NCBI GenBank assembly: GCA_036374795.1 | Contig: DASUTC010000056.1 | Location: forward strand, 1-57,967 | Length of the DNA: 57,967 nucleotides | Reading direction: 5' to 3' | Source of the DNA: Herpetosiphonaceae bacterium | Lineage (GTDB): Bacteria; Chloroflexota; Chloroflexia; Chloroflexales; Kallotenuaceae | Shown: piece after piece, positions 1 through 57,967 of the stretch | Numbering within the stretch: the first letter of the stretch is position 1 | How the letters are laid out: each line of letters starts with the position of its first letter | Made by a program: the position numbers and the translations under genes | The notes under the pieces: generated by a model | Told to the model about the DNA's origin: nothing | What the model saw: the letters and a program-made list of their open reading frames with translations, nothing else | Databases searched by the model: none

Positions 1-29
1 CCAACTGACACGAGAGCCGCGCAGCCGGA

Positions 30-49
30 CGTAGAGCGGTCGCTCTACG
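30..49. promoter_or_regulatory. Palindromic operator-like site upstream of the first gene
   Basis: A perfect inverted repeat, CGTAGAGCG-GT-CGCTCTACG, lies about 70 bp before the start of the winged-helix regulator. Its size and symmetry suit a dimeric DNA-binding protein, so autoregulation by the first gene is plausible. A weak TAGCAT box follows at about 60. The role is inference; the palindrome is seen directly. Confidence 0.45.
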
Positions 50-121
50 CGGTGGATTGTAGCATGCCCTGTGGCATCCGACAATCCGCCGTCCCCGGCT
101 GCCTACCCGAAAGGCAGCAGT

Positions 122-445
122 ATGTTAACCGAACCGGAGCCGGTCCCCCGCCGCGTCCAGCGGCGGTATGACCGGCTCGCCGTCCTCGATCACATCGCCA
201 CTTTCCAGCAGCAGCACGCCGCGTCGCCCTCGCAGCGGATCATCGCCCGCGCGCTGGGGATGTCGGCGCCCTCGGTCGCCCACAACGCCCTGCATGGCCT
301 GGAGCGCGCCGGTCTGCTCCGCATCACGGTGACGCAGCCGGGCTGGCCCGCGAAGCTGGAGATCACGCCCGCCGGCCGGGAGCGCCTCCAAGCCTGGCGG
401 GCGGCGCGCGCCACGCCATCGGCAGATGACGGAGGTGCCGCATGA
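122..445 (+). CDS. Small winged helix-turn-helix regulator, LexA N-terminal-like
   Basis: A 107-residue protein if read from the ATG at 122, which has a purine-rich AAAGGCAG stretch before it; an in-frame GTG at 71 would add 17 residues without a ribosome site. Residues about 15-65 (RLAVLDHIATFQQQH, SQRIIARALGMSAPSV, LHGLERAGLLRI) match the winged-helix fold of the LexA DNA-binding domain and related plasmid regulators. There is no protease or ligand domain. It is the first gene of a seven-gene operon and overlaps the next by ATGA. An inverted repeat at 30-49 is a likely operator. It probably regulates the replication operon; the exact target is unknown. Confidence 0.7.
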   Translation: MLTEPEPVPRRVQRRYDRLAVLDHIATFQQQHAASPSQRIIARALGMSAPSVAHNALHGLERAGLLRITVTQPGWPAKLEITPAGRERLQAWRAARATPSADDGGAA

Positions 446-1389
446 GCCCTCCCTGCCAGCTCCACGCGCCGTCGGGATGCGCTGCACCCTCCAGCATCGC
501 GACGTGCGTTCCGGGCCGCAGCCATGCCCACCCCCCGACGATCCCGCCGCACGTGCTCGCGATTGGATCTACCGGGCTGCACGCCGCGTTGCGCGCGGCA
601 GGTGTCGCCGTCAGCCCGGTGCCGACGCTCCTCGACGGCTATGATCGGGCCGTCCGCCGCCTGGCCGCCGCCGCGCCGCCGCGCCTGACGCTCATCCTGC
701 TCGATCTCCACGCCCACGCGCCGGGCTTTCCGGAGCTGGCCGCGCCGCAGCTCGCCGCCGTGCTTGCTGAGCAGATGACGCGCGGCGCGCTCCACCCGGC
801 CTGGCTCATCGGCCTGACGAGCACGCCGGCCCCCGATCTCGACGCCGAGGCGTACCTGGCCGGCTGCCACCTCGTGCTGCATCGCCCGCTGACCCCGGCC
901 ATGCGGGCGCGCCTCGCGCGGCTCGCGACCTATCCGGCCGCGCTCCCGCCCACCGACCGGGCGACGCAGGCGTATCAGCGGGCCGCGCTGCGCGTCGTGC
1001 ACGCCGTCGAGGCGGCGCAGGTCCCGCTCTGGAGCGCGGCGGATGTGGCGCTGCTGCTCGGCTGGCTCACGCCCTACCCGCTCCGGCGGGCGACGCGGGC
1101 GCAGCCGCAGCAGCAGGCGGCGGCGCGGCGGCTCGTCCGCGCGCTGGGCGGTGCCCGCGCGGCCCATCGACGGCTGCACCAGATCGCCGCGTCCTGGCGG
1201 GTGCGCGCGCCACTCCACGCCGAGGTGCTGACCTTGTTCCTCCAGGGCTGGGAGCGGCGGGCGATCGTACGGAGCTATGTCGACCGGGGCCTCTACGAGG
1301 ATACCCGCATCTATATCGTGATCAACGAACTGCCACAGCGGATCGCCGCCGAGCTGCGGCTGGCGCAGGCGCGTGAGGAGGATGCCTAG
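442..1389 (+). CDS. Receiver-like protein with degenerate response-regulator fold
   Basis: 315 residues; ATG overlaps the previous stop (ATGA) and has GGAGG upstream. Residues about 45-165 resemble a receiver domain: LTLILLDLHAHAPG fits the strand carrying the phospho-acceptor aspartate, AWLIGLTS fits beta-4 with its Thr/Ser, and LHRPLTP occupies the place of the conserved Lys-Pro loop with the lysine lost. The C-terminal 130 residues are helical (EVLTLFLQGWERRAIVRSYV) and may bind DNA, but no standard output domain is recognised. It sits between a regulator and the replication initiator, so a regulatory role is likely. No cognate kinase is adjacent. The family call is moderate; the function is unknown. 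Confidence 0.5.
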   Translation: MSPPCQLHAPSGCAAPSSIATCVPGRSHAHPPTIPPHVLAIGSTGLHAALRAAGVAVSPVPTLLDGYDRAVRRLAAAAPPRLTLILLDLHAHAPGFPELAAPQLAAVLAEQMTRGALHPAWLIGLTSTPAPDLDAEAYLAGCHLVLHRPLTPAMRARLARLATYPAALPPTDRATQAYQRAALRVVHAVEAAQVPLWSAADVALLLGWLTPYPLRRATRAQPQQQAAARRLVRALGGARAAHRRLHQIAASWRVRAPLHAEVLTLFLQGWERRAIVRSYVDRGLYEDTRIYIVINELPQRIAAELRLAQAREEDA

Positions 1390-3696
1390 ATGCTCGCACG
1401 AACCCCTGACCACACCCCCCCGCTCATGACGCTGGACTGGACGCCGCTCGTCGGCATGACCGGGGTCTTTCTCTACGCCTATCTCACCGATCTGGGGGCG
1501 CACCAGCAGGCACAGCGCCGGACGCCTGCGACACCCGCTCCAGCGGTGCTCCAGGCGCGGCTGGGCCTCCCCGAGCCGTGGCAGGTCGTCGGGTCGCTGT
1601 ACCTGCTGACCGCTGCGGGGCTGCTCCAGCGCCCGCCGTGGGTGCCGCCCCACGCCGCGCCCGCTGCCGACCCGGCGCCGCGCGTGCTCGACTGGGACAC
1701 GCTGGATCGGGTGCTCACGGCGCTGATGCCTGCGCTCGATCCGACGCACCCGGAGCACGCCATTGGCCAGGCGGCGGTGCGGGTGCTGAGCCAGGGCGGG
1801 ATCTTGCAGAACGCGGAGCCCGCGTATCGCTTCTACGCCGACGGCGCGTGGCCCGATCTCGTGCCGCGTCTGCTGAACGATGCGCGCTGGACGCGGCTCT
1901 TTACGCAGCTCCATGGGACCGCAGCCTTGCGCGTGTATCGCCGCCGGGCGCGGGCCTGGGTGGCGCAGGCGCAGCGCGCGCGGGCACGGCAGCAGCAGGC
2001 GCAGCGCCCGGATGAGGAGCCGGAGGATGGAGACGGCGGCACGGGCGGGGCGGGGAGCAGCGATCCCGGTGGAGCGGCGCTCCCGCCTACCGCCGCGCCG
2101 GAGACGAGTCCCACGACCGAGGCGCGTGCCGCCAGGGGTAGTGCCGCCGTCGCCGATCTGTCGCCACTCTGTCGCCGTTGTGTCGCCAGTGTGTCGCCGC
2201 CTGTCGCTCGTGATCCCGATCCACGAGCGACACCCCGTACGCTGTCGCTGCCGGATCAGCCGCGTGTCGCTCGTGATCCCGATCCACGAGCGACACCCTC
2301 CAACGTGTCGCTGGCGGATCATCAGCGTGTCGCTCGTGATCCCATTCCACCAGCGACACCCCGTACGCTGTCGCTGGCGGATCAGCGACCTGTCGCTCGT
2401 GATCCTGATCCGCGAGCGACACGATACGTTGATCGGCCCCAGGAGCCGCCCGCGCAGGTGTCGCTGGCGGATCGGGACGTGTCGCTCCCGGATCGATCGT
2501 TAACGGAGGAATCGTTAACGACTCAGGATTCAGACAACGACACGATCGACGATTCCGCCAGCGACACGCTGCTGTCCATCGCGCGACACCTGCGCGCGGA
2601 GGAGCTCGCCAGCACGCGGCAGGACCTGGCCTTCTGGCGCGAGGTCCACCGCATCCTGAGTGGCAGCGACACGCGCTACCCGCACACGCCGGGCGAGAAG
2701 AAGGCCGCCGAGCGCCGCTTCAAGCGCCAGCAGATCCCCGTCGGCGTCGTGCTGGCCGCGCTCCGAGCGGTCATGGCGCTCCCGCCCCCGCTGCGGCCTT
2801 GCACCTTCGGCGACGCGATCACCAGCGACACCTTCCAGGCGGGCGTGCAGCAGGCATGTGCGCTCGTGCCGACGCTGCTCCCGCAGCCGCCTACAGGCCG
2901 CGACTGGCATGCCTTGCTGCACGCCTACCGCACCGTCGGGCGAGTGGTTGGGCTGCGGGACGTTGGCCGCGCCGACTATGTGACGCTCCACGCGCTCTTT
3001 GCATCCCAGCCGGATGGGTGCTGGCAGGCAATCGAGCGCTGGCGGGATCACCCCCCGCCGCGCGTCTCGCCCGCTGCCCTCCGCCGCGCGGTCACGCGCG
3101 CGACACGTCCAGAGCAGCCGCCGCTGCCGTTAGCTGACTGGCCCGCGCGCGCTGCTGACGATCCCCGCCGCGCGCTGCTGAAGGAGGCTGGGGTCAGCGT
3201 GACGCTGCTCACGCCGGACATGACCGCGGACTACCTGCGGGCCTGGATCGCCGAGGCCGACGCCCGCGCGGACGCGCTGCACAACCGTGCCGCCTGGCTG
3301 ACCTGGGGCATCCGCTCCGGGCAGTTCCCGCACGCGCATCCGCAGCTCCGAGCGCGGCGTGCAGCCCACCCGCAAGCGCCGCCCCCGCCCCCGCCACCCC
3401 CACCCACGCCGATCTCCGCGGAGCAGCAGGCGTGGCAGCAGCTCTGGAGCACGGTGCAGCGGCGGCTGTCGGAGCACGTGCCCGCGCAGGACTACGCGAC
3501 CTGGCTGCACGAGACGGCGCTGCTCGAGCTTGCGTCAGGCGAGGCGATCGTCGGCACGCCCAACATCTTTGCCCGCGACAAGGTGGCGGCGACGTACGCG
3601 CCGCTGATCGCCCAGACCTTGCAGCAGCAGACGCGGCAGCCCATCCGGGTGCAGGTGGTGCTGGAGCAGGGGCTGGCGTCCGGCGGCTGGCGATGA
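1390..3696 (+). CDS. Replication initiator-like protein with C-terminal DnaA_N-like domain
   Basis: 768 residues, start at ATG 1390 with GAGGAGG upstream. The N-terminal part (about 30-85) looks like a winged helix (LGLPEPWQVVGSLYLLTAAGLLQ), as in plasmid initiators. Residues about 271-355 are four 21-residue repeats encoded by 63-bp DNA repeats. A helical region (about 400-650) ends in AAWLTWGIRSGQFP, reminiscent of DnaD/replication-protein tails. After a proline run, residues about 678-765 match DnaA domain I: W...L......P...Y..WL, then PNIFARDKVAATYAPLI, close in pattern to the DnaA N-terminus that recruits helicase. No AAA+ or Walker motif is present, so it is not DnaA itself. It most likely initiates replication of the element and loads helicase. 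The origin may lie in its own coding sequence. Confidence 0.65.
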   Translation: MLARTPDHTPPLMTLDWTPLVGMTGVFLYAYLTDLGAHQQAQRRTPATPAPAVLQARLGLPEPWQVVGSLYLLTAAGLLQRPPWVPPHAAPAADPAPRVLDWDTLDRVLTALMPALDPTHPEHAIGQAAVRVLSQGGILQNAEPAYRFYADGAWPDLVPRLLNDARWTRLFTQLHGTAALRVYRRRARAWVAQAQRARARQQQAQRPDEEPEDGDGGTGGAGSSDPGGAALPPTAAPETSPTTEARAARGSAAVADLSPLCRRCVASVSPPVARDPDPRATPRTLSLPDQPRVARDPDPRATPSNVSLADHQRVARDPIPPATPRTLSLADQRPVARDPDPRATRYVDRPQEPPAQVSLADRDVSLPDRSLTEESLTTQDSDNDTIDDSASDTLLSIARHLRAEELASTRQDLAFWREVHRILSGSDTRYPHTPGEKKAAERRFKRQQIPVGVVLAALRAVMALPPPLRPCTFGDAITSDTFQAGVQQACALVPTLLPQPPTGRDWHALLHAYRTVGRVVGLRDVGRADYVTLHALFASQPDGCWQAIERWRDHPPPRVSPAALRRAVTRATRPEQPPLPLADWPARAADDPRRALLKEAGVSVTLLTPDMTADYLRAWIAEADARADALHNRAAWLTWGIRSGQFPHAHPQLRARRAAHPQAPPPPPPPPPTPISAEQQAWQQLWSTVQRRLSEHVPAQDYATWLHETALLELASGEAIVGTPNIFARDKVAATYAPLIAQTLQQQTRQPIRVQVVLEQGLASGGWR
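2202..2453 (+). repeat. Four 63-bp tandem repeats with 31-bp palindromes, iteron-like
   Basis: Units start at 2202, 2265, 2328 and 2391, exactly 63 bp apart. Each opens with the inverted repeat TGTCGCTCGTG-N9-CACGAGCGACA: perfect in units 1 and 2, one mismatch in units 3 and 4. The second half of units 1-3 carries a further TGTCGCTG-(G/C)CGGATCA motif. Looser TGTCGC motifs flank the block on both sides (from about 2159 and to about 2488). The period is a multiple of 3, so the initiator frame is kept. This is the architecture of an origin embedded in its initiator gene. Confidence 0.8.
2496..2520 (+). repeat. Direct repeat ATCGTTAACG next to the 63-bp array
   Basis: ATCGTTAACG occurs at 2496-2505 and 2511-2520, 15 bp apart, just downstream of the palindromic repeats. 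Each contains the palindrome CGTTAACG. The following 40 bp are less GC-rich than the surroundings. It could be part of the unwinding region or a second protein-binding site of a putative origin. Still coding for the initiator. Confidence 0.55.
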
Positions 3697-4187
3697 CACG
3701 CAACGTCTCCTGCCCGACCACGGCCCGCGCGCTGCTCGCGGACGACCGCCTGGTCATCCTGGCGACCGAGCCACGCGGTCGCGGGCTGGGGGCGGTGGCG
3801 CTCCTCGACCGGCACGGCCACGTGCTGCTGCACACGCGCATCCGGCCCGCGTGCCCGGACGCGCCGCCGCTCGCTGGCGTGTGGCCGCCGCTCGCGGCGC
3901 TGCTCACGGGCCGGATCGTCGGGAGCGCGCACCTGGCCCGCGACCGCCGCCTGTTGCGGCAGACTGCCCGACGGCTTGGTGCCACGCTGCTGTATAGCGA
4001 CTGGCGCTCGCTCGCTGAGCTGGCCTGCCGCGCACCCGCCCAGGCGCACCGGGAGCGGATACCGCCGATCCCCGTGCCCCACGCGGCCCTCGCCGAGGCC
4101 CATGCCGCGCTCGACGCCCTGCGCGCGGTCGCGGCTCCCCCGCTGACCGTTCCGCCGCCCCGTCATGTCTTCTGGAGGTATCTCTGA
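3693..4187 (+). CDS. Degenerate DnaQ-like exonuclease-fold protein
   Basis: 164 residues; ATG at 3693 overlaps the initiator stop. The order of segments follows the DEDDh exonuclease fold: VILATEPRGRGLGAVALLDRHGHVLLHTRIRP at the place of the usual DTETTG strand, then RIVGSAHLARDRRLLRQTARRLG in place of HN..FD, and PHAALAEAHAALDAL in place of the final H..DA motif. The first catalytic aspartate is replaced by Ala (LATE instead of DTE) and the last acidic position is Glu, so catalysis is doubtful. It may be a structural partner of the initiator or replisome. The call rests on pattern only. Confidence 0.45.
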   Translation: MTRNVSCPTTARALLADDRLVILATEPRGRGLGAVALLDRHGHVLLHTRIRPACPDAPPLAGVWPPLAALLTGRIVGSAHLARDRRLLRQTARRLGATLLYSDWRSLAELACRAPAQAHRERIPPIPVPHAALAEAHAALDALRAVAAPPLTVPPPRHVFWRYL

Positions 4188-4639
4188 TGATCACTGCTGA
4201 ACTGACCACCCCGCCGCTGCTGCTGACCAGCGCCGAGCGCGCCGCGCTGCGTGAGGCCGCGCCCGGCGACCATCCACTCCTTGATGCCGCCGCGCAGCAG
4301 GCCGACGCATTGCCCCTGTTCCTGACCCAGCTCGCCGAGCTGCTGCGGGCCGGTCAGGCGGATCTGGCCCTGGCCCAGCTCGATGCCGCGCTCGCGCCGG
4401 TTGCCGCGCTGGATGGGAATGCGGACGGCCTGACAGCGACGCTGGGCGAGCTGATGACCGCCTGGGCGACGCTCATGCCGCGCTGTCCCGACGGCAGGCT
4501 GCCCGTGGCGGTGCTCACCGATCCCGGCGCGCTGCGGTCGCTGGCAGACGCTGCCGAGGCCGTGAGCGAGCACGCGCAGGAGCTGGCGCTGCGGCTGGCG
4601 GATCGGGCGCGGCTGCTCGACGAGCGGCTGCCGGGCTAG
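4187..4639 (+). CDS. Hypothetical alpha-helical protein
   Basis: 150 residues, start by TGATG overlap with the previous gene. The sequence is rich in Ala, Leu and acidic residues and is predicted by eye to be almost wholly helical, with heptad-like stretches (LFLTQLAELLRAGQADLALAQLDAAL and HAQELALRLADRARLLDERL). No signal peptide, membrane segment or known motif. Translational coupling to the exonuclease-like protein suggests they work together. Function not recognised. Confidence 0.5.
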   Translation: MITAELTTPPLLLTSAERAALREAAPGDHPLLDAAAQQADALPLFLTQLAELLRAGQADLALAQLDAALAPVAALDGNADGLTATLGELMTAWATLMPRCPDGRLPVAVLTDPGALRSLADAAEAVSEHAQELALRLADRARLLDERLPG

Positions 4640-4649
4640 GGGAGACGAG

Positions 4650-6749
4650 ATGCGTTCCTGCTTCATGCTGATCGTGCTCCTCAGCACCCTGTTCCTCCCG
4701 GCTCCGAGCATTGCCGCCGCGCCGCCCGTCGCCAATCCCCTGGTCGCCGATCCCCACGCGCTGCGCGTGCGCATGACCGAGGCCGGGCTTCAGCAAATCG
4801 ACGCGGCGGCGCTCGCAGCCGCAGGCTGGGATCTGGCGACTCTCGATCCCAGCCGTATCCACCTGTGGCAGCACGGCCAGGAGGTGCCCCTGGACATCCA
4901 CGACGGCGGCGATGGCCGCCTGGATGTGGGTGATGTGCTTCAGTTCATCGGCCACCTGAACCCGAGTCGGTATAGCCGCGAGTCGGTGTCCTGGCTGTCC
5001 CTGGAGGACACGCCAGGGCTGCGCGGCACGCCCCAGCTTGCGCCGGGCGACCCGATCCGCTGGGAAGAGGACGTGCTCTACCAGACGCGCTGGCCGTCGC
5101 TGCGTGGCGACCGCTGGTATGGCCGGGAGCTGGTCCGCGGGACGGATCGCGATCGGACCAGCATCGCGCTGACGCTGCCCGTGAGCGCGCCTGCCGGGAC
5201 GCGCATCCAGCTCGCCGTCGTCGGGACGCGGGCACAGCCGCACACGCTGACGCTCAGCGCCAATGGTCGCGCGCTCGATCCCCTGACCTGGCCGGGCACC
5301 GAGCCGTATCTGGGCACGGTGCTGCTCCCGTTCACGATCCTGCCGGGCGTGCTTCAGCTTGACGTAACGATTGCGAGCGACCAGCCTGATACGGTGCTGC
5401 TCGACTGGGTGGCGCTGCCCGACGTGCGGCCGGCCTATGCCGCGACGCCCCACACGCCAAGCGTCGAGCGTGGGCCGGGGTTCGATCCAGGCGCGGGACC
5501 AGCGCCGGGCCAATCCGGGGCGTCCTACCTGATCATCACCCACGCATCGCTGCGGAGCGCGCTCGACCCGCTGATCGTCGCGCACCAGCAGCGCGGCGAC
5601 ACCGTTGGTGTGGTCGACGTGCAGACGGCGTATGATGCCTGGGCCTGGGGCGAGCGCGATCCTGAAGCGATCCGCTCCCTGATCCGCGCGGCCGTCGCTA
5701 CCTGGCAGCCAGCGCCGCGCGCCGTGCTGCTGGTTGGCGCGGGGAGCGTGCGCATGCGCGTCGATCCCGGCCAGGTGGACCCCACCCTGATCCCGCCCTA
5801 CCTCGTGGACGCCGATCCGGTGCGCGGCGAGATCGCCTGTGACACCTGCTACACCCGTCTGGATACGGATGATCCGCTTGAGGATCTGCTGCCGGAGCTG
5901 CCGATCGGACGGCTGCCGGCCCGCACCTTGGGAGAGGCGCAGACGATCGTGCGCAAGACAGCGCAGTACCTCACCGCCCCGCCCGCGGGACCCTGGCGCA
6001 CCCGGGCGCTGCTGCTGACCGACAACGACCGCGAGCCGGATGGTCGCCTCGATCCGGCCGGGAGCTTTGTGGCAACCGCGGAGACGGTCGTGTCCGTGCT
6101 GCCACGGGGCATGCAGATCCAGCGCTTCTTCTACGCCCCGGATCGCGTGACGGGGAACGGCTCCTACCGGAATGTCGCCGAGCTGCGCTGTCGTTTGATG
6201 CGGGCGCTCGACGGCGGATCGCGCTACGATACCGCGTGTCCGCCATTCTCGACGACCACGCCGACGGGCGCGGCGCTGTGGGTCTATGTCGGCCATGCCT
6301 CGCAGTGGCAGTGGGCGGCGACCACGCCCGACGCCCCGACGCCCTATCTGTGGTACGTGTACGACGCCGATGCCCGCACCAATGGCGATCGGCTGCCGAT
6401 CCTCTTGAGTATGACCTGTTTGAGCGGCGACTGGGCGAATCCCGTGCTCATGACCACGGATGAGCGCCTCGTGCTGTGGCCGCAGGGCGGCGCGGTTGCC
6501 AGCCTGGCCGCGACGGGTGAGGGGGTAAATACGGCGCATGCGGTGCTGCTCCAGGGCCTGGTGCCGCGGCTCTTTGCCCAGGATGGGCGACGGCGGAGCT
6601 TGGGCGAAGCACATCTGGACGGGCTGCGCGTGGTGGTGCTGGCCGGCCACCATGATCTGGTCTTTAGTTTTGGCATTCTGGGCGATCCGGACGTGGCGCT
6701 GCCATTTGTGCCGACGTCGACCGCGTGGGTGCCGATCGCGAGGCGCTGA
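4650..6749 (+). CDS. Secreted C25 (gingipain-like) cysteine peptidase
   Basis: 699 residues with a clear signal peptide (MRSCFMLIVLLSTLFLPAPSIAAA) and GGGGAGA upstream of the ATG. Residues about 290-690 follow peptidase family C25: a Rossmann-like start (SYLIITHASLRSALDPLI), ELPIGRLPARTLGEAQ, then the catalytic pair, His549 in YVGHAS and Cys590 in SMTCLSGDW. The N-terminal 270 residues are beta-rich and may be a pro- or carbohydrate-type domain. No Por-secretion C-terminal domain is visible, so export is by Sec only. Its place inside a replication/regulation operon, with a TGATG overlap to the next regulator, is unexpected; it may act on surface or pilus proteins of the element. Family call is firm, target unknown. 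Confidence 0.75.
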   Translation: MRSCFMLIVLLSTLFLPAPSIAAAPPVANPLVADPHALRVRMTEAGLQQIDAAALAAAGWDLATLDPSRIHLWQHGQEVPLDIHDGGDGRLDVGDVLQFIGHLNPSRYSRESVSWLSLEDTPGLRGTPQLAPGDPIRWEEDVLYQTRWPSLRGDRWYGRELVRGTDRDRTSIALTLPVSAPAGTRIQLAVVGTRAQPHTLTLSANGRALDPLTWPGTEPYLGTVLLPFTILPGVLQLDVTIASDQPDTVLLDWVALPDVRPAYAATPHTPSVERGPGFDPGAGPAPGQSGASYLIITHASLRSALDPLIVAHQQRGDTVGVVDVQTAYDAWAWGERDPEAIRSLIRAAVATWQPAPRAVLLVGAGSVRMRVDPGQVDPTLIPPYLVDADPVRGEIACDTCYTRLDTDDPLEDLLPELPIGRLPARTLGEAQTIVRKTAQYLTAPPAGPWRTRALLLTDNDREPDGRLDPAGSFVATAETVVSVLPRGMQIQRFFYAPDRVTGNGSYRNVAELRCRLMRALDGGSRYDTACPPFSTTTPTGAALWVYVGHASQWQWAATTPDAPTPYLWYVYDADARTNGDRLPILLSMTCLSGDWANPVLMTTDERLVLWPQGGAVASLAATGEGVNTAHAVLLQGLVPRLFAQDGRRRSLGEAHLDGLRVVVLAGHHDLVFSFGILGDPDVALPFVPTSTAWVPIARR

Positions 6750-7462
6750 TGGTCCTGGCTGTCCGCGACCTGGCACCGGCGCGCGATCACCGCCCCATCG
6801 TCTCGGTGTCGCTGATGTCCACGGTGGTCCGTCGGCGCTCGCTGATCCGCCGCCTGGAGGAGGCGGGCATTGGCTGCCATGTGCTCCTGCTCCAGTGCGA
6901 TCACGAGGACGTGCCACCTCCATCCGACGTGCCGCTGCTCCCACCCCTCACGGGTCCCCTGCTGCTCGATACCGTCAGCATGCATCCGATCATGCAAGTC
7001 ACGGTGCTCCACGAGCTGGCCACGCGGTATCCGCACGTGCCCACGCTGATCCTGACGCGGTCAGCGGATCGGGTGCTGCACCGCCTGGCGGCGAGCTGTC
7101 CGTCGGTCTATGCGGTGGCGTCGGAAACGGTGCCGTCTGCGGATCTCGTGCTGTGGCTGCGGCACTGTGGCGCCGTCGGCCCGGCCCGGGCCCCGCAGGT
7201 CCGACCCGCCTATCTGGACGTGTCCGCCCCGCCGTTCACGGCGGTCGATCCCAGGTTCCTGGCGATCCTGGTGGCCCTGGCGCATGCCCCGAGCATTGAG
7301 CGGGCGGCTGCGATCTCACTACTGCCAGAGCGGACGTTCTATCGGAAACTGCGCCAGTTGCGGCTGGCCTGCAACGTGCCAGCCCGGATGTATCGTGGCC
7401 GGGCGTCCGCGCTGCTGCACCTGCTGTTGGACGCCTTGGCAGCGCCACCGGCGCACCCGTAG
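6749..7462 (+). CDS. Response-regulator-like protein with C-terminal helix-turn-helix
   Basis: 237 residues from the ATG at 6749, which overlaps the protease stop (TGATG); a GTG at 6725 is less likely. The N-terminal half resembles a receiver fold (PIVSVSLMSTVVRRRSLIRRLEEAGI, VPTLILTRSADRVLHRL) but the acidic pocket and the lysine are not evident, so phosphorylation is doubtful. The C-terminal part, SIERAAAISLLPERTFYRKLRQLR, reads as a helix-turn-helix. A decayed relative of this C-terminus lies at 16751-16987. Last gene of the first operon; likely a transcription regulator of the element. Confidence 0.5.
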   Translation: MVLAVRDLAPARDHRPIVSVSLMSTVVRRRSLIRRLEEAGIGCHVLLLQCDHEDVPPPSDVPLLPPLTGPLLLDTVSMHPIMQVTVLHELATRYPHVPTLILTRSADRVLHRLAASCPSVYAVASETVPSADLVLWLRHCGAVGPARAPQVRPAYLDVSAPPFTAVDPRFLAILVALAHAPSIERAAAISLLPERTFYRKLRQLRLACNVPARMYRGRASALLHLLLDALAAPPAHP

Positions 7463-7473
7463 CTCCTCCACGG

Positions 7474-7532
7474 GACCCTGATCATCGTCCGCTCGGGCAC
7501 CCCCACCGATGATGGCGTGCTCCATCAGGGTC
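7474..7532 (+). other. Possible long hairpin after the first operon
   Basis: GACCCTGAT at 7474-7482 is complementary to ATCAGGGTC at 7524-7532, and inside it CATCG (7483-7487) pairs with CGATG (7507-7511). There is no T-tract. It lies 12 bp after the stop of the response-regulator-like gene and may end that transcript. Confidence 0.3.
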
Positions 7533-7596
7533 GCCCTGCGACGCGCTTCCTCAGCTCGGCACTCGGTCAGATCCTCGCTGCTCCCCACCCGCTCCC

Positions 7597-7696
7597 TATC
7601 CCCCAACGGTCCCGGACGCAGCGTAGGCCATCACCGGCGCATCTTGGCAGCTAACTGATCCCCCAGCCCGCCATTCCTTCGCTATCCTGACGGTAG
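7597..7696 (+). promoter_or_regulatory. Conserved promoter element, copy 1
   Basis: Begins TATCCCCCAACGGTCCC, contains GTAGGCCATCA, then TTGGCAGCTAAC at 7644-7655 and a TATCCT box at 7683-7688, exactly 33 bp after TTGGCA. The same layout is found at 21291 and 44573. TATCCT suits a -10 box; no good -35 hexamer lies 17 bp upstream, so the TTGGCAGCTAAC box (about -50 to -40) is probably an activator site. The first gene starts 36 bp downstream of the -10 start. Confidence 0.7.
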
Positions 7697-7718
7697 CGAT
7701 CCGCGCAAGGGGGCGAAC

Positions 7719-8138
7719 GTGGAATCATCGTATGTTGGTGTCACCGTTGCCGATCCGACGGTGGAACTGGAATGGGTGCGGCTGATTGCGCGCGCGCAAT
7801 TTCGGCCCTCTGTGCTCGCCGTGGACCAGGAACTGCCACGCACGGTCGCGGTGGCGGCCCTGGTCGTCGTGCTGGATCTCCACCACCCGCCCGTGCCGTA
7901 TGGCTTCTGGCTCGGCCGCGTGGCGCAGCCGGTCGTGCTCATCACGCCCCATATCGTCGCCGCCCAAACGCTGTGTCCCTCTGTGCCGCGGCTCGCGGCG
8001 ATTGTCGATCCGGTGCTGGCCCTACGGTACGTTGGGGATGTGCTGAAGATGGTGCCGCGCATGACGGCTGGCACGCTCGTGCTGCCCGACGTCAGTGCCC
8101 CGGTCCAGCGGTGGCATTGGCACGGAGGTGCTGCATGA
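7719..8138 (+). CDS. Stand-alone degenerate receiver-like protein
   Basis: 139 residues starting at GTG 7719 with AAGGGGG upstream. It has the alternating strand/helix order of a receiver domain (VGVTVADPTVELEWVRLIARAQ, VAALVVVLDLHHPP, QPVVLITPHIVAAQ, LAAIVDPVLALRYVGDVLK). VVLDLHHPP corresponds to the phospho-acceptor strand with an Asp retained, but other conserved residues differ. It overlaps the next, kinase-like gene by ATGA, so the two probably act as a pair controlling or sensing for the surface-protein operon behind them. Confidence 0.45.
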   Translation: MESSYVGVTVADPTVELEWVRLIARAQFRPSVLAVDQELPRTVAVAALVVVLDLHHPPVPYGFWLGRVAQPVVLITPHIVAAQTLCPSVPRLAAIVDPVLALRYVGDVLKMVPRMTAGTLVLPDVSAPVQRWHWHGGAA

Positions 8139-8779
8139 CGCTGCGCTCGTGTGTGTCCCCGCCCACGGCCGTACCCTTCCCGCTGGCATTCACCGTCGCG
8201 TATGACCTGTTTCGCCGCGCCGCCCAGTTTCGCCGGCACGCGCTCCTCACGCAGGCAGACGACGCTGAGGATCTACGGCCCCAGCTCTGGAGCAATGCCG
8301 AGGCGAGCATCCTGGTGCTGGAGACGATCCTGACCGGCCTGATCGAGGACACGGGGCCGGACCACCTCGTGGCGCTGACCGAGTCGGTGACGCTGCTGCT
8401 GGATGCCCTCACCACCACCATTACGTCCATGATCCCGCCGGAAGGGAGCGTGGTCGCGATTGCCAATCAGCTCCAGCGGCAGTGCTGGCTGCCGCACCGA
8501 CCAGCCGTGACGCTGCTCCAGACCCTGCTAGTGGTCGTGATGACGGCGGTCAATGATGGCGCGCTCTCGATGGTGGTGACGTTGCCCCGCGATGGGGCCG
8601 AGACGGTGGTCATTACGGTGGATTCCGATGCGGCTGGCCTGGCACGGGAGGCGCATGCCGCCGCGCGAGCGCGCTTAAGGGACGAACTTTCTGCGATCGG
8701 CGGGTCCCTGGAACTGGAGCGCCGCGTGCATCACTGGCGCGTGCAGGTCTGCGTCCCAGATGTCAGCCAGCCGACGTAA
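8135..8779 (+). CDS. Degenerate histidine-kinase-like protein (ATPase-like C-terminus)
   Basis: 214 residues, start by ATGA overlap. The end of the protein (LLQTLLVVVMTAVNDGALSMVVTL, then ARLRDELSAIGGSLELERR, then WRVQVCVP) follows the order of the HATPase domain of NarL-family kinases: an N-box-like helix, then the LGG loop and last strand. The N-box Glu/Asn pair and the glycine-rich ATP lid are not evident, so ATP binding is doubtful. No sensor or membrane segment. It probably pairs with the receiver-like protein encoded just upstream. Confidence 0.4.
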   Translation: MTLRSCVSPPTAVPFPLAFTVAYDLFRRAAQFRRHALLTQADDAEDLRPQLWSNAEASILVLETILTGLIEDTGPDHLVALTESVTLLLDALTTTITSMIPPEGSVVAIANQLQRQCWLPHRPAVTLLQTLLVVVMTAVNDGALSMVVTLPRDGAETVVITVDSDAAGLAREAHAAARARLRDELSAIGGSLELERRVHHWRVQVCVPDVSQPT

Positions 8780-8799
8780 CGACCTCTGGGAGGATTGGT

Positions 8800-9591
8800 A
8801 TGCTCGATGTCCCAGCCGCTCAGCGCGGCCCGCGCGCCTCGCTTTTGACCTTGATCCATCCGCGCAAGCGGACCCGTCCGCTGCTGCTGGCCCTGATCCT
8901 CGGCTTCCTCCTCGGTGGCCTCCTGATGGTCAGTGCTGGGATGCCCCTCTCCGGCGCGACCCTGCTGACGCTGGGTCTGCTGGCCTATCCCGCATTCTTG
9001 AAATGGCGCGATGATGTTGCACGATGGGGCGCGCCGCTGACGGCCCTGTCCATGTTACTGGCGCTCCAGGGGTTTCATACCTTTGAACACATCGCGCAGT
9101 ATGTGCAGTTCCACTATCTTGGGTGGCCCGGGAAAGCGGCCGGTGGTCTTCTGGCGGCTGCCAACGTCGAGACGGTTCACTTCTTCTGGAACTGGGCGGT
9201 ATGTTTGTCGGTGCTCTGGATCTTGAACCAGGGCCTGCGCCATCCGTGGGGCTATGTGATGTTCGCCTGGTCGTTCGCCCACTCGCTGGAGCATACGTAT
9301 CTGTTCATCACGTACCTGGACGCCGTGCTGGTCTTGTGGTCCCAGGACGTGTCGCTGGCGTTTGCCCAGGGCTTGCCGGGCATCTTGGGCCGCCACGGCT
9401 GGCTCGAAACCGCGGGCTGGCAATACGCCCCAACGGCGTTGCTCTGTCAGCTCGCGCCGCCGCTGGTGAGCGCGCCGCGTATTAGCGTGCATTTCTGGTG
9501 GAACATGGGCGAAGTCGCCTTGTTACTCCCGTTTGCCCACGCCGTCATGCGCCGCCATGGGGCGCAGATGGCCAACGCCGGTACCCCCTAA
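8800..9591 (+). CDS. Polytopic membrane protein with paired histidine motifs
   Basis: 263 residues, ATG preceded by GGGAGGA. About six membrane segments, beginning at about residue 28 (LLLALILGFLLGGLLMVSAG). Histidines sit in two matching sets: HTFEH (93-97) followed by HFFWN (127-131), and HSLEH (161-165) followed by HFWWN (231-235). This internal symmetry, with H-x3-H pairs in or near the membrane, suggests a bound metal or haem and an ancient duplication. No known family is recognised with confidence. It precedes the large secreted surface proteins and might modify or process them, or be a redox carrier. Confidence 0.55.
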   Translation: MLDVPAAQRGPRASLLTLIHPRKRTRPLLLALILGFLLGGLLMVSAGMPLSGATLLTLGLLAYPAFLKWRDDVARWGAPLTALSMLLALQGFHTFEHIAQYVQFHYLGWPGKAAGGLLAAANVETVHFFWNWAVCLSVLWILNQGLRHPWGYVMFAWSFAHSLEHTYLFITYLDAVLVLWSQDVSLAFAQGLPGILGRHGWLETAGWQYAPTALLCQLAPPLVSAPRISVHFWWNMGEVALLLPFAHAVMRRHGAQMANAGTP

Positions 9592-9603
9592 AAGGAGTTT
9601 GCT

Positions 9604-12600
9604 GTGCCACATCGTCTTCGTCGTTTCCCGTCCTTCAAGCTGCTGCCGGTGCTGATCCTCCTTGCGGTGCTGCTCGGTCTGAGTAGCTACCCGCTCACGG
9701 CGGTCCAGGCCCAGCTTGACACCAACCAGCCGTCGCTGGCCTACGCCTCAACCGTGCCGTGTATCCGCGCTGGGGCGGATCTTGGTCAGCCATCCCATGT
9801 CTCGCCCCGCTTCGCCACCACCTGCTTTGGCTCCCGGTGGTCGCCGGGTGGCTATACCGATCCCAGCGTCTCGAACCAGGGCGACGCGATCCCCGGCGAT
9901 CCCGCCGTCCTGGAGTTTGGGGACGGCAAGCCCGACGCGCCCGGCGAGCCGGGCCACCTCACGCTGTCCACGCTTGGCGAGGCCGGGGCCGTGTATGGCG
10001 TGGCCTACAGCAGTGGACAACATGGAGCGGCGCCAGCAGGAGCCGCGCGGCAATCTCGCCTGTTTGTGGGGGCGTTCACCAAGCGCGTGACGCGCTTCGG
10101 CACGGCGGGTCCCGGTGGGATTTATGTCGTCAACCGCTCGACCGGCGCGACGACGCCCTACGTCGTCGTCCCCGATGTCGTCCCCGGTCCCAATGGCGTG
10201 CCTGGCGATCCCGGCGACGGCAGCGCGGCGGCGTTCCCCAATGGCCTGGCTTACACGCCGCAGAACGGCGGGTTGCATACCCAGTTCCAGGATCAGACGG
10301 TGCTGAATTACACCAGCAAGACCAGCCTCGGCGACGTCGAGATCGACGCCGACGAGCGGTTCTTATACGCGGTGAATTTGAACACGCGGCGGATCTATCG
10401 GTTCGATACCTGGAGCGCCGATCCCCAAAGTACCCTCACGATCCTCCCGCAGGTGCCGAATCCGGGGATCTGCGCGAGCGGCCAACAAGATTTCCGTCCC
10501 TTCGCGCTGCACGTGACTCGGATCTCGATCTATCTCGGCTACACCTGCTCGGCGGAGAGCACGGGCGACCGCGCGCACCTCTCGGCGGGCGTGTGGCGCT
10601 ATGATCTGGGCACGAGCACATGGGCAGCAGCCCCAGCGGTCGCCTTCAACCTGCGCGACTACGACGCGCAGCGCGGCGATTTCTCGGGCCTGTCGCTCGC
10701 CTGGTTGCCCTGGGACACGCAATTTGCATCGGTCCATCCGCTGCCGCTCCTGACCGGGATTACGGTGGATGAGCAGGGCGGGATGGTGCTGGGGCTGCGC
10801 GATCGCTACGGCGATAACGGCACCTCGTATCTCATCCCCAGCCAGCAGGGCCGTGGCTTCGGCGATCTGCTGCGCGCGGAGCCAGCGGGCACCGGGCAGT
10901 GGAGCGCGCCGACGACCGGCACCGAAGTGTACGCCGACGACGATCCCCAGACCCATAATGAGCGGTCATGGGGTGCGCTGGCCTATGTGCCAGGACGGCA
11001 TGACGGCAGCTATGGCGGCGAGGTGCTGACGAGCTTCCTGACGCCCTATCAGCTCAACGCAGCTGGTATGGCCTGGTATGACGCCGCCGGCGGCAATCCG
11101 ACCGCCCGCGAAGAGCTGTATAACGCGACCAACGACAACACCTTTGCCAAGACCGCCGGGCTCGGCGATGTCGAGCTGCTCTGCCCCTGGCGGGCGATCG
11201 GCGACCGGGTGTGGCTGGACGCCAACGCCAACGGCATCCAGGACGGCGGCGAGAGCGACATTCAGGGTGTGCGCGTGCAGCTCTTCGCTGCCGGCGACAC
11301 CGCGTTCGCGACGCCGCTCGCAACGGTGACGACGGGCAGTGTTGCTGGGATGTCCGGGAACTGGCGCATGTACGTCAGTCCCTGGCAGAGCTACGTCGCG
11401 CGGATCGACCCGGTGATGTTTCAGCCCGGGCAGCCGCTGGCGGGTCTGCGCGTGACGCTGGCGGATCGCGGTGGCAATGATGGCCTGGATAGCGATGCGT
11501 CGCAGGCCGGCGTCATCACCATTCCGAGCGCCGGGAATGGCGATCTGAACGTCAGCTTCGATGTCGGGTTGACCACGCAGCCGGTGATCGGCGACCGGGT
11601 CTGGCGGGATGCTGACGGCGACGGCGTGCAGGATGCTGGAGAAACCGGGATCGCCGGTGTCACCATCGAACTCCTGAACGCGAGCGGCGTGGTGGTCGGC
11701 ACCACGACGACCGACGCCAGCGGCCTGTATGCGTTTGACGTGCAGCCGAACACGGCTTACACCGTGCGCCTGGCGGCCTCGAACTTCGCCGCCGGTGGGC
11801 CGCTGGCCGGCCTGATTCTGTCGCCGCAGAACCGTGGGGGGAATGACGCGAGCGACAGCGATGCCGATCAGATCAGCCGGACGATCTCCGTTCCAGGGCA
11901 GCCAGCGGGTACCTCGAATATGACGTTCGATGTCGGCGTGATGGCGGCGATGCTCGCCAACGGCACCGTCGGGAACGACGTCTGGAACGACGACGGCGAT
12001 GGTCGTCAGGAAACCGGGGAGCCCGGCATCCCAGGCGTCACCGTGCGCTTGATTGATACGGCTACGGGGGCGGTGGTGGCGACCACGACCACCAGCGCGT
12101 CGGGCCAGTATCTGTTTCCGAACGTCGTGCCGGGGACCTACGTGGTCGCGTTTGTCCCGCCGAGTGGCGCGACGGCGGCGCCGCGCGACGCGAGCGGTGT
12201 GGCGGATGATCTGGACAGCGATGCGGATGCCACCACGAGCTGGCGGACGCCGTCGTTCACGGTCATCGCCGACACCAACAATCAGACGCTCGACCTGGGC
12301 CTGATCCTACCGGTCAACGTGCGGATCACCAAGACCGCGCCGGCAACGGTGGTGGTGGGCCAGACGCTCACTTACACGCTGAGCTACACCAATGATGGTC
12401 CGGGCATCGCCCAGGGCGTCGTCGTGAGCGATACCCTGCCGAGCGGCCTCACGTTCGTCTCGGCGACGCCCGCGCCGACGAGCCAGGCCGGGCAGACCCT
12501 GAGCTGGACCATCGGCACGCTGACGTCCGGGCAGTCGGGGACGATCACCGTGCAGACGACGGTCAACGCGAATGCCCCGGCGACGCTGACCAACACCGCG

Positions 12601-13362
12601 CGGATCGCCACCACCAGCAGCGACACGACGCCGGGCGACAACACCTCCAGTACGACGACGGCGGTGCAGCGGGTCAACGTGCGCATTCAGAAGGCCGGGC
12701 CGGCGAGTGCCGTGGCGGGTGGTCAGCTCAGCTATACGCTGGACTATGCCAACACCAGCGCGGTCGACGCGGCTGGGGTGGTCGTGAGCGACACGCTGCC
12801 GAGTGGCCTCATGTTTGTGTCGGCCACGCCCGCGCCGACGAGCCAATCCGGTCAGGTGCTGACCTGGACGATCGGCAGTATCCCGGCGGGCGCGTCGGGC
12901 CGGATCACACTGGTGGTTCGGAGTGACGCCGCGACGCCCAACGGCACGCAGGTAACCAATACGGGTCGGATCGCAACCACCACGCCGGGCGATGATCCGA
13001 GCGATAACACGTCAAGCGTCTCCACCACCCTGACCAATTCGACGGCGGTCCAGCTCGCGTATTTCCAGGCGAAACAGCAAGCCGGTGGCGTCGTGGTGCG
13101 CTGGGGCACGCTGAGCGAGCAGGACACCAGGGAATTCAAGATTCTGCGTGGCACCACGCCGGATCGGTCCACGGCGACCGCGCTGACGTCGGTCGCCTCC
13201 AAGGGCAGTCAGGGCGGTGATTACACATGGACGGACACGGACGCGCCCGCGACCGGCCTGCTCTACTACTGGCTGGTCGAGGTCGAACTGACCGGGACGG
13301 AGAATCCCTACGGCCCGGCCACCGCTGGCACCGCCACCGTCCATATCCCGATGGCCCGCTAA
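9604..13362 (+). CDS. Large surface protein with SdrD_B-like and DUF11 repeats
   Basis: 1252 residues, start GTG 9604 after AAAGGAG. Signal peptide at 1-36 (LLPVLILLAVLLGLSSYPL, cleavage near VQAQ). Residues about 40-530 form a beta-rich N-terminal region without a clear family. Three SdrD_B-like Ig domains follow (about 531, 661 and 785), each opening (I/V)G(D/N).VW.D..(A/G)(N/D)G.Q(D/E) with Asp-rich calcium-type motifs. Two DUF11 domains (about 904 and 1024) share the sequence VVVSDTLPSGL; their DNA is also similar. A beta-rich C-terminus ends the protein. No LPXTG anchor or terminal membrane segment is seen, so attachment is unclear. Likely an adhesin or cell-surface component of the element. 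Confidence 0.8.
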   Translation: MPHRLRRFPSFKLLPVLILLAVLLGLSSYPLTAVQAQLDTNQPSLAYASTVPCIRAGADLGQPSHVSPRFATTCFGSRWSPGGYTDPSVSNQGDAIPGDPAVLEFGDGKPDAPGEPGHLTLSTLGEAGAVYGVAYSSGQHGAAPAGAARQSRLFVGAFTKRVTRFGTAGPGGIYVVNRSTGATTPYVVVPDVVPGPNGVPGDPGDGSAAAFPNGLAYTPQNGGLHTQFQDQTVLNYTSKTSLGDVEIDADERFLYAVNLNTRRIYRFDTWSADPQSTLTILPQVPNPGICASGQQDFRPFALHVTRISIYLGYTCSAESTGDRAHLSAGVWRYDLGTSTWAAAPAVAFNLRDYDAQRGDFSGLSLAWLPWDTQFASVHPLPLLTGITVDEQGGMVLGLRDRYGDNGTSYLIPSQQGRGFGDLLRAEPAGTGQWSAPTTGTEVYADDDPQTHNERSWGALAYVPGRHDGSYGGEVLTSFLTPYQLNAAGMAWYDAAGGNPTAREELYNATNDNTFAKTAGLGDVELLCPWRAIGDRVWLDANANGIQDGGESDIQGVRVQLFAAGDTAFATPLATVTTGSVAGMSGNWRMYVSPWQSYVARIDPVMFQPGQPLAGLRVTLADRGGNDGLDSDASQAGVITIPSAGNGDLNVSFDVGLTTQPVIGDRVWRDADGDGVQDAGETGIAGVTIELLNASGVVVGTTTTDASGLYAFDVQPNTAYTVRLAASNFAAGGPLAGLILSPQNRGGNDASDSDADQISRTISVPGQPAGTSNMTFDVGVMAAMLANGTVGNDVWNDDGDGRQETGEPGIPGVTVRLIDTATGAVVATTTTSASGQYLFPNVVPGTYVVAFVPPSGATAAPRDASGVADDLDSDADATTSWRTPSFTVIADTNNQTLDLGLILPVNVRITKTAPATVVVGQTLTYTLSYTNDGPGIAQGVVVSDTLPSGLTFVSATPAPTSQAGQTLSWTIGTLTSGQSGTITVQTTVNANAPATLTNTARIATTSSDTTPGDNTSSTTTAVQRVNVRIQKAGPASAVAGGQLSYTLDYANTSAVDAAGVVVSDTLPSGLMFVSATPAPTSQSGQVLTWTIGSIPAGASGRITLVVRSDAATPNGTQVTNTGRIATTTPGDDPSDNTSSVSTTLTNSTAVQLAYFQAKQQAGGVVVRWGTLSEQDTREFKILRGTTPDRSTATALTSVASKGSQGGDYTWTDTDAPATGLLYYWLVEVELTGTENPYGPATAGTATVHIPMAR

Positions 13363-13375
13363 CACCGTTCCTGCC

Positions 13376-13405
13376 GCTGGGCTGATCCTGGATGATCAGC
13401 CCAGC
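13376..13405 (+). terminator. Perfect 12-bp hairpin after the large surface-protein gene
   Basis: GCTGGGCTGATC (13376-13387) pairs with GATCAGCCCAGC (13394-13405) across a 6-nt loop, 13 bp after the stop. No T-run follows. It may terminate or attenuate transcription between the abundant surface protein and the next gene, which starts 43 bp downstream. Confidence 0.55.
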
Positions 13406-13448
13406 CGCTGCTGCCCGCCACGGGCACTGTTCTAGAGGAGATGCGCTT

Positions 13449-14648
13449 GTGTCTGTCCCGAAGCTTCCCATCCTGCCGCGCCGCCTGCTCCTGAGCGGCG
13501 GTGTGACCTGCCTCTGTCTGCTGACGCTGCTGGTGGGGTTCCTCCCCGCAGCAGCGGCGCCTGACCGGCCGCTGTCGATTTCCCCAACCGCCACCCCGCC
13601 CGCGCCGACCGCCGTGCCGACGGATGATCCCGTGGCATCGCCGTCGCCGTCGCCATCGCCGCCTGCCGCGACGGCGGTGCCCACGGCGGTGCCGACCGCC
13701 GTCCCGACGACCGCGCCGTCGCCATCGCCTGCGCCACCTCGTCCTGATCCGCCGGACGCTGCCGATCCGCCGACGCCGGTCCGCTCCCCGACGGCAACCC
13801 CGCTGCCGCCGGCGCCAACACCCGTGCCGCCCGCCGCTGACGTGACGATCGCGAAGCAGGCCGATCGGGCACGCGTCAAACCGGGCGAGACCGTGCGCTA
13901 TACGCTCCTCGTGCGCAATGTGGGGAGCGGCGTTGCCCGCGATGTGGTGGTCACGGACACCGTCCCGGACGCGCTGGAGGTCGTCGATCTGCACAGCAGC
14001 AGGGGGGAGATCGTCGTCAGCGGGCAGACCGTGACGGCGTATCCGTCCCTGCTGGAGCCGGGCGACACCGTCACGATCACGATTACGGCGCGGGTCCGTC
14101 CCAATGTCCCTGCTGGCGCGATCACGAACGTGGCCGTCGTGACCAGCAGCTCCGAGGGCGATCGGCCACACGACAACAATACGAGCAGCGTGAGCACGGA
14201 GCTGGTGCCACCGGCGGCGGCGCAGCCCACGCCGAAGCCCACACCGAAACCAACGCCGAAGGCGACGCCCAAGGCCACGAGCACGCAGACGACGCAGGTC
14301 ACGCCCAGGCACGCCCCGCAGCCGCTCCTGCCGGAGGCGAGCGATCCGCTGGCGCGCGCGTCCTGGACCCTGCGCCTGCTGCCCTGGGTGCTCCTGGTGG
14401 CCGGGGGGACGATCGGGGGCGCGTGGGCCTGGCGACGGCGGGCGGGCCGTCTGGCAACGGCGGCGCTCCCGCACGCCGCCGCCCCGCCGCGGCGAACCGC
14501 CGCGCCTGCCCCGGTCCTGGCTACCCCGCCGGCACCGCGCGCATCTGGGCCAGCGCCTGAGCTCGGCCCGGCGCTGCCGCCGCCCACCCCGCCGGGCGCG
14601 CTGCCACCGCCCGCCGATCTGGATCGCGACCGCGCGCTCAGCGCCTAG
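13449..14648 (+). CDS. Membrane-anchored DUF11-domain surface protein
   Basis: 399 residues from GTG 13449, chosen for GAGGAG eight bases upstream; an ATG at 13392 lies inside the hairpin and is unlikely. Signal peptide (LLLSGGVTCLCLLTLLVG), a Pro/Thr/Ala linker (PTAVPTAVPTAV and similar) to about residue 130, one DUF11 domain (DVTIAKQADRARVKPGETV to NNTSSVS), a PKPTPKPTPK linker, one membrane segment (LPWVLLVAGGTIGGAWAW) and an Arg/Ala/Pro-rich cytoplasmic tail. It is probably a surface protein fixed in the membrane, and a partner of the larger DUF11 protein upstream. Confidence 0.7.
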   Translation: MSVPKLPILPRRLLLSGGVTCLCLLTLLVGFLPAAAAPDRPLSISPTATPPAPTAVPTDDPVASPSPSPSPPAATAVPTAVPTAVPTTAPSPSPAPPRPDPPDAADPPTPVRSPTATPLPPAPTPVPPAADVTIAKQADRARVKPGETVRYTLLVRNVGSGVARDVVVTDTVPDALEVVDLHSSRGEIVVSGQTVTAYPSLLEPGDTVTITITARVRPNVPAGAITNVAVVTSSSEGDRPHDNNTSSVSTELVPPAAAQPTPKPTPKPTPKATPKATSTQTTQVTPRHAPQPLLPEASDPLARASWTLRLLPWVLLVAGGTIGGAWAWRRRAGRLATAALPHAAAPPRRTAAPAPVLATPPAPRASGPAPELGPALPPPTPPGALPPPADLDRDRALSA

Positions 14649-14655
14649 CCTCCTG

Positions 14656-14985
14656 ATGGACGATCGTCGTTCGCTGCGTGCAGGGTGGCTGCCCGGCCTC
14701 GGCCTGGGCGTTGCCATGCTGGTCGGGGCCGGGGTGTTCCTCCCGGCCCCGACCGCTCCGGCCTCCGAGGTCGATCCGCTCGCGGGGCTGCTGCTCCCCT
14801 GGTGGCTGCTGGGGGTCGCGTGCCTGCTGGGGGGCACGGTCCTCCAATCCCTGAGCGGCCTGCCGCCGTCGCGCGTGCCGGTCAGCGGCGCAGCTGCCGA
14901 CGATCTGACCATTCCGCTGCTGGTGTGGGCGATCCCGCCCGACCCGCTCGACGACCTGACGATCCCCTACGCATGCACCCCATGA
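14656..14985 (+). CDS. Small two-span membrane protein
   Basis: 109 residues. Two hydrophobic segments (LPGLGLGVAMLVGAGVFLP and GLLLPWWLLGVACLLGGTV) with a short loop, then a C-terminal tail containing DDLTIPLLVWAIPPDPLDDLTIP, an imperfect repeat. No recognised family and a weak ribosome site. It overlaps the lipoprotein gene by ATGA, so they are translationally coupled. Function unknown. Confidence 0.5.
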   Translation: MDDRRSLRAGWLPGLGLGVAMLVGAGVFLPAPTAPASEVDPLAGLLLPWWLLGVACLLGGTVLQSLSGLPPSRVPVSGAAADDLTIPLLVWAIPPDPLDDLTIPYACTP

Positions 14986-16589
14986 GGATACCGATGTTGC
15001 TGCGCTCGATCTCCATCCTGCTGCTGCTGGCGCTGCTGCTCGCCGGCTGTCAGACGCCGCTCACCGCGGGCGAGGCCCGCGCGACCGCCGTGGCGAGCGG
15101 GTGCTGGCCCTACGGCGTGCCGCAGCCGCAGCCCACGCCGACGCTGGCCGGTTTGCCCACGCCCACGACCGTGCCAGGTTCCGCGCCCACGGTAACGCCG
15201 ACGGCCAATGTCTATCCGACCTGCACGCCCATTCCCGGCACGCCCACGGTGACTCCGATCCCGACCGTGCCGCCGACGCCCATTCCGGCAGCGACGCCCC
15301 AGGTGCCAGCGGCGATCGGCGGCCCGCAGGAGATCGGCGATGTGGGCGGCTTGGTGACGGCCTGGGGGCGCATGATCTGGAATCCCGTGCTGGCGGCGCA
15401 TCCCAACGAGCCGACGGCGGCCATCGCCTGGATCAGCTACGGCAGCACGCCCGACGAGATCGATGGGCAGATCTGGGTGCGCGTCCAACAGCCGAGCGGC
15501 GTCTGGGGTGCCGCGCAGACCGTGAATATCGATCCCGTCGCCACGTTTTATGGCGGGCTGGGGCTGACCTTCACGCCGGATGGGACGCTGCATGTGATCT
15601 ACGGCGGCGGCGGCAACGGCGAGGACGGGGATGATCAGATCGTCCAGGTCGAGAGCGCCGATCTGGGCGCGACCTGGAGCGAACCAGCAGCGCTGCCGGA
15701 CCGGGGCAGCGTGCGCGCGCTGACGGGCGATGGTGCCGGGGGCTTGCATCTGCTGCTGGTGCTGCCGGAGCGCGACGGCGGCGATGCGGCGTATGCGTAT
15801 CGTCCGCCGGATGAAGCAACCTGGCAGATCAGCGCGTATCTCGGCGGCATGCGCCAGGTCAACGGCTGGCTGAGCCTCCTGGAGCGGTCGGATGGCACGC
15901 TCCGGCGCGTCGTGCTGCTCAATGGGCAGGATGATCACGCGTATACCCATCTCAGCATCCTGTGGAGCGATGATGGCCACCGCTGGGCGCGCCAGCCGCT
16001 GGAGACGGGCCGCTACTTCGCAGATGAACAGATCGTGGCGACGAGCCTGCTGGTCGTGCCCCGTGGAGATGGGCTGATCGCGGCGGCCTGGGCGCAGACG
16101 CCCGGACCCGGCAACGCGCGCGGTGGGGCGTTTGCGGTCATCTCTACGGATGGGGGCAGCAGCTGGAGCCGGGAAGAGATCATCGCGCAGCACTACAGCG
16201 ACGGGCGGCTCTTCGACGCGGATGGGCGCGGGCTGCCGGGCAGCTTCGAGCCGGCGCTGGTCTATGACGCGACCACGGATCGCGTGGTGGCGAGCTGGGT
16301 GGAAGAGGACATCGAACGACGCGGGGAGCAGTACGGCGCGCATATGCGGACCTTCCTGGCGTCGCGACCGCTCGACGCCGATGCGACCTGGCAGGACGCG
16401 ATCACGCCCGATTGGACCGCCGAGATGCAGCCACCGCTGCTCGCCGACTGGGGGTTACGCGGGGCCGTGTGGGGCATACCGAGTGGTCGGCGGCACTGGC
16501 TGATCACCGTCGACGAGCGGAATGATCAGCACCGGATCTCGGTCCGTCCGCTGCGGCTGTCAGCGATCTTGGATGCAGGTCAGTCGTAG
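14982..16589 (+). CDS. Lipoprotein with BNR/sialidase-like beta-propeller
   Basis: 535 residues from the ATGA-overlapping start at 14982. Lipobox LLLLALLLAGCQTP marks a signal peptidase II site. A Pro/Thr linker (about 40-110) is followed by a propeller-like domain with Asp-box-type motifs (STDGGSSWSREE; VESADLGATWSEPAALP; LWSDDGHRWARQPL), the S/T-x-D-x-G-x-x-W pattern of BNR repeats. The catalytic arginines of sialidases are not evident, so it is more likely a binding or structural propeller. Last gene of the surface-protein operon; a hairpin follows at 16680. Confidence 0.7.
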   Translation: MRIPMLLRSISILLLLALLLAGCQTPLTAGEARATAVASGCWPYGVPQPQPTPTLAGLPTPTTVPGSAPTVTPTANVYPTCTPIPGTPTVTPIPTVPPTPIPAATPQVPAAIGGPQEIGDVGGLVTAWGRMIWNPVLAAHPNEPTAAIAWISYGSTPDEIDGQIWVRVQQPSGVWGAAQTVNIDPVATFYGGLGLTFTPDGTLHVIYGGGGNGEDGDDQIVQVESADLGATWSEPAALPDRGSVRALTGDGAGGLHLLLVLPERDGGDAAYAYRPPDEATWQISAYLGGMRQVNGWLSLLERSDGTLRRVVLLNGQDDHAYTHLSILWSDDGHRWARQPLETGRYFADEQIVATSLLVVPRGDGLIAAAWAQTPGPGNARGGAFAVISTDGGSSWSREEIIAQHYSDGRLFDADGRGLPGSFEPALVYDATTDRVVASWVEEDIERRGEQYGAHMRTFLASRPLDADATWQDAITPDWTAEMQPPLLADWGLRGAVWGIPSGRRHWLITVDERNDQHRISVRPLRLSAILDAGQS

Positions 16590-16679
16590 GTGGCCTGAAG
16601 ATGTCGGATTCAGTTCCAGGAAGACGAATGCTCACGGCGAGATCGGGTGTTCGTCGTGAACTGGGACATCCGTCACGGG

Positions 16680-16718
16680 TGGCGGCGTGTCGAGACCTCA
16701 CCCCTTGACACGCCGCCA
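16680..16718 (+). terminator. Perfect 12-bp hairpin ending the surface-protein operon
   Basis: TGGCGGCGTGTC (16680-16691) pairs with GACACGCCGCCA (16707-16718) across a 15-nt loop, about 90 bp after the lipoprotein stop. No T-run. Confidence 0.55.
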
Positions 16719-16750
16719 TAGCTGTTGAACCGTGCCCGCTGGCTGACAAA

Positions 16751-16987
16751 TTGACGATCCTCACCGTGCTGGCGCGTGCCAGCACGGTGGAAGAAGCGGC
16801 GGCCAGTCCGCTCCCTAAGCGCACCTTCTATCGCCGACTGAGCGAACTCCGCGCGGCGCTGGGCCTACCGCCCGCCCCGCCAGACGCGCTTCCGCCCCAG
16901 GAAATGACCGGGGCGCGCAGAGCGGTTTCGGCCACTGCTGGATCATCAGGGGGCGTCCACTGTGCATGCGCTGCTCACCACATGTGA
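16751..16987 (+). pseudogene. Remnant of a helix-turn-helix regulator C-terminus
   Basis: The first 40 residues (TILTVLARASTVEEAAASPLPKRTFYRRLSELRAALGLP) are clearly related to the C-terminal helix-turn-helix of the response-regulator-like protein at 6749-7462 (SIERAAAISLLPERTFYRKLRQLR). No receiver part precedes it and the tail is unrelated, so it looks like the decayed end of a second copy. A short functional DNA-binding protein cannot be excluded. Confidence 0.45.
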
Positions 16988-17137
16988 CCACACGTTCATC
17001 CATGTGGGCTGGATCTATCGTCAGGCCCTCGAATCGCTTGATGTGTTCCAGGAACTCCCAGGATTGACGATTGCGCAGGGCGGATGAGGCGAACAACTCC
17101 ATGTGTTGAAAGCCTGGCTCCATAGCTACTAGTTCTC

Positions 17138-17185
17138 TCCTTTAAGACCACGTTGGTTCCGCACCACCAACGTGGTCTTAAAGGA
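17138..17185. terminator. Perfect 19-bp hairpin between convergent units
   Basis: TCCTTTAAGACCACGTTGG (17138-17156) pairs fully with 17167-17185 across a 10-nt loop. It lies downstream of both the + strand surface operon and the minus-strand subtilisin gene, so it may be a bidirectional terminator. No T-run on either side. It is the longest perfect hairpin I found in the window. Confidence 0.55.
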
Positions 17186-17339
17186 AATTACCACTTGCCA
17201 CTGTTCCGATAGCAGCACGCAACCAATAAAGATCGCGGGAGTTAGCTGGAATCTACCCTGTTTTGCGCGACACTCCCCGTCCAGCAACAGGCTAGTATCC
17301 AGCATCCGATTTGACGCTGAGGTCCGCTTTGCCGTTCTC

Positions 17340-18974
17340 CTAATTCATTGGCAGGGGGTGATAATCGGCGGTTCCGTAGCCGGGGAGGATGAGATCCCAA
17401 TTCCCCCCAAAGCCATTACTGGCATAATCGATGCGCCAGTATTCATCATTCCCTTTGACACTGAGGTCCGCTTTACCGTCGCCATCATAATCGGCTGGCA
17501 CGGGGCGATACGTGGCATCTCCATAACCAGGAACGATCACATCCCAATTCCCCCCAAAGCCATTGCTGGCATAATCGATGCGCCAGGAGCCAGCATCCGA
17601 TTTGACGCTGAGGTCCGCTTTGCCGTCGCCATCATAATCGGCTGGCACGGGGCGATACGTGGCATCTCCATAACCAGGAACGATCACATCCCAGTTCCCC
17701 CCAAAGCCATTGCTGGCATAATCGACGCGCCAGTATTCATCATTCCCTTTGACGCTGAGGTCCGCTTTGCCGTCGCCGTCATAATCAGTTGGCATTGATT
17801 TCCTCAGCGGGACATACAATAGGCGATTCACGGTTCCTGAGGGATTATTCCTGATCACGTTTGGCGTAGCATTGCTGTTCAGCCAGGTGCTGATCGTCGC
17901 GCTGGCGGCATCACCGTTCGCACTCTTGTAGAGCGCCGCGACACCGGCGACATGCGGCGTTGCCATTGAGGTGCCGCTGATCGTGTTCGTACTGCTGCCA
18001 ATCCAGGCCGATGTGATCGCCACGCCCGGCGCATAGCTGTCCACGCACGCGCCGATGTTGCTGAAACTGGCTTTGGTGTCGGTGCGATCGGACGCCGCGA
18101 CCGTGTACGCTTCCGGCGTGCTGGCGGGCGACACTTGGCAGGCATCCCAGCTATAGTCGTTGCCCGCCGCGACCGCCACGAAGACGCCGGAGTTCGCGAG
18201 ATTTGCGACGGCGGTGTTAACCGAGGCCGAGTAGCCGCCACCAAGCGACAGATTGGCGACCGCAGGCTTCTGCGCGTTCAGCCGTACCCAATCCACGCCC
18301 GCGATCACGCCCGAGAAGGAGCCGGAGCCGGAGCAGTCCAGCACGCGCACGCCGCGCAGCCGAACCTGCTTGGCAACGCCCCAGGTCGTGCCGCCAATCG
18401 TCCCGGCGACATGCGTGCCGTGCCCGTGGCAGTCCTCCCCTGTGCCGCCAAACGAGTCGTACACGTTCGCAGCGCGACCACCGAAGTCGGGGTGGTTGGC
18501 CTGCACGCCGGTGTCGATCACGTAGGCCGTCACGCCGCTGCCGGTAGCAGTGTAGGTGTAGGTGCGCGAGAGGGGCAGATTGCGCTGGTCGATGCGGTCG
18601 AGGCCCCACGGATCGCCGTTGGCATCCATGTGCTGCGTCGCATCGACGGTTATTACCTGATCTTGCTCCAGATAGGCGACGTTGGGATTGTGGCGCAGTG
18701 CGGTGATCTGTCCGGCGTTGAGTTCGGCCGCAAAGCCGTTGAGCGCGGCGGTGTAGAGGTGGCTGGGACGCACACCTGCGACGGCTGCCACGGAACGAGC
18801 ATCGCTCTCCGCGTTGAGGACGACGATATAGCGATTCGGAATCGCCTTGCCGCTTGAGGCAGCGAGGATCGGACGAATGCTCAGTGAGGTTGGGGAGCCA
18901 AAGGCGCTTGGTGGCATGAACATCGTCGCTAGGAGCGCGACCATCACGATCGATCGGAACGGAGTGCAACGCAT
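17340..18974 (-). CDS. Secreted subtilisin-like serine protease (S8) with C-terminal DGDGKAD repeats
   Basis: 544 residues from the ATG at 18974, preceded by GGAGAACC; an upstream ATG at 19085 lacks support. Signal peptide (MVALLATMFMPPSAFG), inhibitor I9 prodomain (about 46-110, IPNRYIVVLNAE), then a proteinase-K-like catalytic domain with Asp154 (VIDTGV), His185 (HGHGTHVAG) and Ser336 (GTSMATPHVAG). Three 49-residue repeats (395-544) carry YDGDGKADLSVK, an FG-GAP/VCBS-like calcium-binding pattern. A fourth repeat is cut by an amber stop but its remains continue in frame for 15 codons to a second TAG at 17292-17294. It is a stand-alone gene on the minus strand. Probably an extracellular degradative protease. 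Confidence 0.88.
   Translation of the reverse strand: MRCTPFRSIVMVALLATMFMPPSAFGSPTSLSIRPILAASSGKAIPNRYIVVLNAESDARSVAAVAGVRPSHLYTAALNGFAAELNAGQITALRHNPNVAYLEQDQVITVDATQHMDANGDPWGLDRIDQRNLPLSRTYTYTATGSGVTAYVIDTGVQANHPDFGGRAANVYDSFGGTGEDCHGHGTHVAGTIGGTTWGVAKQVRLRGVRVLDCSGSGSFSGVIAGVDWVRLNAQKPAVANLSLGGGYSASVNTAVANLANSGVFVAVAAGNDYSWDACQVSPASTPEAYTVAASDRTDTKASFSNIGACVDSYAPGVAITSAWIGSSTNTISGTSMATPHVAGVAALYKSANGDAASATISTWLNSNATPNVIRNNPSGTVNRLLYVPLRKSMPTDYDGDGKADLSVKGNDEYWRVDYASNGFGGNWDVIVPGYGDATYRPVPADYDGDGKADLSVKSDAGSWRIDYASNGFGGNWDVIVPGYGDATYRPVPADYDGDGKADLSVKGNDEYWRIDYASNGFGGNWDLILPGYGTADYHPLPMN
17343..17792 (-). repeat. Three 147-bp coding repeats at the subtilisin C-terminus
   Basis: Each unit encodes about 49 residues beginning P(A/T)DYDGDGKADLSVK and ending GYG(D/T)A.Y.P. 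The first two are nearly identical in DNA. Traces of a fourth unit lie beyond the stop codon at 17292-17339 on the same strand. Confidence 0.8.
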
Positions 18975-19782
18975 AGCTTGGTTCTCCACGATGGAATAAA
19001 TCGACCGACAGGCGATCAGGCGTCCGTGGGTCATCGTGAGGGGAGCGACGACGTAGACGTGAAAGGAGCAGCACCTCCTTGACACGTATGGTTTGTTGTG
19101 GGTTGGGGTAGGGCATCTGATCTTGGAGATCAGCAGGGATAGTATATACCGCTTTCATATGTAGCGGCCAACGGGAAGGGTGCTTGAGACACGCCTTCTT
19201 CTGGTAGTTGCGCGTTATTGATTGTTACGCTTTCTCCGAAAGCTGCTGCTTAGCCACTACGAGAGACCGGTCGATGGACCATGCTGTTCGATGCATCGAC
19301 GGTGGTCAACGGATCGAGGGTGTTCACCGCTGCCCGACTCGGTCGCGACGGCGCGGTCGCACGGATCGGTCGAGCCTCGAACGTCCGCTTGATGCCACGA
19401 TTCGTGAGCAGACGCAGCGCGAGGGACCGATCAATCCCATCACCGTTGCCCTGCGAGCGCCTGGATTGCGCGTCGTCGCGAACCATCAGTGGGTGTAGGA
19501 AACCAAAGATATGCGGACTGAGGAAGCGTGATCGAGGCGCATCTATCACAGATCCCTGGACTCCCTATCGCAGCTAGCTGGACTGACCTCCCTTGATACC
19601 ACAGGTCTTTGGACTGGCCTCACGACACCTACGCAGCACGTTCTCCTTGGCTCGGTTCCCAGCGTGTCTGCACTGTGGGCATCCTGCGCTCCAGCACCGT
19701 TCAGTCTAGCTAGCTGTGGTATAGTCCGAATACCTTTCGCATCCTACACACATATCCGCTCCTGGACGCAGCACCCCTGGTG
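18975..19782. other. Gene-free stretch upstream of the subtilisin gene
   Basis: About 800 bp with lower GC than the flanks. It must hold the subtilisin promoter (leftward), but I could not fix its boxes. Short open frames on both strands overlap one another and have no ribosome sites or recognisable domains. Nothing else seen. Confidence 0.4.
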
Positions 19783-19789
19783 CTCTATC

Positions 19790-21287
19790 TGTATTATTTT
19801 AGATCCTTGACACCCACACGGGGTTAGCACATCGTGTCTGCTGCTATCGTTGGTGCTACACTCGCATCCAGAACCCTCTGCAACCTGGAAGTGAGGTGGG
19901 CGATGGAAGAGCAGTGGATTGCTGATCGCGCCGCGCTCCGTGCGGTGCTCCGGACTCATCCTGCGTGGACACAAACGCGTTTGGCCCAACACCTGGGCCG
20001 CTCCGTGAGCTGGGTCAAGAAATGGCGTCGCCGCTTGCGCGCCGCCTCGCCCGATGATCCGCGCGTCTTGTGGAGCCGTCCGCGGGCGCGCCATACCCCA
20101 CCACCGCAGACCCATCCCCTCGTCATCGAGCGCCTCCTCGCGTTGCGCGACGAGTTGCCCGCGACCCTGCATCGCACGCCCGGCCCCCGCACGTTACAGT
20201 ACTATCTCGCCCACGATCCGGAGTTGATCGCGCGCGGTCTGCGGCCACCCCGCTCCACGCGCACCATCTGGCGCATCTTACGGAAATACGGTCGCAGTGG
20301 GCCGCCGGTGCCGCGCCCCAAGGACCCGCTCGAACGTCCTCCCCCGCTCACGGCCTGGCAACTCGATTTCAAAGATGCGTCCACGGTGCCCGCTGATCCG
20401 GATGGGAAACGGCAGCATGTCGTGGAAGTCCTGAACACTGTGGACAGTGGCACCTCGATCCTGCTCGATGCCCAGGTGCGCGGCGATTTTGTTTCCGAAA
20501 CGGCCTTGGAAGCCGTCGTACAGACCGTGGAACACTACGGCTTGCCGCAGCAGGTCACCTTTGACCGTGATCCGCGCTGTGCCCAGAGGGCGCCCGGCAG
20601 TGCCGCCCAGCGCGATTTCCCGTCGGCCTTTGTGCGCTTCTGGCTGTGTCTGGGGGTGCAGGTGGACGTGTGTCTGCCGCACCACCCCCAACACAATGGG
20701 TTTGTCGAGCGGTACCACCGCACCTTCAAGGAAGAATGTTTACGAGTCTATCAGCCGCGGACCGAAGATCAGGTGCGCGTGATCACGCGGCACTTCCAAC
20801 GCTTTTACAATGAAGAACGCCCACATCAGGGGCTGAGCTGTCGGAATCAGCCACCGCGGACTGCCTTTCCCGTGCTCCCGACCTTGCCTGCCGTGCCGCC
20901 CGAGGTGGACCCGGATCAGTGGCTCACGACGCTCCATGGTCAGTGTTACACGCGCAAAGTGCGCCAGGGTGGGAGTGTGACAGTGGCCGATACCGACTAC
21001 TACATCCGGCACGCACTCCGGGGGCAGTACGTGACCCTCCAGATCGATGCGGAGGCACGAGAATTCGTGGTCTATCACCAGCAGCAGGCCGTTAAACGGC
21101 TGCCGATCAAGGGATTGGTGGGGCAACGGATCTCCTTTGGAACCTTTGTGGAGCACTTGGTGCGGGACGCCCGTCGCGAACAGCGCCAACGCTGGCACCA
21201 GCAACGCCGTGCCCCGGCAGGCATGTGAGCACTCCAGGGTCACGATGATCGGACCTCACGAGGGTGTCAAGGATCTAAAATAATACA
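19790..21287 (+). mobile_element. Complete IS481-type insertion sequence
   Basis: The element is 1498 bp and begins TGTATTATTTTAGATC. Its first 25 bp (19790-19814) are a perfect inverted match of its last 25 bp (21263-21287), giving the 5'-TG...CA-3' ends of this family. It is flanked by a 7-bp duplication, CTCTATC, at 19783-19789 and 21288-21294. One transposase gene fills it. Perfect ends, intact gene and target duplication suggest a recent, functional insertion, directly at the edge of the promoter element serving the type IV secretion operon. Confidence 0.92.
19903..21228 (+). CDS. IS481-family transposase
   Basis: 441 residues from ATG 19903 (GAGGTGGG upstream); a GTG at 19834 would add 23 residues. 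N-terminal helix-turn-helix (WTQTRLAQHLGRSVSWVKKWRRRL) for end recognition, then an rve/DDE integrase core with Asp155 (WQLDFKDAS), Asp221 (VTFDRDPRC) and Glu269 (NGFVERYHRTFKEE). The Asp-Glu spacing is 47 residues, longer than the usual 35, because of an insert rich in Ala/Gly/Arg. A beta-rich C-terminal part (DTDYYIRHALRGQYVTLQID) follows. Cut-and-paste or copy-paste transposase of the surrounding element. Confidence 0.9.
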   Translation: MEEQWIADRAALRAVLRTHPAWTQTRLAQHLGRSVSWVKKWRRRLRAASPDDPRVLWSRPRARHTPPPQTHPLVIERLLALRDELPATLHRTPGPRTLQYYLAHDPELIARGLRPPRSTRTIWRILRKYGRSGPPVPRPKDPLERPPPLTAWQLDFKDASTVPADPDGKRQHVVEVLNTVDSGTSILLDAQVRGDFVSETALEAVVQTVEHYGLPQQVTFDRDPRCAQRAPGSAAQRDFPSAFVRFWLCLGVQVDVCLPHHPQHNGFVERYHRTFKEECLRVYQPRTEDQVRVITRHFQRFYNEERPHQGLSCRNQPPRTAFPVLPTLPAVPPEVDPDQWLTTLHGQCYTRKVRQGGSVTVADTDYYIRHALRGQYVTLQIDAEAREFVVYHQQQAVKRLPIKGLVGQRISFGTFVEHLVRDARREQRQRWHQQRRAPAGM

Positions 21288-21290
21288 CTC

Positions 21291-21392
21291 TATCCCCCAA
21301 CAGTCCCGCTCACGGTATAGGCCATCAGCGGCCCAGGTTGGCAGCTAACAGCACGTCTCACCCTGATCGGCTCGGGTATGCTGCCCGTAGCA
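21291..21392 (+). promoter_or_regulatory. Conserved promoter element, copy 2
   Basis: TATCCCCCAACAGTCCCG at 21291, GTATAGGCCATCA, TTGGCAGCTAAC at 21338-21349 and TATGCT at 21377-21382, with 33 bp between TTGGCA and TATGCT as in copies 1 and 3. It drives the NlpC/P60-VirB6-VirB4 operon whose first ATG is at 21500. Its left edge overlaps the insertion-sequence target duplication, so the transposon has replaced everything upstream of the element. Confidence 0.7.
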
Positions 21393-21499
21393 GTGCTGTC
21401 CGTGGGCGCGGTGCGCGCGAAGGTTGAGACCTCCCTTCTCACCACCGTCCGACCGATCCCGCGGCGGCAGCGTCTCGCGCACTGTATGGGGAGTCATCC

Positions 21500-22804
21500 A
21501 TGCCGCCACCATCGTTACCACCGCAGCGCCGAACGACGATCTGGACCTCCTTGGGAATCATGCTGCTCCTGCTGCCCCTCCTGGGCTGCATTGGATCGGC
21601 CACCGTCAATCCGATGGCCGATGGCCTGCCGCGCTGGGCCTGTCCCACCCCAACCGCCCTGCCGCCGATCCCCATCGAGGACGGCACGGAGGTGAATCCG
21701 CAGGGCACACCGGTCCCGCGCTACCGGGACACGCTGCCCTACGAGCGCGAGCCGTACAACCAGATCGGACGCCAGCCGGTGCTGCGGCCCACGCCGCAGA
21801 CCAAGAGCGGCACCAGCTTCTATCTGGGCCAGATGATCAACCTCCATCCCTCACTCGACGTGCAGCTCACGGTGGAGGCCCGCGGCGAACCGATCGTTCG
21901 CGACACCGGGATGGTGCAACTCTTCGTGATCACCGCGCGCTGGCACAACCGCGGCGCACCCGTCCCGTTCGACCCGGCGCGGCAACTGGTGATCAGCAGC
22001 ATCCGCCGCCCGGATGGCCGCTTGATAGGCGGGCCATGGCGCTGGGATCTCGCTGCCGCCGAGGCGGCCGGGATCGCGCCCTCCGAGGCGGCGCTGCATA
22101 CGCAGATCCTCACGGGTGAGCGCACCATGCAGGTGCCGATCCTTGCACCGACGGGGAGCGTCCAGGTGCTCGATCTCCAGCTCGATCCGCCGGATGCCAC
22201 CGAAAGGAGCGCCGGCAGTCTCCGTGTGCAGTTCACGGCAGCCGAGGACCCGGACTGTGCGCATGCCGGAACGGTCGCCGCCGTCTACGACGAGGCGGGG
22301 CGCGAGGCCGTGCCGCCGCCGGCACCGGTCGGCGGTGACCGGTTGGTCGGCTTCGCCCTCCAGCAGCTGGGCCGCCAATACTGCTGGGGCGGCAAAGGCT
22401 GGTCGACGTGCAGCGGCTGGACGCCCGAATCGGGGCAGGTCACGCCGCCCTGCGCGTCGTATCCGTGTTGGGATTGTAGTGGCCTGACCTGGGGCGCGTA
22501 TACCGCCGCCGGGATCGTGATCGGCCATGGCACGGCGAATCAGAAGAACTACCCGGCGGTCCCCATCGATCAGATCCAGCCCGGCGATCTGCTGCTCTTC
22601 GGTGGGATTAACCAGGTGGGCCGCGGCGCGCGGATTACGCATGTGGGCCTGTATGCGGGCGACCTCGACGGCGACGGCACCGGCGACATGATTCATGCCG
22701 CCAGCTACCCAACCGGCGTCGTGATCGCCAAGAACATCCTGGGTAATCGCTATTACCGAGAGCGGCTGGCGATCATTACCCGGCCGCCGCGCGGAGGTGC
22801 GTGA
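21500..22804 (+). CDS. NlpC/P60 peptidoglycan endopeptidase lipoprotein of the transfer system
   Basis: 434 residues, ATG after GGGGAG. Lipoprotein signal (LGIMLLLLPLLGCIG). Residues about 110-260 are a beta-sandwich-like region of unknown family (LTVEARGEPIVRDTGMVQLFVITARWHN). Residues about 280-430 form an NlpC/P60 domain with Cys326 (WDCSGLTW), His381 (ITHVGLYAG) and a third polar residue, His399 (MIHAAS); GDLLLF is the usual strand before His. It has an extra Cys-containing loop before the nucleophile (YCWGGKGWSTCSGW). As first gene of the secretion operon it takes the VirB1 role, opening the wall for the channel. Confidence 0.85.
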   Translation: MPPPSLPPQRRTTIWTSLGIMLLLLPLLGCIGSATVNPMADGLPRWACPTPTALPPIPIEDGTEVNPQGTPVPRYRDTLPYEREPYNQIGRQPVLRPTPQTKSGTSFYLGQMINLHPSLDVQLTVEARGEPIVRDTGMVQLFVITARWHNRGAPVPFDPARQLVISSIRRPDGRLIGGPWRWDLAAAEAAGIAPSEAALHTQILTGERTMQVPILAPTGSVQVLDLQLDPPDATERSAGSLRVQFTAAEDPDCAHAGTVAAVYDEAGREAVPPPAPVGGDRLVGFALQQLGRQYCWGGKGWSTCSGWTPESGQVTPPCASYPCWDCSGLTWGAYTAAGIVIGHGTANQKNYPAVPIDQIQPGDLLLFGGINQVGRGARITHVGLYAGDLDGDGTGDMIHAASYPTGVVIAKNILGNRYYRERLAIITRPPRGGA

Positions 22805-23400
22805 TGCCAGCGTGGACGCTGCTGCTGCTGTTTCTTGCGCTGCATGTTCCTGCCCAAGCCGCGCCTGTGGCTGGTCTGCGCGTGTGGGTGCGGGATCTCG
22901 CCGATCGCGGCGTCGCGGGCGTGCAGCTCCAGATCGTGGACGCCGCCGAGCAGCGCCGCACCGTCCCGACGGATGCGCAGGGGGTGGCGCTGATCACCCC
23001 CCTGCCGGGCGACGTCGCGCGGATCGTGGGGGCGACAGCGCCCGACGGGCAACCCCTGCTGATGGACGAGAACGATCCGGCGGGCGGCCTACGCATCCCG
23101 CTCCAGGCAGGCGTGGTCCAGCCGATCGATCTGCGCCTGAGTGATGGACTGCTCTTTGTTGAGTCGGTCGCCGAGCCGGAGACGCCGCCCGCTCCGCTGC
23201 CGACGATCACGACAGCCAGCGCGGCTCCAGCCGCGCGCGATGCGCTCGACGCCGGCACGCCGATCCCCGTGCCTGAGGCGGTCGCCCGAACGAGCTACCG
23301 GTGGGTCCGCTGGCTCGTGCTGGCCGTCGCGACCCTCATCGCCGCCGTGGTGGTCATCTCCCAGGCGCTCGCGATTCGCCGCGCGCGGAGGGCCGCATGA
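22804..23400 (+). CDS. Secreted transthyretin-like domain protein with C-terminal membrane anchor
   Basis: 198 residues, TGATG overlap with the previous gene. Signal peptide (WTLLLLFLALHVPAQAA), a carboxypeptidase-regulatory/transthyretin-like beta-sandwich (VWVRDLADRGVAGVQLQIVD, TVPTDAQGVALITPL), a Pro-rich linker and a C-terminal membrane span (WLVLAVATLIAAVVVISQAL) with a basic tail. Topology: domain outside, anchored. Probably a structural part of the secretion channel or wall-spanning assembly. Confidence 0.6.
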   Translation: MPAWTLLLLFLALHVPAQAAPVAGLRVWVRDLADRGVAGVQLQIVDAAEQRRTVPTDAQGVALITPLPGDVARIVGATAPDGQPLLMDENDPAGGLRIPLQAGVVQPIDLRLSDGLLFVESVAEPETPPAPLPTITTASAAPAARDALDAGTPIPVPEAVARTSYRWVRWLVLAVATLIAAVVVISQALAIRRARRAA

Positions 23401-26372
23401 TGGGGTGGATGCTGACCCGTCGCTCGCTGCCGCCCCGCCGCTGGGTCATCCGCCTGGCGAGCCTCGTCGTGGTGTGGTGGCTGCTCGTCCCGCCGCGCGC
23501 CCGGGCCGCGTGTGGCGTGACCGATCCCGGCGCGTGCATGGATACCGCGCTCTACCAGGGCGAGTTGCTGCTGCTGGCCTTGCTGTGGGACATCAACCAG
23601 ACGCTGCTGCTGGTCGCGCGCAATGTCGAGGCGCTCCGCGAATGGCTCGTCACCGAGGTGCTCGGCACCGCCTTCGACGCGATGATCGCCGGCATCCAGT
23701 TTCCGTTCTGGATCGCCGCCGCCATCGCCTGGCTGCTGTTTGTGGTTGGCTATTTCTTACAGGCGCTCGTCGACGGCCTCCCGTGGGTCCGTCTCAAGCG
23801 CCTGATCTGGTATGCCGGCCTCGCGATGTTTCTGTTCAACGTGGGCAGCCAGGCGGTCAGCGCCACCGAGCAGATCCGGGTCTCCGCCGGACGGGGCTTT
23901 GCGCTGATTGCCCAGAGCAGTATCAATAGTGTCACCGAGCAACTGGACTTCTATGCCGCCGACGATAGCTCGATGGACGCGCCGCACACGATCTACGGCG
24001 AGGATGTGTGTCCCGGTCTGTCCACCAGGCGCGCGACGCCGGGGCTGTATCTCAACGATCTGGCGGCGAACTACCTGTGGGCCGATGCGAAGGACATTCA
24101 CTGCCCGGATCAGGCGCAAGGCCGGGCGGATGTCCCCGTGGCCTTCGGCGAGCGGTATGCCCCACCGCCGACCCAGATCGGCGACGAGCAGCCCGACGCG
24201 CGCCAGCGCAAGCAGAAGCTGGCCTGGGACGGCGTCGCGCGCCTGAGCTGGGGCCTGCCACTGGCGGCCGCCGGCCTGATCGAGCAGCTCATGCACCTGC
24301 TGTTTGCGCTGGCGCTGGCCTCGACCTGGATCGGCTTGCTGATCGGGCTGCTGTTTGCGCTGTTTGTCGCGACCGAGGGCATGTTCAAGGAGCATCTGCA
24401 GGGGATTATCACCACCTGGAAGACCGCGTGGCTGGGCTCGTTCTGGATGGCCCTGGTGCTGGGCGTCCTGTATCTGGCGGCGCAGAGCGGCAGCGGGGTG
24501 ATCGTCGGCGGCTTGGGCGTGCTGGCCTGTGGCGTGGCGGTGTGGCAGACGAAAACGGCGGCGCAGAGCTTTCTCACCGCGGCCCAGGGCGTGAGTGGCG
24601 TGATGAGCCAGGCGCCCTCGGCGACCTTCGGCGCGCTCAAAGGCATGCTCGGACCGGCCGGGCTGCTGGCCGGGGCGGCGCTCGGCGCGGGTGGGGCGCT
24701 GCTGGGCGCCAGGGATGCGGTCAGCACCTATCGCGAAGGGCGGGAGCTGGGCCTGGAACGCTGGCAGGCGGCGGATCACGCGCAGACGGCCTGGGGGCAG
24801 CGGACGGTGAATCCGCTCAAACGCTGGCGCACTGGGCAGCGGCTGACGCGCCAGATGGTCCGCGAAAAGCTGGGCGACGAGCGGCTGCTCGGCCAGGTCG
24901 AGGAGCTGCGCGCGCGGGGCCTCGGCGGCGACGATCTGGGCGACCGGTTGGCGATCGCGGCGGCTGACGACGCGTGGGCCGAGACTCGCGCCTACGCCCA
25001 GCCGGCGGATAGCGCACCCGATGTGACCGGCGCCGCAGCGCCGTCCACGGGAAGCCGCGCCCGCCGCGCGCAACCTTCCGGCACGGCCACCCCTGCACAG
25101 GCGGTCGATCCGTACACGGGGGAAGCGGTGCGCGCCTGTCCCGGCTGTGGGCAGATCCTCACTGCCGCGGCACTGCGAATCCATGTGTGTCCGCAGCGCG
25201 CAGCGTCGGCATCAATTCACGAGGCGGACACCCAGCGGCTCACGCCGGCAGGGACATGGACGCCGCTCGCTCCGCTGCGCGCCGCGCCACAGCGCCGCGC
25301 CCGGGGTGGTCGGCTGCAGCGTCGCCGAAAGAAACTCTCGCTTGCTCCGGCAGACACCCAGATGGTGGTTGGGCACGCTGGCGCACCCGTCGCGCCCGAC
25401 CGGCCACGGGCGCTGGACGGCGATCGGGATCAGCCAGGCGTGACCCCGGTGTCACAGCCGCTCGACGATCGCGCCGAATCGAACGGACCACCACTCACCA
25501 GAAGCGACGGACCCACGCAGCCGATCCCCGCCGACGCGCGGTCGAGCCAGTGGCTCCGTGCGCCCGCCGACCCGCGGACTATTCCCGGCCATGCCACCGG
25601 GTCCGGGATGGCATCCAGCACCGCGCCGGGGCTGGGGACGGCGACGACCACGGATCACCTGACCATGGTGGCCCTGCCCGACCAGCCGGCGCGTCCAACG
25701 GGACGGATCGCGTCCGCTGCGCCGGGCCTCCGCCTGACGCCACCGGCGCACCGTGTCGGAGCCGTGGCGGGAGCTGACCCGGCGGATACGCTCGCGCCGC
25801 GCAGTCAAAGCGCCAGCGGGCAGCGGTCGATCGTCTATGCGGCCGGTGCTGGTCGTCCGTCGATCACCATCAACAGCCTGCCAGTCGGTGGGTTGCCGGT
25901 GCCGCCCAGACCGGCTGCGCCGCCGAGTCCACCCATGGTGTCCACGTCCGCCCCGGCTGCCCCCCACCTGTCGGGTGATGGACCGCCGACAGAGACGGCA
26001 CCCGCGGTGGAGATCACGGCAACGGGATCAGGGCTCGGTCCTGCCCCGGTCGTGTCGAGTATTCCGGCCCGCGCCGTGCCAGCGCCTGCGGGAACGCCTG
26101 CGGTGAGTGCTGCCGCGCCGCCGAGCGGATCACCCGGCGTGTCGCCACGGATGGTCGAACCGTCCCCGGTAGGGACGCCCCGCGTGATTCCCGGCGTGAC
26201 CGCGGACAGGACGCCAGCGATCCCCCCGGCTGGAACCGGACCAACCGGCTCCCCGATCCCGCCCGTCGATCGCGGCATGCGGCCCTGGCAGCGGGCCCAC
26301 CAGCGACGGTTGACCACGCTCGGACCCCGGCCCGCGCCGCGCGGGTCCCAGACGAAAGAAAGAGGTCGTTAA
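23397..26372 (+). CDS. VirB6/TrbL-like polytopic channel protein with zinc-finger-like motif and long disordered tail
   Basis: 991 residues; ATGATG overlaps the previous stop. Signal or first span (RLASLVVVWWLLVPP), then about six more membrane segments to residue about 400 (FWIAAAIAWLLFVVGYFLQALV; RLIWYAGLAMFLFNVG; HLLFALALASTWIGLLIGLLFALFV; FWMALVLGVLYLAA; GVIVGGLGVLACGVAVW), the layout of VirB6/TrbL inner-membrane channel proteins. Residues about 577-602 contain CPGCGQILTAAALRIHVC, a CxxC..HxC zinc-ribbon-like motif. The last 380 residues are Pro/Ala/Gly-rich and likely disordered, perhaps reaching through the wall or binding cytoplasmic partners. It is the channel core of this system. Confidence 0.7.
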   Translation: MMGWMLTRRSLPPRRWVIRLASLVVVWWLLVPPRARAACGVTDPGACMDTALYQGELLLLALLWDINQTLLLVARNVEALREWLVTEVLGTAFDAMIAGIQFPFWIAAAIAWLLFVVGYFLQALVDGLPWVRLKRLIWYAGLAMFLFNVGSQAVSATEQIRVSAGRGFALIAQSSINSVTEQLDFYAADDSSMDAPHTIYGEDVCPGLSTRRATPGLYLNDLAANYLWADAKDIHCPDQAQGRADVPVAFGERYAPPPTQIGDEQPDARQRKQKLAWDGVARLSWGLPLAAAGLIEQLMHLLFALALASTWIGLLIGLLFALFVATEGMFKEHLQGIITTWKTAWLGSFWMALVLGVLYLAAQSGSGVIVGGLGVLACGVAVWQTKTAAQSFLTAAQGVSGVMSQAPSATFGALKGMLGPAGLLAGAALGAGGALLGARDAVSTYREGRELGLERWQAADHAQTAWGQRTVNPLKRWRTGQRLTRQMVREKLGDERLLGQVEELRARGLGGDDLGDRLAIAAADDAWAETRAYAQPADSAPDVTGAAAPSTGSRARRAQPSGTATPAQAVDPYTGEAVRACPGCGQILTAAALRIHVCPQRAASASIHEADTQRLTPAGTWTPLAPLRAAPQRRARGGRLQRRRKKLSLAPADTQMVVGHAGAPVAPDRPRALDGDRDQPGVTPVSQPLDDRAESNGPPLTRSDGPTQPIPADARSSQWLRAPADPRTIPGHATGSGMASSTAPGLGTATTTDHLTMVALPDQPARPTGRIASAAPGLRLTPPAHRVGAVAGADPADTLAPRSQSASGQRSIVYAAGAGRPSITINSLPVGGLPVPPRPAAPPSPPMVSTSAPAAPHLSGDGPPTETAPAVEITATGSGLGPAPVVSSIPARAVPAPAGTPAVSAAAPPSGSPGVSPRMVEPSPVGTPRVIPGVTADRTPAIPPAGTGPTGSPIPPVDRGMRPWQRAHQRRLTTLGPRPAPRGSQTKERGR

Positions 26373-28454
26373 ATGTTCGTGCGTGTTCCGCTGCGCTGGC
26401 TGATCGCCGGCCTGCTCCTGGCGCTCCTCGGCGGGGTAGTGATGGCGCCGTGGCTCCGGCCCACCGTCGCCGATCCCGGACTGGCTGTCGCGCAATCCGC
26501 GCCCTGGACGCCGACGCCCACGCCGACGGATGTCCCCACGCCCACGGCGACGAGCACCCCAACGGCGACGGCGACCGAGGTGCCCACACCGACGACCGCG
26601 CCTACGGCGACGGCGACGCTGACCCAGACCGTCGCGCCGACCGCGACGCCGACGCCGACCCCCACCGCGCTGCCGCCGGGGTATGGACCCGACGCCTGCG
26701 AGCCGAACAATACGCTCGTGCAACCCTGCGCGATCCCGACCGAGGTCGAGGTGTCCAACCTGAGCGTCGTGGATGGCACCACCGATGTGTACAGCGTGCT
26801 GCTGAAGGCCCAGCGCCACTACACGATTCGCGCCAGCAGCGCGACGGGCATCGATCCGGTGCTGAAGGTCTATCTCGCGGCGGACACGGGCCGGATCGTC
26901 GCCGAGAATGACGACCTGGCGCCTGGCTCCGGCGACGCCCAGGTCGAGATCGTGATCACGACCGATGCCTGGTATCTCGTGGAGGTGAAGAATCAGGCAC
27001 CGGGCGAGATGCGGGGTCGGGTCTATACCGTGAGCGTTCGCTCCAGCGCGCTGGCGGGCACCCCCGCGCCGGGCACGCCCACCGCGCCGCCGGTGCCGAC
27101 ACCGCTCGCTGGCGATCTGCTGGAGAATAACTACGATGGGGATCACGCTGCCCGGATCGGCTGGGCCGTGCCGTATGACCTGAGCCTCCTCTGCCCGGAC
27201 CCGGCGCCGCACGCCTGCCCGGCGGGCGATCATGACTTCCTGCGCGTGCCGGTCAAAGCCGGCGTGCCGTTTGTCGCGCTGACCTATGACCTGGGTCCCG
27301 GCGCGGACCCCTATCTCTCGCTGTACCGGCCCGACGCGGCGCAGACGGTCGTCGGCGAGGGCCGGCTGCCGGGCTGGCGCCAGCAGGCCGTCAACGACGA
27401 TGGCGCGCCCGGCTGGACGCTGCGCAGTCTGGTGACCCTGACCCCGGACTGGACGGGCGAGGCGCTGCTGGTCGTGGCGTCCTCGGCGCGCGCCAATCCG
27501 CCCGTTGTGCCGGACGCAGATGGTCCACCAGGACGCTACCGCCTGATTACGGGCAGTCCGGATCACGCGGCGCTGCGTGAGGTGCTGGCGGCCCAGCGCG
27601 ATCTGCCACCCACGCCGACCCCCGCGCCGACGGACGTGCCGACGCCCATCCTAACGGCACGCCCGGAACCACCCGCGCCGCCGCTGCCGACCAGCGTGCC
27701 CACCCCGGTCCCAACGCGCGCGCCGACGAGCGCGCCGCTGCCGCCCGCCGTGGCGACCCAGCCGGCGACCGATCAGCGGGAGGTGGTGCGGGAAGCGTCG
27801 ATCACCGGCCTGGCCGTCGTGGTGAAAGACGGCACGCGCCTGTATGGGGCCGCGCCGCCCGCCGACGGCGACGAACTGGCGAGCTACCCCGAAGGCGCGC
27901 GCGTGCGGCTGCTGGGCATGAGCTATCGCGGCTGGGTCAAAGTCCAGCCCGACGACAGCGTGACGCCCGGCTGGATGTGGGGGCCGAACCTCCGGCCCCT
28001 GGAAACCGTGCCCGCGCCGGGTGCCAGCGCCGGGCCGACGCCCGATGGCACGACGCCGCCGCACCCAGGCGGGCCTGCCGCGCCGACGCCGACGATTCCG
28101 GCGACGGGCGATCGCCCGGCGACGGTGGAGGACCTCGCGCCGCAGCCGCTTCCGACCGCCGTGCCGCCACGTCCGGTCGGGCGGACCCTGACGATCGAGG
28201 TGTGTGGGGCTGGAGCCAGGCAAAGCAGCTGTGGGACGCCGCTCGGCGGCGTGCGTGTGGAGATCGTCCAGGCGGCGACCGCGCGCCTGCTGACGCAGGG
28301 GCTGACGGATAGCTCCGGCAAAGTGCGCCTGTCGCTCAGCGTGCCCGCGGGCAGCACGCTGCTGCTCCGCATCCCAGCGCTGGGCGTCGCGTCACCGCTG
28401 GGCGAGACCGACACGCAGATCCCGGTACGCGTGCCGGGCACGAGGGGAGGCTAA
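26373..28454 (+). CDS. Secreted multidomain protein: two PPC-like domains, SH3-like and transthyretin-like domains
   Basis: 693 residues, ATG immediately after the previous TAA. Signal/anchor (WLIAGLLLALLGGVVMAPWL), a PTPTPT linker (40-100), a first PPC-like (pre-peptidase C-terminal) domain at about 104-230 (DACEPNNTLVQPC start, DVYSVLLKAQRHYTI), a second at about 245-390 (LENNYDGDHAARIGWAV), another Pro/Thr linker, an SH3b-like domain at about 475-550 (LYGAAPPADGDELASYPEGARVRLLG ... GWMWGPNL) and a C-terminal transthyretin-like fold (about 603-690). SH3b domains often bind peptidoglycan, so it may tether the secretion apparatus to the cell wall. Confidence 0.6.
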   Translation: MFVRVPLRWLIAGLLLALLGGVVMAPWLRPTVADPGLAVAQSAPWTPTPTPTDVPTPTATSTPTATATEVPTPTTAPTATATLTQTVAPTATPTPTPTALPPGYGPDACEPNNTLVQPCAIPTEVEVSNLSVVDGTTDVYSVLLKAQRHYTIRASSATGIDPVLKVYLAADTGRIVAENDDLAPGSGDAQVEIVITTDAWYLVEVKNQAPGEMRGRVYTVSVRSSALAGTPAPGTPTAPPVPTPLAGDLLENNYDGDHAARIGWAVPYDLSLLCPDPAPHACPAGDHDFLRVPVKAGVPFVALTYDLGPGADPYLSLYRPDAAQTVVGEGRLPGWRQQAVNDDGAPGWTLRSLVTLTPDWTGEALLVVASSARANPPVVPDADGPPGRYRLITGSPDHAALREVLAAQRDLPPTPTPAPTDVPTPILTARPEPPAPPLPTSVPTPVPTRAPTSAPLPPAVATQPATDQREVVREASITGLAVVVKDGTRLYGAAPPADGDELASYPEGARVRLLGMSYRGWVKVQPDDSVTPGWMWGPNLRPLETVPAPGASAGPTPDGTTPPHPGGPAAPTPTIPATGDRPATVEDLAPQPLPTAVPPRPVGRTLTIEVCGAGARQSSCGTPLGGVRVEIVQAATARLLTQGLTDSSGKVRLSLSVPAGSTLLLRIPALGVASPLGETDTQIPVRVPGTRGG

Positions 28455-28457
28455 CCG

Positions 28458-30005
28458 ATGGCGTTTGCACGATCCCCGCGCGCCAAAACCACCCAGCTCT
28501 CGAAGCAGCAGCTGCTTGCCGAGAGTGAGGCAACCTGGCGCAAATGGCGCGCCTTTCTCCGCGAAAAGCAGGCGGAACACCAGCATCGTCAGGCCGAGCG
28601 CGCGGGCCTGGATGATCTGACGCAGGCTGCGGGCACGTCGATGGAGGTCGTGCGCGCGCGGCTGACCGCCGCCGAGCGGCAGGAGCTGAGCGCGATCTTG
28701 GAGTATCGCCGCCGCGTGGCGCAGGGGCGGGCAGAAGCCCAGGCCCGGCAGCAGGGGCAGCCGATCCCGGATAGCGAGGAGGTGCTGGGCCAGCTCCTTC
28801 AGCAGATCGCGGCGGAGCTGGACGGCAACGTGGCGAAGAGCGGGATGGCGCTGCTGCCGGAGAGCGCGCAGCATCCCGATCGGATGAACGAGTTCAACCA
28901 CCGCGCGGTCGCCAGCCGGACCAGCGATGACGATTACCTGCTGCTCGGCAGCGATTCGTCGCGCCACCAGCGTTACCGCCTGTTCACCATCGGCGGGGTC
29001 CTCCTGGTGATCGTCAGCATCGGGCTGCTGATCTTGCGTCCCTTCGCGGTGGACGGTGCTGCCGCCCCAGCCGCAGCGCCAGTGGCGCAGGTCGGCCGGC
29101 AATCGGCCCCGCTCTGGCAGGTCCGCACCGTCACCGTGGGCGATGTGGAGCGCCCGATCAGCGGCGCGGCGCTGGGCTATCCGCTCTTGATCTGCCTGTC
29201 CGAGCAGCAGCAAGCGGTCGCGACCGCTGGCACGGAGATCCAGGTGGCGGGACCCGAAAGTCGCCGGGCGTACCGGCTCCATGCCGATCTCACGGCCACG
29301 CCGCGGGATCTCGTGGTGGCGAACTGCGCGGTCTCACCGCCGAAGCTGCTGCGGGCGGCGGCGCTCGTCGCCACCGAGACCAGCCAGCCGCTCGATCCGG
29401 CGCTGATCAGCAAGGTCGCCGTCTGGGGGCCGGACACCGACCCGGCGACGATCCCCGCCGAGCGCATGCGGGTGGATCTGCGGGTGCGCGATGCCGAGAT
29501 CGGGCGGACGACGTTGATTCTGGCCGACGGCACCACCTGGTCGCCGACCGCGACGACGCCGATCAGCGACGGCGTGGAACTGCGCTACCTCGTCCCGCTC
29601 GCCAGCGGCACGCAAGAGGCTGGGTGGGACGTGGCCCTGGATGATGGCCTGTCCGGACGCCTGGCGCTCAACCTGCCCGCGCCCGTGCGCCGCGCCGAGC
29701 TGCTGCGTGAGCGCGTCACCGTGCAGCCGGGCGCGGCGCGCGTGGTCAGCCGGGAGGGTCGGCAGCGGCTAGAAGTTGCGCTGACGCTGACCCTCGCCGA
29801 CGGTGCGTCAGATCTGACGCTGCTGCCCGGCGATCTCGCGGTCAGCCGGGAGGGCGGCGCGGTCATCGCCACGATCGAGTGGTCGCCGCCGACCCTGTCG
29901 GCGGGGCAGCCAGCCACGGTGACGATCGGGATTTCGCTCGATCGCGCGCGGGGACCGCTGGAGCTGGCGCTGGCCGGCTACCGCGCGCGGATCGGCTGGG
30001 AATAA
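28458..30005 (+). CDS. Bitopic membrane protein of the secretion operon
   Basis: 515 residues, GAGGGGAGG upstream. Cytoplasmic N-terminal 170 residues are charged and helical (RAFLREKQAEHQHRQAERAG; AEAQARQQGQPIPDSEEVLGQLLQQI), followed by one membrane segment at about 173-195 (LFTIGGVLLVIVSIGLLIL) and a large beta-rich external domain. The topology equals that of VirB8/VirB10-type scaffold proteins, but no sequence family is recognised. Lies between VirB6-like and pilin-like genes, so a channel scaffold is likely. Confidence 0.5.
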   Translation: MAFARSPRAKTTQLSKQQLLAESEATWRKWRAFLREKQAEHQHRQAERAGLDDLTQAAGTSMEVVRARLTAAERQELSAILEYRRRVAQGRAEAQARQQGQPIPDSEEVLGQLLQQIAAELDGNVAKSGMALLPESAQHPDRMNEFNHRAVASRTSDDDYLLLGSDSSRHQRYRLFTIGGVLLVIVSIGLLILRPFAVDGAAAPAAAPVAQVGRQSAPLWQVRTVTVGDVERPISGAALGYPLLICLSEQQQAVATAGTEIQVAGPESRRAYRLHADLTATPRDLVVANCAVSPPKLLRAAALVATETSQPLDPALISKVAVWGPDTDPATIPAERMRVDLRVRDAEIGRTTLILADGTTWSPTATTPISDGVELRYLVPLASGTQEAGWDVALDDGLSGRLALNLPAPVRRAELLRERVTVQPGAARVVSREGRQRLEVALTLTLADGASDLTLLPGDLAVSREGGAVIATIEWSPPTLSAGQPATVTIGISLDRARGPLELALAGYRARIGWE

Positions 30006-30015
30006 GGAGGTATCC

Positions 30016-30546
30016 GTGTTCAGCGATCGTGGTGCATGGCCTGCGCGCAGCCCGCCCGCGCACCGGCGCTGGTTGGTGTTCGTGTCGGCGTCGTCATTGG
30101 TGCATTCCACACGGGAGAACCATCGTATGTCTGCCATCCTTCTTCGTCGCGGTCCAACGGTGATCCGCGTTGCTGGTTTCGTCCTCCTGTTCAGCCTCGT
30201 GCTCATGCCGCGCCTCGCCTTTGCCCAGGATGGTGGTCCGGGCAATCCGTTCGCTGACGCCGACGCCCAGGAGGCCGCCCTGGACTTTGTGCGCTCGCTG
30301 GTCTTCTGGGTCTGGATCGCCTGCGGCATCGGCGCGCTGGTGTGGGCCGCTGCCTACTGGTTCCAGAGCGTGATCCCCGACGTGTACAACCAGATGCGCG
30401 GCATGCTGCGCAACGGCGTGCTGATCATGGCCGGCCTCAACCTCGTGGTCAGCTTCATCATCTCGCAGGCTGAGGCCGCGCGGGACTCGGGCAGCAGCCG
30501 CCCGGAGCGTCCGGCGATGGCGGTCGTCGTCCGTCGTTCCGTGTAG
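30016..30546 (+). CDS. VirB2/TrbC-like pilin subunit
   Basis: 176 residues from GTG 30016, which has a textbook AAGGAGGT at 30004-30011, the best ribosome site in the operon. A later ATG at 30127 would start directly at a normal signal peptide (VAGFVLLFSLVLMPRLAFAQ). With the GTG start the leader is about 70 residues; long leaders occur in VirB2/TrbC pilins. The mature part is short with two membrane spans (FVRSLVFWVWIACGIGALVWAAAYWF and NGVLIMAGLNLVVSFIISQ) joined by a small polar loop, as in conjugative pilins. A 9-bp hairpin follows, consistent with high expression of this subunit. Confidence 0.65.
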   Translation: MFSDRGAWPARSPPAHRRWLVFVSASSLVHSTRENHRMSAILLRRGPTVIRVAGFVLLFSLVLMPRLAFAQDGGPGNPFADADAQEAALDFVRSLVFWVWIACGIGALVWAAAYWFQSVIPDVYNQMRGMLRNGVLIMAGLNLVVSFIISQAEAARDSGSSRPERPAMAVVVRRSV

Positions 30547-30552
30547 TCGGTG

Positions 30553-30576
30553 GGGCGCGTCGTCGCTGACGCGCCC
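30553..30576 (+). terminator. Hairpin after the pilin gene
   Basis: GGGCGCGTC (30553-30561) pairs with GACGCGCCC (30568-30576) across GTCGCT, 6 bp after the stop. No T-run. It could stabilise the pilin message or partly terminate, keeping downstream VirB4 low. Confidence 0.5.
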
Positions 30577-30604
30577 GCACCCTGTGTCGTTGGGGATTGG
30601 TGCG

Positions 30605-31015
30605 ATGTACACCCATCAAGAAGACTTGAATGCCCGTGGCCAGAGCCGGCAGCTCGGCATTTTTACGACCGCGAATGCCGCCGGCGCGGGCGTGCTCGGC
30701 CTCGTCACCTGGCAGCTGACCCGCATCCTGGGGATCACGGGGGATTTTTGGGACGCGCAGTTGTGGGTCCAGGCTGCCCTGGTCCTCGGCGGTGCCGCCC
30801 TGGGCGTCGTCGTGACGTTCCGCTGGAGCGGCTTGTCCGTGCTCGACCGCCTGCTGCTCTGGATCAGCTTTCAGCAGCGCCGCCTGGCCCGGCACACGCT
30901 GATCCGGCCCCAGGCGGCGGTCGCCACCGAATCCGACGACACCATGCCGACGGTGTACCGCGAGGGCGAGGTGCTGCTGCGCCCCTATCGTCCGGAGGAT
31001 GCGCCCTATGGCTGA
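30605..31015 (+). CDS. PrgI/VirB3-like membrane protein
   Basis: 136 residues from ATG 30605; a GTG at 30584 is a weaker option. Two membrane segments near the N-terminus (GAGVLGLVTWQLTRILGI; LWVQAALVLGGAALGVVVTF), then a basic amphipathic stretch (VLDRLLLWISFQQRRLARHTL) and a polar tail. Size, two spans and position directly before VirB4 match the PrgI/VirB3 family, which binds VirB4 at the membrane. It overlaps the VirB4 start by 8 bp. Confidence 0.65.
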   Translation: MYTHQEDLNARGQSRQLGIFTTANAAGAGVLGLVTWQLTRILGITGDFWDAQLWVQAALVLGGAALGVVVTFRWSGLSVLDRLLLWISFQQRRLARHTLIRPQAAVATESDDTMPTVYREGEVLLRPYRPEDAPYG

Positions 31016-33371
31016 GCCGGTGATCCTCGTCGTCCAATCGTTTGACCAGGGCATGCGCGAGGAGGAATGGTCGCTCGACGAGCAGTGGACCCCGTTTTTC
31101 GCCAGCCAGGAAGGCCACCTGCGCATCATCTCGATGACGCGGCGCTTCGACTTGCGGGCACCGCAGCAGCGCATTACGGAGCGGTTGCAGCCGTTGGATC
31201 TGCGGGCCAGCCGCTTTGCCCCGATCGCGCAGCTGGTGGGTCGCTGGGACGATCCGGCGACGATGACGGGCCTGGAGCAGGCGGTTGCGGCGCTGCCAGG
31301 GCCATTACGCCGGGAGCTGGAGGGAGCCCTGGGCGGGCACGCTCGGCAGCACCACGCGACCTGGGCCACGGCGCTGGATACGCTGGGCCAGCCGCTGAGC
31401 TGGCGGCGCTGGCTCAAGGACTACCACCAGCTGTATGACCTGCTAATGCATCAGGTGGCGCTCCGCGGCTTGCAGCACTATCTGCTGGCGTGGCTGCCCG
31501 ACGGCCTGCGCCCGGAGGATCAGGCCGATCTGGTCGCCAACGCCTTCGATACGGCGGTCCACGTCGCCGATCTCCCCGCGCTGCTGCCGGGCGAGTATGT
31601 CGAGCAGGCCCAGTGGTTGGAGCCGGTCGAGCTGCACCATCCGTATGTGGCGCTCCTGTGTAGCTATGATCTGGCCGGCACCTGGGATGTACGGACCCTG
31701 CACCGGCTGCTGAGCCTCGACATGGACCTCGCGATCTGTGTCGACATCGCCCCTGTCTCCCGCCTGCGCAGCGAATGGCAGGCCGAGCATACCGCCGCCG
31801 TGACCGAGAATACCCTGGCGCGCGAGGGGGCGCGGGATCATAAGGTGTTGAAGCGCTACCGTGCCGCCAAGGAGATCCAGGAGCTGCTTGACACCCAGCA
31901 GCTGCATGATGTCCGCGTCATCGTCGCGGTGCAGGGCCGGGATCTCGACGAGCTCCACCGGCAGGTGCGCCAGGTGATCGCCGCCGGGGGATCGCGCCTG
32001 AAGCTGATGCGTCCACCTTATGGGCAGGGGCCGCTCCTCCAGTTCTTTGGCCCCACGCCGACCAGCCGGATCGAGTCGGCGGCGCGCCCGCGCCGCATTC
32101 CGAGTCACGGGGTGGCGGTGACGGTCCCGTTTGGCCTGCGGAAGCCGGATCGCACCGATGGTATCCTGTGGCTGCTTCAGGGCGACACGCCGATCCTGTT
32201 CGACCCGTTCCCGCCGGGACGCGCGGGCCACGCCGTGATCCTGGGCAAGACTGGCTCTGGCAAGACCTTCGGCTTCAATACCTGGGCGACGCGCCTGGCG
32301 GCGCTGGGCTGTCAGGTGGTGATCTACGAGCCACAGGGCCATTCGCGGCGGCTGGTGGAAGCGGCGGGGCGCTGTGGCGCGCGCTACGTGCTCGATCTGC
32401 GCCAGCAGGTCAACGTGCTGGATGTGGTGGCGACCCGCGACGCGCAGGGGCGGCCGCCGTCGCTCGGCGAGCAGATCGCGCATGTGACGGCGCAGCTCAG
32501 CGTGCTGCTCGGCACCAGCCGCCCCGGAGGCGACGGCAAGGTCGTGTTTCTGGCCCGCGAGTGGACGAGCCTGGAGCGGGGCATCCTGGATCTCGCGCTC
32601 CAGCACCTGTATGCGGGCGTGGATCTCGAAACGCTCACCGTCGATCGCACGCCCACGCTGACCGACCTGTGTGATGGTCTGGCGACGGTGGCACGGCAGC
32701 TCCACACGGAAGGTGAGCGCGAAGCCGCAGCACTCGCCCAGCGGGTGGCCACGGAGATCAATCTGCGGCTGGTGCGGGGCTCGCTGGGGGCGAGTTTCAA
32801 CGCGCGGACGACGGTGGACTGGAACTTCACCCATGATGTGACCGCGTATGACTTCAGCGCGATTCCTGACGGCGAGCTGCGGACCTTCTTCTACGGCCAG
32901 GCATTCGCGGCGCTCAATCGAGCGATCCGCTCGCCGCTGCGCGACCGGTCGCGTCCGCTGGTCTCGGCGATCGACGAGTTCCAGTACATGCGGCGGGTGC
33001 CGTGGCTGGCGACGTTCGCGGCGGAGGCCACGAAGACTTGGCGGACGTTCAATGGGCATTTCTGGACGATCGACCAGGACGCGCATACCTACCTGGGCGC
33101 GGAGGGCGGCGTGGCCGATGAGGCGATGCTCTCGATCTTCCAGAACGCGACCATCAAGATCATCTTCCGCCAGGACGCCGAGCCCGCCAAGCGGCTGGGG
33201 CATGTGGTCGATGGGCTGCGTACGGCGCATGTCCAGCAGATCAAGCAGCTTGGGCAGGGGGAATGCGTCCTGGTCTGGGAGTCGGATGGCGAGGACCAGC
33301 GCCAGAATGAGGTCTTCGTGGGACGCGTGGAGCCGACGGATGCCGAGTTGCGGGTGTTCGCGGGGACATAG
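31008..33371 (+). CDS. virB4: VirB4-like conjugation ATPase
   Basis: 787 residues, ATG after GGAGG. Residues 413-420 are Walker A, GKTGSGKT; Asp656-Glu657 in LVSAIDEFQYM form Walker B. The C-terminal region follows the TraC/VirB4 order, including FWTIDQDAHTYL and NATIKIIFRQDAEPAKRL. The N-terminal 400 residues are the usual VirB4 N-domain. It powers assembly of the pilus and transfer of substrate at the inner membrane, with the PrgI/VirB3-like protein as partner. Last gene of the secretion operon. Family call is secure. Confidence 0.9.
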   Translation: MAEPVILVVQSFDQGMREEEWSLDEQWTPFFASQEGHLRIISMTRRFDLRAPQQRITERLQPLDLRASRFAPIAQLVGRWDDPATMTGLEQAVAALPGPLRRELEGALGGHARQHHATWATALDTLGQPLSWRRWLKDYHQLYDLLMHQVALRGLQHYLLAWLPDGLRPEDQADLVANAFDTAVHVADLPALLPGEYVEQAQWLEPVELHHPYVALLCSYDLAGTWDVRTLHRLLSLDMDLAICVDIAPVSRLRSEWQAEHTAAVTENTLAREGARDHKVLKRYRAAKEIQELLDTQQLHDVRVIVAVQGRDLDELHRQVRQVIAAGGSRLKLMRPPYGQGPLLQFFGPTPTSRIESAARPRRIPSHGVAVTVPFGLRKPDRTDGILWLLQGDTPILFDPFPPGRAGHAVILGKTGSGKTFGFNTWATRLAALGCQVVIYEPQGHSRRLVEAAGRCGARYVLDLRQQVNVLDVVATRDAQGRPPSLGEQIAHVTAQLSVLLGTSRPGGDGKVVFLAREWTSLERGILDLALQHLYAGVDLETLTVDRTPTLTDLCDGLATVARQLHTEGEREAAALAQRVATEINLRLVRGSLGASFNARTTVDWNFTHDVTAYDFSAIPDGELRTFFYGQAFAALNRAIRSPLRDRSRPLVSAIDEFQYMRRVPWLATFAAEATKTWRTFNGHFWTIDQDAHTYLGAEGGVADEAMLSIFQNATIKIIFRQDAEPAKRLGHVVDGLRTAHVQQIKQLGQGECVLVWESDGEDQRQNEVFVGRVEPTDAELRVFAGT

Positions 33372-33678
33372 GGGTGGCGAAGCGGCTCCCTGCGAAGCAC
33401 CATCAGCCTGCATACCCGTGCATACAAGTCTCGTAGACCACGAGCGCGGAACTCCTTGGTCTACGAAGTCGTCCGTTCTCAATGTTTCTCGCGAACATAG
33501 GAGATGTAATCGAGTCATCCGGTGTCATGACCTTCTGCAAAAATGTGCTCGCGAATTTGTCGGATACCACGATCGCGTGACTCCACTGTTGCAGGAGGCT
33601 TCCCATGGTGCTGAATCCAGATGACATACACCTCTGATTGCTTCATGACAAGACAGCAGAGCTTCGTAGATAAAGCTT
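33372..33678. other. Gene-poor, AT-richer gap between the VirB4 gene and the toxin gene
   Basis: About 300 bp of clearly lower GC than the flanks. A 74-codon open frame on the minus strand (33403-33627) lies beyond the hairpin that follows the RHS gene and has a badly placed ribosome site; no domain is seen. No immunity gene is recognisable here. Confidence 0.4.
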
Positions 33679-33714
33679 GAGGACACGTCGAGCAGCATAG
33701 CTCGACGTGTCCTC
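33679..33714 (-). terminator. Perfect 15-bp hairpin ending the RHS toxin gene
   Basis: GAGGACACGTCGAGC (33679-33693) pairs with 33700-33714 across a 6-nt loop, 23 bp beyond the toxin stop on the minus strand. Weakly T-rich downstream on that strand. It may also stop VirB4 transcripts from the other side. Confidence 0.65.
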
Positions 33715-33736
33715 GTACAAGAAGCAGCTTGCTCCG

Positions 33737-36700
33737 TTACGGGATAACAATCACAGCGAAGGGATCGCCTCGCTTCATCTTGTTCCTTATGTAGAATCCG
33801 CTCATCAAAGTTCCCTGAGGTCTGAATTCCGTCATCGGCACGGCACGTATGGATACATCCGCGCCGCCTTGCTGAGTTGATGCGAATGGATACTCGTCAC
33901 ACGAGAGTTTGTTGGGATTGGTCGGTTTGAGACCAAGCCCCTTCTTGGCCTTATACGAACATGCCTCCTCACGATTGTTTTTTGTATCTGCGTGTGCGAG
34001 GCCATTAAAGGTGAGCAGCATTGGATAGCTCCCATCTTGCGCAGCTTGAATATGCGCTGACGTCTCGTCCAGTCCCGCACCTTTGCGATAATACTTGACG
34101 ATCGGAATGATGCATCGTTTTGGTACGATCTGCTCTAATATCAACAGACCGACTTTATCCTTGTTCACCGCCATGATGACACTGGTGACGTACTGGAATT
34201 TACACCTGACTTCCTCACTTAGTCGAATCAGCGCTCCCATAATACGGACGATGATCCCCAGCAAGCCCGCATATTCTCCGGCAGGCCCACCAGCGCCCGA
34301 GCGGGTAGTAGTTTTCGGCTCTGGTTGAGGAACCTGGAAGAGGCCGGACGGATCGGCGTAGTTGATGGGGTTGCCATGCACGTAGCCGTAGCGGTTCAGC
34401 TCGATCGGGTTGCGGAGATTGACCGGCGCCGGATCGCGACTCAAGAAGTGTCCGTCTGCTGGATTGTAGTACCGGGCGCGCAGGTAGGTCAGCCCGGTCT
34501 CCGCGTCGGACTGCTGCCCCGTGTACTGGTAGGGATTGACCGTCGTCCCCTGCCGCTCCTCCACCGTGCCATACGCGGTGTAGCGGTAACGGTCGGTCAC
34601 ACTGCCCGCGCCATCCGTCAGGGCGCGCGTGCTGCCCTGGGCATCGGCCAGGTAGTAGCTGGTGGCACCCGACCGAGTCTGCGACACCAACTCCGAATCG
34701 CCGAGGACGTAGCTTGCTAACACGCCACTGCTGCCGGTTTCGAGGACCACGTCGCCGTAGACTGAAACTTCATCCCACAGGTAGTTCGTGGTAGCACCGC
34801 CGACCGTCTTGCTGACGCGACGACCATCGGCATCATAGCCGAAGCTGGCGTTGGTCGCGCCGGGGATGGTGACGTTCGTCAGGCGATCCTGCGCGTCGTA
34901 GCGGTAGCTGGTGACGCTGCCGCCGTCGTCGATCTCGACCAGGTTGCCGCGCCCGTCGTAGCGATACTGCTCAGTCCCCGCCGAAATGACCTGATCCAGC
35001 ACGTTGTAGCGGTACGCGGTGGTTTGACCGCCTACCGTCTCGGTCAGCCGGTTGCCCACGCCGTCGTAGGTGTAGCTGGTCTGCGAGACGAGCCCGCCGC
35101 TGCTTCCACGGACGGTCTCACTCGTGAGTTGGGAGGCACTGTTGTAGCGCCACTCGACGGTGCGCTGGTCACTTTCGGTGACTCGCGTGCGGTTGCCGAC
35201 CGGATCGAGCGTGTAGGTGTAGGATGCGATCACCCCCTGCGCGGCGTTCCGCTGCATGATGCCGATCAGGCGGTCGCGCTGGTCGTAGGTGTAGTCGGTC
35301 ACCACGCCATTCGGATAGCTGCGCTGCGTGCGGTTGCCGACCGCATCATAGCGATAGGTGGTCGTCGCATTCTCGTGATCGGTCACGCTGCTGAGGCGAT
35401 CGGCGTCGTCATAGGCGTAGGTGGTCGTACCCGCCGCCGTGGTCAGCGAGCGCCGATTGCCCGCCGCGTCGTAGCTGTAGCGAATCGTCCGGTTATCGGG
35501 CTGCGCAATCTCGGTGATCCGATCCAGGTAATCGTAGGCGTAGCGGGTGACGCCCCGGCGGTCGGTCACGGTTGCCCGCTCGCCGACCGGCGTGTAGGTG
35601 TAGCTGACGGCTTGCCCGTCGGCGTAGGTTGCCGTGACCAACTGGTCCACCACATCGTAGGCGAACGTATTGGTCTGCCCGTCCGCCAGGCGATGGCTGG
35701 TCTGGTTGCCCACGACATCGTAGCCAAACACCTCGAACGATCCATCCGCCCAGGTCTTTCTCGTGAGCCGCTGGAGCGCATCGTAGGCGAAGCCGGTGGT
35801 ATGGCCGTTGGCATCGGCGATCTCGGTCAGGTTGCCCAGCGCATCATAGCGGTAGCTGGTCGCCTGACCGAGCGGATTGGTCACCGCCAGCAGCCGATCC
35901 ACGGCATCGTAGCGGTAGCCGGTCGTGTTGCCCGCCTCATCGGTCGCGCTCACCTGATTGCCAGCGGCGTCATACGTCGCGCGGCTGGTGGTGCCGTCGG
36001 GATGGGTCGTCAGCATTAAGCGACCGCGCACATCGTAGGTGTAGCGGGTGATATGCCCGTTGGCGTCGGTCATCGTGACGCGCTGGCCCAGCGCGTTGTA
36101 GGTGTAGGTGGTGGCGTGCCCAAGCGCATCGGTGATCGACAGCACGCGACCAGCGGCATCGTAGGTGTAGGTGGTGGTGTGACCGAGCGCATCGGTCTCA
36201 CTGATCGGACGCCCCGTCGCGTCGTAGCTGTAACGCACGGTGCTCTGCATCACCGCGCCGTCGGTGAACGTGGTGCTGATGAGCTGTCCGGCGGCATCAT
36301 ACTCGTAGCGGGTGATTCGCCCCGCCGGGTCGGTTTCGGTCAAGCGGTTGCCGCGCCAGTCGTAGGTGTATTGCTCGGTGGTATTGTCGGGATAGATGAC
36401 CTTCGTCAGGCGATTGGTGGCGTCGTACTCATAGCGGGTGCGGCGACCAGCGGCATCGATCTCGGCCGTGGTGTTGCCGCTCGCGTCGTACTCGTAGCTT
36501 GTGACCTGCCCCAGCGGATCGGTCACACTCAGCAGCCGGCCCAGCGGGTCGTACGTCGAGCGCGTCGTAGTGCCGAGGGCATCCGTCTCGCTGAGCCGCA
36601 GCCCCAGCAGGCTGTAGCTGTAGGTCGTGGTGCCGCTGAGCGCGTCGGTTTCGCTCAGTACGTTGCCAACAGCATCGTAGGTGAACGTTGTGCGATGCCG

Positions 36701-39700
36701 ATTGCCATTCGTGCGACTCAACACATTGCCCCGCGCATCCCAGGTGGCCTCGCCGAGCACGCCCAGGCTATCCATCACGCGGGCAGGGAACGAGTTGGCG
36801 GTCGGGCTAATCAACAGCGCCTGCCCCAGCGGATCGGTCAGGCTGGTCACGCCGCCGTAGGGCGTATAGGTGTAGCGGGTGGTGTTGCCGAGCGGGTCGG
36901 TGATGGAGGTGCGATGACCCTTGGTACTATACGTGGATGTGGTGGTCTGGCCCAGCGGATTGCGCTCCGCAATCTGGTTGAGATTGCTGTCGTAGACAAA
37001 GCTGGTTGTCCGGCTGAGCGGATCGGTCTCGCTGAGGAGCTTGCCCGCACTATTGAAGGTCGTGATCGCCGTGCCGCCATCCGGCAGCGTGATCCGGGTC
37101 GTGCGGGTGGCGAGATCATAGCTATACCGTGTAGTGTTGCCAAAGGCATCGGTATCGCTCGTCAACCGTCCCTGGGCATCGTAGGTGGCCGTCGCCACGG
37201 TCACCCGGCGGGGATCGACGGCGCTGGTGAGCAGATGGCTGGCGTCGTAGGCGTAGCTTTCGGGCGTCGCAACGCCGGGCCGCGTGACATCGACCAGGTT
37301 CCCTGCCGCATCATAGCTGTAGCGATACACGTTGCCGTCGGGATCGGTCACGGTGGTGATCCGGCCCTGCGCATCGCGCACAAACGGCACGTTCAGATTG
37401 CCGGCGCTGCTGGTGATCCCATCGCGGCTGAAGGTCAGCGTGGTGCCGGTCAACTCCTTGATCGACCGCATCGACCCATCCGCGCCCATCGTATACACCC
37501 GACCATAGGGATCGGTGTAGGTGTAGGTGGTTGGCCGGTAGTCGGTGGACGCTGCGAGGAAGCAGAGCCATTGCCCACCGGAGCGCACGAGCAGCGAACA
37601 TCCGTTGGCGGTGAGGCTCCCATAGACCCCGGCTTCGGGCGTGTAGGCCGGGGTGTAGAGATAGCCAAATATTCCGCCGGACGAGCGTGGCGTGAACGCG
37701 AAGGTCACGCGCTTGCCGCCCGGCTGGGTCAGCGTCACGTTCTTGGCGCTGTCCACCGTGAGCTTCGGACTGCCAACCGTGAGCTTCCACCCATGCCCAA
37801 AGTCGCCGACCTGATGGCGCTCCAGGCTATCGTAGGTGCGCCCGATCGTGATTGGCAGGCCGGTAATCGGCACGGTCAGGTCGGTGAGACTGAAGGCGAC
37901 CCGGCCCGGCTTGTACTCGCCGCTCACCGTCACCTGAATGCCACTATACAGGGTGCGACCATCGGCGCCGGTGGCGCGGAGCCGAATGAGATACGCGCCG
38001 TTGGCAAGCACCGTCGTATCGAGCGTGCCGATCGTGCCGCTGCCGGTGATCTGGGTCGCGATCGTCGTGACCCGGCTGGGATCGTCGACCGGCCAGTAGT
38101 CGAGCGTGCCGTCGGCGAGGGTCATGCCCGGAAGGAGCGTGATCGGCACCCTCCCGCTGATCGCCGTCCCATTCGTCGGACCGGCGATCCAGCCCGGAAT
38201 CGCAAGCTGCGGCGGTGGCGGGACCGGCGTGGGCGTGGGCGTCGGCGTATTGGTCGGTGTGGGTGTCGCCGTTGGCGTGGCCGTGACCGTTGGGGTCATC
38301 GTTGGTGGTGGTGGATCGCGCAGGACCGTGATCGTGACATCATCGCTACTGGTAAGCTGCGAGTCACTGCCCGTGAGTCGGAGGACATAGGTGCCTAACG
38401 CGCTCAGATGCACGCTGGTAGTTGCCTGGGTTGGATCAGTAAAGGTCACGGGCGCTGGCCCACTCACCTGCGTCCAGGCCACCGACACGGTACTGTTGCG
38501 GGGAAAGCCGTCATCACTGACGTTTCCCTGCACGGTGATCGGCGTATCCGCCAGGGCGACCTGGCGATCCGGCCCGGCGTTGACCACTGGGGGATTGTTG
38601 CCGATACCTCCTGGCGTCAGATTTTTTCCGCGGATGGCGAGGCTTAAGAACTGCCCGCGCGAGTCAACATTAATCACGTCCATGCCGCCGGCCTGCTGAA
38701 ATACGCTATGGGAGGCATTACCATTGAGATCGGCGTTGGTCAGACCCATCGCTGCGCCGGCAGGGGTCACGATAATCCCGACCTCGGTCTGATTGAAGCC
38801 GACGGTGCTGATCACAAAGGGGATAAACTTGAATCGATCCCGAGTCGTCCCGGTGTACACGCGGAAGCCGGCACTCCGGTTGCCCGACTCATTGAACGCC
38901 ACCAGACCGCCGCCCGCGTTGACAAAGTTCAAGAGCTCTATCGACCGACTATTCAAGATGTCGAGCTCGTCCTGACGCAACCAGCCGCCATAGTCGGAGG
39001 CGACGACTACGACATCATACGCACTGAAGTTCACGGTGCGGAGGTCAAGCACCCCGGCTGTCCCAGACCCATAATCGGCAAGCGCATAGGAGGTGAATCC
39101 GGCGGCCTGGAGACCGAGCCGCGGGTCAGATTGATCGCCGTTCGGATTGCGCAGATCCGTGACCAACAAGATCTTCGGGTTGGCTTTGCCCCAGGTCACA
39201 TAGGTGATCGCCCGCTGGATAATGTGCTGAGATCCGAGCGCATTGGAGCCCCTGTAGGCGTGATAGTCGGGATCATGCCCGGTGATAAAGATACCGCCCG
39301 GTTGCGTGCTGGCTGGGTTGGCGACGGTGATCACCACATCATCACTGCTTGACAGGGCCGAGTCGCGTGCCGTCAGCCGGAGCACATAGATCCCGGCGGT
39401 ACGGAAGGTGGCGGTGGTCGTGGCGGCACCGGCATCCCCGAAGCTGACGGTTCCCGGTCCGCTCACCTGGCTCCACAGGATCTGCAACGTTCCGTCCGCA
39501 GGCAAACCATCATCGATGGCCCGGCCATCAAGAGCTGCGGTGATGGTCGGGAGGGTCAAGGTTTGATCCGCGCCCGCATCGACAAACGGAGGTTGATTGA
39601 TGGGGGTTGGGGTCGGCGTTGGGGTGTTGGTCGGCGTTGGGGTGTTGGTCGGCGTTGGGGTGACGGTGGCGGTCGCCGTGGGCGCCGCCGTTGGCGTGGG

Positions 39701-40942
39701 GCGCGCCACCGTGATCTGCACCTCGTCAGCGCCCGTGAGCAGACCATCGTCGGCGGTCAGCCGCAGCGTATAGACGCCGGGCACGCTGAACGCGGCGGTG
39801 CTCTCCGGCTGATCCACCGTGCCAAACGTGACCGTGCCCGGACCGTCAACCAGCGCCCACTGCACGCTGAGAGTGGCGGTGGTCGGCAGCCCATCGTCGC
39901 GGACCTCGCCGATCAGCGGCAAGATCGTCAGGGGCGATGGAATGAGCTGATCCGGCCCTGCATCCACGATCGGCGGCTGATTATCAGGCAGGAGCACGAT
40001 CAACACGGTATCGCTGGCTTCGGCCTCGCCATCGCTGGCGGTGAGCCGCAGCTCATACACCCCAGGCGCGCTGAATGTTGCGGTCGTCGTCGCGGCCTGG
40101 GGATCGGCAACGGTCACGGTGCCAGGGCCGGAGACCACGCTCCAGGTCAGCGCCACCGTGTTCGCGGGCAGGCCATCATCCTCTGCGGTGCCTGTGAGCG
40201 CCACGGTGGCTGCGGGGTCGTCGATGCGCTGATCCGGTCCCGCGTCTACCGTGGGCGGCTGATTGATCTTCGGCAGGGCGGGATCGTCACAGATCTGCCA
40301 GCCCAGGAAGCGCGCCGAGATCCGGTGCTGGCCCGGCAACTGATACGCGGTGAGCTGCACCCGCGCAAAGCTGACCACATGATAGCGCGTGCCGCTCCCG
40401 CTCCCGCTCGCCGTATCCCAGACTGGCACGATGCTTTCGACCGCGAGCCGCTGATCCAGGGCCTGGCGCACGGCGCTGCTGGTGCCAACGCCGGTGGTGC
40501 CGCGCACCCACTCGCCGAGCGACAGATGGTGATCCTGCGGATCGTCGGGATTGACATAGGTCTGGCTATCGCCCGGCGGGGTCAGGCTGCGCGCCAGCGT
40601 GGGTGTGTCCTGCTTCCCGGTCCAGGAGAGCCAGCCAAAGTTCCCGGCTCCAGTGCCGTTCAGCATATCGACAAGCTCACTGCCCGGTACGGCCGTGGCG
40701 AGCGTATCTCGGTAAAGGGCGATCGGCGCGAAGGTACAGGCGGTCGGCGTTGTGGCCATGGTCACGGGTGGTGCGGCTGGGGCTGGAGTCGGTGCCGTGG
40801 ACGCTTCGGGGCGCGGCGGGGCAGCGGGGACAGATTCCGTACGGTCCACCGCGGCAGCAGAGCGCGTGGGCGATGCAGGCCACACCGGGAGCAAGACGAC
40901 GATGAACACCAGCGACAGACAGCGATAGACAGCCGTGAGCAT
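33737..40942 (-). CDS. Giant RHS/YD-repeat polymorphic toxin with NucA/NucB-type DNase tip
   Basis: 2401 residues, AAGGA before the ATG. Signal peptide (RCLSLVFIVVLLPVWPAS). PKD-like domains, each opening near NQPP.VDAG.DQ, at about 225, 325 and 450, a ThuA/glutamine-amidotransferase-like segment at about 550-770 (GGIFITGHDPDYHAYRG), a further PKD near 785, a PTPT linker, then dozens of YD repeats (about 1210-2110, RYxYDAxGN type) that form the RHS shell. The RHS core ends GLTYLRARYYNPADGHFLSRDP and YADPSG near 2200. The last 200 residues are the variable tip: SCDEYPFAST-QGG and the following PMTEFRPQG..MSGFY match the DNase NucA/NucB pattern. A secreted nuclease toxin used against competitors or rival elements. 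No immunity gene recognised next to it. Confidence 0.88.
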   Translation of the reverse strand: MLTAVYRCLSLVFIVVLLPVWPASPTRSAAAVDRTESVPAAPPRPEASTAPTPAPAAPPVTMATTPTACTFAPIALYRDTLATAVPGSELVDMLNGTGAGNFGWLSWTGKQDTPTLARSLTPPGDSQTYVNPDDPQDHHLSLGEWVRGTTGVGTSSAVRQALDQRLAVESIVPVWDTASGSGSGTRYHVVSFARVQLTAYQLPGQHRISARFLGWQICDDPALPKINQPPTVDAGPDQRIDDPAATVALTGTAEDDGLPANTVALTWSVVSGPGTVTVADPQAATTTATFSAPGVYELRLTASDGEAEASDTVLIVLLPDNQPPIVDAGPDQLIPSPLTILPLIGEVRDDGLPTTATLSVQWALVDGPGTVTFGTVDQPESTAAFSVPGVYTLRLTADDGLLTGADEVQITVARPTPTAAPTATATVTPTPTNTPTPTNTPTPTPTPINQPPFVDAGADQTLTLPTITAALDGRAIDDGLPADGTLQILWSQVSGPGTVSFGDAGAATTTATFRTAGIYVLRLTARDSALSSSDDVVITVANPASTQPGGIFITGHDPDYHAYRGSNALGSQHIIQRAITYVTWGKANPKILLVTDLRNPNGDQSDPRLGLQAAGFTSYALADYGSGTAGVLDLRTVNFSAYDVVVVASDYGGWLRQDELDILNSRSIELLNFVNAGGGLVAFNESGNRSAGFRVYTGTTRDRFKFIPFVISTVGFNQTEVGIIVTPAGAAMGLTNADLNGNASHSVFQQAGGMDVINVDSRGQFLSLAIRGKNLTPGGIGNNPPVVNAGPDRQVALADTPITVQGNVSDDGFPRNSTVSVAWTQVSGPAPVTFTDPTQATTSVHLSALGTYVLRLTGSDSQLTSSDDVTITVLRDPPPPTMTPTVTATPTATPTPTNTPTPTPTPVPPPPQLAIPGWIAGPTNGTAISGRVPITLLPGMTLADGTLDYWPVDDPSRVTTIATQITGSGTIGTLDTTVLANGAYLIRLRATGADGRTLYSGIQVTVSGEYKPGRVAFSLTDLTVPITGLPITIGRTYDSLERHQVGDFGHGWKLTVGSPKLTVDSAKNVTLTQPGGKRVTFAFTPRSSGGIFGYLYTPAYTPEAGVYGSLTANGCSLLVRSGGQWLCFLAASTDYRPTTYTYTDPYGRVYTMGADGSMRSIKELTGTTLTFSRDGITSSAGNLNVPFVRDAQGRITTVTDPDGNVYRYSYDAAGNLVDVTRPGVATPESYAYDASHLLTSAVDPRRVTVATATYDAQGRLTSDTDAFGNTTRYSYDLATRTTRITLPDGGTAITTFNSAGKLLSETDPLSRTTSFVYDSNLNQIAERNPLGQTTTSTYSTKGHRTSITDPLGNTTRYTYTPYGGVTSLTDPLGQALLISPTANSFPARVMDSLGVLGEATWDARGNVLSRTNGNRHRTTFTYDAVGNVLSETDALSGTTTYSYSLLGLRLSETDALGTTTRSTYDPLGRLLSVTDPLGQVTSYEYDASGNTTAEIDAAGRRTRYEYDATNRLTKVIYPDNTTEQYTYDWRGNRLTETDPAGRITRYEYDAAGQLISTTFTDGAVMQSTVRYSYDATGRPISETDALGHTTTYTYDAAGRVLSITDALGHATTYTYNALGQRVTMTDANGHITRYTYDVRGRLMLTTHPDGTTSRATYDAAGNQVSATDEAGNTTGYRYDAVDRLLAVTNPLGQATSYRYDALGNLTEIADANGHTTGFAYDALQRLTRKTWADGSFEVFGYDVVGNQTSHRLADGQTNTFAYDVVDQLVTATYADGQAVSYTYTPVGERATVTDRRGVTRYAYDYLDRITEIAQPDNRTIRYSYDAAGNRRSLTTAAGTTTYAYDDADRLSSVTDHENATTTYRYDAVGNRTQRSYPNGVVTDYTYDQRDRLIGIMQRNAAQGVIASYTYTLDPVGNRTRVTESDQRTVEWRYNSASQLTSETVRGSSGGLVSQTSYTYDGVGNRLTETVGGQTTAYRYNVLDQVISAGTEQYRYDGRGNLVEIDDGGSVTSYRYDAQDRLTNVTIPGATNASFGYDADGRRVSKTVGGATTNYLWDEVSVYGDVVLETGSSGVLASYVLGDSELVSQTRSGATSYYLADAQGSTRALTDGAGSVTDRYRYTAYGTVEERQGTTVNPYQYTGQQSDAETGLTYLRARYYNPADGHFLSRDPAPVNLRNPIELNRYGYVHGNPINYADPSGLFQVPQPEPKTTTRSGAGGPAGEYAGLLGIIVRIMGALIRLSEEVRCKFQYVTSVIMAVNKDKVGLLILEQIVPKRCIIPIVKYYRKGAGLDETSAHIQAAQDGSYPMLLTFNGLAHADTKNNREEACSYKAKKGLGLKPTNPNKLSCDEYPFASTQQGGADVSIRAVPMTEFRPQGTLMSGFYIRNKMKRGDPFAVIVIP

Positions 40943-41899
40943 AGCGAGTTCCTTCAGCGTGACGCACGCGGTCAGGCATGCGCGATCGGATCAGGAGCGA
41001 CCAGGGGGGATGGTCGGGGGAGCAGTTCGGCAAACTGGACGTGTACCGTTCCACGCGGCACTGGTGCCGGGGAGCACCAGGCATCGGGACGCGGACCGGG
41101 ATGATGGTGTGAGCACAACCGTGAATGCGCCTCAGCGTATCCTAGATGGAATGAACCGAATGTAGGACGATGGTCCTCCCAGACGAGCGATACCTGGGTC
41201 TGAACGATCGCTGACGGTTTGAGTCAGCCACCAGGTTGGGATCAGCAGTGGCAGGTGCATAGCTGCAGGATAGCTTTCCCCGGCAGCGGGTCTTACGCAC
41301 GCCTTGGGTGCTTCACTGCTGGTCGCCGATGCATCGGCAACCGGGCGTCAGCCTCTGGTTGGGATGGTTCCGCTGGCGGCTGGAACACGCACCCATATCG
41401 ACCGCTGGACTGCTGCTGAGCGAGCCTGGCGCATCCCGGCCACATGATCTCTGCTCCGCGCCGATCCATCGAAGATCACCCGTGACGTGGCTACCGTGCC
41501 AGCTTTCCAGACGCACGATAGCCTGGCACATCATCGGTAGAGGGAGTACACCACATCCCAGCCCGGCTGTGGGATCGGTTTCCGATCCAAAAGCGATACT
41601 GTTATGCGATTAGATGAGGTGGCGCTGGCATCTTCATGTGGGGAGCAGGGGTCCACCGCCATGCCCCGGATCTGACCCAAGCGACTGAGCCGCGCACGTG
41701 GGTCCGCGCAGTGAAGATTGTCCAGATCGCGACTCTCACGATCAGCTTCCGGCAGGACGCGGCGCTGCTGAACCGAGCCGTGCCAACACGGCCCTGCGGG
41801 TGGGTCCTGTACGTCATCGGAGCCAGCGCTGGATCATGGCGATGGTGCGTCGGCGTGGTGGGGTGGCTCGTTTCACCAAGCAGCCGCTGGGCGACCGGC
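40943..41899. other. Gene-free stretch upstream of the toxin gene
   Basis: About 950 bp of ordinary GC content. Short open frames occur on both strands but none has a ribosome site plus recognisable domain. The RHS promoter must lie near 40950-41100 on the minus strand. I see no tRNA, repeats or insertion-sequence ends here. Confidence 0.4.
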
Positions 41900-42472
41900 T
41901 CAGCGGCGGACGCGGGAGCGGATATGCGTGGCCTCCGGCGTGTCGATCACCCGGACGATCGCCAGCGCGGCGCGCGACGGCAACTCCTCGAACAGCCGAC
42001 GACCACCACCGAGCAGCACCGGGATCTGGTGGATCTGTAGCTCGTCCTGCACGCCGGCCTCGATCGCCCGCTGCGCCGTGTACGCGCCATGCACCAGCAC
42101 ATTGCGCTCCCCGGCGGCGGCCTTGGCCTGGGCCATCGCGCTGGCGATCCCATCGGCCACGTAGGTCACCAGCGGGTAGTTCGCGGCGGACGGGCCGGGC
42201 GGCCGGTGACTGACCACGAAGATCGGGACGCCATGATGGTTCCCGCCCCAGTAATCGACGATCTCGACCGTCCGCCGGCCCGCGAGGACTGCGCCGGTCG
42301 CGTTGATGTCGTCGACGAAATGCCCAGCCGGCCAGGACGACCGGAAGGACTCGCCGTCCGGGTTAAGCGCCCAGTGGTGCAGCCGGTTGCCATCGTCGCC
42401 GCCGAGCCGATCGGCGGGGTCGGCGATGGAGCCGTCGAGGGACATTGACATGTAAAGGACTGAGAGAGCCAT
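41900..42472 (-). CDS. DHFR/RibD-like reductase (YyaP/YwjB type)
   Basis: 190 residues, ATG after AGGAGGT. Starts SVLYMSMSLDGSIADP, the typical opening of RibD C-terminal/DHFR-like proteins; GAVLAGRRTVEI, GVPIFVVSHRPP, NVLVHGAYTAQRAIEAGVQDELQIHQIPVLLGGGRRLFEEL follow the family order including the LLG.G..LF motif. Probably an NADPH-dependent reductase, substrate unknown. Family members are frequent passengers on mobile DNA. It is read in the same direction as the XRE gene upstream, with a 125-bp gap. Confidence 0.88.
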   Translation of the reverse strand: MALSVLYMSMSLDGSIADPADRLGGDDGNRLHHWALNPDGESFRSSWPAGHFVDDINATGAVLAGRRTVEIVDYWGGNHHGVPIFVVSHRPPGPSAANYPLVTYVADGIASAMAQAKAAAGERNVLVHGAYTAQRAIEAGVQDELQIHQIPVLLGGGRRLFEELPSRAALAIVRVIDTPEATHIRSRVRR

Positions 42473-42597
42473 TTCGACCTCCTGTGGTCGCGATCCAAAC
42501 GGGTTTCACCGTCGTGGAGCGTGGTCTGGCGGCATCGGGCAGCCGCCAGGCGGACCCCATGTTCACACCACCCCGGCACACCAGAACCGCCGCGCGA

Positions 42598-44196
42598 TCA
42601 GGGACCGGACCCGCCCGCATCATACTGGAGAATGATGATCGTGGAGGTGTCGCTGGTCACCGTAATATTTGGCACGCGGAAGATCGCAAACGGGATGCCC
42701 GCAGGCGGGGTAACGGTCAAGGTGTAGCTCTGACCAGGGGGAGTCGGGAAGAGCCACAGCACCACGTCGCCTGCCGCGTTCGTGACTGTCTCGGGCGCCA
42801 CATAAAAGGAAGACCCGCTGACCGACAGGATGCCCAGGGAGAGCTGATCGATCTTGAGCCGGTGGGTCTCAATCTGGGCTCCGGCAACGGGCAGGCCGAG
42901 GGAGTCCTCGACGTGGACCATCAGACGTTTGAAGGGCAGCACCAGATCCAGCGTGGTGTTCTCCCGCACGGTGAGGGGTGCCAGGTGCCGCGCATCGGTG
43001 GAGAGACGGTAGCGCCCCGACGCGGTCTGCCAGGTGCTTGTCCTGAGCGACCCGGACAGGTCGATGTGGTACGTCCCAGGCGGCACCTCGACGCGAAACG
43101 CGCCCGTGGCATCGGTGGTCTGGAAGACGGACACGGAACCACGGGCCGCGCGGAGATGCACGCTTTGCTGCGCCAGCCCCTGGCCGTGGGCATCCCTCAC
43201 CTGACCGCTAAGGATCACCGGGGCCGGGGCTTGGGGAATCCGCACGACATGGATGGCGGGGTCGGTAGGCACGCCGCCACCAGGCGATGATTCCTGACGG
43301 GGCCGTGGTCGGGAGGTATCCAGGCCCGCGTGCGGAGCCAGTAGGTGCGCCACGGGGCGTTGGCCAGCGGCGACCTGGAGAAACCGGTCAAGCTCGTTCG
43401 GTGGAATCGCGAGACACCGCGCCAGGCGCAGGGCGATCCGCCGTCGGAGAGGCTCCACATCCGCCTCCAAGTTGCGGATCGTGACGTCGGCGCAGTCCAC
43501 GCACCGGGCGAGGTCGGCGTGGGACAAACCGAGCGCCTCGCGGCGGCGGCGGAGCCACGCGCCCAGCGAACCACCCTCTGCATCTGGTGGCTCCCCGGTC
43601 GGAAGCGGTGGAGAAGCGTCCAGGTCCGTGCGCGGAGCCGGTACGGGTGGTACGGAGAGGTCGCCACGCGCCAGTTGGAGAAACCGGTCAAGCTCGTCCG
43701 GTGGAATCGCGAGACACCTCGCGAGGCGCTCGGCGATCTGGCGCGATGGACGCGCAACGTCCGTCTCCAGGTTGCGGATCGTGACGTCGGGGCAGTCCAC
43801 GCACCGGGCGAGGTCGGCTTGGGACAAACCGAGCGCCTCGCGGCGGTGGCGGAGCCACGATCCCAGCGAACCACCCTCCGCATCTGGTGGCTCCCCGGTC
43901 GGAAGCGGTGGAGCAACGTCCAGGCCCGTGCGCGGAGCCGGTAAGCGAGATATGGGGAGTTCGCCACGCGCCACCTGGAGAAACAGATCGCGCACATTCG
44001 GGGGGAGGTCCAGGCAACGGGCAAGGCGCAGCGCGATGTGGCGCGCGGGACGCCGCACATTGGCCTCCAGGTTGCGGATCGTGACGGCTGCACAGCCCAC
44101 ACAGTGGGCGACGGCGATGTGGGTGAGACCCAGCGCTTCCCGCCGCCGACGAATCCACGCGCCCAGCGACGACACCTGCTCATGATCATCGGCCAT
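42598..44196 (-). CDS. Three tandem XRE helix-turn-helix domains fused to transthyretin-like beta domains
   Basis: 532 residues from ATG 44196 (GGGGA upstream); an ATG at 44253 has no ribosome site. Residues about 10-75, 105-175 and 205-275 are three near-identical XRE/Cro-type domains: LG(A/S)WLR.RREALGLS.ADLARCVDC..VTIRNLE.DV, each with a helical follow-up ARCLAIPP.ELDRFLQ. They are linked by PLPTGEPPDAEGG. Residues about 325-530 are beta-rich, like carboxypeptidase regulatory/transthyretin domains (VILSGQVRDAHGQGLAQQSVHL; TTDATGAFRVEVPPGTY). No signal peptide or membrane segment. DNA binding is likely; why it carries extracellular-type domains is unclear. Confidence 0.75.
   Translation of the reverse strand: MADDHEQVSSLGAWIRRRREALGLTHIAVAHCVGCAAVTIRNLEANVRRPARHIALRLARCLDLPPNVRDLFLQVARGELPISRLPAPRTGLDVAPPLPTGEPPDAEGGSLGSWLRHRREALGLSQADLARCVDCPDVTIRNLETDVARPSRQIAERLARCLAIPPDELDRFLQLARGDLSVPPVPAPRTDLDASPPLPTGEPPDAEGGSLGAWLRRRREALGLSHADLARCVDCADVTIRNLEADVEPLRRRIALRLARCLAIPPNELDRFLQVAAGQRPVAHLLAPHAGLDTSRPRPRQESSPGGGVPTDPAIHVVRIPQAPAPVILSGQVRDAHGQGLAQQSVHLRAARGSVSVFQTTDATGAFRVEVPPGTYHIDLSGSLRTSTWQTASGRYRLSTDARHLAPLTVRENTTLDLVLPFKRLMVHVEDSLGLPVAGAQIETHRLKIDQLSLGILSVSGSSFYVAPETVTNAAGDVVLWLFPTPPGQSYTLTVTPPAGIPFAIFRVPNITVTSDTSTIIILQYDAGGSGP
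43330..44170 (-). repeat. Three roughly 300-bp repeats encoding the XRE domains
   Basis: The segments around 43330-43620, 43630-43920 and 43930-44170 are alike in DNA, including identical runs coding for CAP/linker parts. The first domain (nearest 44170) is the most diverged. It indicates recent in-gene duplication. Confidence 0.7.
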
Positions 44197-44572
44197 TGCG
44201 TATTCCCCGGAATGCGGGCGCAGCACCGCAGGATGCTGCGGCAAGATAGACATGGGGGGTGGGCATGCGTGATCACCTGCGATCCATTGTAGCGCGTTTT
44301 GGATACAGTGGGAACACCACTGAACACGTGCATCCGCCAGCGCGGCGTACCGACAGACCCCAACTGCATGGCTGCGCCTGACCGTCGCGATCCCGCACAG
44401 CGCAGCACGCCCTGTTCGTGCGCATCGCGCTACACACGGACAGGTATCCGTGGTGCGCCAAGACCTCCTCGGTGTTCGTGATCAGACATCGGGGCTGAGT
44501 CAGGGAGACACAGCGCTGGCGTCACATCCCCACGCGCGCTGCGCCTGCCTCGGTGCCGTCACGATCGGGATC

Positions 44573-44674
44573 AGTCCCCCAAGAGTCCCAGGACCAGCAT
44601 AGCCCAACACGCCCCAAAGTTGGCAGATAACACGTTCCTGACGAGCGCTCCCCTGCGCTATGCTGAGACGAGAT
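44573..44674 (+). promoter_or_regulatory. Conserved promoter element, copy 3
   Basis: AGTCCCCCAAGAGTCCC, then GCATAGCCCAACACG, TTGGCAGATAAC at 44620-44631 and TATGCT at 44659-44664, with the same 33-bp spacing between TTGGCA and TATGCT as in copies 1 and 2. It precedes the second transfer operon, whose first ATG is at 44742. Confidence 0.7.
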
Positions 44675-44741
44675 CCCGAGCGTGGCGGGCAGACCGGCCC
44701 GGCACCGGAATCCCTGACGAGACATTACACCAGGAGCGAGG

Positions 44742-47700
44742 ATGCGCTACCGAATCACGGGCCCAATCACCAGCCCCGACGCCATCGTGACGGAGGAACT
44801 GCAGCGTCTGCTGGCGCACGCGGGCACCGTCACGATCAGCACGGTCCTGGTGGGACCACCCTACAAGCCCACGCCGTATGTGGCCTGGGTGATCGAGGTA
44901 CCGGATGCCGTCGCCGAGCTGGTCACGACGAAGGTCTTCCCGATCGTGCTGGGCCGTGACGGAGCCGTCCAGCCGATTGCTGCCATTCCCGATCGCCCGG
45001 AGTGGACGATCCGCGCCCTGCTGCACCCCACCGCTGACGCCCAGCCGCTGCTCGATCTGGACACGTTCCCCTGGGCGTCAATCAGTGTCCAGCTCCACTG
45101 GAAACCGGGTCGCTGTGCTGGACTCGTCCGCGCGAGTGCTGAGGATCGGGAACACCTGCGCCTGGTGCGGGAGCGTGGGTGGACGGCCACCCAGATCCCA
45201 CCGCAGATCCCAGCAGCGGCAGCCAAGCTCGCCCGGCCCGTGCGGCTCCGTGCCTATGGAGGCGCGCCCTGGTTGGGACCGCGCAGCGCACCCAGCGCGT
45301 CCCTCCCTGCGCCCGTCATTCCTGCACCAGCCGCGCCATCTGTCGGTGCGATCGATGCCGGATCTGCCGATCGGCTGACGCCCCCATCCGACGACCACGC
45401 CCTGACGACCACGACCCTCCCAGACATGCTTGCCGCTCCCGGCGCGCCGGGCCTCCTCCTGGGCGTGCAGCCGGATGGGAGTGGCGTGACACTGGCGTGG
45501 CATGCCCTGACGCTCGCCCTCGATGCGCCGCTCGCCCGGCAGCGCCACGCGGTGCTGGCCCTGCTGCGGCGTGCCTTTGCCCAGGGGATGGGCGTGCTGG
45601 CCATCCTGCCCCATCCCCTGCTGACGGATGGGCTGCTCGCGCCGTGGGCCACCCGCATCCGGCTGCTCGATGGGCGCGATCTGTGGGCGAGTGCGGCCAT
45701 TCCCTGGCATGCGCTCGACCGCGACGTGCTCCAGACCATCTTGCAGATGGCAGGCGCGCGGCTGCCGCTGCCTGATCTGCTGCCCGAGCAATTTGCCCCG
45801 CTGCTCGCGCAGGTGGGCCTGGCTGAGTTGGCGACCGATGCGGTGAACGGCTTGACCGCGCGACCGGGCGATGATCTGGCAGGCGTGCTGCTGGCCGGGG
45901 GTGGCGTTGTGCTGGCGGATCAGGGGAATGGGGCCGGGGATCTGCTCGCGAACCTCGTGCTGGCGGCCTGCGCGCCGGCGGGACAGGGGGATCGCCCGCT
46001 GCTGATCATCCGACCCGCGGCGCTCGCCGTGCCGGAGGTCCTGGGGACGCGCGCGATCCAACTGGTGCTGGGCACTACCGCCGCGCATGCCACGATCCGC
46101 GCCGTCGAGGATGGCTGGCACCTTGAATCGGGACTGGGCGGGGCAGCGATCCGCGTGAGCGCCGATCTAACGGCCGAGCCGGCGGGTCTCGACCTGGCGC
46201 TGCATACGTCGCTGGTGACGACGCTCGATGGACCGGAGCACCAAACCGCGGCAGGGCAGGACGATGCGGACGCCTGGTATGCCGGCCAACCGACCACGGT
46301 GGAGCGAGCCGCCGTACTCCCCGGCCAGGCGCATGATCTGCCGGTCGCGATCGCCACGGAAGATCCTGTTCCAGCACTGGATGTGCCTGCCGCCGCGCCG
46401 GTGATTCCGAGCTGGGAAGCACCAACGCCAGCAGCGACCTCGGGCCAGGCCGCAGCACGCATCACGAACGCGCATGCACCAGCGGTGGGAGAAGCTGACC
46501 TACCAGATGCCCTGATGATGCTCGCCGCTGATCCCTTCCTGGGACTTTCGCGTGATGACGTGGCGACGACGGAGCGAGACACGGCCGATCCGGTCGCACC
46601 GGCCCTGGTGGATGCGGAGGATGGGTTCCCCGCGCATGACACTGGCGCGATCGTCGACTCAGGCTCCATGGCTGACGCTGCGGACCTCGTTGGTGCAGCG
46701 GATGACGCGGTCCACCTGGCGGATGCCACCATGAACCTGCACGACGTGTCGCGCACGCTGGGAGCGACACCGGGGGATGCGTTCACACCGGATCTGCTCC
46801 TGGACGATCAGCCCGTCGATCGGCTGCTCGAAGCAGCTCCACTCGGAGGAGCCGACGCGGGAGCGGCATTGGTCCTGACCGATCTCGCGTCGCTCGACCA
46901 CTGGGATGTGGCGCTCCTTGATCCAAACGAGATGACGGGTGGCGATGGCGATCTGCCGCTGGATGACCTGCTGTTCGTCGGTGACGATGCGACGTTCGGG
47001 TTCGACGTGCCGCTGGACGCCGTGCCCGTCGGCGATGATCCGCTCGTGCCGGATGCGTCCCTGCTGGCGGCGATTGCCGCCTTCGACGAGCCGCTGGCGG
47101 AACCCCCTCCGGATCTCCTCCTCGTTGATGCACCCGACCTGTTCCCAGCGGTGCAGGTGACGCGAGCGGACGCGCAGCTGCGGGAGCGAGATCCGGCGCA
47201 CGACGATCTGCTCCTGGTCGCTGCGACCGATGCACCCGTGGCACAAGCGCTGCCGCTGGACGATCTGACCCGTCAGGGCGACGAGACGGGCGATACAGAG
47301 CATCACCCTGTGCCACGCCGATCGCTGCTGGCGGTGCGACCACGGCGCAGATGGACGGCCCGCCCAGCGTCCAGGCGCGACGGAGAACTCGTGGCCGCAG
47401 CTCCGATGGTCACGCGCGCCAACGGGGATCAGCAGTACGAACGCGATCTGCTGGTCATGCCGCCAGCGGCTGCGGCTGACCTGGCTCCCCTGCCCGTCGT
47501 GGTGGATGATCCCACCGATGCTGCTCCGCTGACCATGACCACATCTGCTCCCGACGACGAGTCTTCGATCATGGGCGTGACGAGCAGCGACGAGGCCGAT
47601 GTGCCATGCAGCCCGGTGCTCGAAGGCGTGTTCAGTCCGCCGCCTGCGTCTGGTGCTGAGTCCCTGCTGATCCCCAACGTGGATGCAGCCGATGTGGCGG

Positions 47701-49040
47701 GCCCGATCGGTGGGGATGACTCAGGGAGCACGGGCGACGCGGACGATTCCGTCGCGCTTCCCGCTGGCGCTCGGCTGTGCATGGGCGACATGACCCTGGA
47801 CGGAGCAGCCATCTGGACACGCTGGCGGAGCGGAACCAGCATCCCCGCCATCGTCCGCGATCTGGCGGCGCAGCAGCAGCTCGATCCACGGGCGCTGCGG
47901 ATCGCGGTCAAGGCCCTGATCGACCGATCGCTGGCCGAACGACGGTCGGCGCAGCCCGTCCCCACCCCGATGCCGCCCACGGCACCTGTGCTCGGCGATG
48001 CACCGAATGGCGAAGACCCGTCGGCGCATCATGCCGCGCCGGCCAGCGCGGGGCAGCCGACTGATCAGGTGGTCGCGGCGGGGGCGCAGCCAGATGCTGC
48101 GTTCCTCGACGAAGCCGGCGGGGACGATACACCCGGGGTGCTCCTCGACGCCGTGGCGCACGCTGCGGACGACCTCCCAGCGACCGTGGTTCCCGATGCG
48201 GAGACGAGCGCACGCGAGCGGGTGCTCGTGGAAGATGACGGCATGCTCACTCCAGAGGCCGCGCCGCTCCCACCGGCAGCGATGCTGCCGGACTGGCCGG
48301 ATGCGCGGATCTGGACGACCTGGCAGGCGGGCACGGGCATCCCGGCCCTCGTGCGTCAGATCGCCGCGGCGTGTCCCGATCGTGATCCCACGGCGATTCG
48401 GCAGGTGGTCAAGGCGGTGATCGATCGCCACCTGGATGACCGGAAGCGCGCGGGTGTCTCCCAGGCGTCAGCAGGCGCGGTCCAGCCGTTGGTGTCACGC
48501 CCCGAACCGCTCGCTCGCGTCCAGGATGCGGCAGGGTCAACCACGCAGGCTGCGAACGGCTTGGGCCAATGGAGCAGCAGCCCACCGATCCGCGTCGCGC
48601 CGACCGAGCTGTCTCCTGCCGCCGACGGCGCGTCTAGCGCGGAGGCGCACGATGTGGCGGCGGGGGCGGCGTCCGCATCCGGCTTAACAGCGCACTCCGA
48701 TGACGATGCGATCTGGGCGGCCTGGCAGGCCAGTGTTCCCCTGCCGGACATGATCAGTGACCTCAGCGGCTTCGAGCGCGGTGCCCAGGCCGAGACGGCC
48801 CGTGAGCGGATCTATCAGGTAGTCGTGCCGCACCTGGTGGATGAGCTGGCCGCCTGGGACATCGTGGAGCGCGTGGTCGCGAACCGAAAGCCGCTGCGCG
48901 CGCAGCAGGAACGGTACGAAGATCTGCTGCGCCGGATGAATCGCCAGCGCTATCCCGTCGGCGGCGCCGTCCATACCAAGACGCATGACCGGCTCGTGCG
49001 CATCATGCGTGCCGAGCTGGCGAAGCGCGTCGCGGTCTAA
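44742..49040 (+). CDS. Very large protein of the transfer operon with three C-terminal helical repeats
   Basis: 1432 residues, ATG after AGGAGCG. No signal peptide or membrane span. Residues about 230-450 have the rhythm of a degenerate FtsK/HerA-like ATPase (LLLGVQPDGSGVTLAWHALTLAL; AVLALLRRAFAQGMGVLAILPHP) but the P-loop lysine is missing, so this is speculative. Residues about 460-1000 are acidic and Asp/Leu/Ala/Pro-rich, probably disordered. Three about 45-residue repeats start at 1024, 1190 and 1324: IW(T/A).W(Q/R)(A/S)G...P..VR.(I/L)A, followed by VK(A/V)(L/V)IDR. They look like small helical DNA- or protein-binding modules. The basic C-terminus may bind DNA. Position before the coupling protein suggests a role in substrate recruitment. 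Confidence 0.55.
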   Translation: MRYRITGPITSPDAIVTEELQRLLAHAGTVTISTVLVGPPYKPTPYVAWVIEVPDAVAELVTTKVFPIVLGRDGAVQPIAAIPDRPEWTIRALLHPTADAQPLLDLDTFPWASISVQLHWKPGRCAGLVRASAEDREHLRLVRERGWTATQIPPQIPAAAAKLARPVRLRAYGGAPWLGPRSAPSASLPAPVIPAPAAPSVGAIDAGSADRLTPPSDDHALTTTTLPDMLAAPGAPGLLLGVQPDGSGVTLAWHALTLALDAPLARQRHAVLALLRRAFAQGMGVLAILPHPLLTDGLLAPWATRIRLLDGRDLWASAAIPWHALDRDVLQTILQMAGARLPLPDLLPEQFAPLLAQVGLAELATDAVNGLTARPGDDLAGVLLAGGGVVLADQGNGAGDLLANLVLAACAPAGQGDRPLLIIRPAALAVPEVLGTRAIQLVLGTTAAHATIRAVEDGWHLESGLGGAAIRVSADLTAEPAGLDLALHTSLVTTLDGPEHQTAAGQDDADAWYAGQPTTVERAAVLPGQAHDLPVAIATEDPVPALDVPAAAPVIPSWEAPTPAATSGQAAARITNAHAPAVGEADLPDALMMLAADPFLGLSRDDVATTERDTADPVAPALVDAEDGFPAHDTGAIVDSGSMADAADLVGAADDAVHLADATMNLHDVSRTLGATPGDAFTPDLLLDDQPVDRLLEAAPLGGADAGAALVLTDLASLDHWDVALLDPNEMTGGDGDLPLDDLLFVGDDATFGFDVPLDAVPVGDDPLVPDASLLAAIAAFDEPLAEPPPDLLLVDAPDLFPAVQVTRADAQLRERDPAHDDLLLVAATDAPVAQALPLDDLTRQGDETGDTEHHPVPRRSLLAVRPRRRWTARPASRRDGELVAAAPMVTRANGDQQYERDLLVMPPAAAADLAPLPVVVDDPTDAAPLTMTTSAPDDESSIMGVTSSDEADVPCSPVLEGVFSPPPASGAESLLIPNVDAADVAGPIGGDDSGSTGDADDSVALPAGARLCMGDMTLDGAAIWTRWRSGTSIPAIVRDLAAQQQLDPRALRIAVKALIDRSLAERRSAQPVPTPMPPTAPVLGDAPNGEDPSAHHAAPASAGQPTDQVVAAGAQPDAAFLDEAGGDDTPGVLLDAVAHAADDLPATVVPDAETSARERVLVEDDGMLTPEAAPLPPAAMLPDWPDARIWTTWQAGTGIPALVRQIAAACPDRDPTAIRQVVKAVIDRHLDDRKRAGVSQASAGAVQPLVSRPEPLARVQDAAGSTTQAANGLGQWSSSPPIRVAPTELSPAADGASSAEAHDVAAGAASASGLTAHSDDDAIWAAWQASVPLPDMISDLSGFERGAQAETARERIYQVVVPHLVDELAAWDIVERVVANRKPLRAQQERYEDLLRRMNRQRYPVGGAVHTKTHDRLVRIMRAELAKRVAV

Positions 49041-49109
49041 ATGCATAGGCCGACGATTGCCCACCGCGATGTCCATGATCTGTTGCTGTTCTGACGACGA
49101 GGAAGACTC

Positions 49110-50513
49110 ATGCCCGCCGCCCGTTCAAAACCGACCTCCCAGCCCAAGCCCGTGTCGCTGGCTGCGCGCTACGCGCAACAGGAGCAGCGTCAGGCACTGC
49201 TCCGCCTGGGTGCCGCGCTCGCGCCGATCCTGTTCGTGGTCGTTCCAAAGCTGCCCTCGCCGATCGCCGGGTATGACTGGAAAGCCTGGGTCTGGCAGGG
49301 CCTCGCACCCACGCTGATGCAATCGTTCCCACCGGCCGGCACCGCGCCGATTCCGCCCCAGCCCTTGCTCACGTGGATCTCCGTTGCCTGGGCCGTCGCC
49401 GGGATCTGGCTCATCGGCAGCCAGATCCAGCATCTCATGAGCTTGTACGCGCAGCGCACCCGTCCCCTCACCCTGGAGCGGACCTATCTGCGCCTGCGCA
49501 CGCCGTTTAGCGTGACGCTGAAGCCCGAGGATGGCGTGACGCTGCTGCGCACGCTCCACGGCATCCTGCCCCGGTCCAATCTCCTGCGCGGCGATGGCAC
49601 GCCGGTCGTCTTACGCTGGACCGGGCGGCCCGAGCTAGCGGTGGTGCAGGGCCTGAGCGTGCAGGGACCGCCGACGCTGATCACCAGTCTGCAAAAGGTG
49701 TTTCAGGGCGTGAGCCGGGGTACTAAGGTGGACATCCAGTCCGATCCGCTGCTGGCCGAGCTGAAGCCGGGCCGCGTCATCTGCTGGACCGACATCCGCC
49801 TGCAGGGGCCGGACGCCCTGGCGATTGCGATTCCCGCCCGCGAGAGTCCGTTGCTGAGTGGTCTCCTCCAAACCCTGTCGCCGCTCCGCGACTGTTTTGT
49901 GAGCGATTTCCAGATTCTCCTCCGCCCCGTCGCGGATCGGGTCTGGCGGACGAAGGTGCTGGCCATGCTGGAGCGGCTGAAGCTCGATGCGGCGTCGACC
50001 GAAAAGCGGGTGATGGAGCAGAAAGTCGCCGGCCCGGCCTTCGACCTCCATGTGCGGGCGATCGTGGTGGCGGCCTCGCCGGAGGCGGGACAGACCATGG
50101 TCACGACCATCTGCGCAGCGCTCGCTGCCTCGGCCCAGGCGATTGCGAATGCGGAACAGCGCCTCGTCGCCGGACCCATTCAGGTGCTGCCCGCGGTGAT
50201 TCCCGCGCCGCCACCCTTCCCAGTCACCCGCGCGCGACTTGCCTGGCTCACCGGTCTGATCCTCGCCATGACGGCCTTGGGAGCCGTCTGGTACGTGTCG
50301 AGCACCCCCCGCTCAGCATGGCTGGGACCGGCGATCTGGGTACTTCCCGTGCCGCTCCTGGCCCTGCCGAGAACCGTGCTCGGCACGCTGTGGTACCGGG
50401 GGACGCGGGCCGGTCTGCCGGTCCGTCTCAACACGATCCTCAAGAGTGTCATGCCCGCGCGCAATCCGCGGGTGGTGCCGATCTGGAGCGACTGGCTCGG
50501 CCACCTATCCTAA
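49110..50513 (+). CDS. Membrane protein paired with the coupling ATPase
   Basis: 467 residues, ATG after GAGGAAG. Two N-terminal membrane segments (LGAALAPILFVVVPKLP near 30-50; LLTWISVAWAVAGIWLIGSQI near 85-110), a soluble middle of about 240 residues, and two C-terminal spans (LAWLTGLILAMTALGAVWYV; LGPAIWVLPVPLLALP). Coupling proteins usually carry their own N-terminal membrane anchor; the ATPase encoded next lacks one, so this gene probably supplies it in trans. Family not recognised beyond that. Confidence 0.5.
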   Translation: MPAARSKPTSQPKPVSLAARYAQQEQRQALLRLGAALAPILFVVVPKLPSPIAGYDWKAWVWQGLAPTLMQSFPPAGTAPIPPQPLLTWISVAWAVAGIWLIGSQIQHLMSLYAQRTRPLTLERTYLRLRTPFSVTLKPEDGVTLLRTLHGILPRSNLLRGDGTPVVLRWTGRPELAVVQGLSVQGPPTLITSLQKVFQGVSRGTKVDIQSDPLLAELKPGRVICWTDIRLQGPDALAIAIPARESPLLSGLLQTLSPLRDCFVSDFQILLRPVADRVWRTKVLAMLERLKLDAASTEKRVMEQKVAGPAFDLHVRAIVVAASPEAGQTMVTTICAALAASAQAIANAEQRLVAGPIQVLPAVIPAPPPFPVTRARLAWLTGLILAMTALGAVWYVSSTPRSAWLGPAIWVLPVPLLALPRTVLGTLWYRGTRAGLPVRLNTILKSVMPARNPRVVPIWSDWLGHLS

Positions 50514-50552
50514 CGACCCATCCACCATGCCATTGCAATCAAGGAGCCGATC

Positions 50553-52613
50553 ATGATCCTCAGCGCCGCTGAACTGGCCACGCTCTGGTGTCTGCCCACC
50601 GCCGACTTCGCCGATCGCGTCGAGCGCGTGATGGCGCAGTGGCTGCCGCCGCCCGCCAATGCCTTTATCGATCCGCAGAACCCGGCCCATCTGTCGATGG
50701 GCCTGGGCGAGCGCAGCGACGGGAGCTGGGCCCCGATCGGGATGCCCTACGACATGTTCCGCTTCATCGCCTGGATCACCGCGCCGATGGGCCGCGGCAA
50801 GTCGGTGATGCTGCTGAACTATATGCAGGGGCTGCTCCGCGCCGGCGCGGGCTTTATGGGCCTGGACTGTAAGGCCAAAGATCTGGTCAATACCACGCTG
50901 CCGATCATCCCCCTGGGCCGCGAGAAAGACGTCACGATCGTCAACCTCGAAGGCTCGCGGATCACCGGCGAAGACCTCAGGCCCGGCATGAACCTGCTCA
51001 GCCCGACGCTCGCAAAGTCGCTGGGCCTGGACCCGTCGATGATGGCCTCGACGGTGCTCGACATCTTTCCGACGCTCGATCCACGCTTCAATGAGGCCGT
51101 CGGCATCAAGCAGTTTGCCAACTTCGGCATGCTGGCGCTGCTCGGCGGCGAGCCGCAGCCGACCCTGATGCATCTGATCCGCTTCTTCGGCGACGAGGAC
51201 TACCGCGCGCAGGTGGTGGGGCGGCTGCCCGGCGCGTTCATCCAGGTGCAGGACTTCTGGGATCGCCGCTTCCCGGAGATGCCGCAGACCCAGCAGGCAT
51301 CGCTGGCGTCGTTCGAGCGCCGCCTCGACCAGCTGATGTCGTTTCCTGAGCTTCAGGCCATGCTGGTTGCGCCGAGTTGCAGCATCGACCTGCGGAAGAT
51401 CATGGACAATAACGGCATCCTGCTGATGGGTGTGAGCGCCAGCCAGGGCCAGATCGCCTCGATCGCGATCACCTTGCTCCTGACGCAGCTGCGCCTGGCC
51501 GCGCTCTCACGCACGAACGTCCCCGAAGCCCAGCGCCCGGACTGGCCGATCATCGTCGACGAGGTCCAGGTGATCGCCAACGATAACATTCCGCTCTTCA
51601 AGACGATGCTGAGCCAGTTCCGCTCGATGCGCATCGGCCAGGTGTATGTCCATCAGGGTCTGAGCCAGCTCGTGTCCGAGGTGATGGGCGCGCTGGCCGA
51701 CAACGCGGGCACGCGCGTGATCCTGGGCTGCGAGGCCGACGACGCCAGCACGTATGCCGGCCTGTATCGGGCGCTGGGCCTGACGCAGACCGACTTTACC
51801 CAGATGGAAGTGCATCCGGTCCACAACTACGCGCTCCACCAGTATCTCAAGCTGGCCGGTCGCGGCAACCTGTTCAGCGCGCAGCCGCTGCCCAAGCCGG
51901 AGCTCATCCAGGAAGATGCGCCGCCGCCGGTGTACCGCAACTGGCGCACGCTGATGGCGCCAGCGGCCAACAGTCGCGAGCGCGACCTGGACGCCTCGAT
52001 CTTGCGCTTCCACGAGCTGGCCAAGGTGCGCTGGGATGAGGCGGTGCAGCGGCTGGGCGCGGTCTGCATGCACAATCCAGCGGCCTTCGACGCCTTCTGC
52101 GCGCGGACCAAAGCCCACCGCCTGGCGCGGCGGCAGTTCATCCTGGATCATCCCGGCTGCGTGCGCATGGACCCCGATCTCGACGGGATAGAGGCGATCC
52201 AGCAGCAGAAAGTTGACCGGATTCGCATCCTGTCGGATCTCGGCTCCGGCGTGCCGAAGCTGGAAACCGAGGCAATGGCGTTCGCGCTGCTGATGGCGTC
52301 GCGCGAGGCGAGCGCGGTTCGCAAGGAGCGGGCGGAAGCCGCCGCCGAGGCCAAGAAAGCGGCGAAAAAAGGTGGTGGGAGTGTGCCGCCCCACCGTGCC
52401 GCGCCAACCGGTCCGCTGGGCGCGCCGACGGCCGAGGAGCTGATGCAGCAGGATACCGTGGCAGCGCTGGCCGCGGAACGCGACCGGGCGACGCGGACGC
52501 AGCTGGACACGATTCCGACGCTCGACGAGCTGATGGCGGCGCGGGGCAAACGGCGCGCGGCCGACGATCTCGTGGGCGGCTTTGAAGGCTTTGAACCGGA
52601 CGCGGACGCCTAG
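50553..52613 (+). CDS. VirD4/TraG-like coupling ATPase without membrane anchor
   Basis: 686 residues, ATG after AAGGAG. Walker A is APMGRGKS at 77-84, Walker B is IIVDEVQ with Asp336-Glu337. The motifs GDLKAKDL-like FMGLDCKAKDLVNTTLP after the P-loop and the VHQGLSQL-x-SEVMGALADNAGTRVILGCE segment match TraG/TraD-type coupling proteins. Hydrophobic spans are absent, unlike typical VirD4. The last 90 residues are charged and helical (KERAEAAAEAKKAAKKGGG), a possible substrate- or relaxosome-binding tail. It would link the DNA-processing complex to the VirB4-powered channel encoded 20 kb upstream. Confidence 0.85.
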   Translation: MILSAAELATLWCLPTADFADRVERVMAQWLPPPANAFIDPQNPAHLSMGLGERSDGSWAPIGMPYDMFRFIAWITAPMGRGKSVMLLNYMQGLLRAGAGFMGLDCKAKDLVNTTLPIIPLGREKDVTIVNLEGSRITGEDLRPGMNLLSPTLAKSLGLDPSMMASTVLDIFPTLDPRFNEAVGIKQFANFGMLALLGGEPQPTLMHLIRFFGDEDYRAQVVGRLPGAFIQVQDFWDRRFPEMPQTQQASLASFERRLDQLMSFPELQAMLVAPSCSIDLRKIMDNNGILLMGVSASQGQIASIAITLLLTQLRLAALSRTNVPEAQRPDWPIIVDEVQVIANDNIPLFKTMLSQFRSMRIGQVYVHQGLSQLVSEVMGALADNAGTRVILGCEADDASTYAGLYRALGLTQTDFTQMEVHPVHNYALHQYLKLAGRGNLFSAQPLPKPELIQEDAPPPVYRNWRTLMAPAANSRERDLDASILRFHELAKVRWDEAVQRLGAVCMHNPAAFDAFCARTKAHRLARRQFILDHPGCVRMDPDLDGIEAIQQQKVDRIRILSDLGSGVPKLETEAMAFALLMASREASAVRKERAEAAAEAKKAAKKGGGSVPPHRAAPTGPLGAPTAEELMQQDTVAALAAERDRATRTQLDTIPTLDELMAARGKRRAADDLVGGFEGFEPDADA

Positions 52614-52631
52614 CCGGCGTCGCCCGCGTCC
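52598..52631 (+). terminator. Imperfect hairpin over the coupling-gene stop codon
   Basis: GGACGCGG plus ACGCC (52598-52610) can pair with GGCGT and CCGCGTCC (52616-52631), with a small bulge and the TAG stop in the loop. It may limit read-through into the replication-relaxation gene. Confidence 0.35.
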
Positions 52632-52661
52632 CACGCACCATCCGTAGCGAGGACCCACGAC

Positions 52662-53690
52662 ATGACAGCGATCTTGCCGATTGAAGATCTGATTGGCCTG
52701 GGCGATGAGCGGGACATGGCCGTCCTGCGCGCCCTCGGACGGCTGGAATTTGTCTCCAGCCGCTGGTTGAAAGACGTCTTTTTTCCGGATCAGGGTCGGG
52801 CGACGATGTTTCGCCGCCTGAGCCACCTCGCCAAGCTGGGCGTGATCTGGTACACCCAGACGGCGCATGCCGACGTCACGCCGACCAGGACGGGGCGATC
52901 ACAGCGCACGCTGAAGCTGCCCTACATCTACGGGCTGACCCCGGAGGGCAGGAATCTCCTCGACGCGCTGGATCTGGAACCCTACGCGCCAAGCCTGGCC
53001 GCGCTGCGGACCCGCGACCGCCGCGCGCCGGACGTGCCGAAAGCGCAGCTGGCCCATGATTTGCTGGCCGCCTCCTGGTGTGTCTCGATGATCGACGCCG
53101 TGCGGCGCTGCCCGATGGTCGACGCGATCTTCTGCCACGTCGAATACGTGAGCGATCCCCGGCAGCGCATCGACGCGATCCTGGTGATTCGATTCAACAC
53201 GCAGCAGCGGGTCCAAACGCGCCCGGGCTGGGACATCCCCTGGCATGACGGCTCGCCGGACGGCCCGCAGCATCAGACGGTGCGGCTGGCGCTAGAAGTG
53301 GACCGGGGCACCGAGCCGCTGAAGGTGCTGCTGGGCAAAGGCTTGATGTACCGGACGCTGACGGCGGAGCGGGTGTATCACCAGTTGCTGGGCGGGCCCG
53401 TGCTGCCGGTGTTTCTGGTGCCGCCGGGCAAGCGGGCGGCGCAGATCGCGCGGGAATGGCAGGATGCTTGGCCGGGTGGACCGGGCGTGATCTCGACGCC
53501 GAGCAAGGCGACCCATCCGGTGTATGGGGCGCTGTGGGGCGAGTATCTGACGCTGAAGGACGTGCCGCCGCAGCGGGCGAACCTCCTGGGATCGCTGGTG
53601 GCGTCGCCAGACGCCTGGGGGACGCTGGTGGCGGCGTGGATGCCGGAAGTGCCCGGACGACCCGCGCTGGTGCCTGCGAATGGCCGGTAA
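52662..53690 (+). CDS. Replication-relaxation family protein
   Basis: 342 residues, GAGGA upstream. Residues about 15-70 are a winged helix (DMAVLRALGRLEFVSSRWLKDVFFP, ATMFRRLSHLAKLGVI), and residues 90-240 hold YGLTPEGRNLLDAL, QLAHDLLAASW, a DAILVIRF strand and LALEVDRGTEPL....K..MY. This is the Replic_Relax architecture found next to coupling proteins on Gram-positive plasmids. The acidic D..L / EVDRG..P / K set resembles a PD-(D/E)XK nuclease-like fold, so strand nicking is conceivable but not shown. Last gene of the second operon; followed immediately by phased repeats. Confidence 0.75.
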   Translation: MTAILPIEDLIGLGDERDMAVLRALGRLEFVSSRWLKDVFFPDQGRATMFRRLSHLAKLGVIWYTQTAHADVTPTRTGRSQRTLKLPYIYGLTPEGRNLLDALDLEPYAPSLAALRTRDRRAPDVPKAQLAHDLLAASWCVSMIDAVRRCPMVDAIFCHVEYVSDPRQRIDAILVIRFNTQQRVQTRPGWDIPWHDGSPDGPQHQTVRLALEVDRGTEPLKVLLGKGLMYRTLTAERVYHQLLGGPVLPVFLVPPGKRAAQIAREWQDAWPGGPGVISTPSKATHPVYGALWGEYLTLKDVPPQRANLLGSLVASPDAWGTLVAAWMPEVPGRPALVPANGR

Positions 53691-53695
53691 GTCAT

Positions 53696-53803
53696 GCGAC
53701 AACCGATGCGACAACCGCGAGACAACCGCGAGACAACCGACGCGACAACCGATGCGACAACCGCGAGACAACCATGAGATAACCGTGAGACAACTGCGAG
53801 ACA
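53696..53803 (+). repeat. Ten-copy 11-12-bp repeat array, GACAACC type
   Basis: GACAACC or close variants (GATAACC, GACAACT, GACAG) start at 53698, 53710, 53721, 53732, 53744, 53756, 53767, 53778, 53789 and 53800. The spacing is always 11 or 12 bp, close to one turn of the helix, so a protein bound to each copy would lie on one face. It begins 6 bp after the replication-relaxation stop codon. Confidence 0.8.
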
Positions 53804-53963
53804 GAAGATGGGGTTTCGGCGCTCCCAGACAGGCGAAACCGTCCGACGGGTATACGTGGATTCGGCCCCAACAACACGGTCCGATCCGCAGCTCAGATGG
53901 GCCGGTCCGGCTCCGAGGTCAGGCCAGGCAGCCCGACGATTCGCGCTGCTTCGGCCATGCGAT

Positions 53964-54078
53964 CTGCCATGCGCTGCCATGCCCGGCCCTGCTGCTGCGC
54001 TACCTTGCATTGCCTTTGCCGTGCAACTGCATTGCTCTGCAGTGCATCTGCCATGCACCGGCAGTGCGGTTGCCCTGC
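53964..54078. repeat. Second phased array, TGCnnTGC type
   Basis: TGCnnTGC occurs at 53965 and 53975, then GC/TGCnnTGC copies start at 54006, 54017, 54028, 54038, 54049, 54060 (as GGCAGTGC) and 54071. Spacings are 10 or 11 bp. Many copies are near-palindromic (TGCATTGC, TGCCGTGC, TGCAGTGC). Confidence 0.65.
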
Positions 54079-54446
54079 GCGCCACGCGAGGCGATGCCTG
54101 GGGACGCACGCGATCCCACTCCCGGGGGAAGCACGGAGCATCCGAGCGCTAGCGAGGGAGCGCGCGTGCGCACCCCCGGTGGGAGCAGCGCACTCCTGGG
54201 TCCGCGCGGCCGTCCATGGCGGGGAGCAGACCCTCGTCGGCAGAATCCGGGTGGCGCGGGCAGGTCGGTGGGAGGGCAGGGGCAGGTCGGCAGGCGGGCA
54301 GAGCGGCAGTGGGATCGCGCGCGTGCCAAGTGGCGAGTGCGAACGAGCATATCGGCAAGCGTGGCACCGTGAGGAGTAGGAGCGCGTGCGATCCTGGTGC
54401 AGCGAGGATGTCAGCAGCATTTGACGGGCGGGATTGTTGGTTTATA

Positions 54447-54475
54447 TTGACATAACAGAATTGACAGTGTAGGAA
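54447..54475 (+). promoter_or_regulatory. Near-consensus promoter before the YdjM-like gene
   Basis: TTGACA at 54447-54452, 17 bp, TAGGAA at 54470-54475. A second TTGACA is at 54461. The surroundings are AT-rich, unlike most of the window. First gene starts 57 bp after the -10 box. Confidence 0.55.
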
Positions 54476-54531
54476 GGCTCGCCTGGCAGATCCATGCCGG
54501 TGGGCAAACAACGCAGAAAGGAGACGCATCC

Positions 54532-55230
54532 ATGTCCAGCTTTAGAACACACATGCTGATCGGTGCGGTTGGTGGTCTGGCGCTCGCACGCTGGTTGGAG
54601 CCCAGCCAGGTACTCCCACTACCGAGCGGCGTCTGGCAAGTGGGTACGCCCTATGTGCCGCTGGGCTTGACGGGCGTTGGCCTCATCGTCGGTTCAGCGG
54701 TTGGGTGTACGTGGCCTGACCTGGATGAATCGGGATCGTGGCCTGCGCGCAGGCTCAAATCGGCGGTAGCGCTGGTCGCCGCGCCGCTGGTCGGCGTGGT
54801 CGGCTATGCCCTCGCCGTGCAGGGACGGGTCGTGCTGCGCCCGGAGCTGGCGGCGGCCCTGGGCATCCTCATCGGAGCCCTGCTCCTCGGGCCGGCGCTG
54901 GGCTGGCTGCTGCTCCGGCTCATTCGCGTGGGCGCGGGCGGGCATCGCCGACTGACGCATAGCCTCGTCGTGGGCGGCCTGCTGGCCGTGCTGGCGGAGG
55001 TGCTGTGGCGGGGCGACCAGCCGGTCTGGGCGCTCGTCCCGGCGGCGCTGGCGTGGTTCCAGGGGCTGCATTTAATCGGCGACCTCGTGACGCCAAGTGG
55101 CGTCCCACTCATGTACCCGATCAGCGCGCGCGACGTGGGGCTGCCACGGCCGCTCTCCAGCGTCGGCGAGTCCCTCATCACGATCGTTGCCCTCGGCGTC
55201 GGCTCCTGGCTCGTTTGGGGTGGCTCATAA
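54532..55230 (+). CDS. YdjM/DUF457-type membrane-bound metal-dependent hydrolase
   Basis: 232 residues, ATG after AAAGGAG. FRTHMLIGAVGGLAL, GCTWPDLDESGSWPARRL, GGHRRLTHSLVVGGLLAVL and LHLIGDLVTPSGVPLMYPIS carry the family's metal-binding H, PDLD, HR..THS and H..D motifs. Five or so membrane segments. The family (LexA-regulated YdjM in E. coli) is thought to act on membrane phospholipids, substrate unproven. Here it has its own promoter beside the candidate transfer origin, so it may be a stress- or transfer-related function of the element. Confidence 0.85.
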   Translation: MSSFRTHMLIGAVGGLALARWLEPSQVLPLPSGVWQVGTPYVPLGLTGVGLIVGSAVGCTWPDLDESGSWPARRLKSAVALVAAPLVGVVGYALAVQGRVVLRPELAAALGILIGALLLGPALGWLLLRLIRVGAGGHRRLTHSLVVGGLLAVLAEVLWRGDQPVWALVPAALAWFQGLHLIGDLVTPSGVPLMYPISARDVGLPRPLSSVGESLITIVALGVGSWLVWGGS

Positions 55231-56171
55231 ACATCATCACCGCCTGCACTACCCTGCTCCGCGCGCTGGCAACGGCATGTCACAACGCAGGTCTGTCCGT
55301 CGGCGACGATCTGCACGCCCTGCTCATCCTGACCCAGCAGGGCGGCCCAGGACGCGCTTCGAGACCGGTTCTGCACACGGTCACGTCGCAACGAATCTCC
55401 GATGCTCCAGCGCTCGCCAAGCTGCTCGTCGAGCTGGATCTGCTCCTGCCCGATCAGGTGGGAATCGACGACCAGACGACGCTGGTGACCTGCTGCCGGG
55501 TCTGGCGATGGGTGCAGGCCCACGGGCTGACCGCGCTACCCTGGCGCGCCGTGCTGCATGGGCTCCTGCATGGACCAAGGGCGCAGACCCGGCAGCACGC
55601 AGGTCAGACGCCGTCCAGTGCGTTCTGGTATGCGCGGCTCGTCGATCACGGCCCCCACGATGACACCAGGACAGCGGCCTGTGCCAGCCCTGTGGTGGCG
55701 GTCCAGTACGCCCGGCTGATCGACCGGGCGGCACACGCTGAGACATGTGCCGCCGCATGCGAGCCTGCGACGGCTCACCTCTACACGATCGTGATCGCCG
55801 CGCTGCGCACGCCTGCCGTATGCGCATATCGGGACGTGAGCGCGCCAGACGCGCCAGGATGCGACGATACCGAACGAGTGCGAACGCTGCGTGGACCGCT
55901 CCAGGTCCCTGCTCCTCCGATGCATGCGGTGGCGTTTGTCCGCGCTGGCGATGCGATCGTGGCCGTTGAGGCGGCGCGGCATGCTGCCGAAACACTAATC
56001 TGGGAGATCACCCGGGACGATGCTGCACGCGCGCTGCTCGGATTGCACGAGGCGCAGCGTCAGCAGCGGATCGCCGACGGCCTGATGTCAGGCCCAGACG
56101 CTGCGGCCCAGGGTGAGGCCCATCTCTCACCATGCAGCGGATCGCTTCCCTATGGGGCATACGGCACGTAG
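55215..56171 (+). CDS. Hypothetical protein, start uncertain
   Basis: About 318 residues. No ATG or GTG fits the beginning; TTG at 55215, overlapping the previous stop by 16 bp, is the best choice, ahead of a coding-like stretch (LLRALATACHNAGLSVGDDLHALLIL). Rich in Ala and Cys, with a repeated pattern SAFWYARLVDHGPHDDTRTAAC / AVQYARLIDRAAHAETCAAAC. No membrane segment or known domain. Codon use and absence of stops support a real gene, possibly broken at the start. Confidence 0.45.
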   Translation: MGWLINIITACTTLLRALATACHNAGLSVGDDLHALLILTQQGGPGRASRPVLHTVTSQRISDAPALAKLLVELDLLLPDQVGIDDQTTLVTCCRVWRWVQAHGLTALPWRAVLHGLLHGPRAQTRQHAGQTPSSAFWYARLVDHGPHDDTRTAACASPVVAVQYARLIDRAAHAETCAAACEPATAHLYTIVIAALRTPAVCAYRDVSAPDAPGCDDTERVRTLRGPLQVPAPPMHAVAFVRAGDAIVAVEAARHAAETLIWEITRDDAARALLGLHEAQRQQRIADGLMSGPDAAAQGEAHLSPCSGSLPYGAYGT

Positions 56172-56281
56172 AGGTAGAGCGATCGAGCAGATCACAACGT
56201 GCGTCCAGGTGCTGGACAGGAGCGATATGGACACCCGGAAAGAAGCAAGACATGACGCTTAAGTACGATACATTTTGAACC

Positions 56282-56863
56282 TTGGCGGTCGATGACCCGT
56301 GCTCCCCCGTGCGGGGAAGCAGAGTCGAACTTGGGCAGGATCGCGCGCTCGCCGATCAGCTGCGCGCCCACATCATCACGCATGCGGACGTCGCGAGCGA
56401 GGTGGTGCTGCGCCCGCTCGTCGGCCTGGCCCTGCACCTGCCGGCGTGGGCGAATGCGGGCGAGGTCGCACGGGCGATCGATGCCGAGCAGGTCACGGCA
56501 GGGTTTCTGGATTTCCAGGGCCGCTGCTGCGTGGCCGTTCCCGCCCAGGTGGTGCATCTGGAGCAAACGGCGCACGCCGTGGCGAAAGTGCTGCATGGCC
56601 TGTTAGAGATTCATACGCCGTATATCAATCGCTACGCCGATGCCTGTGCGGAGCCGGAGCTGCGCGCCGTGGACGATCTGGCCGCGATCGAGGCGGTCTG
56701 CGCGCTCTTGTCGGTGAACAGCGCGCTGGTCCGGCAGATTCAGGCGGTGCGTGCCATCACGCTCGCGCCGGAGCTGCGCGCGCTGCTCGACGAAAGTCTC
56801 CAATTGGTGGTTGAAGAGATTCAGGGTCGTCAGACCGCACATGCGGGGAGCGACGCCGGATAA
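56282..56863 (+). CDS. Hypothetical helical protein
   Basis: 193 residues if started at TTG 56282; an in-frame stop lies just upstream at 56276, and no ribosome site is visible, so GTG 56309 is also possible. Sequence is helical and Ala/Leu-rich (LADQLRAHIITHADVASEVVLRPLVGLAL; DLAAIEAVCALLSVNSALVRQIQ). No domain recognised. Confidence 0.4.
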   Translation: MAVDDPCSPVRGSRVELGQDRALADQLRAHIITHADVASEVVLRPLVGLALHLPAWANAGEVARAIDAEQVTAGFLDFQGRCCVAVPAQVVHLEQTAHAVAKVLHGLLEIHTPYINRYADACAEPELRAVDDLAAIEAVCALLSVNSALVRQIQAVRAITLAPELRALLDESLQLVVEEIQGRQTAHAGSDAG

Positions 56864-56944
56864 CGGAGAGGTCAGAACACGGTGATTCAGCGCATGGTAA
56901 TCAGCCAAACCAGCATGGCGAGACGTACCGCGCGCCGCCAACTG

Positions 56945-56989
56945 TTGGCCGTGAGCGCCTGCTCAGGAACGCTTCCCGTGTGCTATGGT
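56945..56989 (+). promoter_or_regulatory. Degenerate fourth copy of the promoter element
   Basis: TTGGCC at 56945-56950 is followed after exactly 33 bp by TATGGT at 56984-56989, the same spacing as in the three clear copies. ACCAGCATGGC about 40 bp upstream recalls the ACCAGCATAGC of copy 3. The rest is diverged. It precedes only a possible 44-codon frame. Confidence 0.35.
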
Positions 56990-57072
56990 ACGCCTTAGAG
57001 GAGCGTCTGAGCAAGGGGCTGCTGTTCGCTGATCGGTGGGAGCGGTTCAGGCAGCAACGGAAGGAACGAGAC

Positions 57073-57207
57073 GTGCATGCCGTGTCACGCGACCATCTTT
57101 TCTCGTCCGTATGCGCCATACTGGTGTCGGCATGCTTAACCGTTGTGGGGGTTACAAAACGTGAGCACCGCAGGGAGTGCGGACCCCGTGCTGGCTGGGG
57201 CCTATGA
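57073..57207 (+). CDS. Possible 44-residue membrane peptide
   Basis: GTG 57073 follows GGAAGGAACGAGAC, an acceptable ribosome site, and opens a frame with one hydrophobic stretch (HLFSSVCAILVSACLTVVGV) and a basic tail. It lies about 85 bp after the degenerate promoter element. Support is thin. Confidence 0.25.
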   Translation: MHAVSRDHLFSSVCAILVSACLTVVGVTKREHRRECGPRAGWGL

Positions 57208-57236
57208 CACCCGCACGCCACGAGAACACAGCACCG

Positions 57237-57272
57237 GATACGACGACCATGCGCAACCATGGTCGTCGTATC
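57237..57272 (-). terminator. Perfect 15-bp hairpin after the RCC1 gene
   Basis: GATACGACGACCATG (57237-57251) pairs with 57258-57272 across a 6-nt loop, 17 bp beyond the stop of the minus-strand RCC1-repeat gene. No T-run. Confidence 0.6.
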
Positions 57273-57288
57273 GGCGATGGACCCGCTG

Positions 57289-57967
57289 TTACCACATCGG
57301 GGGTGGCGTGGCTTGGCCGTAGTCATTGCGGCCCCAGCAGGCAATCATCCCATCGGTGCGCAGCGCGCAGGTGTGATTACTGCCGACGCTGACCTCCGTA
57401 AAGGTGCCGCTCGGTGCGGCGATCTGTCCCAAGCTCGTGCTCCCCCAGCAGACGATGGTTTGGTCGGTGCGCAGCGCGCAGGTGTAATTATCGCCGCCGC
57501 TGACCTCCGTAAAGGTGCCGGCGGGCGGTGTCGCCTCCCCATAGGTGTTCTCGCCCCAGCAAGCGAGGGTGGCATCGGTGCGGATGCCGCAGGTGTGTGA
57601 GTAACCCGCACTGACCTGGGTAAAGGCACCGCCGGGCGGGGTCGCCTGTCCAAAGGTATTCAGCCCCCAACAGGCAAGGGCGCTATCGGTGCGCAGCCCG
57701 CAGGTGTGGTTTCTCCCACCGCTGATCTGGATAAAGGTGCCGGCGGGCGGCGTGGCCTTCCCGAAGGCGTTCTCGCCCCAGCAGACGGGCGTGCCATCCG
57801 CTCGCAGCGCACAGTGGTGGTAGAAACCTTCGCTGAGCTGCACGAAGGTGCCGGCGGGCGGGGTCGCCTGTCCAAAGGTATTCGCGCCCCAGCAGGCAAG
57901 GGTGCTATCGGTGCGCAGCCCGCAGGTGTGCCACCCGCCGGATCTGACCTGGGTAAAGGTGCTGCTG
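57289..57967 (-). CDS. RCC1-repeat protein, N-terminal part outside the window
   Basis: The frame is open to the window edge and ends at a TAA at 57289. It encodes six units of exactly 37 residues (111 bp): C(A/G)LRTD..(L/I)(A/V)CWG.N..GQATPPAGTF..(V/I)S.G..HT, the RCC1/BNR-like pattern common in extracellular bacterial beta-propellers. Each unit has two cysteines, 10 residues apart, which may form disulphides. An apparent start at 57843 is an internal GTG, since repeats continue upstream. Probably part of a longer secreted protein; function unknown. Confidence 0.8.
   Translation of the reverse strand, partial: SSTFTQVRSGGWHTCGLRTDSTLACWGANTFGQATPPAGTFVQLSEGFYHHCALRADGTPVCWGENAFGKATPPAGTFIQISGGRNHTCGLRTDSALACWGLNTFGQATPPGGAFTQVSAGYSHTCGIRTDATLACWGENTYGEATPPAGTFTEVSGGDNYTCALRTDQTIVCWGSTSLGQIAAPSGTFTEVSVGSNHTCALRTDGMIACWGRNDYGQATPPPMW

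Follow-up and report, generated by a model that had tools for sequence, protein, structure and literature searches.

A probable replication origin within the gene of its own initiator-like protein on a mobile element of a Chloroflexota genome

The window, by which we mean the whole stretch of DNA that was analysed, is contig C56 (57,967 bp) of a Chloroflexota genome of 7.75 Mb in 373 contigs. Close to its start lies an initiator-like gene (1390-3696, forward strand) that encodes a protein of 768 amino acids and carries within its coding sequence an array of short repeated sites. Directly upstream on the same strand are the genes for a LexA-type HTH protein (71-445; Pfam PF01726, E 1.5e-7) and for a 315-amino-acid protein of no known family (442-1389), which has homologues near the initiator gene in C184, C347a, and C347b. 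By eye, the 315-amino-acid protein looks receiver-like. No RNA families or tRNAs were found in the window.

The initiator-like protein can be divided into an N-terminal domain (amino acids 12 to 200), a linker encoded by the array (about 256 to 395), a conserved middle domain (about 396 to 660), which is all-helical in a low-confidence model, and a C-terminal DnaA_N domain, or DnaA domain I (683 to 745; 3436-3624, forward strand). The C-terminal assignment is based on a Pfam match to PF11638 (E 2.7e-11, 43.4 bits versus a cut-off of 24.6), a match to 4tps_B in a PDB sequence search with the family profile (E 1.5e-11), and a Foldseek match to 4tps_D (TMt 0.91). The helicase loader DciA is a weaker fold match to this domain. 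The N-terminal and middle domains matched no Pfam family, and the N-terminal domain showed no match to known DNA-binding families; its structural model is poor and unusable (pLDDT 52). Across five family members, DnaA_N was the sole known domain in hmmscan at E values up to 5, and the RepA_N domain (PF06970) was absent from the same scan; a very remote RepA_N relation, too weak for the profile to detect, is possible. The protein shares the domain I fold with DnaA but has it at the C terminus, and no AAA+ ATPase or DnaA domain IV was detected. DnaA proper was rejected on these grounds; the NCBIfam DnaA score is 27.8 bits versus a cut-off of 343.9. The DnaA domain I and the ParA and ParB genes beside one paralog and one distant homologue make the gene a candidate replication initiator.

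The array starts with five tandem TGTCGC half-sites on the forward strand (2159-2207; at 2159, 2170, 2181, 2192, and 2202), which follow one another in steps of 11, 11, 11, and 10 bp. They lie in three reading frames and encode L-S-P, C-R, V-A, V-S-P, and V-A, respectively. A 63-bp tandem repeat on the same strand (2196-2422) contains four palindromes of the form TGTCGCTCGTG-N9-CACGAGCGACA, two with perfectly matching 11-base arms (2202-2232 and 2265-2295) and two with 10 of 11 matches (2328-2358 and 2391-2421). The original prediction had described four 63-bp repeats with 11-9-11 palindromes. The palindromes are all present, but there are 3.6 tandem copies rather than four, as the fourth unit is barely more than its palindrome. 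Each full unit combines an inverted pair of half-sites with one further TGTCGCTGSCGGATC half-site. The extra TGTCGC motifs predicted on both sides are there as well: four upstream (2159 to 2192) and two downstream on the forward strand (2459-2485; at 2459 and 2480, 21 bp apart). Four inverted half-sites, GCGACA, follow on the reverse strand (2561-2830; at 2561, 2583, 2666, and 2825). The direct repeat with CGTTAACG cores was also correctly described and consists of two ATCGTTAACG copies on the forward strand (2496-2505 and 2511-2520). It falls within the least stable 60 bp of the gene (2495-2554), a candidate unwinding element in which the GC content drops to 46% over 50 bp, versus a gene mean of 72%. 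In total, the motif is spread over about 650 bp of coding DNA, and the first sites are located about 770 bp into the gene. Among the periods tried, phase coherence was best at 10.5 bp (0.65), a value that is partly automatic given the 63-bp duplication.

The gene contains 24 copies of TGTCGC or GCGACA (13 and 11, respectively), whereas 4.35 were expected and 9 was the maximum in 500 synonymous shuffles; shuffling of the codon order gave an expectation of 2.39. Frames 0, 1, and 2 hold 7, 11, and 6 of these half-sites, and a protein repeat would not explain the use of the motif in all three frames. The palindromes are less striking alone: four 11-9-11 repeats with at least 10 of 11 arm matches compare with a mean of 0.41 in 500 synonymous shuffles, but the shuffle maximum was also 4, and the four are copies of the same unit. 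The robust signal comes from the half-site TGTCGC(T), which, rather than the palindrome, is the basic conserved unit. In a blind 6-mer scan against synonymous shuffles, the gene ranked first among the ORFs of the window, and its paralogs ranked 1, 2, 4, and 5 among the 117 ORFs of C184, C347, and C36. The top 6-mer was TGTCGC in the window and C184 genes, GTCGCT in C347a and C347b, and GTCCCT in C36 and G001. The same scan found no comparable motif in DnaA or in the short DnaA_N proteins of the genome. On the C36 contig (34.5 kb) all 12 occurrences of TGTCCCT lie inside the initiator gene, as do all 12 of GTCCCT on the G001 contig (8.6 kb). We also considered dispersed palindromic elements and rejected them, as every match to the palindrome pattern in the genome falls within this gene or its paralogs.

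The same genome encodes four full-length paralogs: C184 (86% identical), C347a (61%), C36 (41%), and C347b (36%). A sister species of the same genus (G001) has one homologue of about 37 to 42% identity, on a contig of 8,595 bp (C840), and a member of another genus (G004, contig C205) has one of about 27%. C184 likewise has a run of five half-sites at 11-bp steps, and runs of more than two half-sites at about 11-bp spacing occur only in these two genes. In five of the seven homologues (the window gene, C184, C347a, C347b, and C36), the least stable 60 bp is found directly 3' of the array; in G001 and G004 it is not at the matching place. GTTAAC is present at that place in C184 (three copies), C347a (one), and C347b (two) and is absent from C36 and G001. 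The expectation that an alignment of initiators would show the motif being kept while the residues drift was borne out in the close family (about 36 to 86% identity). It does not extend to more distant homologues, where the palindromes decay: G001 lacks them, with no arms of at least 9 bp, and the 6-mer scan gave no clear motif in G004.

The comparison of the window gene with C347a bears on what is selected. In the array codons, pS is 0.266, versus 0.417 to 0.646 in other blocks of the same size, while pN is 0.346, versus 0.151 to 0.313, and none of 5,000 permutations was as extreme. Synonymous sites are thus held while residues change, which is the pattern expected if the DNA matters, and the claim that the DNA rather than the protein is selected is upheld for this pair; the close pair of the window gene and C184 showed no significant synonymous constraint in the array. 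Bases within TGTCGC motifs are 90.5% identical versus 59.9% outside them, a figure that is favoured by choosing the motif on the window gene; a second comparison, based on the 5-base core GTCGC as chosen from C347a, gave 93.3% and 62.2%. We regard it as close to certain that the gene contains an array of sites selected at the DNA level.

Several features suggest what kind of element carries the gene. A Replic_Relax gene in the window scores above the cut-off (E 9e-14), and there are weak matches below the cut-off to TraG-D_C (E 4e-4, 20.7 bits versus 22) and to the VirB4-like AAA_10 (E 1e-3); together they suggest that the element may be conjugative. No phage-type integrase and no partition gene were recognised among the ORFs scanned on this incomplete contig. 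Immediately behind the Replic_Relax gene is an intergenic array (53698-53803) in which an 11-bp unit, GACAACCGCGA, is repeated 9.4 times; GCGACA occurs in four of the copies. After the array come a non-coding core that is conserved (GATGGGGTTTCGGCGCTCCCAGA...) and CTGC/TGCATTGC repeats. The array at the same place in C347 has diverged, and C184 keeps only part of the core. We consider the 53698-53803 array a candidate transfer origin.

Most likely, with a probability of about three in four, this mobile element has its replication origin inside the gene of its own initiator, and the array within the initiator-like gene is the part of the origin to which the initiator binds. That the origin lies inside the initiator gene, as originally predicted, is supported by the alignment of motif and residues and by the C-terminal DnaA domain I. 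We infer the binding partner, the opening of the DNA, the recruitment of the helicase by domain I, and the start of replication at the array. In the mechanism that we propose, the N-terminal part of the initiator would bind TGTCGC(T) half-sites, either singly or, on inverted pairs, as dimers. Once occupied, the array would strain and open the adjacent low-stability segment with its GTTAAC repeats (2495-2554), and the C-terminal DnaA domain I would recruit the host DnaB helicase as it does in DnaA. In DnaA itself, domain I binds DnaB and recruits it (PMC6127211). The peptide encoded by the array would loosely connect the half that binds DNA with the half that recruits the helicase, which would leave the residues of this peptide free to drift. 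GC skew, proposed as a check on the position of the origin, was uninformative, with no turn at the gene on four contigs. As contig C56 is incomplete, an origin outside it is possible.

The sites might instead form a partition centromere, or an incompatibility or titration array, to which a ParB-like or some other protein binds while replication starts elsewhere; their regular spacing would be in keeping with a centromere, and the C36 paralog does adjoin ParB and ParA genes. The neighbours of the G004 homologue are similar to those of C36 (an HATPase_c_4 protein, ParB, and ParA). However, no partition gene, including ParA/ParB, was recognised among the ORFs scanned on the incomplete window contig, and in every close homologue the motif in coding DNA stays with the initiator gene, regardless of the other neighbours. 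We therefore find a centromere or titration role improbable. The GCGACA-containing copies of GACAACCGCGA could mean that vegetative replication really starts at the intergenic array behind the relaxase-like gene and is only modulated by the array inside the initiator-like gene. This is quite improbable, as C184 shares the in-gene motif without having an array of this kind behind its own Replic_Relax gene and the unit differs in C347; the position beside the Replic_Relax gene and a TraG-like gene would also suit a transfer origin better.

The two genes directly upstream raise the question of whether the sites are operators through which the LexA-type HTH protein or the 315-amino-acid protein controls the operon from within. 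Homologues of the pair accompany the initiator in C184 and C347a, where the LexA-type gene adjoins it, but in C36 the pair is located about 16 kb from the initiator gene, and C347b keeps a GTCGCT array with no LexA-type homologue found nearby. The sites also begin far inside the gene, and there is no TGTCGC upstream of the HTH gene, which makes control by operators very unlikely. That the array is a protein-level repeat, a disordered linker grown by tandem duplication in DNA without a role of its own, would fit the low-complexity VARDPDPRATP repeats and the 63-bp unit of 21 codons that keeps the frame, but is scarcely credible when the motif occurs in three frames and on both strands with frame-breaking steps of 10 to 11 bp, is removed by synonymous shuffling, and shows more non-synonymous than synonymous change in the array between the window gene and C347a.

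The reading of the array as an initiator-binding origin assumes a layout that is known to work elsewhere, pT181 replicons being a further known case of an origin inside an initiator gene. In phage lambda, the origin within gene O has four inverted-repeat iterons followed by an A+T-rich segment that opens (PMC5043065). The window gene similarly has four inverted repeats followed by a low-stability segment, but it has many more half-sites and no detected homology to O, and its product has its own DnaA domain I, whereas lambda recruits DnaB via the separate protein P. The Rep protein of the staphylococcal plasmid pSK41, like other RepA_N proteins an initiator of theta plasmids, binds DNA through its N-terminal domain and contacts DnaG of the host replication machinery through its C-terminal one; four Rep boxes lying mid-gene encode a dispensable linker (PMC5703833). 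The site repeats are also mid-gene and linker-encoding in our case, with N-terminal binding being a proposal here. The two differ in that the window protein has a C-terminal DnaA domain I and no detected RepA_N domain, its half-site is TGTCGC(T), its gene has 768 codons versus 319 for pSK41, and its host is a GC-rich member of the Chloroflexota. In repABC plasmids, oriV lies inside repC, and replication is lost when the A+T-rich segment there carries silent mutations; a search of repC for iterons found none, and the partition genes belong to the same operon (PMC3155836). The window gene would share the position of the origin with repC but, unlike repC, has repeated half-sites. These precedents show that an origin in the gene of its initiator can function (PMC5043065, PMC5703833, PMC3155836). 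By eye, the sites of the window gene do not resemble the DnaA boxes of oriC.

By sequence, the family is not detectably related to known initiators with an origin in their gene. This suggests that the same layout arose again, in an initiator with the helicase-recruiting domain of DnaA. Tentatively, and with confidence somewhat short of even, we propose a new family of plasmid initiators that combine their own DnaA domain I and their own origin in one gene, found so far in one Chloroflexota genus and, as a single distant relative, in its sister genus. Site specificity would have diverged (from TGTCGCT to TGTCCCT), which would let several such replicons share one cell as distinct compatibility groups. 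Searches of plasmid, phage, and viral-contig collections gave no relative of the initiator, and 400 genomes of the phylum gave none outside its own genome. Among GTDB contigs, one relative was found, JAFAYS010000814.1, which matches the G001 contig C840 in sequence. Plasmid typing built on the collections searched would miss this initiator, as they contain no relative. Nothing pertinent was found in the literature on Chloroflexota plasmid initiators. Six related genes are available for measuring how sites and protein change together, and the gene may serve as a minimal replicon in this phylum, for which few genetic tools exist.

Comparisons between contigs show that the initiator module travels as a whole. 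Window positions 1-7446 match the terminal part of C184 and, with the order inverted, C347 at 8.8-16.2 kb, while most of the remaining window matches C347 at 97-149 kb, which is preceded by a different initiator. Shared genes of that syntenic element are about 72 to 95% identical and its initiator is 36% identical, which points to an exchanged replication module. Upstream of the LexA-type gene, contigs C56 (at window position 1) and C184 (at 52821) break off at the identical base, which suggests a shared repeat that broke the assembly; C56 has no terminal overlap that would indicate circularity. An actin-like (ALP) gene is located about 8 to 9 kb from the C184 initiator. The 8-kb neighbourhood of the C36-type initiator is conserved in two species (C36 and G001:C840) and by eye contains sigma-factor-like and ordinary-looking genes; this initiator could mark a chromid or fixed replicon.

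The genome also encodes seven shorter proteins with a C-terminal DnaA domain I (C135, C284, C346, C34, C347c, C203, and C49), and C139 is DnaA proper by sequence. All five of the short proteins tested have an HTH_36-type N-terminal domain, to which the N-terminal domain of the initiator showed no relation in a profile comparison. No internal iterons were found in their genes, and they may represent a second class of initiators.

A small ORF (3693-4187) that overlaps the stop codon of the initiator gene looks by eye like a DnaQ-type exonuclease and has homologues in C184 and C347. The Peptidase_C25 (gingipain-type) gene at 4650-6749 travels with the initiator module in C184 and in both C347 copies. 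Upstream of the LexA-type gene (30-104) there are a TAGAGC-N4-GCTCTA palindrome and a GATTGT...ACAATC inverted repeat, possibly an operator, which are conserved in C184 and found in a diverged form in C36.

Follow-up and report, generated by a model that had tools for sequence, protein, structure and literature searches.

A probable divergent MOBC relaxase and its putative origin of transfer

Positions 52662-53806, together with the conserved core behind them, very likely constitute the DNA-processing module of a conjugative element, i. e. a divergent MOBC relaxase and an origin of transfer. They lie in a stretch of 57,967 nucleotides from a Herpetosiphonaceae bacterium (assembly GCA_036374795.1, contig DASUTC010000056.1), hereafter called the window. 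The 342-amino-acid protein encoded here is most likely a divergent MOBC relaxase, and together with the array of short repeats behind its gene it would form the start of DNA transfer. The features of the module and of the surrounding transfer region are the following:

30999-33371, plus strand: VirB4-like ATPase (VirB4-like NCBIfam model, E 8e-17)
44742-49040, plus strand: large transfer protein, earlier called VirB6-like; position conserved, no informative Pfam match
49110-50513, plus strand: conserved neighbour of the coupling protein, no function assigned
50553-52613, plus strand: VirD4/TraG-like coupling ATPase, directly upstream of the relaxase gene; weak but concordant TraG/VirD4 matches
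52662-53690, plus strand: MOBC-type relaxase gene (PF13814), 342 amino acids, identified by HMM, models and residue alignment
52710-52859, plus strand: codons of the winged helix (residues 17-66), besides the C-terminal tail the most divergent part in comparison to the paralogue C347
53698-53806, plus strand: array A, ten GACAACC-type units spaced 11-12 bp; probable binding site of the relaxase, as judged from the sequence
53808-53948, no strand: conserved core between the arrays, common to the window and the loci C347 and C184 of the same genome; probable nic region
53812-53818 / 53834-53840, no strand: inverted repeat GGTTTCG / CGAAACC at the start of the core
53843-53858, plus strand: CCGAC....TATACGTG block; CCGAC and TACG are kept in the three loci of the genome
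53943-54078, plus strand: array B, built of TGC-based units at distances of about 10-11 or 21 bp
54532-55230, plus strand: gene for a YdjM-like membrane protein (PF04307), which is a conserved neighbour downstream of the putative oriT region

The initial annotation had described a conjugation module without a recognisable relaxase. However, the 342-amino-acid protein belongs to PF13814 (Replic_Relax; E 9e-14, 52.4 bits with a curated cut-off of 25.3), the Pfam family of MOBC relaxases, which CONJscan scores as its MobC superfamily (PMC5357655). The relaxase of the enterococcal plasmid pAM373 reaches 27.1 bits with the same model. MOBC relaxases are kin of the PD-(D/E)XK restriction endonucleases, and their prototype, TraX of pAD1, bears an N-terminal winged helix (PMC12857230). 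The structure prediction that had been proposed for the protein of the window yielded a similar layout, an N-terminal winged helix (about residues 7-66) and a probably PD-(D/E)XK-like nuclease domain (about residues 127-298), with a pLDDT of 84 for the AlphaFold2 model of the whole protein and of 88 for the nuclease domain modelled alone. With Z values of up to 10.5, the winged helix resembles proteins of the MarR, HxlR, ArsR and TubR types, and the nearest solved structures of the nuclease model are mainly PD-(D/E)XK enzymes: BstEII (Z 7.6 over 127 residues), the nickase Nt.BspD6I (7.2) and FokI (6.6). These nuclease matches are moderate, with every Z below 8, so that the assignment draws on all of them taken together and on the residue set. 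Foldseek returned no E-value below 0.001 for either the whole-protein or the nuclease model, and a sequence search for a solved structure of the relaxase found none.

The acidic, PD-(D/E)XK-like residue set noticed earlier is indeed conserved: D171, E212-x-D214, E218 and K226 are kept in all intact-type homologues examined. D171, E212 and D214 align with D152, E170 and E172 of the enterococcal relaxases, which are invariant in the seven enterococcal MOBC proteins compared and presumably coincide with the active-site residues of TraX. Profile-profile comparison with the enterococcal MOBC proteins gave an E-value of 8e-5 and a probability of 62% for residues 17-163 only, which cover the winged helix and the beginning of the nuclease; the nuclease domain alone gave an E-value of 0.07 without an alignment, and the identity to the pAM373 relaxase is about 20%. 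With significance confined to this N-terminal portion, the protein probably represents a distant branch of MOBC.

Further relaxase families were searched one at a time across the whole genome: The HMMs of the HUH families MOBP, MOBQ and MOBF and those of MOBH and MOBT had no match anywhere in the genome while their controls worked. The MOBV model was likewise silent, but so was its control. The search for classical relaxases that had been suggested for the complete element thus extends to the genome the earlier remark that no MobA/MobF/MobP-type relaxase was seen, as far as MOBP, MOBQ, MOBF, MOBH and MOBT are concerned.

Among the other transfer proteins that had been named, VirB4 was recovered by its family model and the coupling ATPase by weak, concordant matches. 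The VirB2-like protein (30016-30546) has a weak TrbC match below the cut-off (E 0.011), and for the presumed PrgI-like protein a Pfam search of 30550-31023 detected no PrgI. The transfer region holds further frames. A 2401-codon open frame runs on the minus strand (33737-40942) within the plus-strand transfer region, and a minus-strand gene between VirB4 and the large transfer protein (42598-44253) encodes a protein with three HTH_31 domains, which are specified by 300-bp tandem DNA repeats (43319-44169).

Array A and the conserved core

Array A begins 7 bp downstream of the relaxase stop codon, rather than 6 bp as first stated. This array had been described as ten GACAACC repeats at 11-12-bp spacing. 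The spacing is 11 or 12 bp throughout, but only seven units are exact (starts at 53698, 53710, 53721, 53732, 53744, 53756 and 53767); the remaining three are degenerate, i. e. GATAACC at 53778, GACAACT at 53789 and GACAGAA at 53800. Counted as a plain word, GACAACC occurs 8 times in the window against 5.3 expected, which is no enrichment. The phased array is far above chance: It forms a chain of nine copies (at most one mismatch, 11-12 bp apart) versus a maximum of two in 60 dinucleotide shuffles, and among 615 background windows of 700 bp four copies occurred in ten, five in three and more than five in none. In pAD1, oriT contains five direct repeats that are bound by TraX and lie 70-120 bp from nic (PMC12857230). 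Because PF13814 corresponds to MOBC and TraX binds direct repeats in oriT, a phased array is the binding site to be expected beside the relaxase gene of the window.

Three related relaxase loci are present in the genome: the window, C347 (91% identical) and C184 (56%). The array behind the relaxase consists of CAYAACC-type units in C347 and of CGCACGG-type units in C184. The 140-bp core, in turn, keeps CGC.CCCAGA, CCGAC, TACG and GATCCGC.GCTC.GATGGGCC in all three loci; the GGTTTCG/CGAAACC inverted repeat is shorter in C347 and was not seen in C184. An EM motif search for a nic-like core shared across genera did not clearly beat shuffled sequences and picked another sequence, and the CGAC-type core that can be seen by eye is therefore only a lead. 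An 8-base match between the cores of the window and of the enterococcal plasmids (TCGGCGCT) was discarded as chance; it is absent from the cores of C184, L112 and L113.

A second, TGC-based block (53943-54078 in the window, 2832-2926 in L018) lies behind the core at the window, C347 and C184. Since the unit of array B, unlike that of array A, is similar in the paralogous loci, array B may be read by a protein other than the reader of array A.

At the C184 locus (L071, relaxase at 3267-4529 on the minus strand), the array and the core are present, but the 49110-type gene is reduced to a remnant, and the stretch read contains no coupling-protein match. This locus may be a mobilisable element dependent on a helper.

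Phased arrays behind relaxase genes of the Chloroflexales

A single-sequence search of genome contigs, viral contigs and PLSDB plasmids revealed no close relatives of the relaxase; homologues were found by a whole-genome search of the order Chloroflexales and a profile search. The gene order common to the homologues, some loci lacking individual members, is VirB4, large transfer protein, 49110-type protein, coupling ATPase, relaxase and YdjM-like protein, and the non-coding stretch with the array sits between the last two. Phased arrays, mostly of unrelated units, were found behind at least eight Chloroflexales relaxase loci including the window. Outside the genome of the window, units at 11-12-bp spacing follow the relaxases of G013 (GGCGCGA, five units), G017 C50 (GGCGAGA, four), G043 C112 (CCGAGCC, four) and G060 (TTCGCTA, six); by eye, arrays were also seen in G075 (GCGC[AG][CT]AG) and, weaker, in G057 and G017 C46. 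No clear array was present behind the relaxases of G043 C147, G080, G018 and G043 C109. Of 17 relaxase copies, the window among them, 7 are followed by an array of at least four units at 11-12 bp, compared with 13 among the 615 background windows (Fisher p about 1e-7, computed with 7 of 16, the conclusion being the same for 7 of 17), and three of these seven loci, the window, C347 and C184, share ancestry. In one of the sister elements (L099), the 11-12-bp array is followed by a further one, with about eight units (CGTGCTCATCGTCGCCCCG) at intervals of 18-19 bp; it lies about 300-440 bp past the relaxase stop, which is at 6250 on the minus strand.

The winged helix changes with the array

Two observations connect the array to one particular part of the relaxase. 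First, in the comparison of the window with C347, pN is 0.142 in the winged helix versus 0.028 in the nuclease while pS is equal, a fivefold difference; among the paralogues, divergence of the C-terminal tail is as fast as that of the winged helix. Second, in a pair of Enterococcus faecalis plasmids (L114 and L115, 1950-3283) the nuclease is identical at 150 of 151 residues, whereas the winged helix is identical at only 36 of 66 (p 2e-17). The core DNA of these plasmids is identical, and their arrays differ (TGGAAA versus TAGAGTA). From the sequences, this looks like a natural exchange or a rapid divergence of the winged helix. The winged helix thus varies with the array while the nuclease and the core stay constant, which argues that the array is very probably read by the winged helix and that the core is probably cut by the nuclease.

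Degenerate paralogues in sister elements

The element of the window has a single, intact copy of the relaxase. In G013, G017, G075 and G060, one or two paralogues follow the relaxase gene in which D171 is replaced by G and E218 and K226 are lost. Degenerate copies of this kind keep the winged helix and E212-x-D214 (D-x-D in L105), and they are located as follows:

L097, 7339-8640: degenerate relaxase paralogue
L098, 9019-10197: degenerate relaxase paralogue
L099, 6250-7518, minus strand: degenerate relaxase paralogue
L100, 1956-2993 and 3956-5143: two degenerate relaxase paralogues
L105, 10453-12072, minus strand: degenerate relaxase paralogue

The paralogues of the four genomes and a single copy in G043 form one clade (support 99/100), and most of the degenerate copies come directly after an intact relaxase gene and precede the array. 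Between G017 and G075, which have different arrays, the winged helix of the intact copy is 86% identical and its nuclease 82%; for the degenerate copy, the values are 66% and 78% (p 0.1). This hints that in the sister elements the array might be read by the degenerate copy. It is tempting to speculate, and we regard this as a tentative and rather doubtful generalization, that MOBC relaxosomes are two-part readers in which an exchangeable winged helix goes with the array and a constant nuclease with the core, and that in the sister elements these parts are split between the intact relaxase and a pseudo-relaxase. In such a two-part reader, the winged helix and the helically phased array would change together and set the identity of the element; in the split version, the pseudo-relaxase encoded beside the array would recognise oriT and its intact partner would cut.

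Possible mechanism and alternative functions

From this anatomy, we infer the following course of binding, nicking and transfer. At the 11-12-bp repeats, copies of the relaxase would dock by their winged helices, all in register and on the same side of the DNA. Such docking would load the metal-dependent PD-(D/E)XK domain onto the adjoining constant core (53808-53948), some 40 bp past the array, where one strand would be nicked. The VirD4-like ATPase, whose gene lies just upstream, would then take over the nicked strand for passage through the VirB4-type channel. Covalent DNA intermediates have not been observed for MOBC relaxases, and it is an open question how these enzymes recruit, hold and religate the strand (PMC12857230).

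Three other functions of the array have to be weighed, and all of them are less likely because of the conjugation genes in the neighbourhood, the conserved nuclease residues and a better candidate origin at 1390-3696. The array might be a set of iterons at a replication origin and the protein a replication initiator: The spacing is iteron-like, the Pfam family carries the name replication-relaxation, and winged helices are common in Rep proteins. Yet the nuclease residues are conserved, the coupling protein adjoins, the enterococcal transfer regions have the same anatomy, and the contig encodes a better candidate in the DnaA_N-domain protein at 1390-3696, which recurs at C184 and C347. We therefore consider a replication origin behind the relaxase gene improbable. 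As to that protein itself, the DnaA_N domain is C-terminal, and its gene holds TGTCGC repeats at 2148-2422, with TGTCGCC units every 10-12 bp or so and then inverted pairs of the form TGTCGCT...AGCGACA; the arrangement resembles that of a replication initiator whose gene has an origin nested in it.

Slightly less probable still is that the array serves merely as an operator for self-repression of the operon and that nicking occurs elsewhere. Relaxosome proteins often autoregulate, and the N-terminus of the relaxase has a repressor-like fold, but the position of the array, past the relaxase stop codon and in front of the conserved core, speaks against this function; autoregulation may exist alongside the oriT function. 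Finally, a centromere bound by a TubR/ParR-like partition adaptor, as suggested by TubR of pBM400 among the winged-helix matches (Z 9.5 over 83 residues) and by the direct repeats of about 12 bp in TubR-type centromeres, is the least probable function, given that the protein has a conserved nuclease domain and that its conserved neighbours are conjugation genes among which no partition motor or tubZ-type gene was recognised.

An origin of transfer beside a MOBC relaxase is thus the reading that we prefer. Its anatomy is common from Enterococcus to the Chloroflexales, and the joint change of winged helix and array beside a fixed nuclease and core provides a testable rule for oriT specificity, while phased arrays offer a way to find oriT beside PF13814 genes. 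Moreover, the second copies with lost catalytic residues suggest a division of labour in some elements, with one paralogue for recognition and another for cutting.

Comparison with known MOBC systems

The closest parallel is found in enterococcal plasmids. pAM373 is classified as MOBC in PLSDB, its relaxase is annotated as a replication-relaxation family protein, and six units at exactly 12 bp lie between its coupling-protein and relaxase genes, followed by a large inverted repeat. All seven enterococcal MOBC plasmids examined have a coupling protein, a phased 11- or 12-bp array, a conserved core and the relaxase; the unit of the array differs from plasmid to plasmid, and one of them has only three clean units. 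Another member of the family, MobC of CloDF13, which stands for the MOBC relaxases of Gram-negative mobilisable plasmids, is listed as MOBC of the restriction-endonuclease type (PMC12857230), and the annotation of the CloDF13 plasmid record contains no relaxase labelled MobC. The TubR-tubC system likewise uses a winged helix (Z 9.5 to 4asn) but has neither a nuclease domain nor a link to conjugation genes.

The systems of pAD1 (TraX) and pAM373 share with the window a PF13814 protein with an N-terminal winged helix and a nuclease that in the window, too, is probably PD-(D/E)XK-related, the adjoining coupling-protein gene, and an array of short direct repeats, spaced 11 or 12 bp and with a unit peculiar to each element, in front of a conserved core that contains inverted repeats. 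Since the module of the window is built like the system of the enterococcal plasmids, it is most likely a divergent member of a known system, MOBC relaxase with oriT, and not a new one. The initial annotation had proposed a protein with its own binding array and possibly a novel relaxosome or nicking system; the anatomy agrees with a binding array and a part in a relaxosome, and the novelty does not stand. The differences lie in the details: The array comprises about ten units in the window versus three to six in the enterococcal plasmids, it follows the relaxase gene rather than lying between coupling protein and relaxase, the acidic motif is E-x-D rather than E-x-E, the protein is longer, there is a second phased block, and the cores have no detectable similarity. 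What is new in comparison to the known MOBC systems is therefore the divergent branch in the Chloroflexales, the length of the array and its position 3' of the relaxase gene, the second, TGC-phased block, and, in the sister elements, the degenerate tandem paralogues that have lost catalytic residues.
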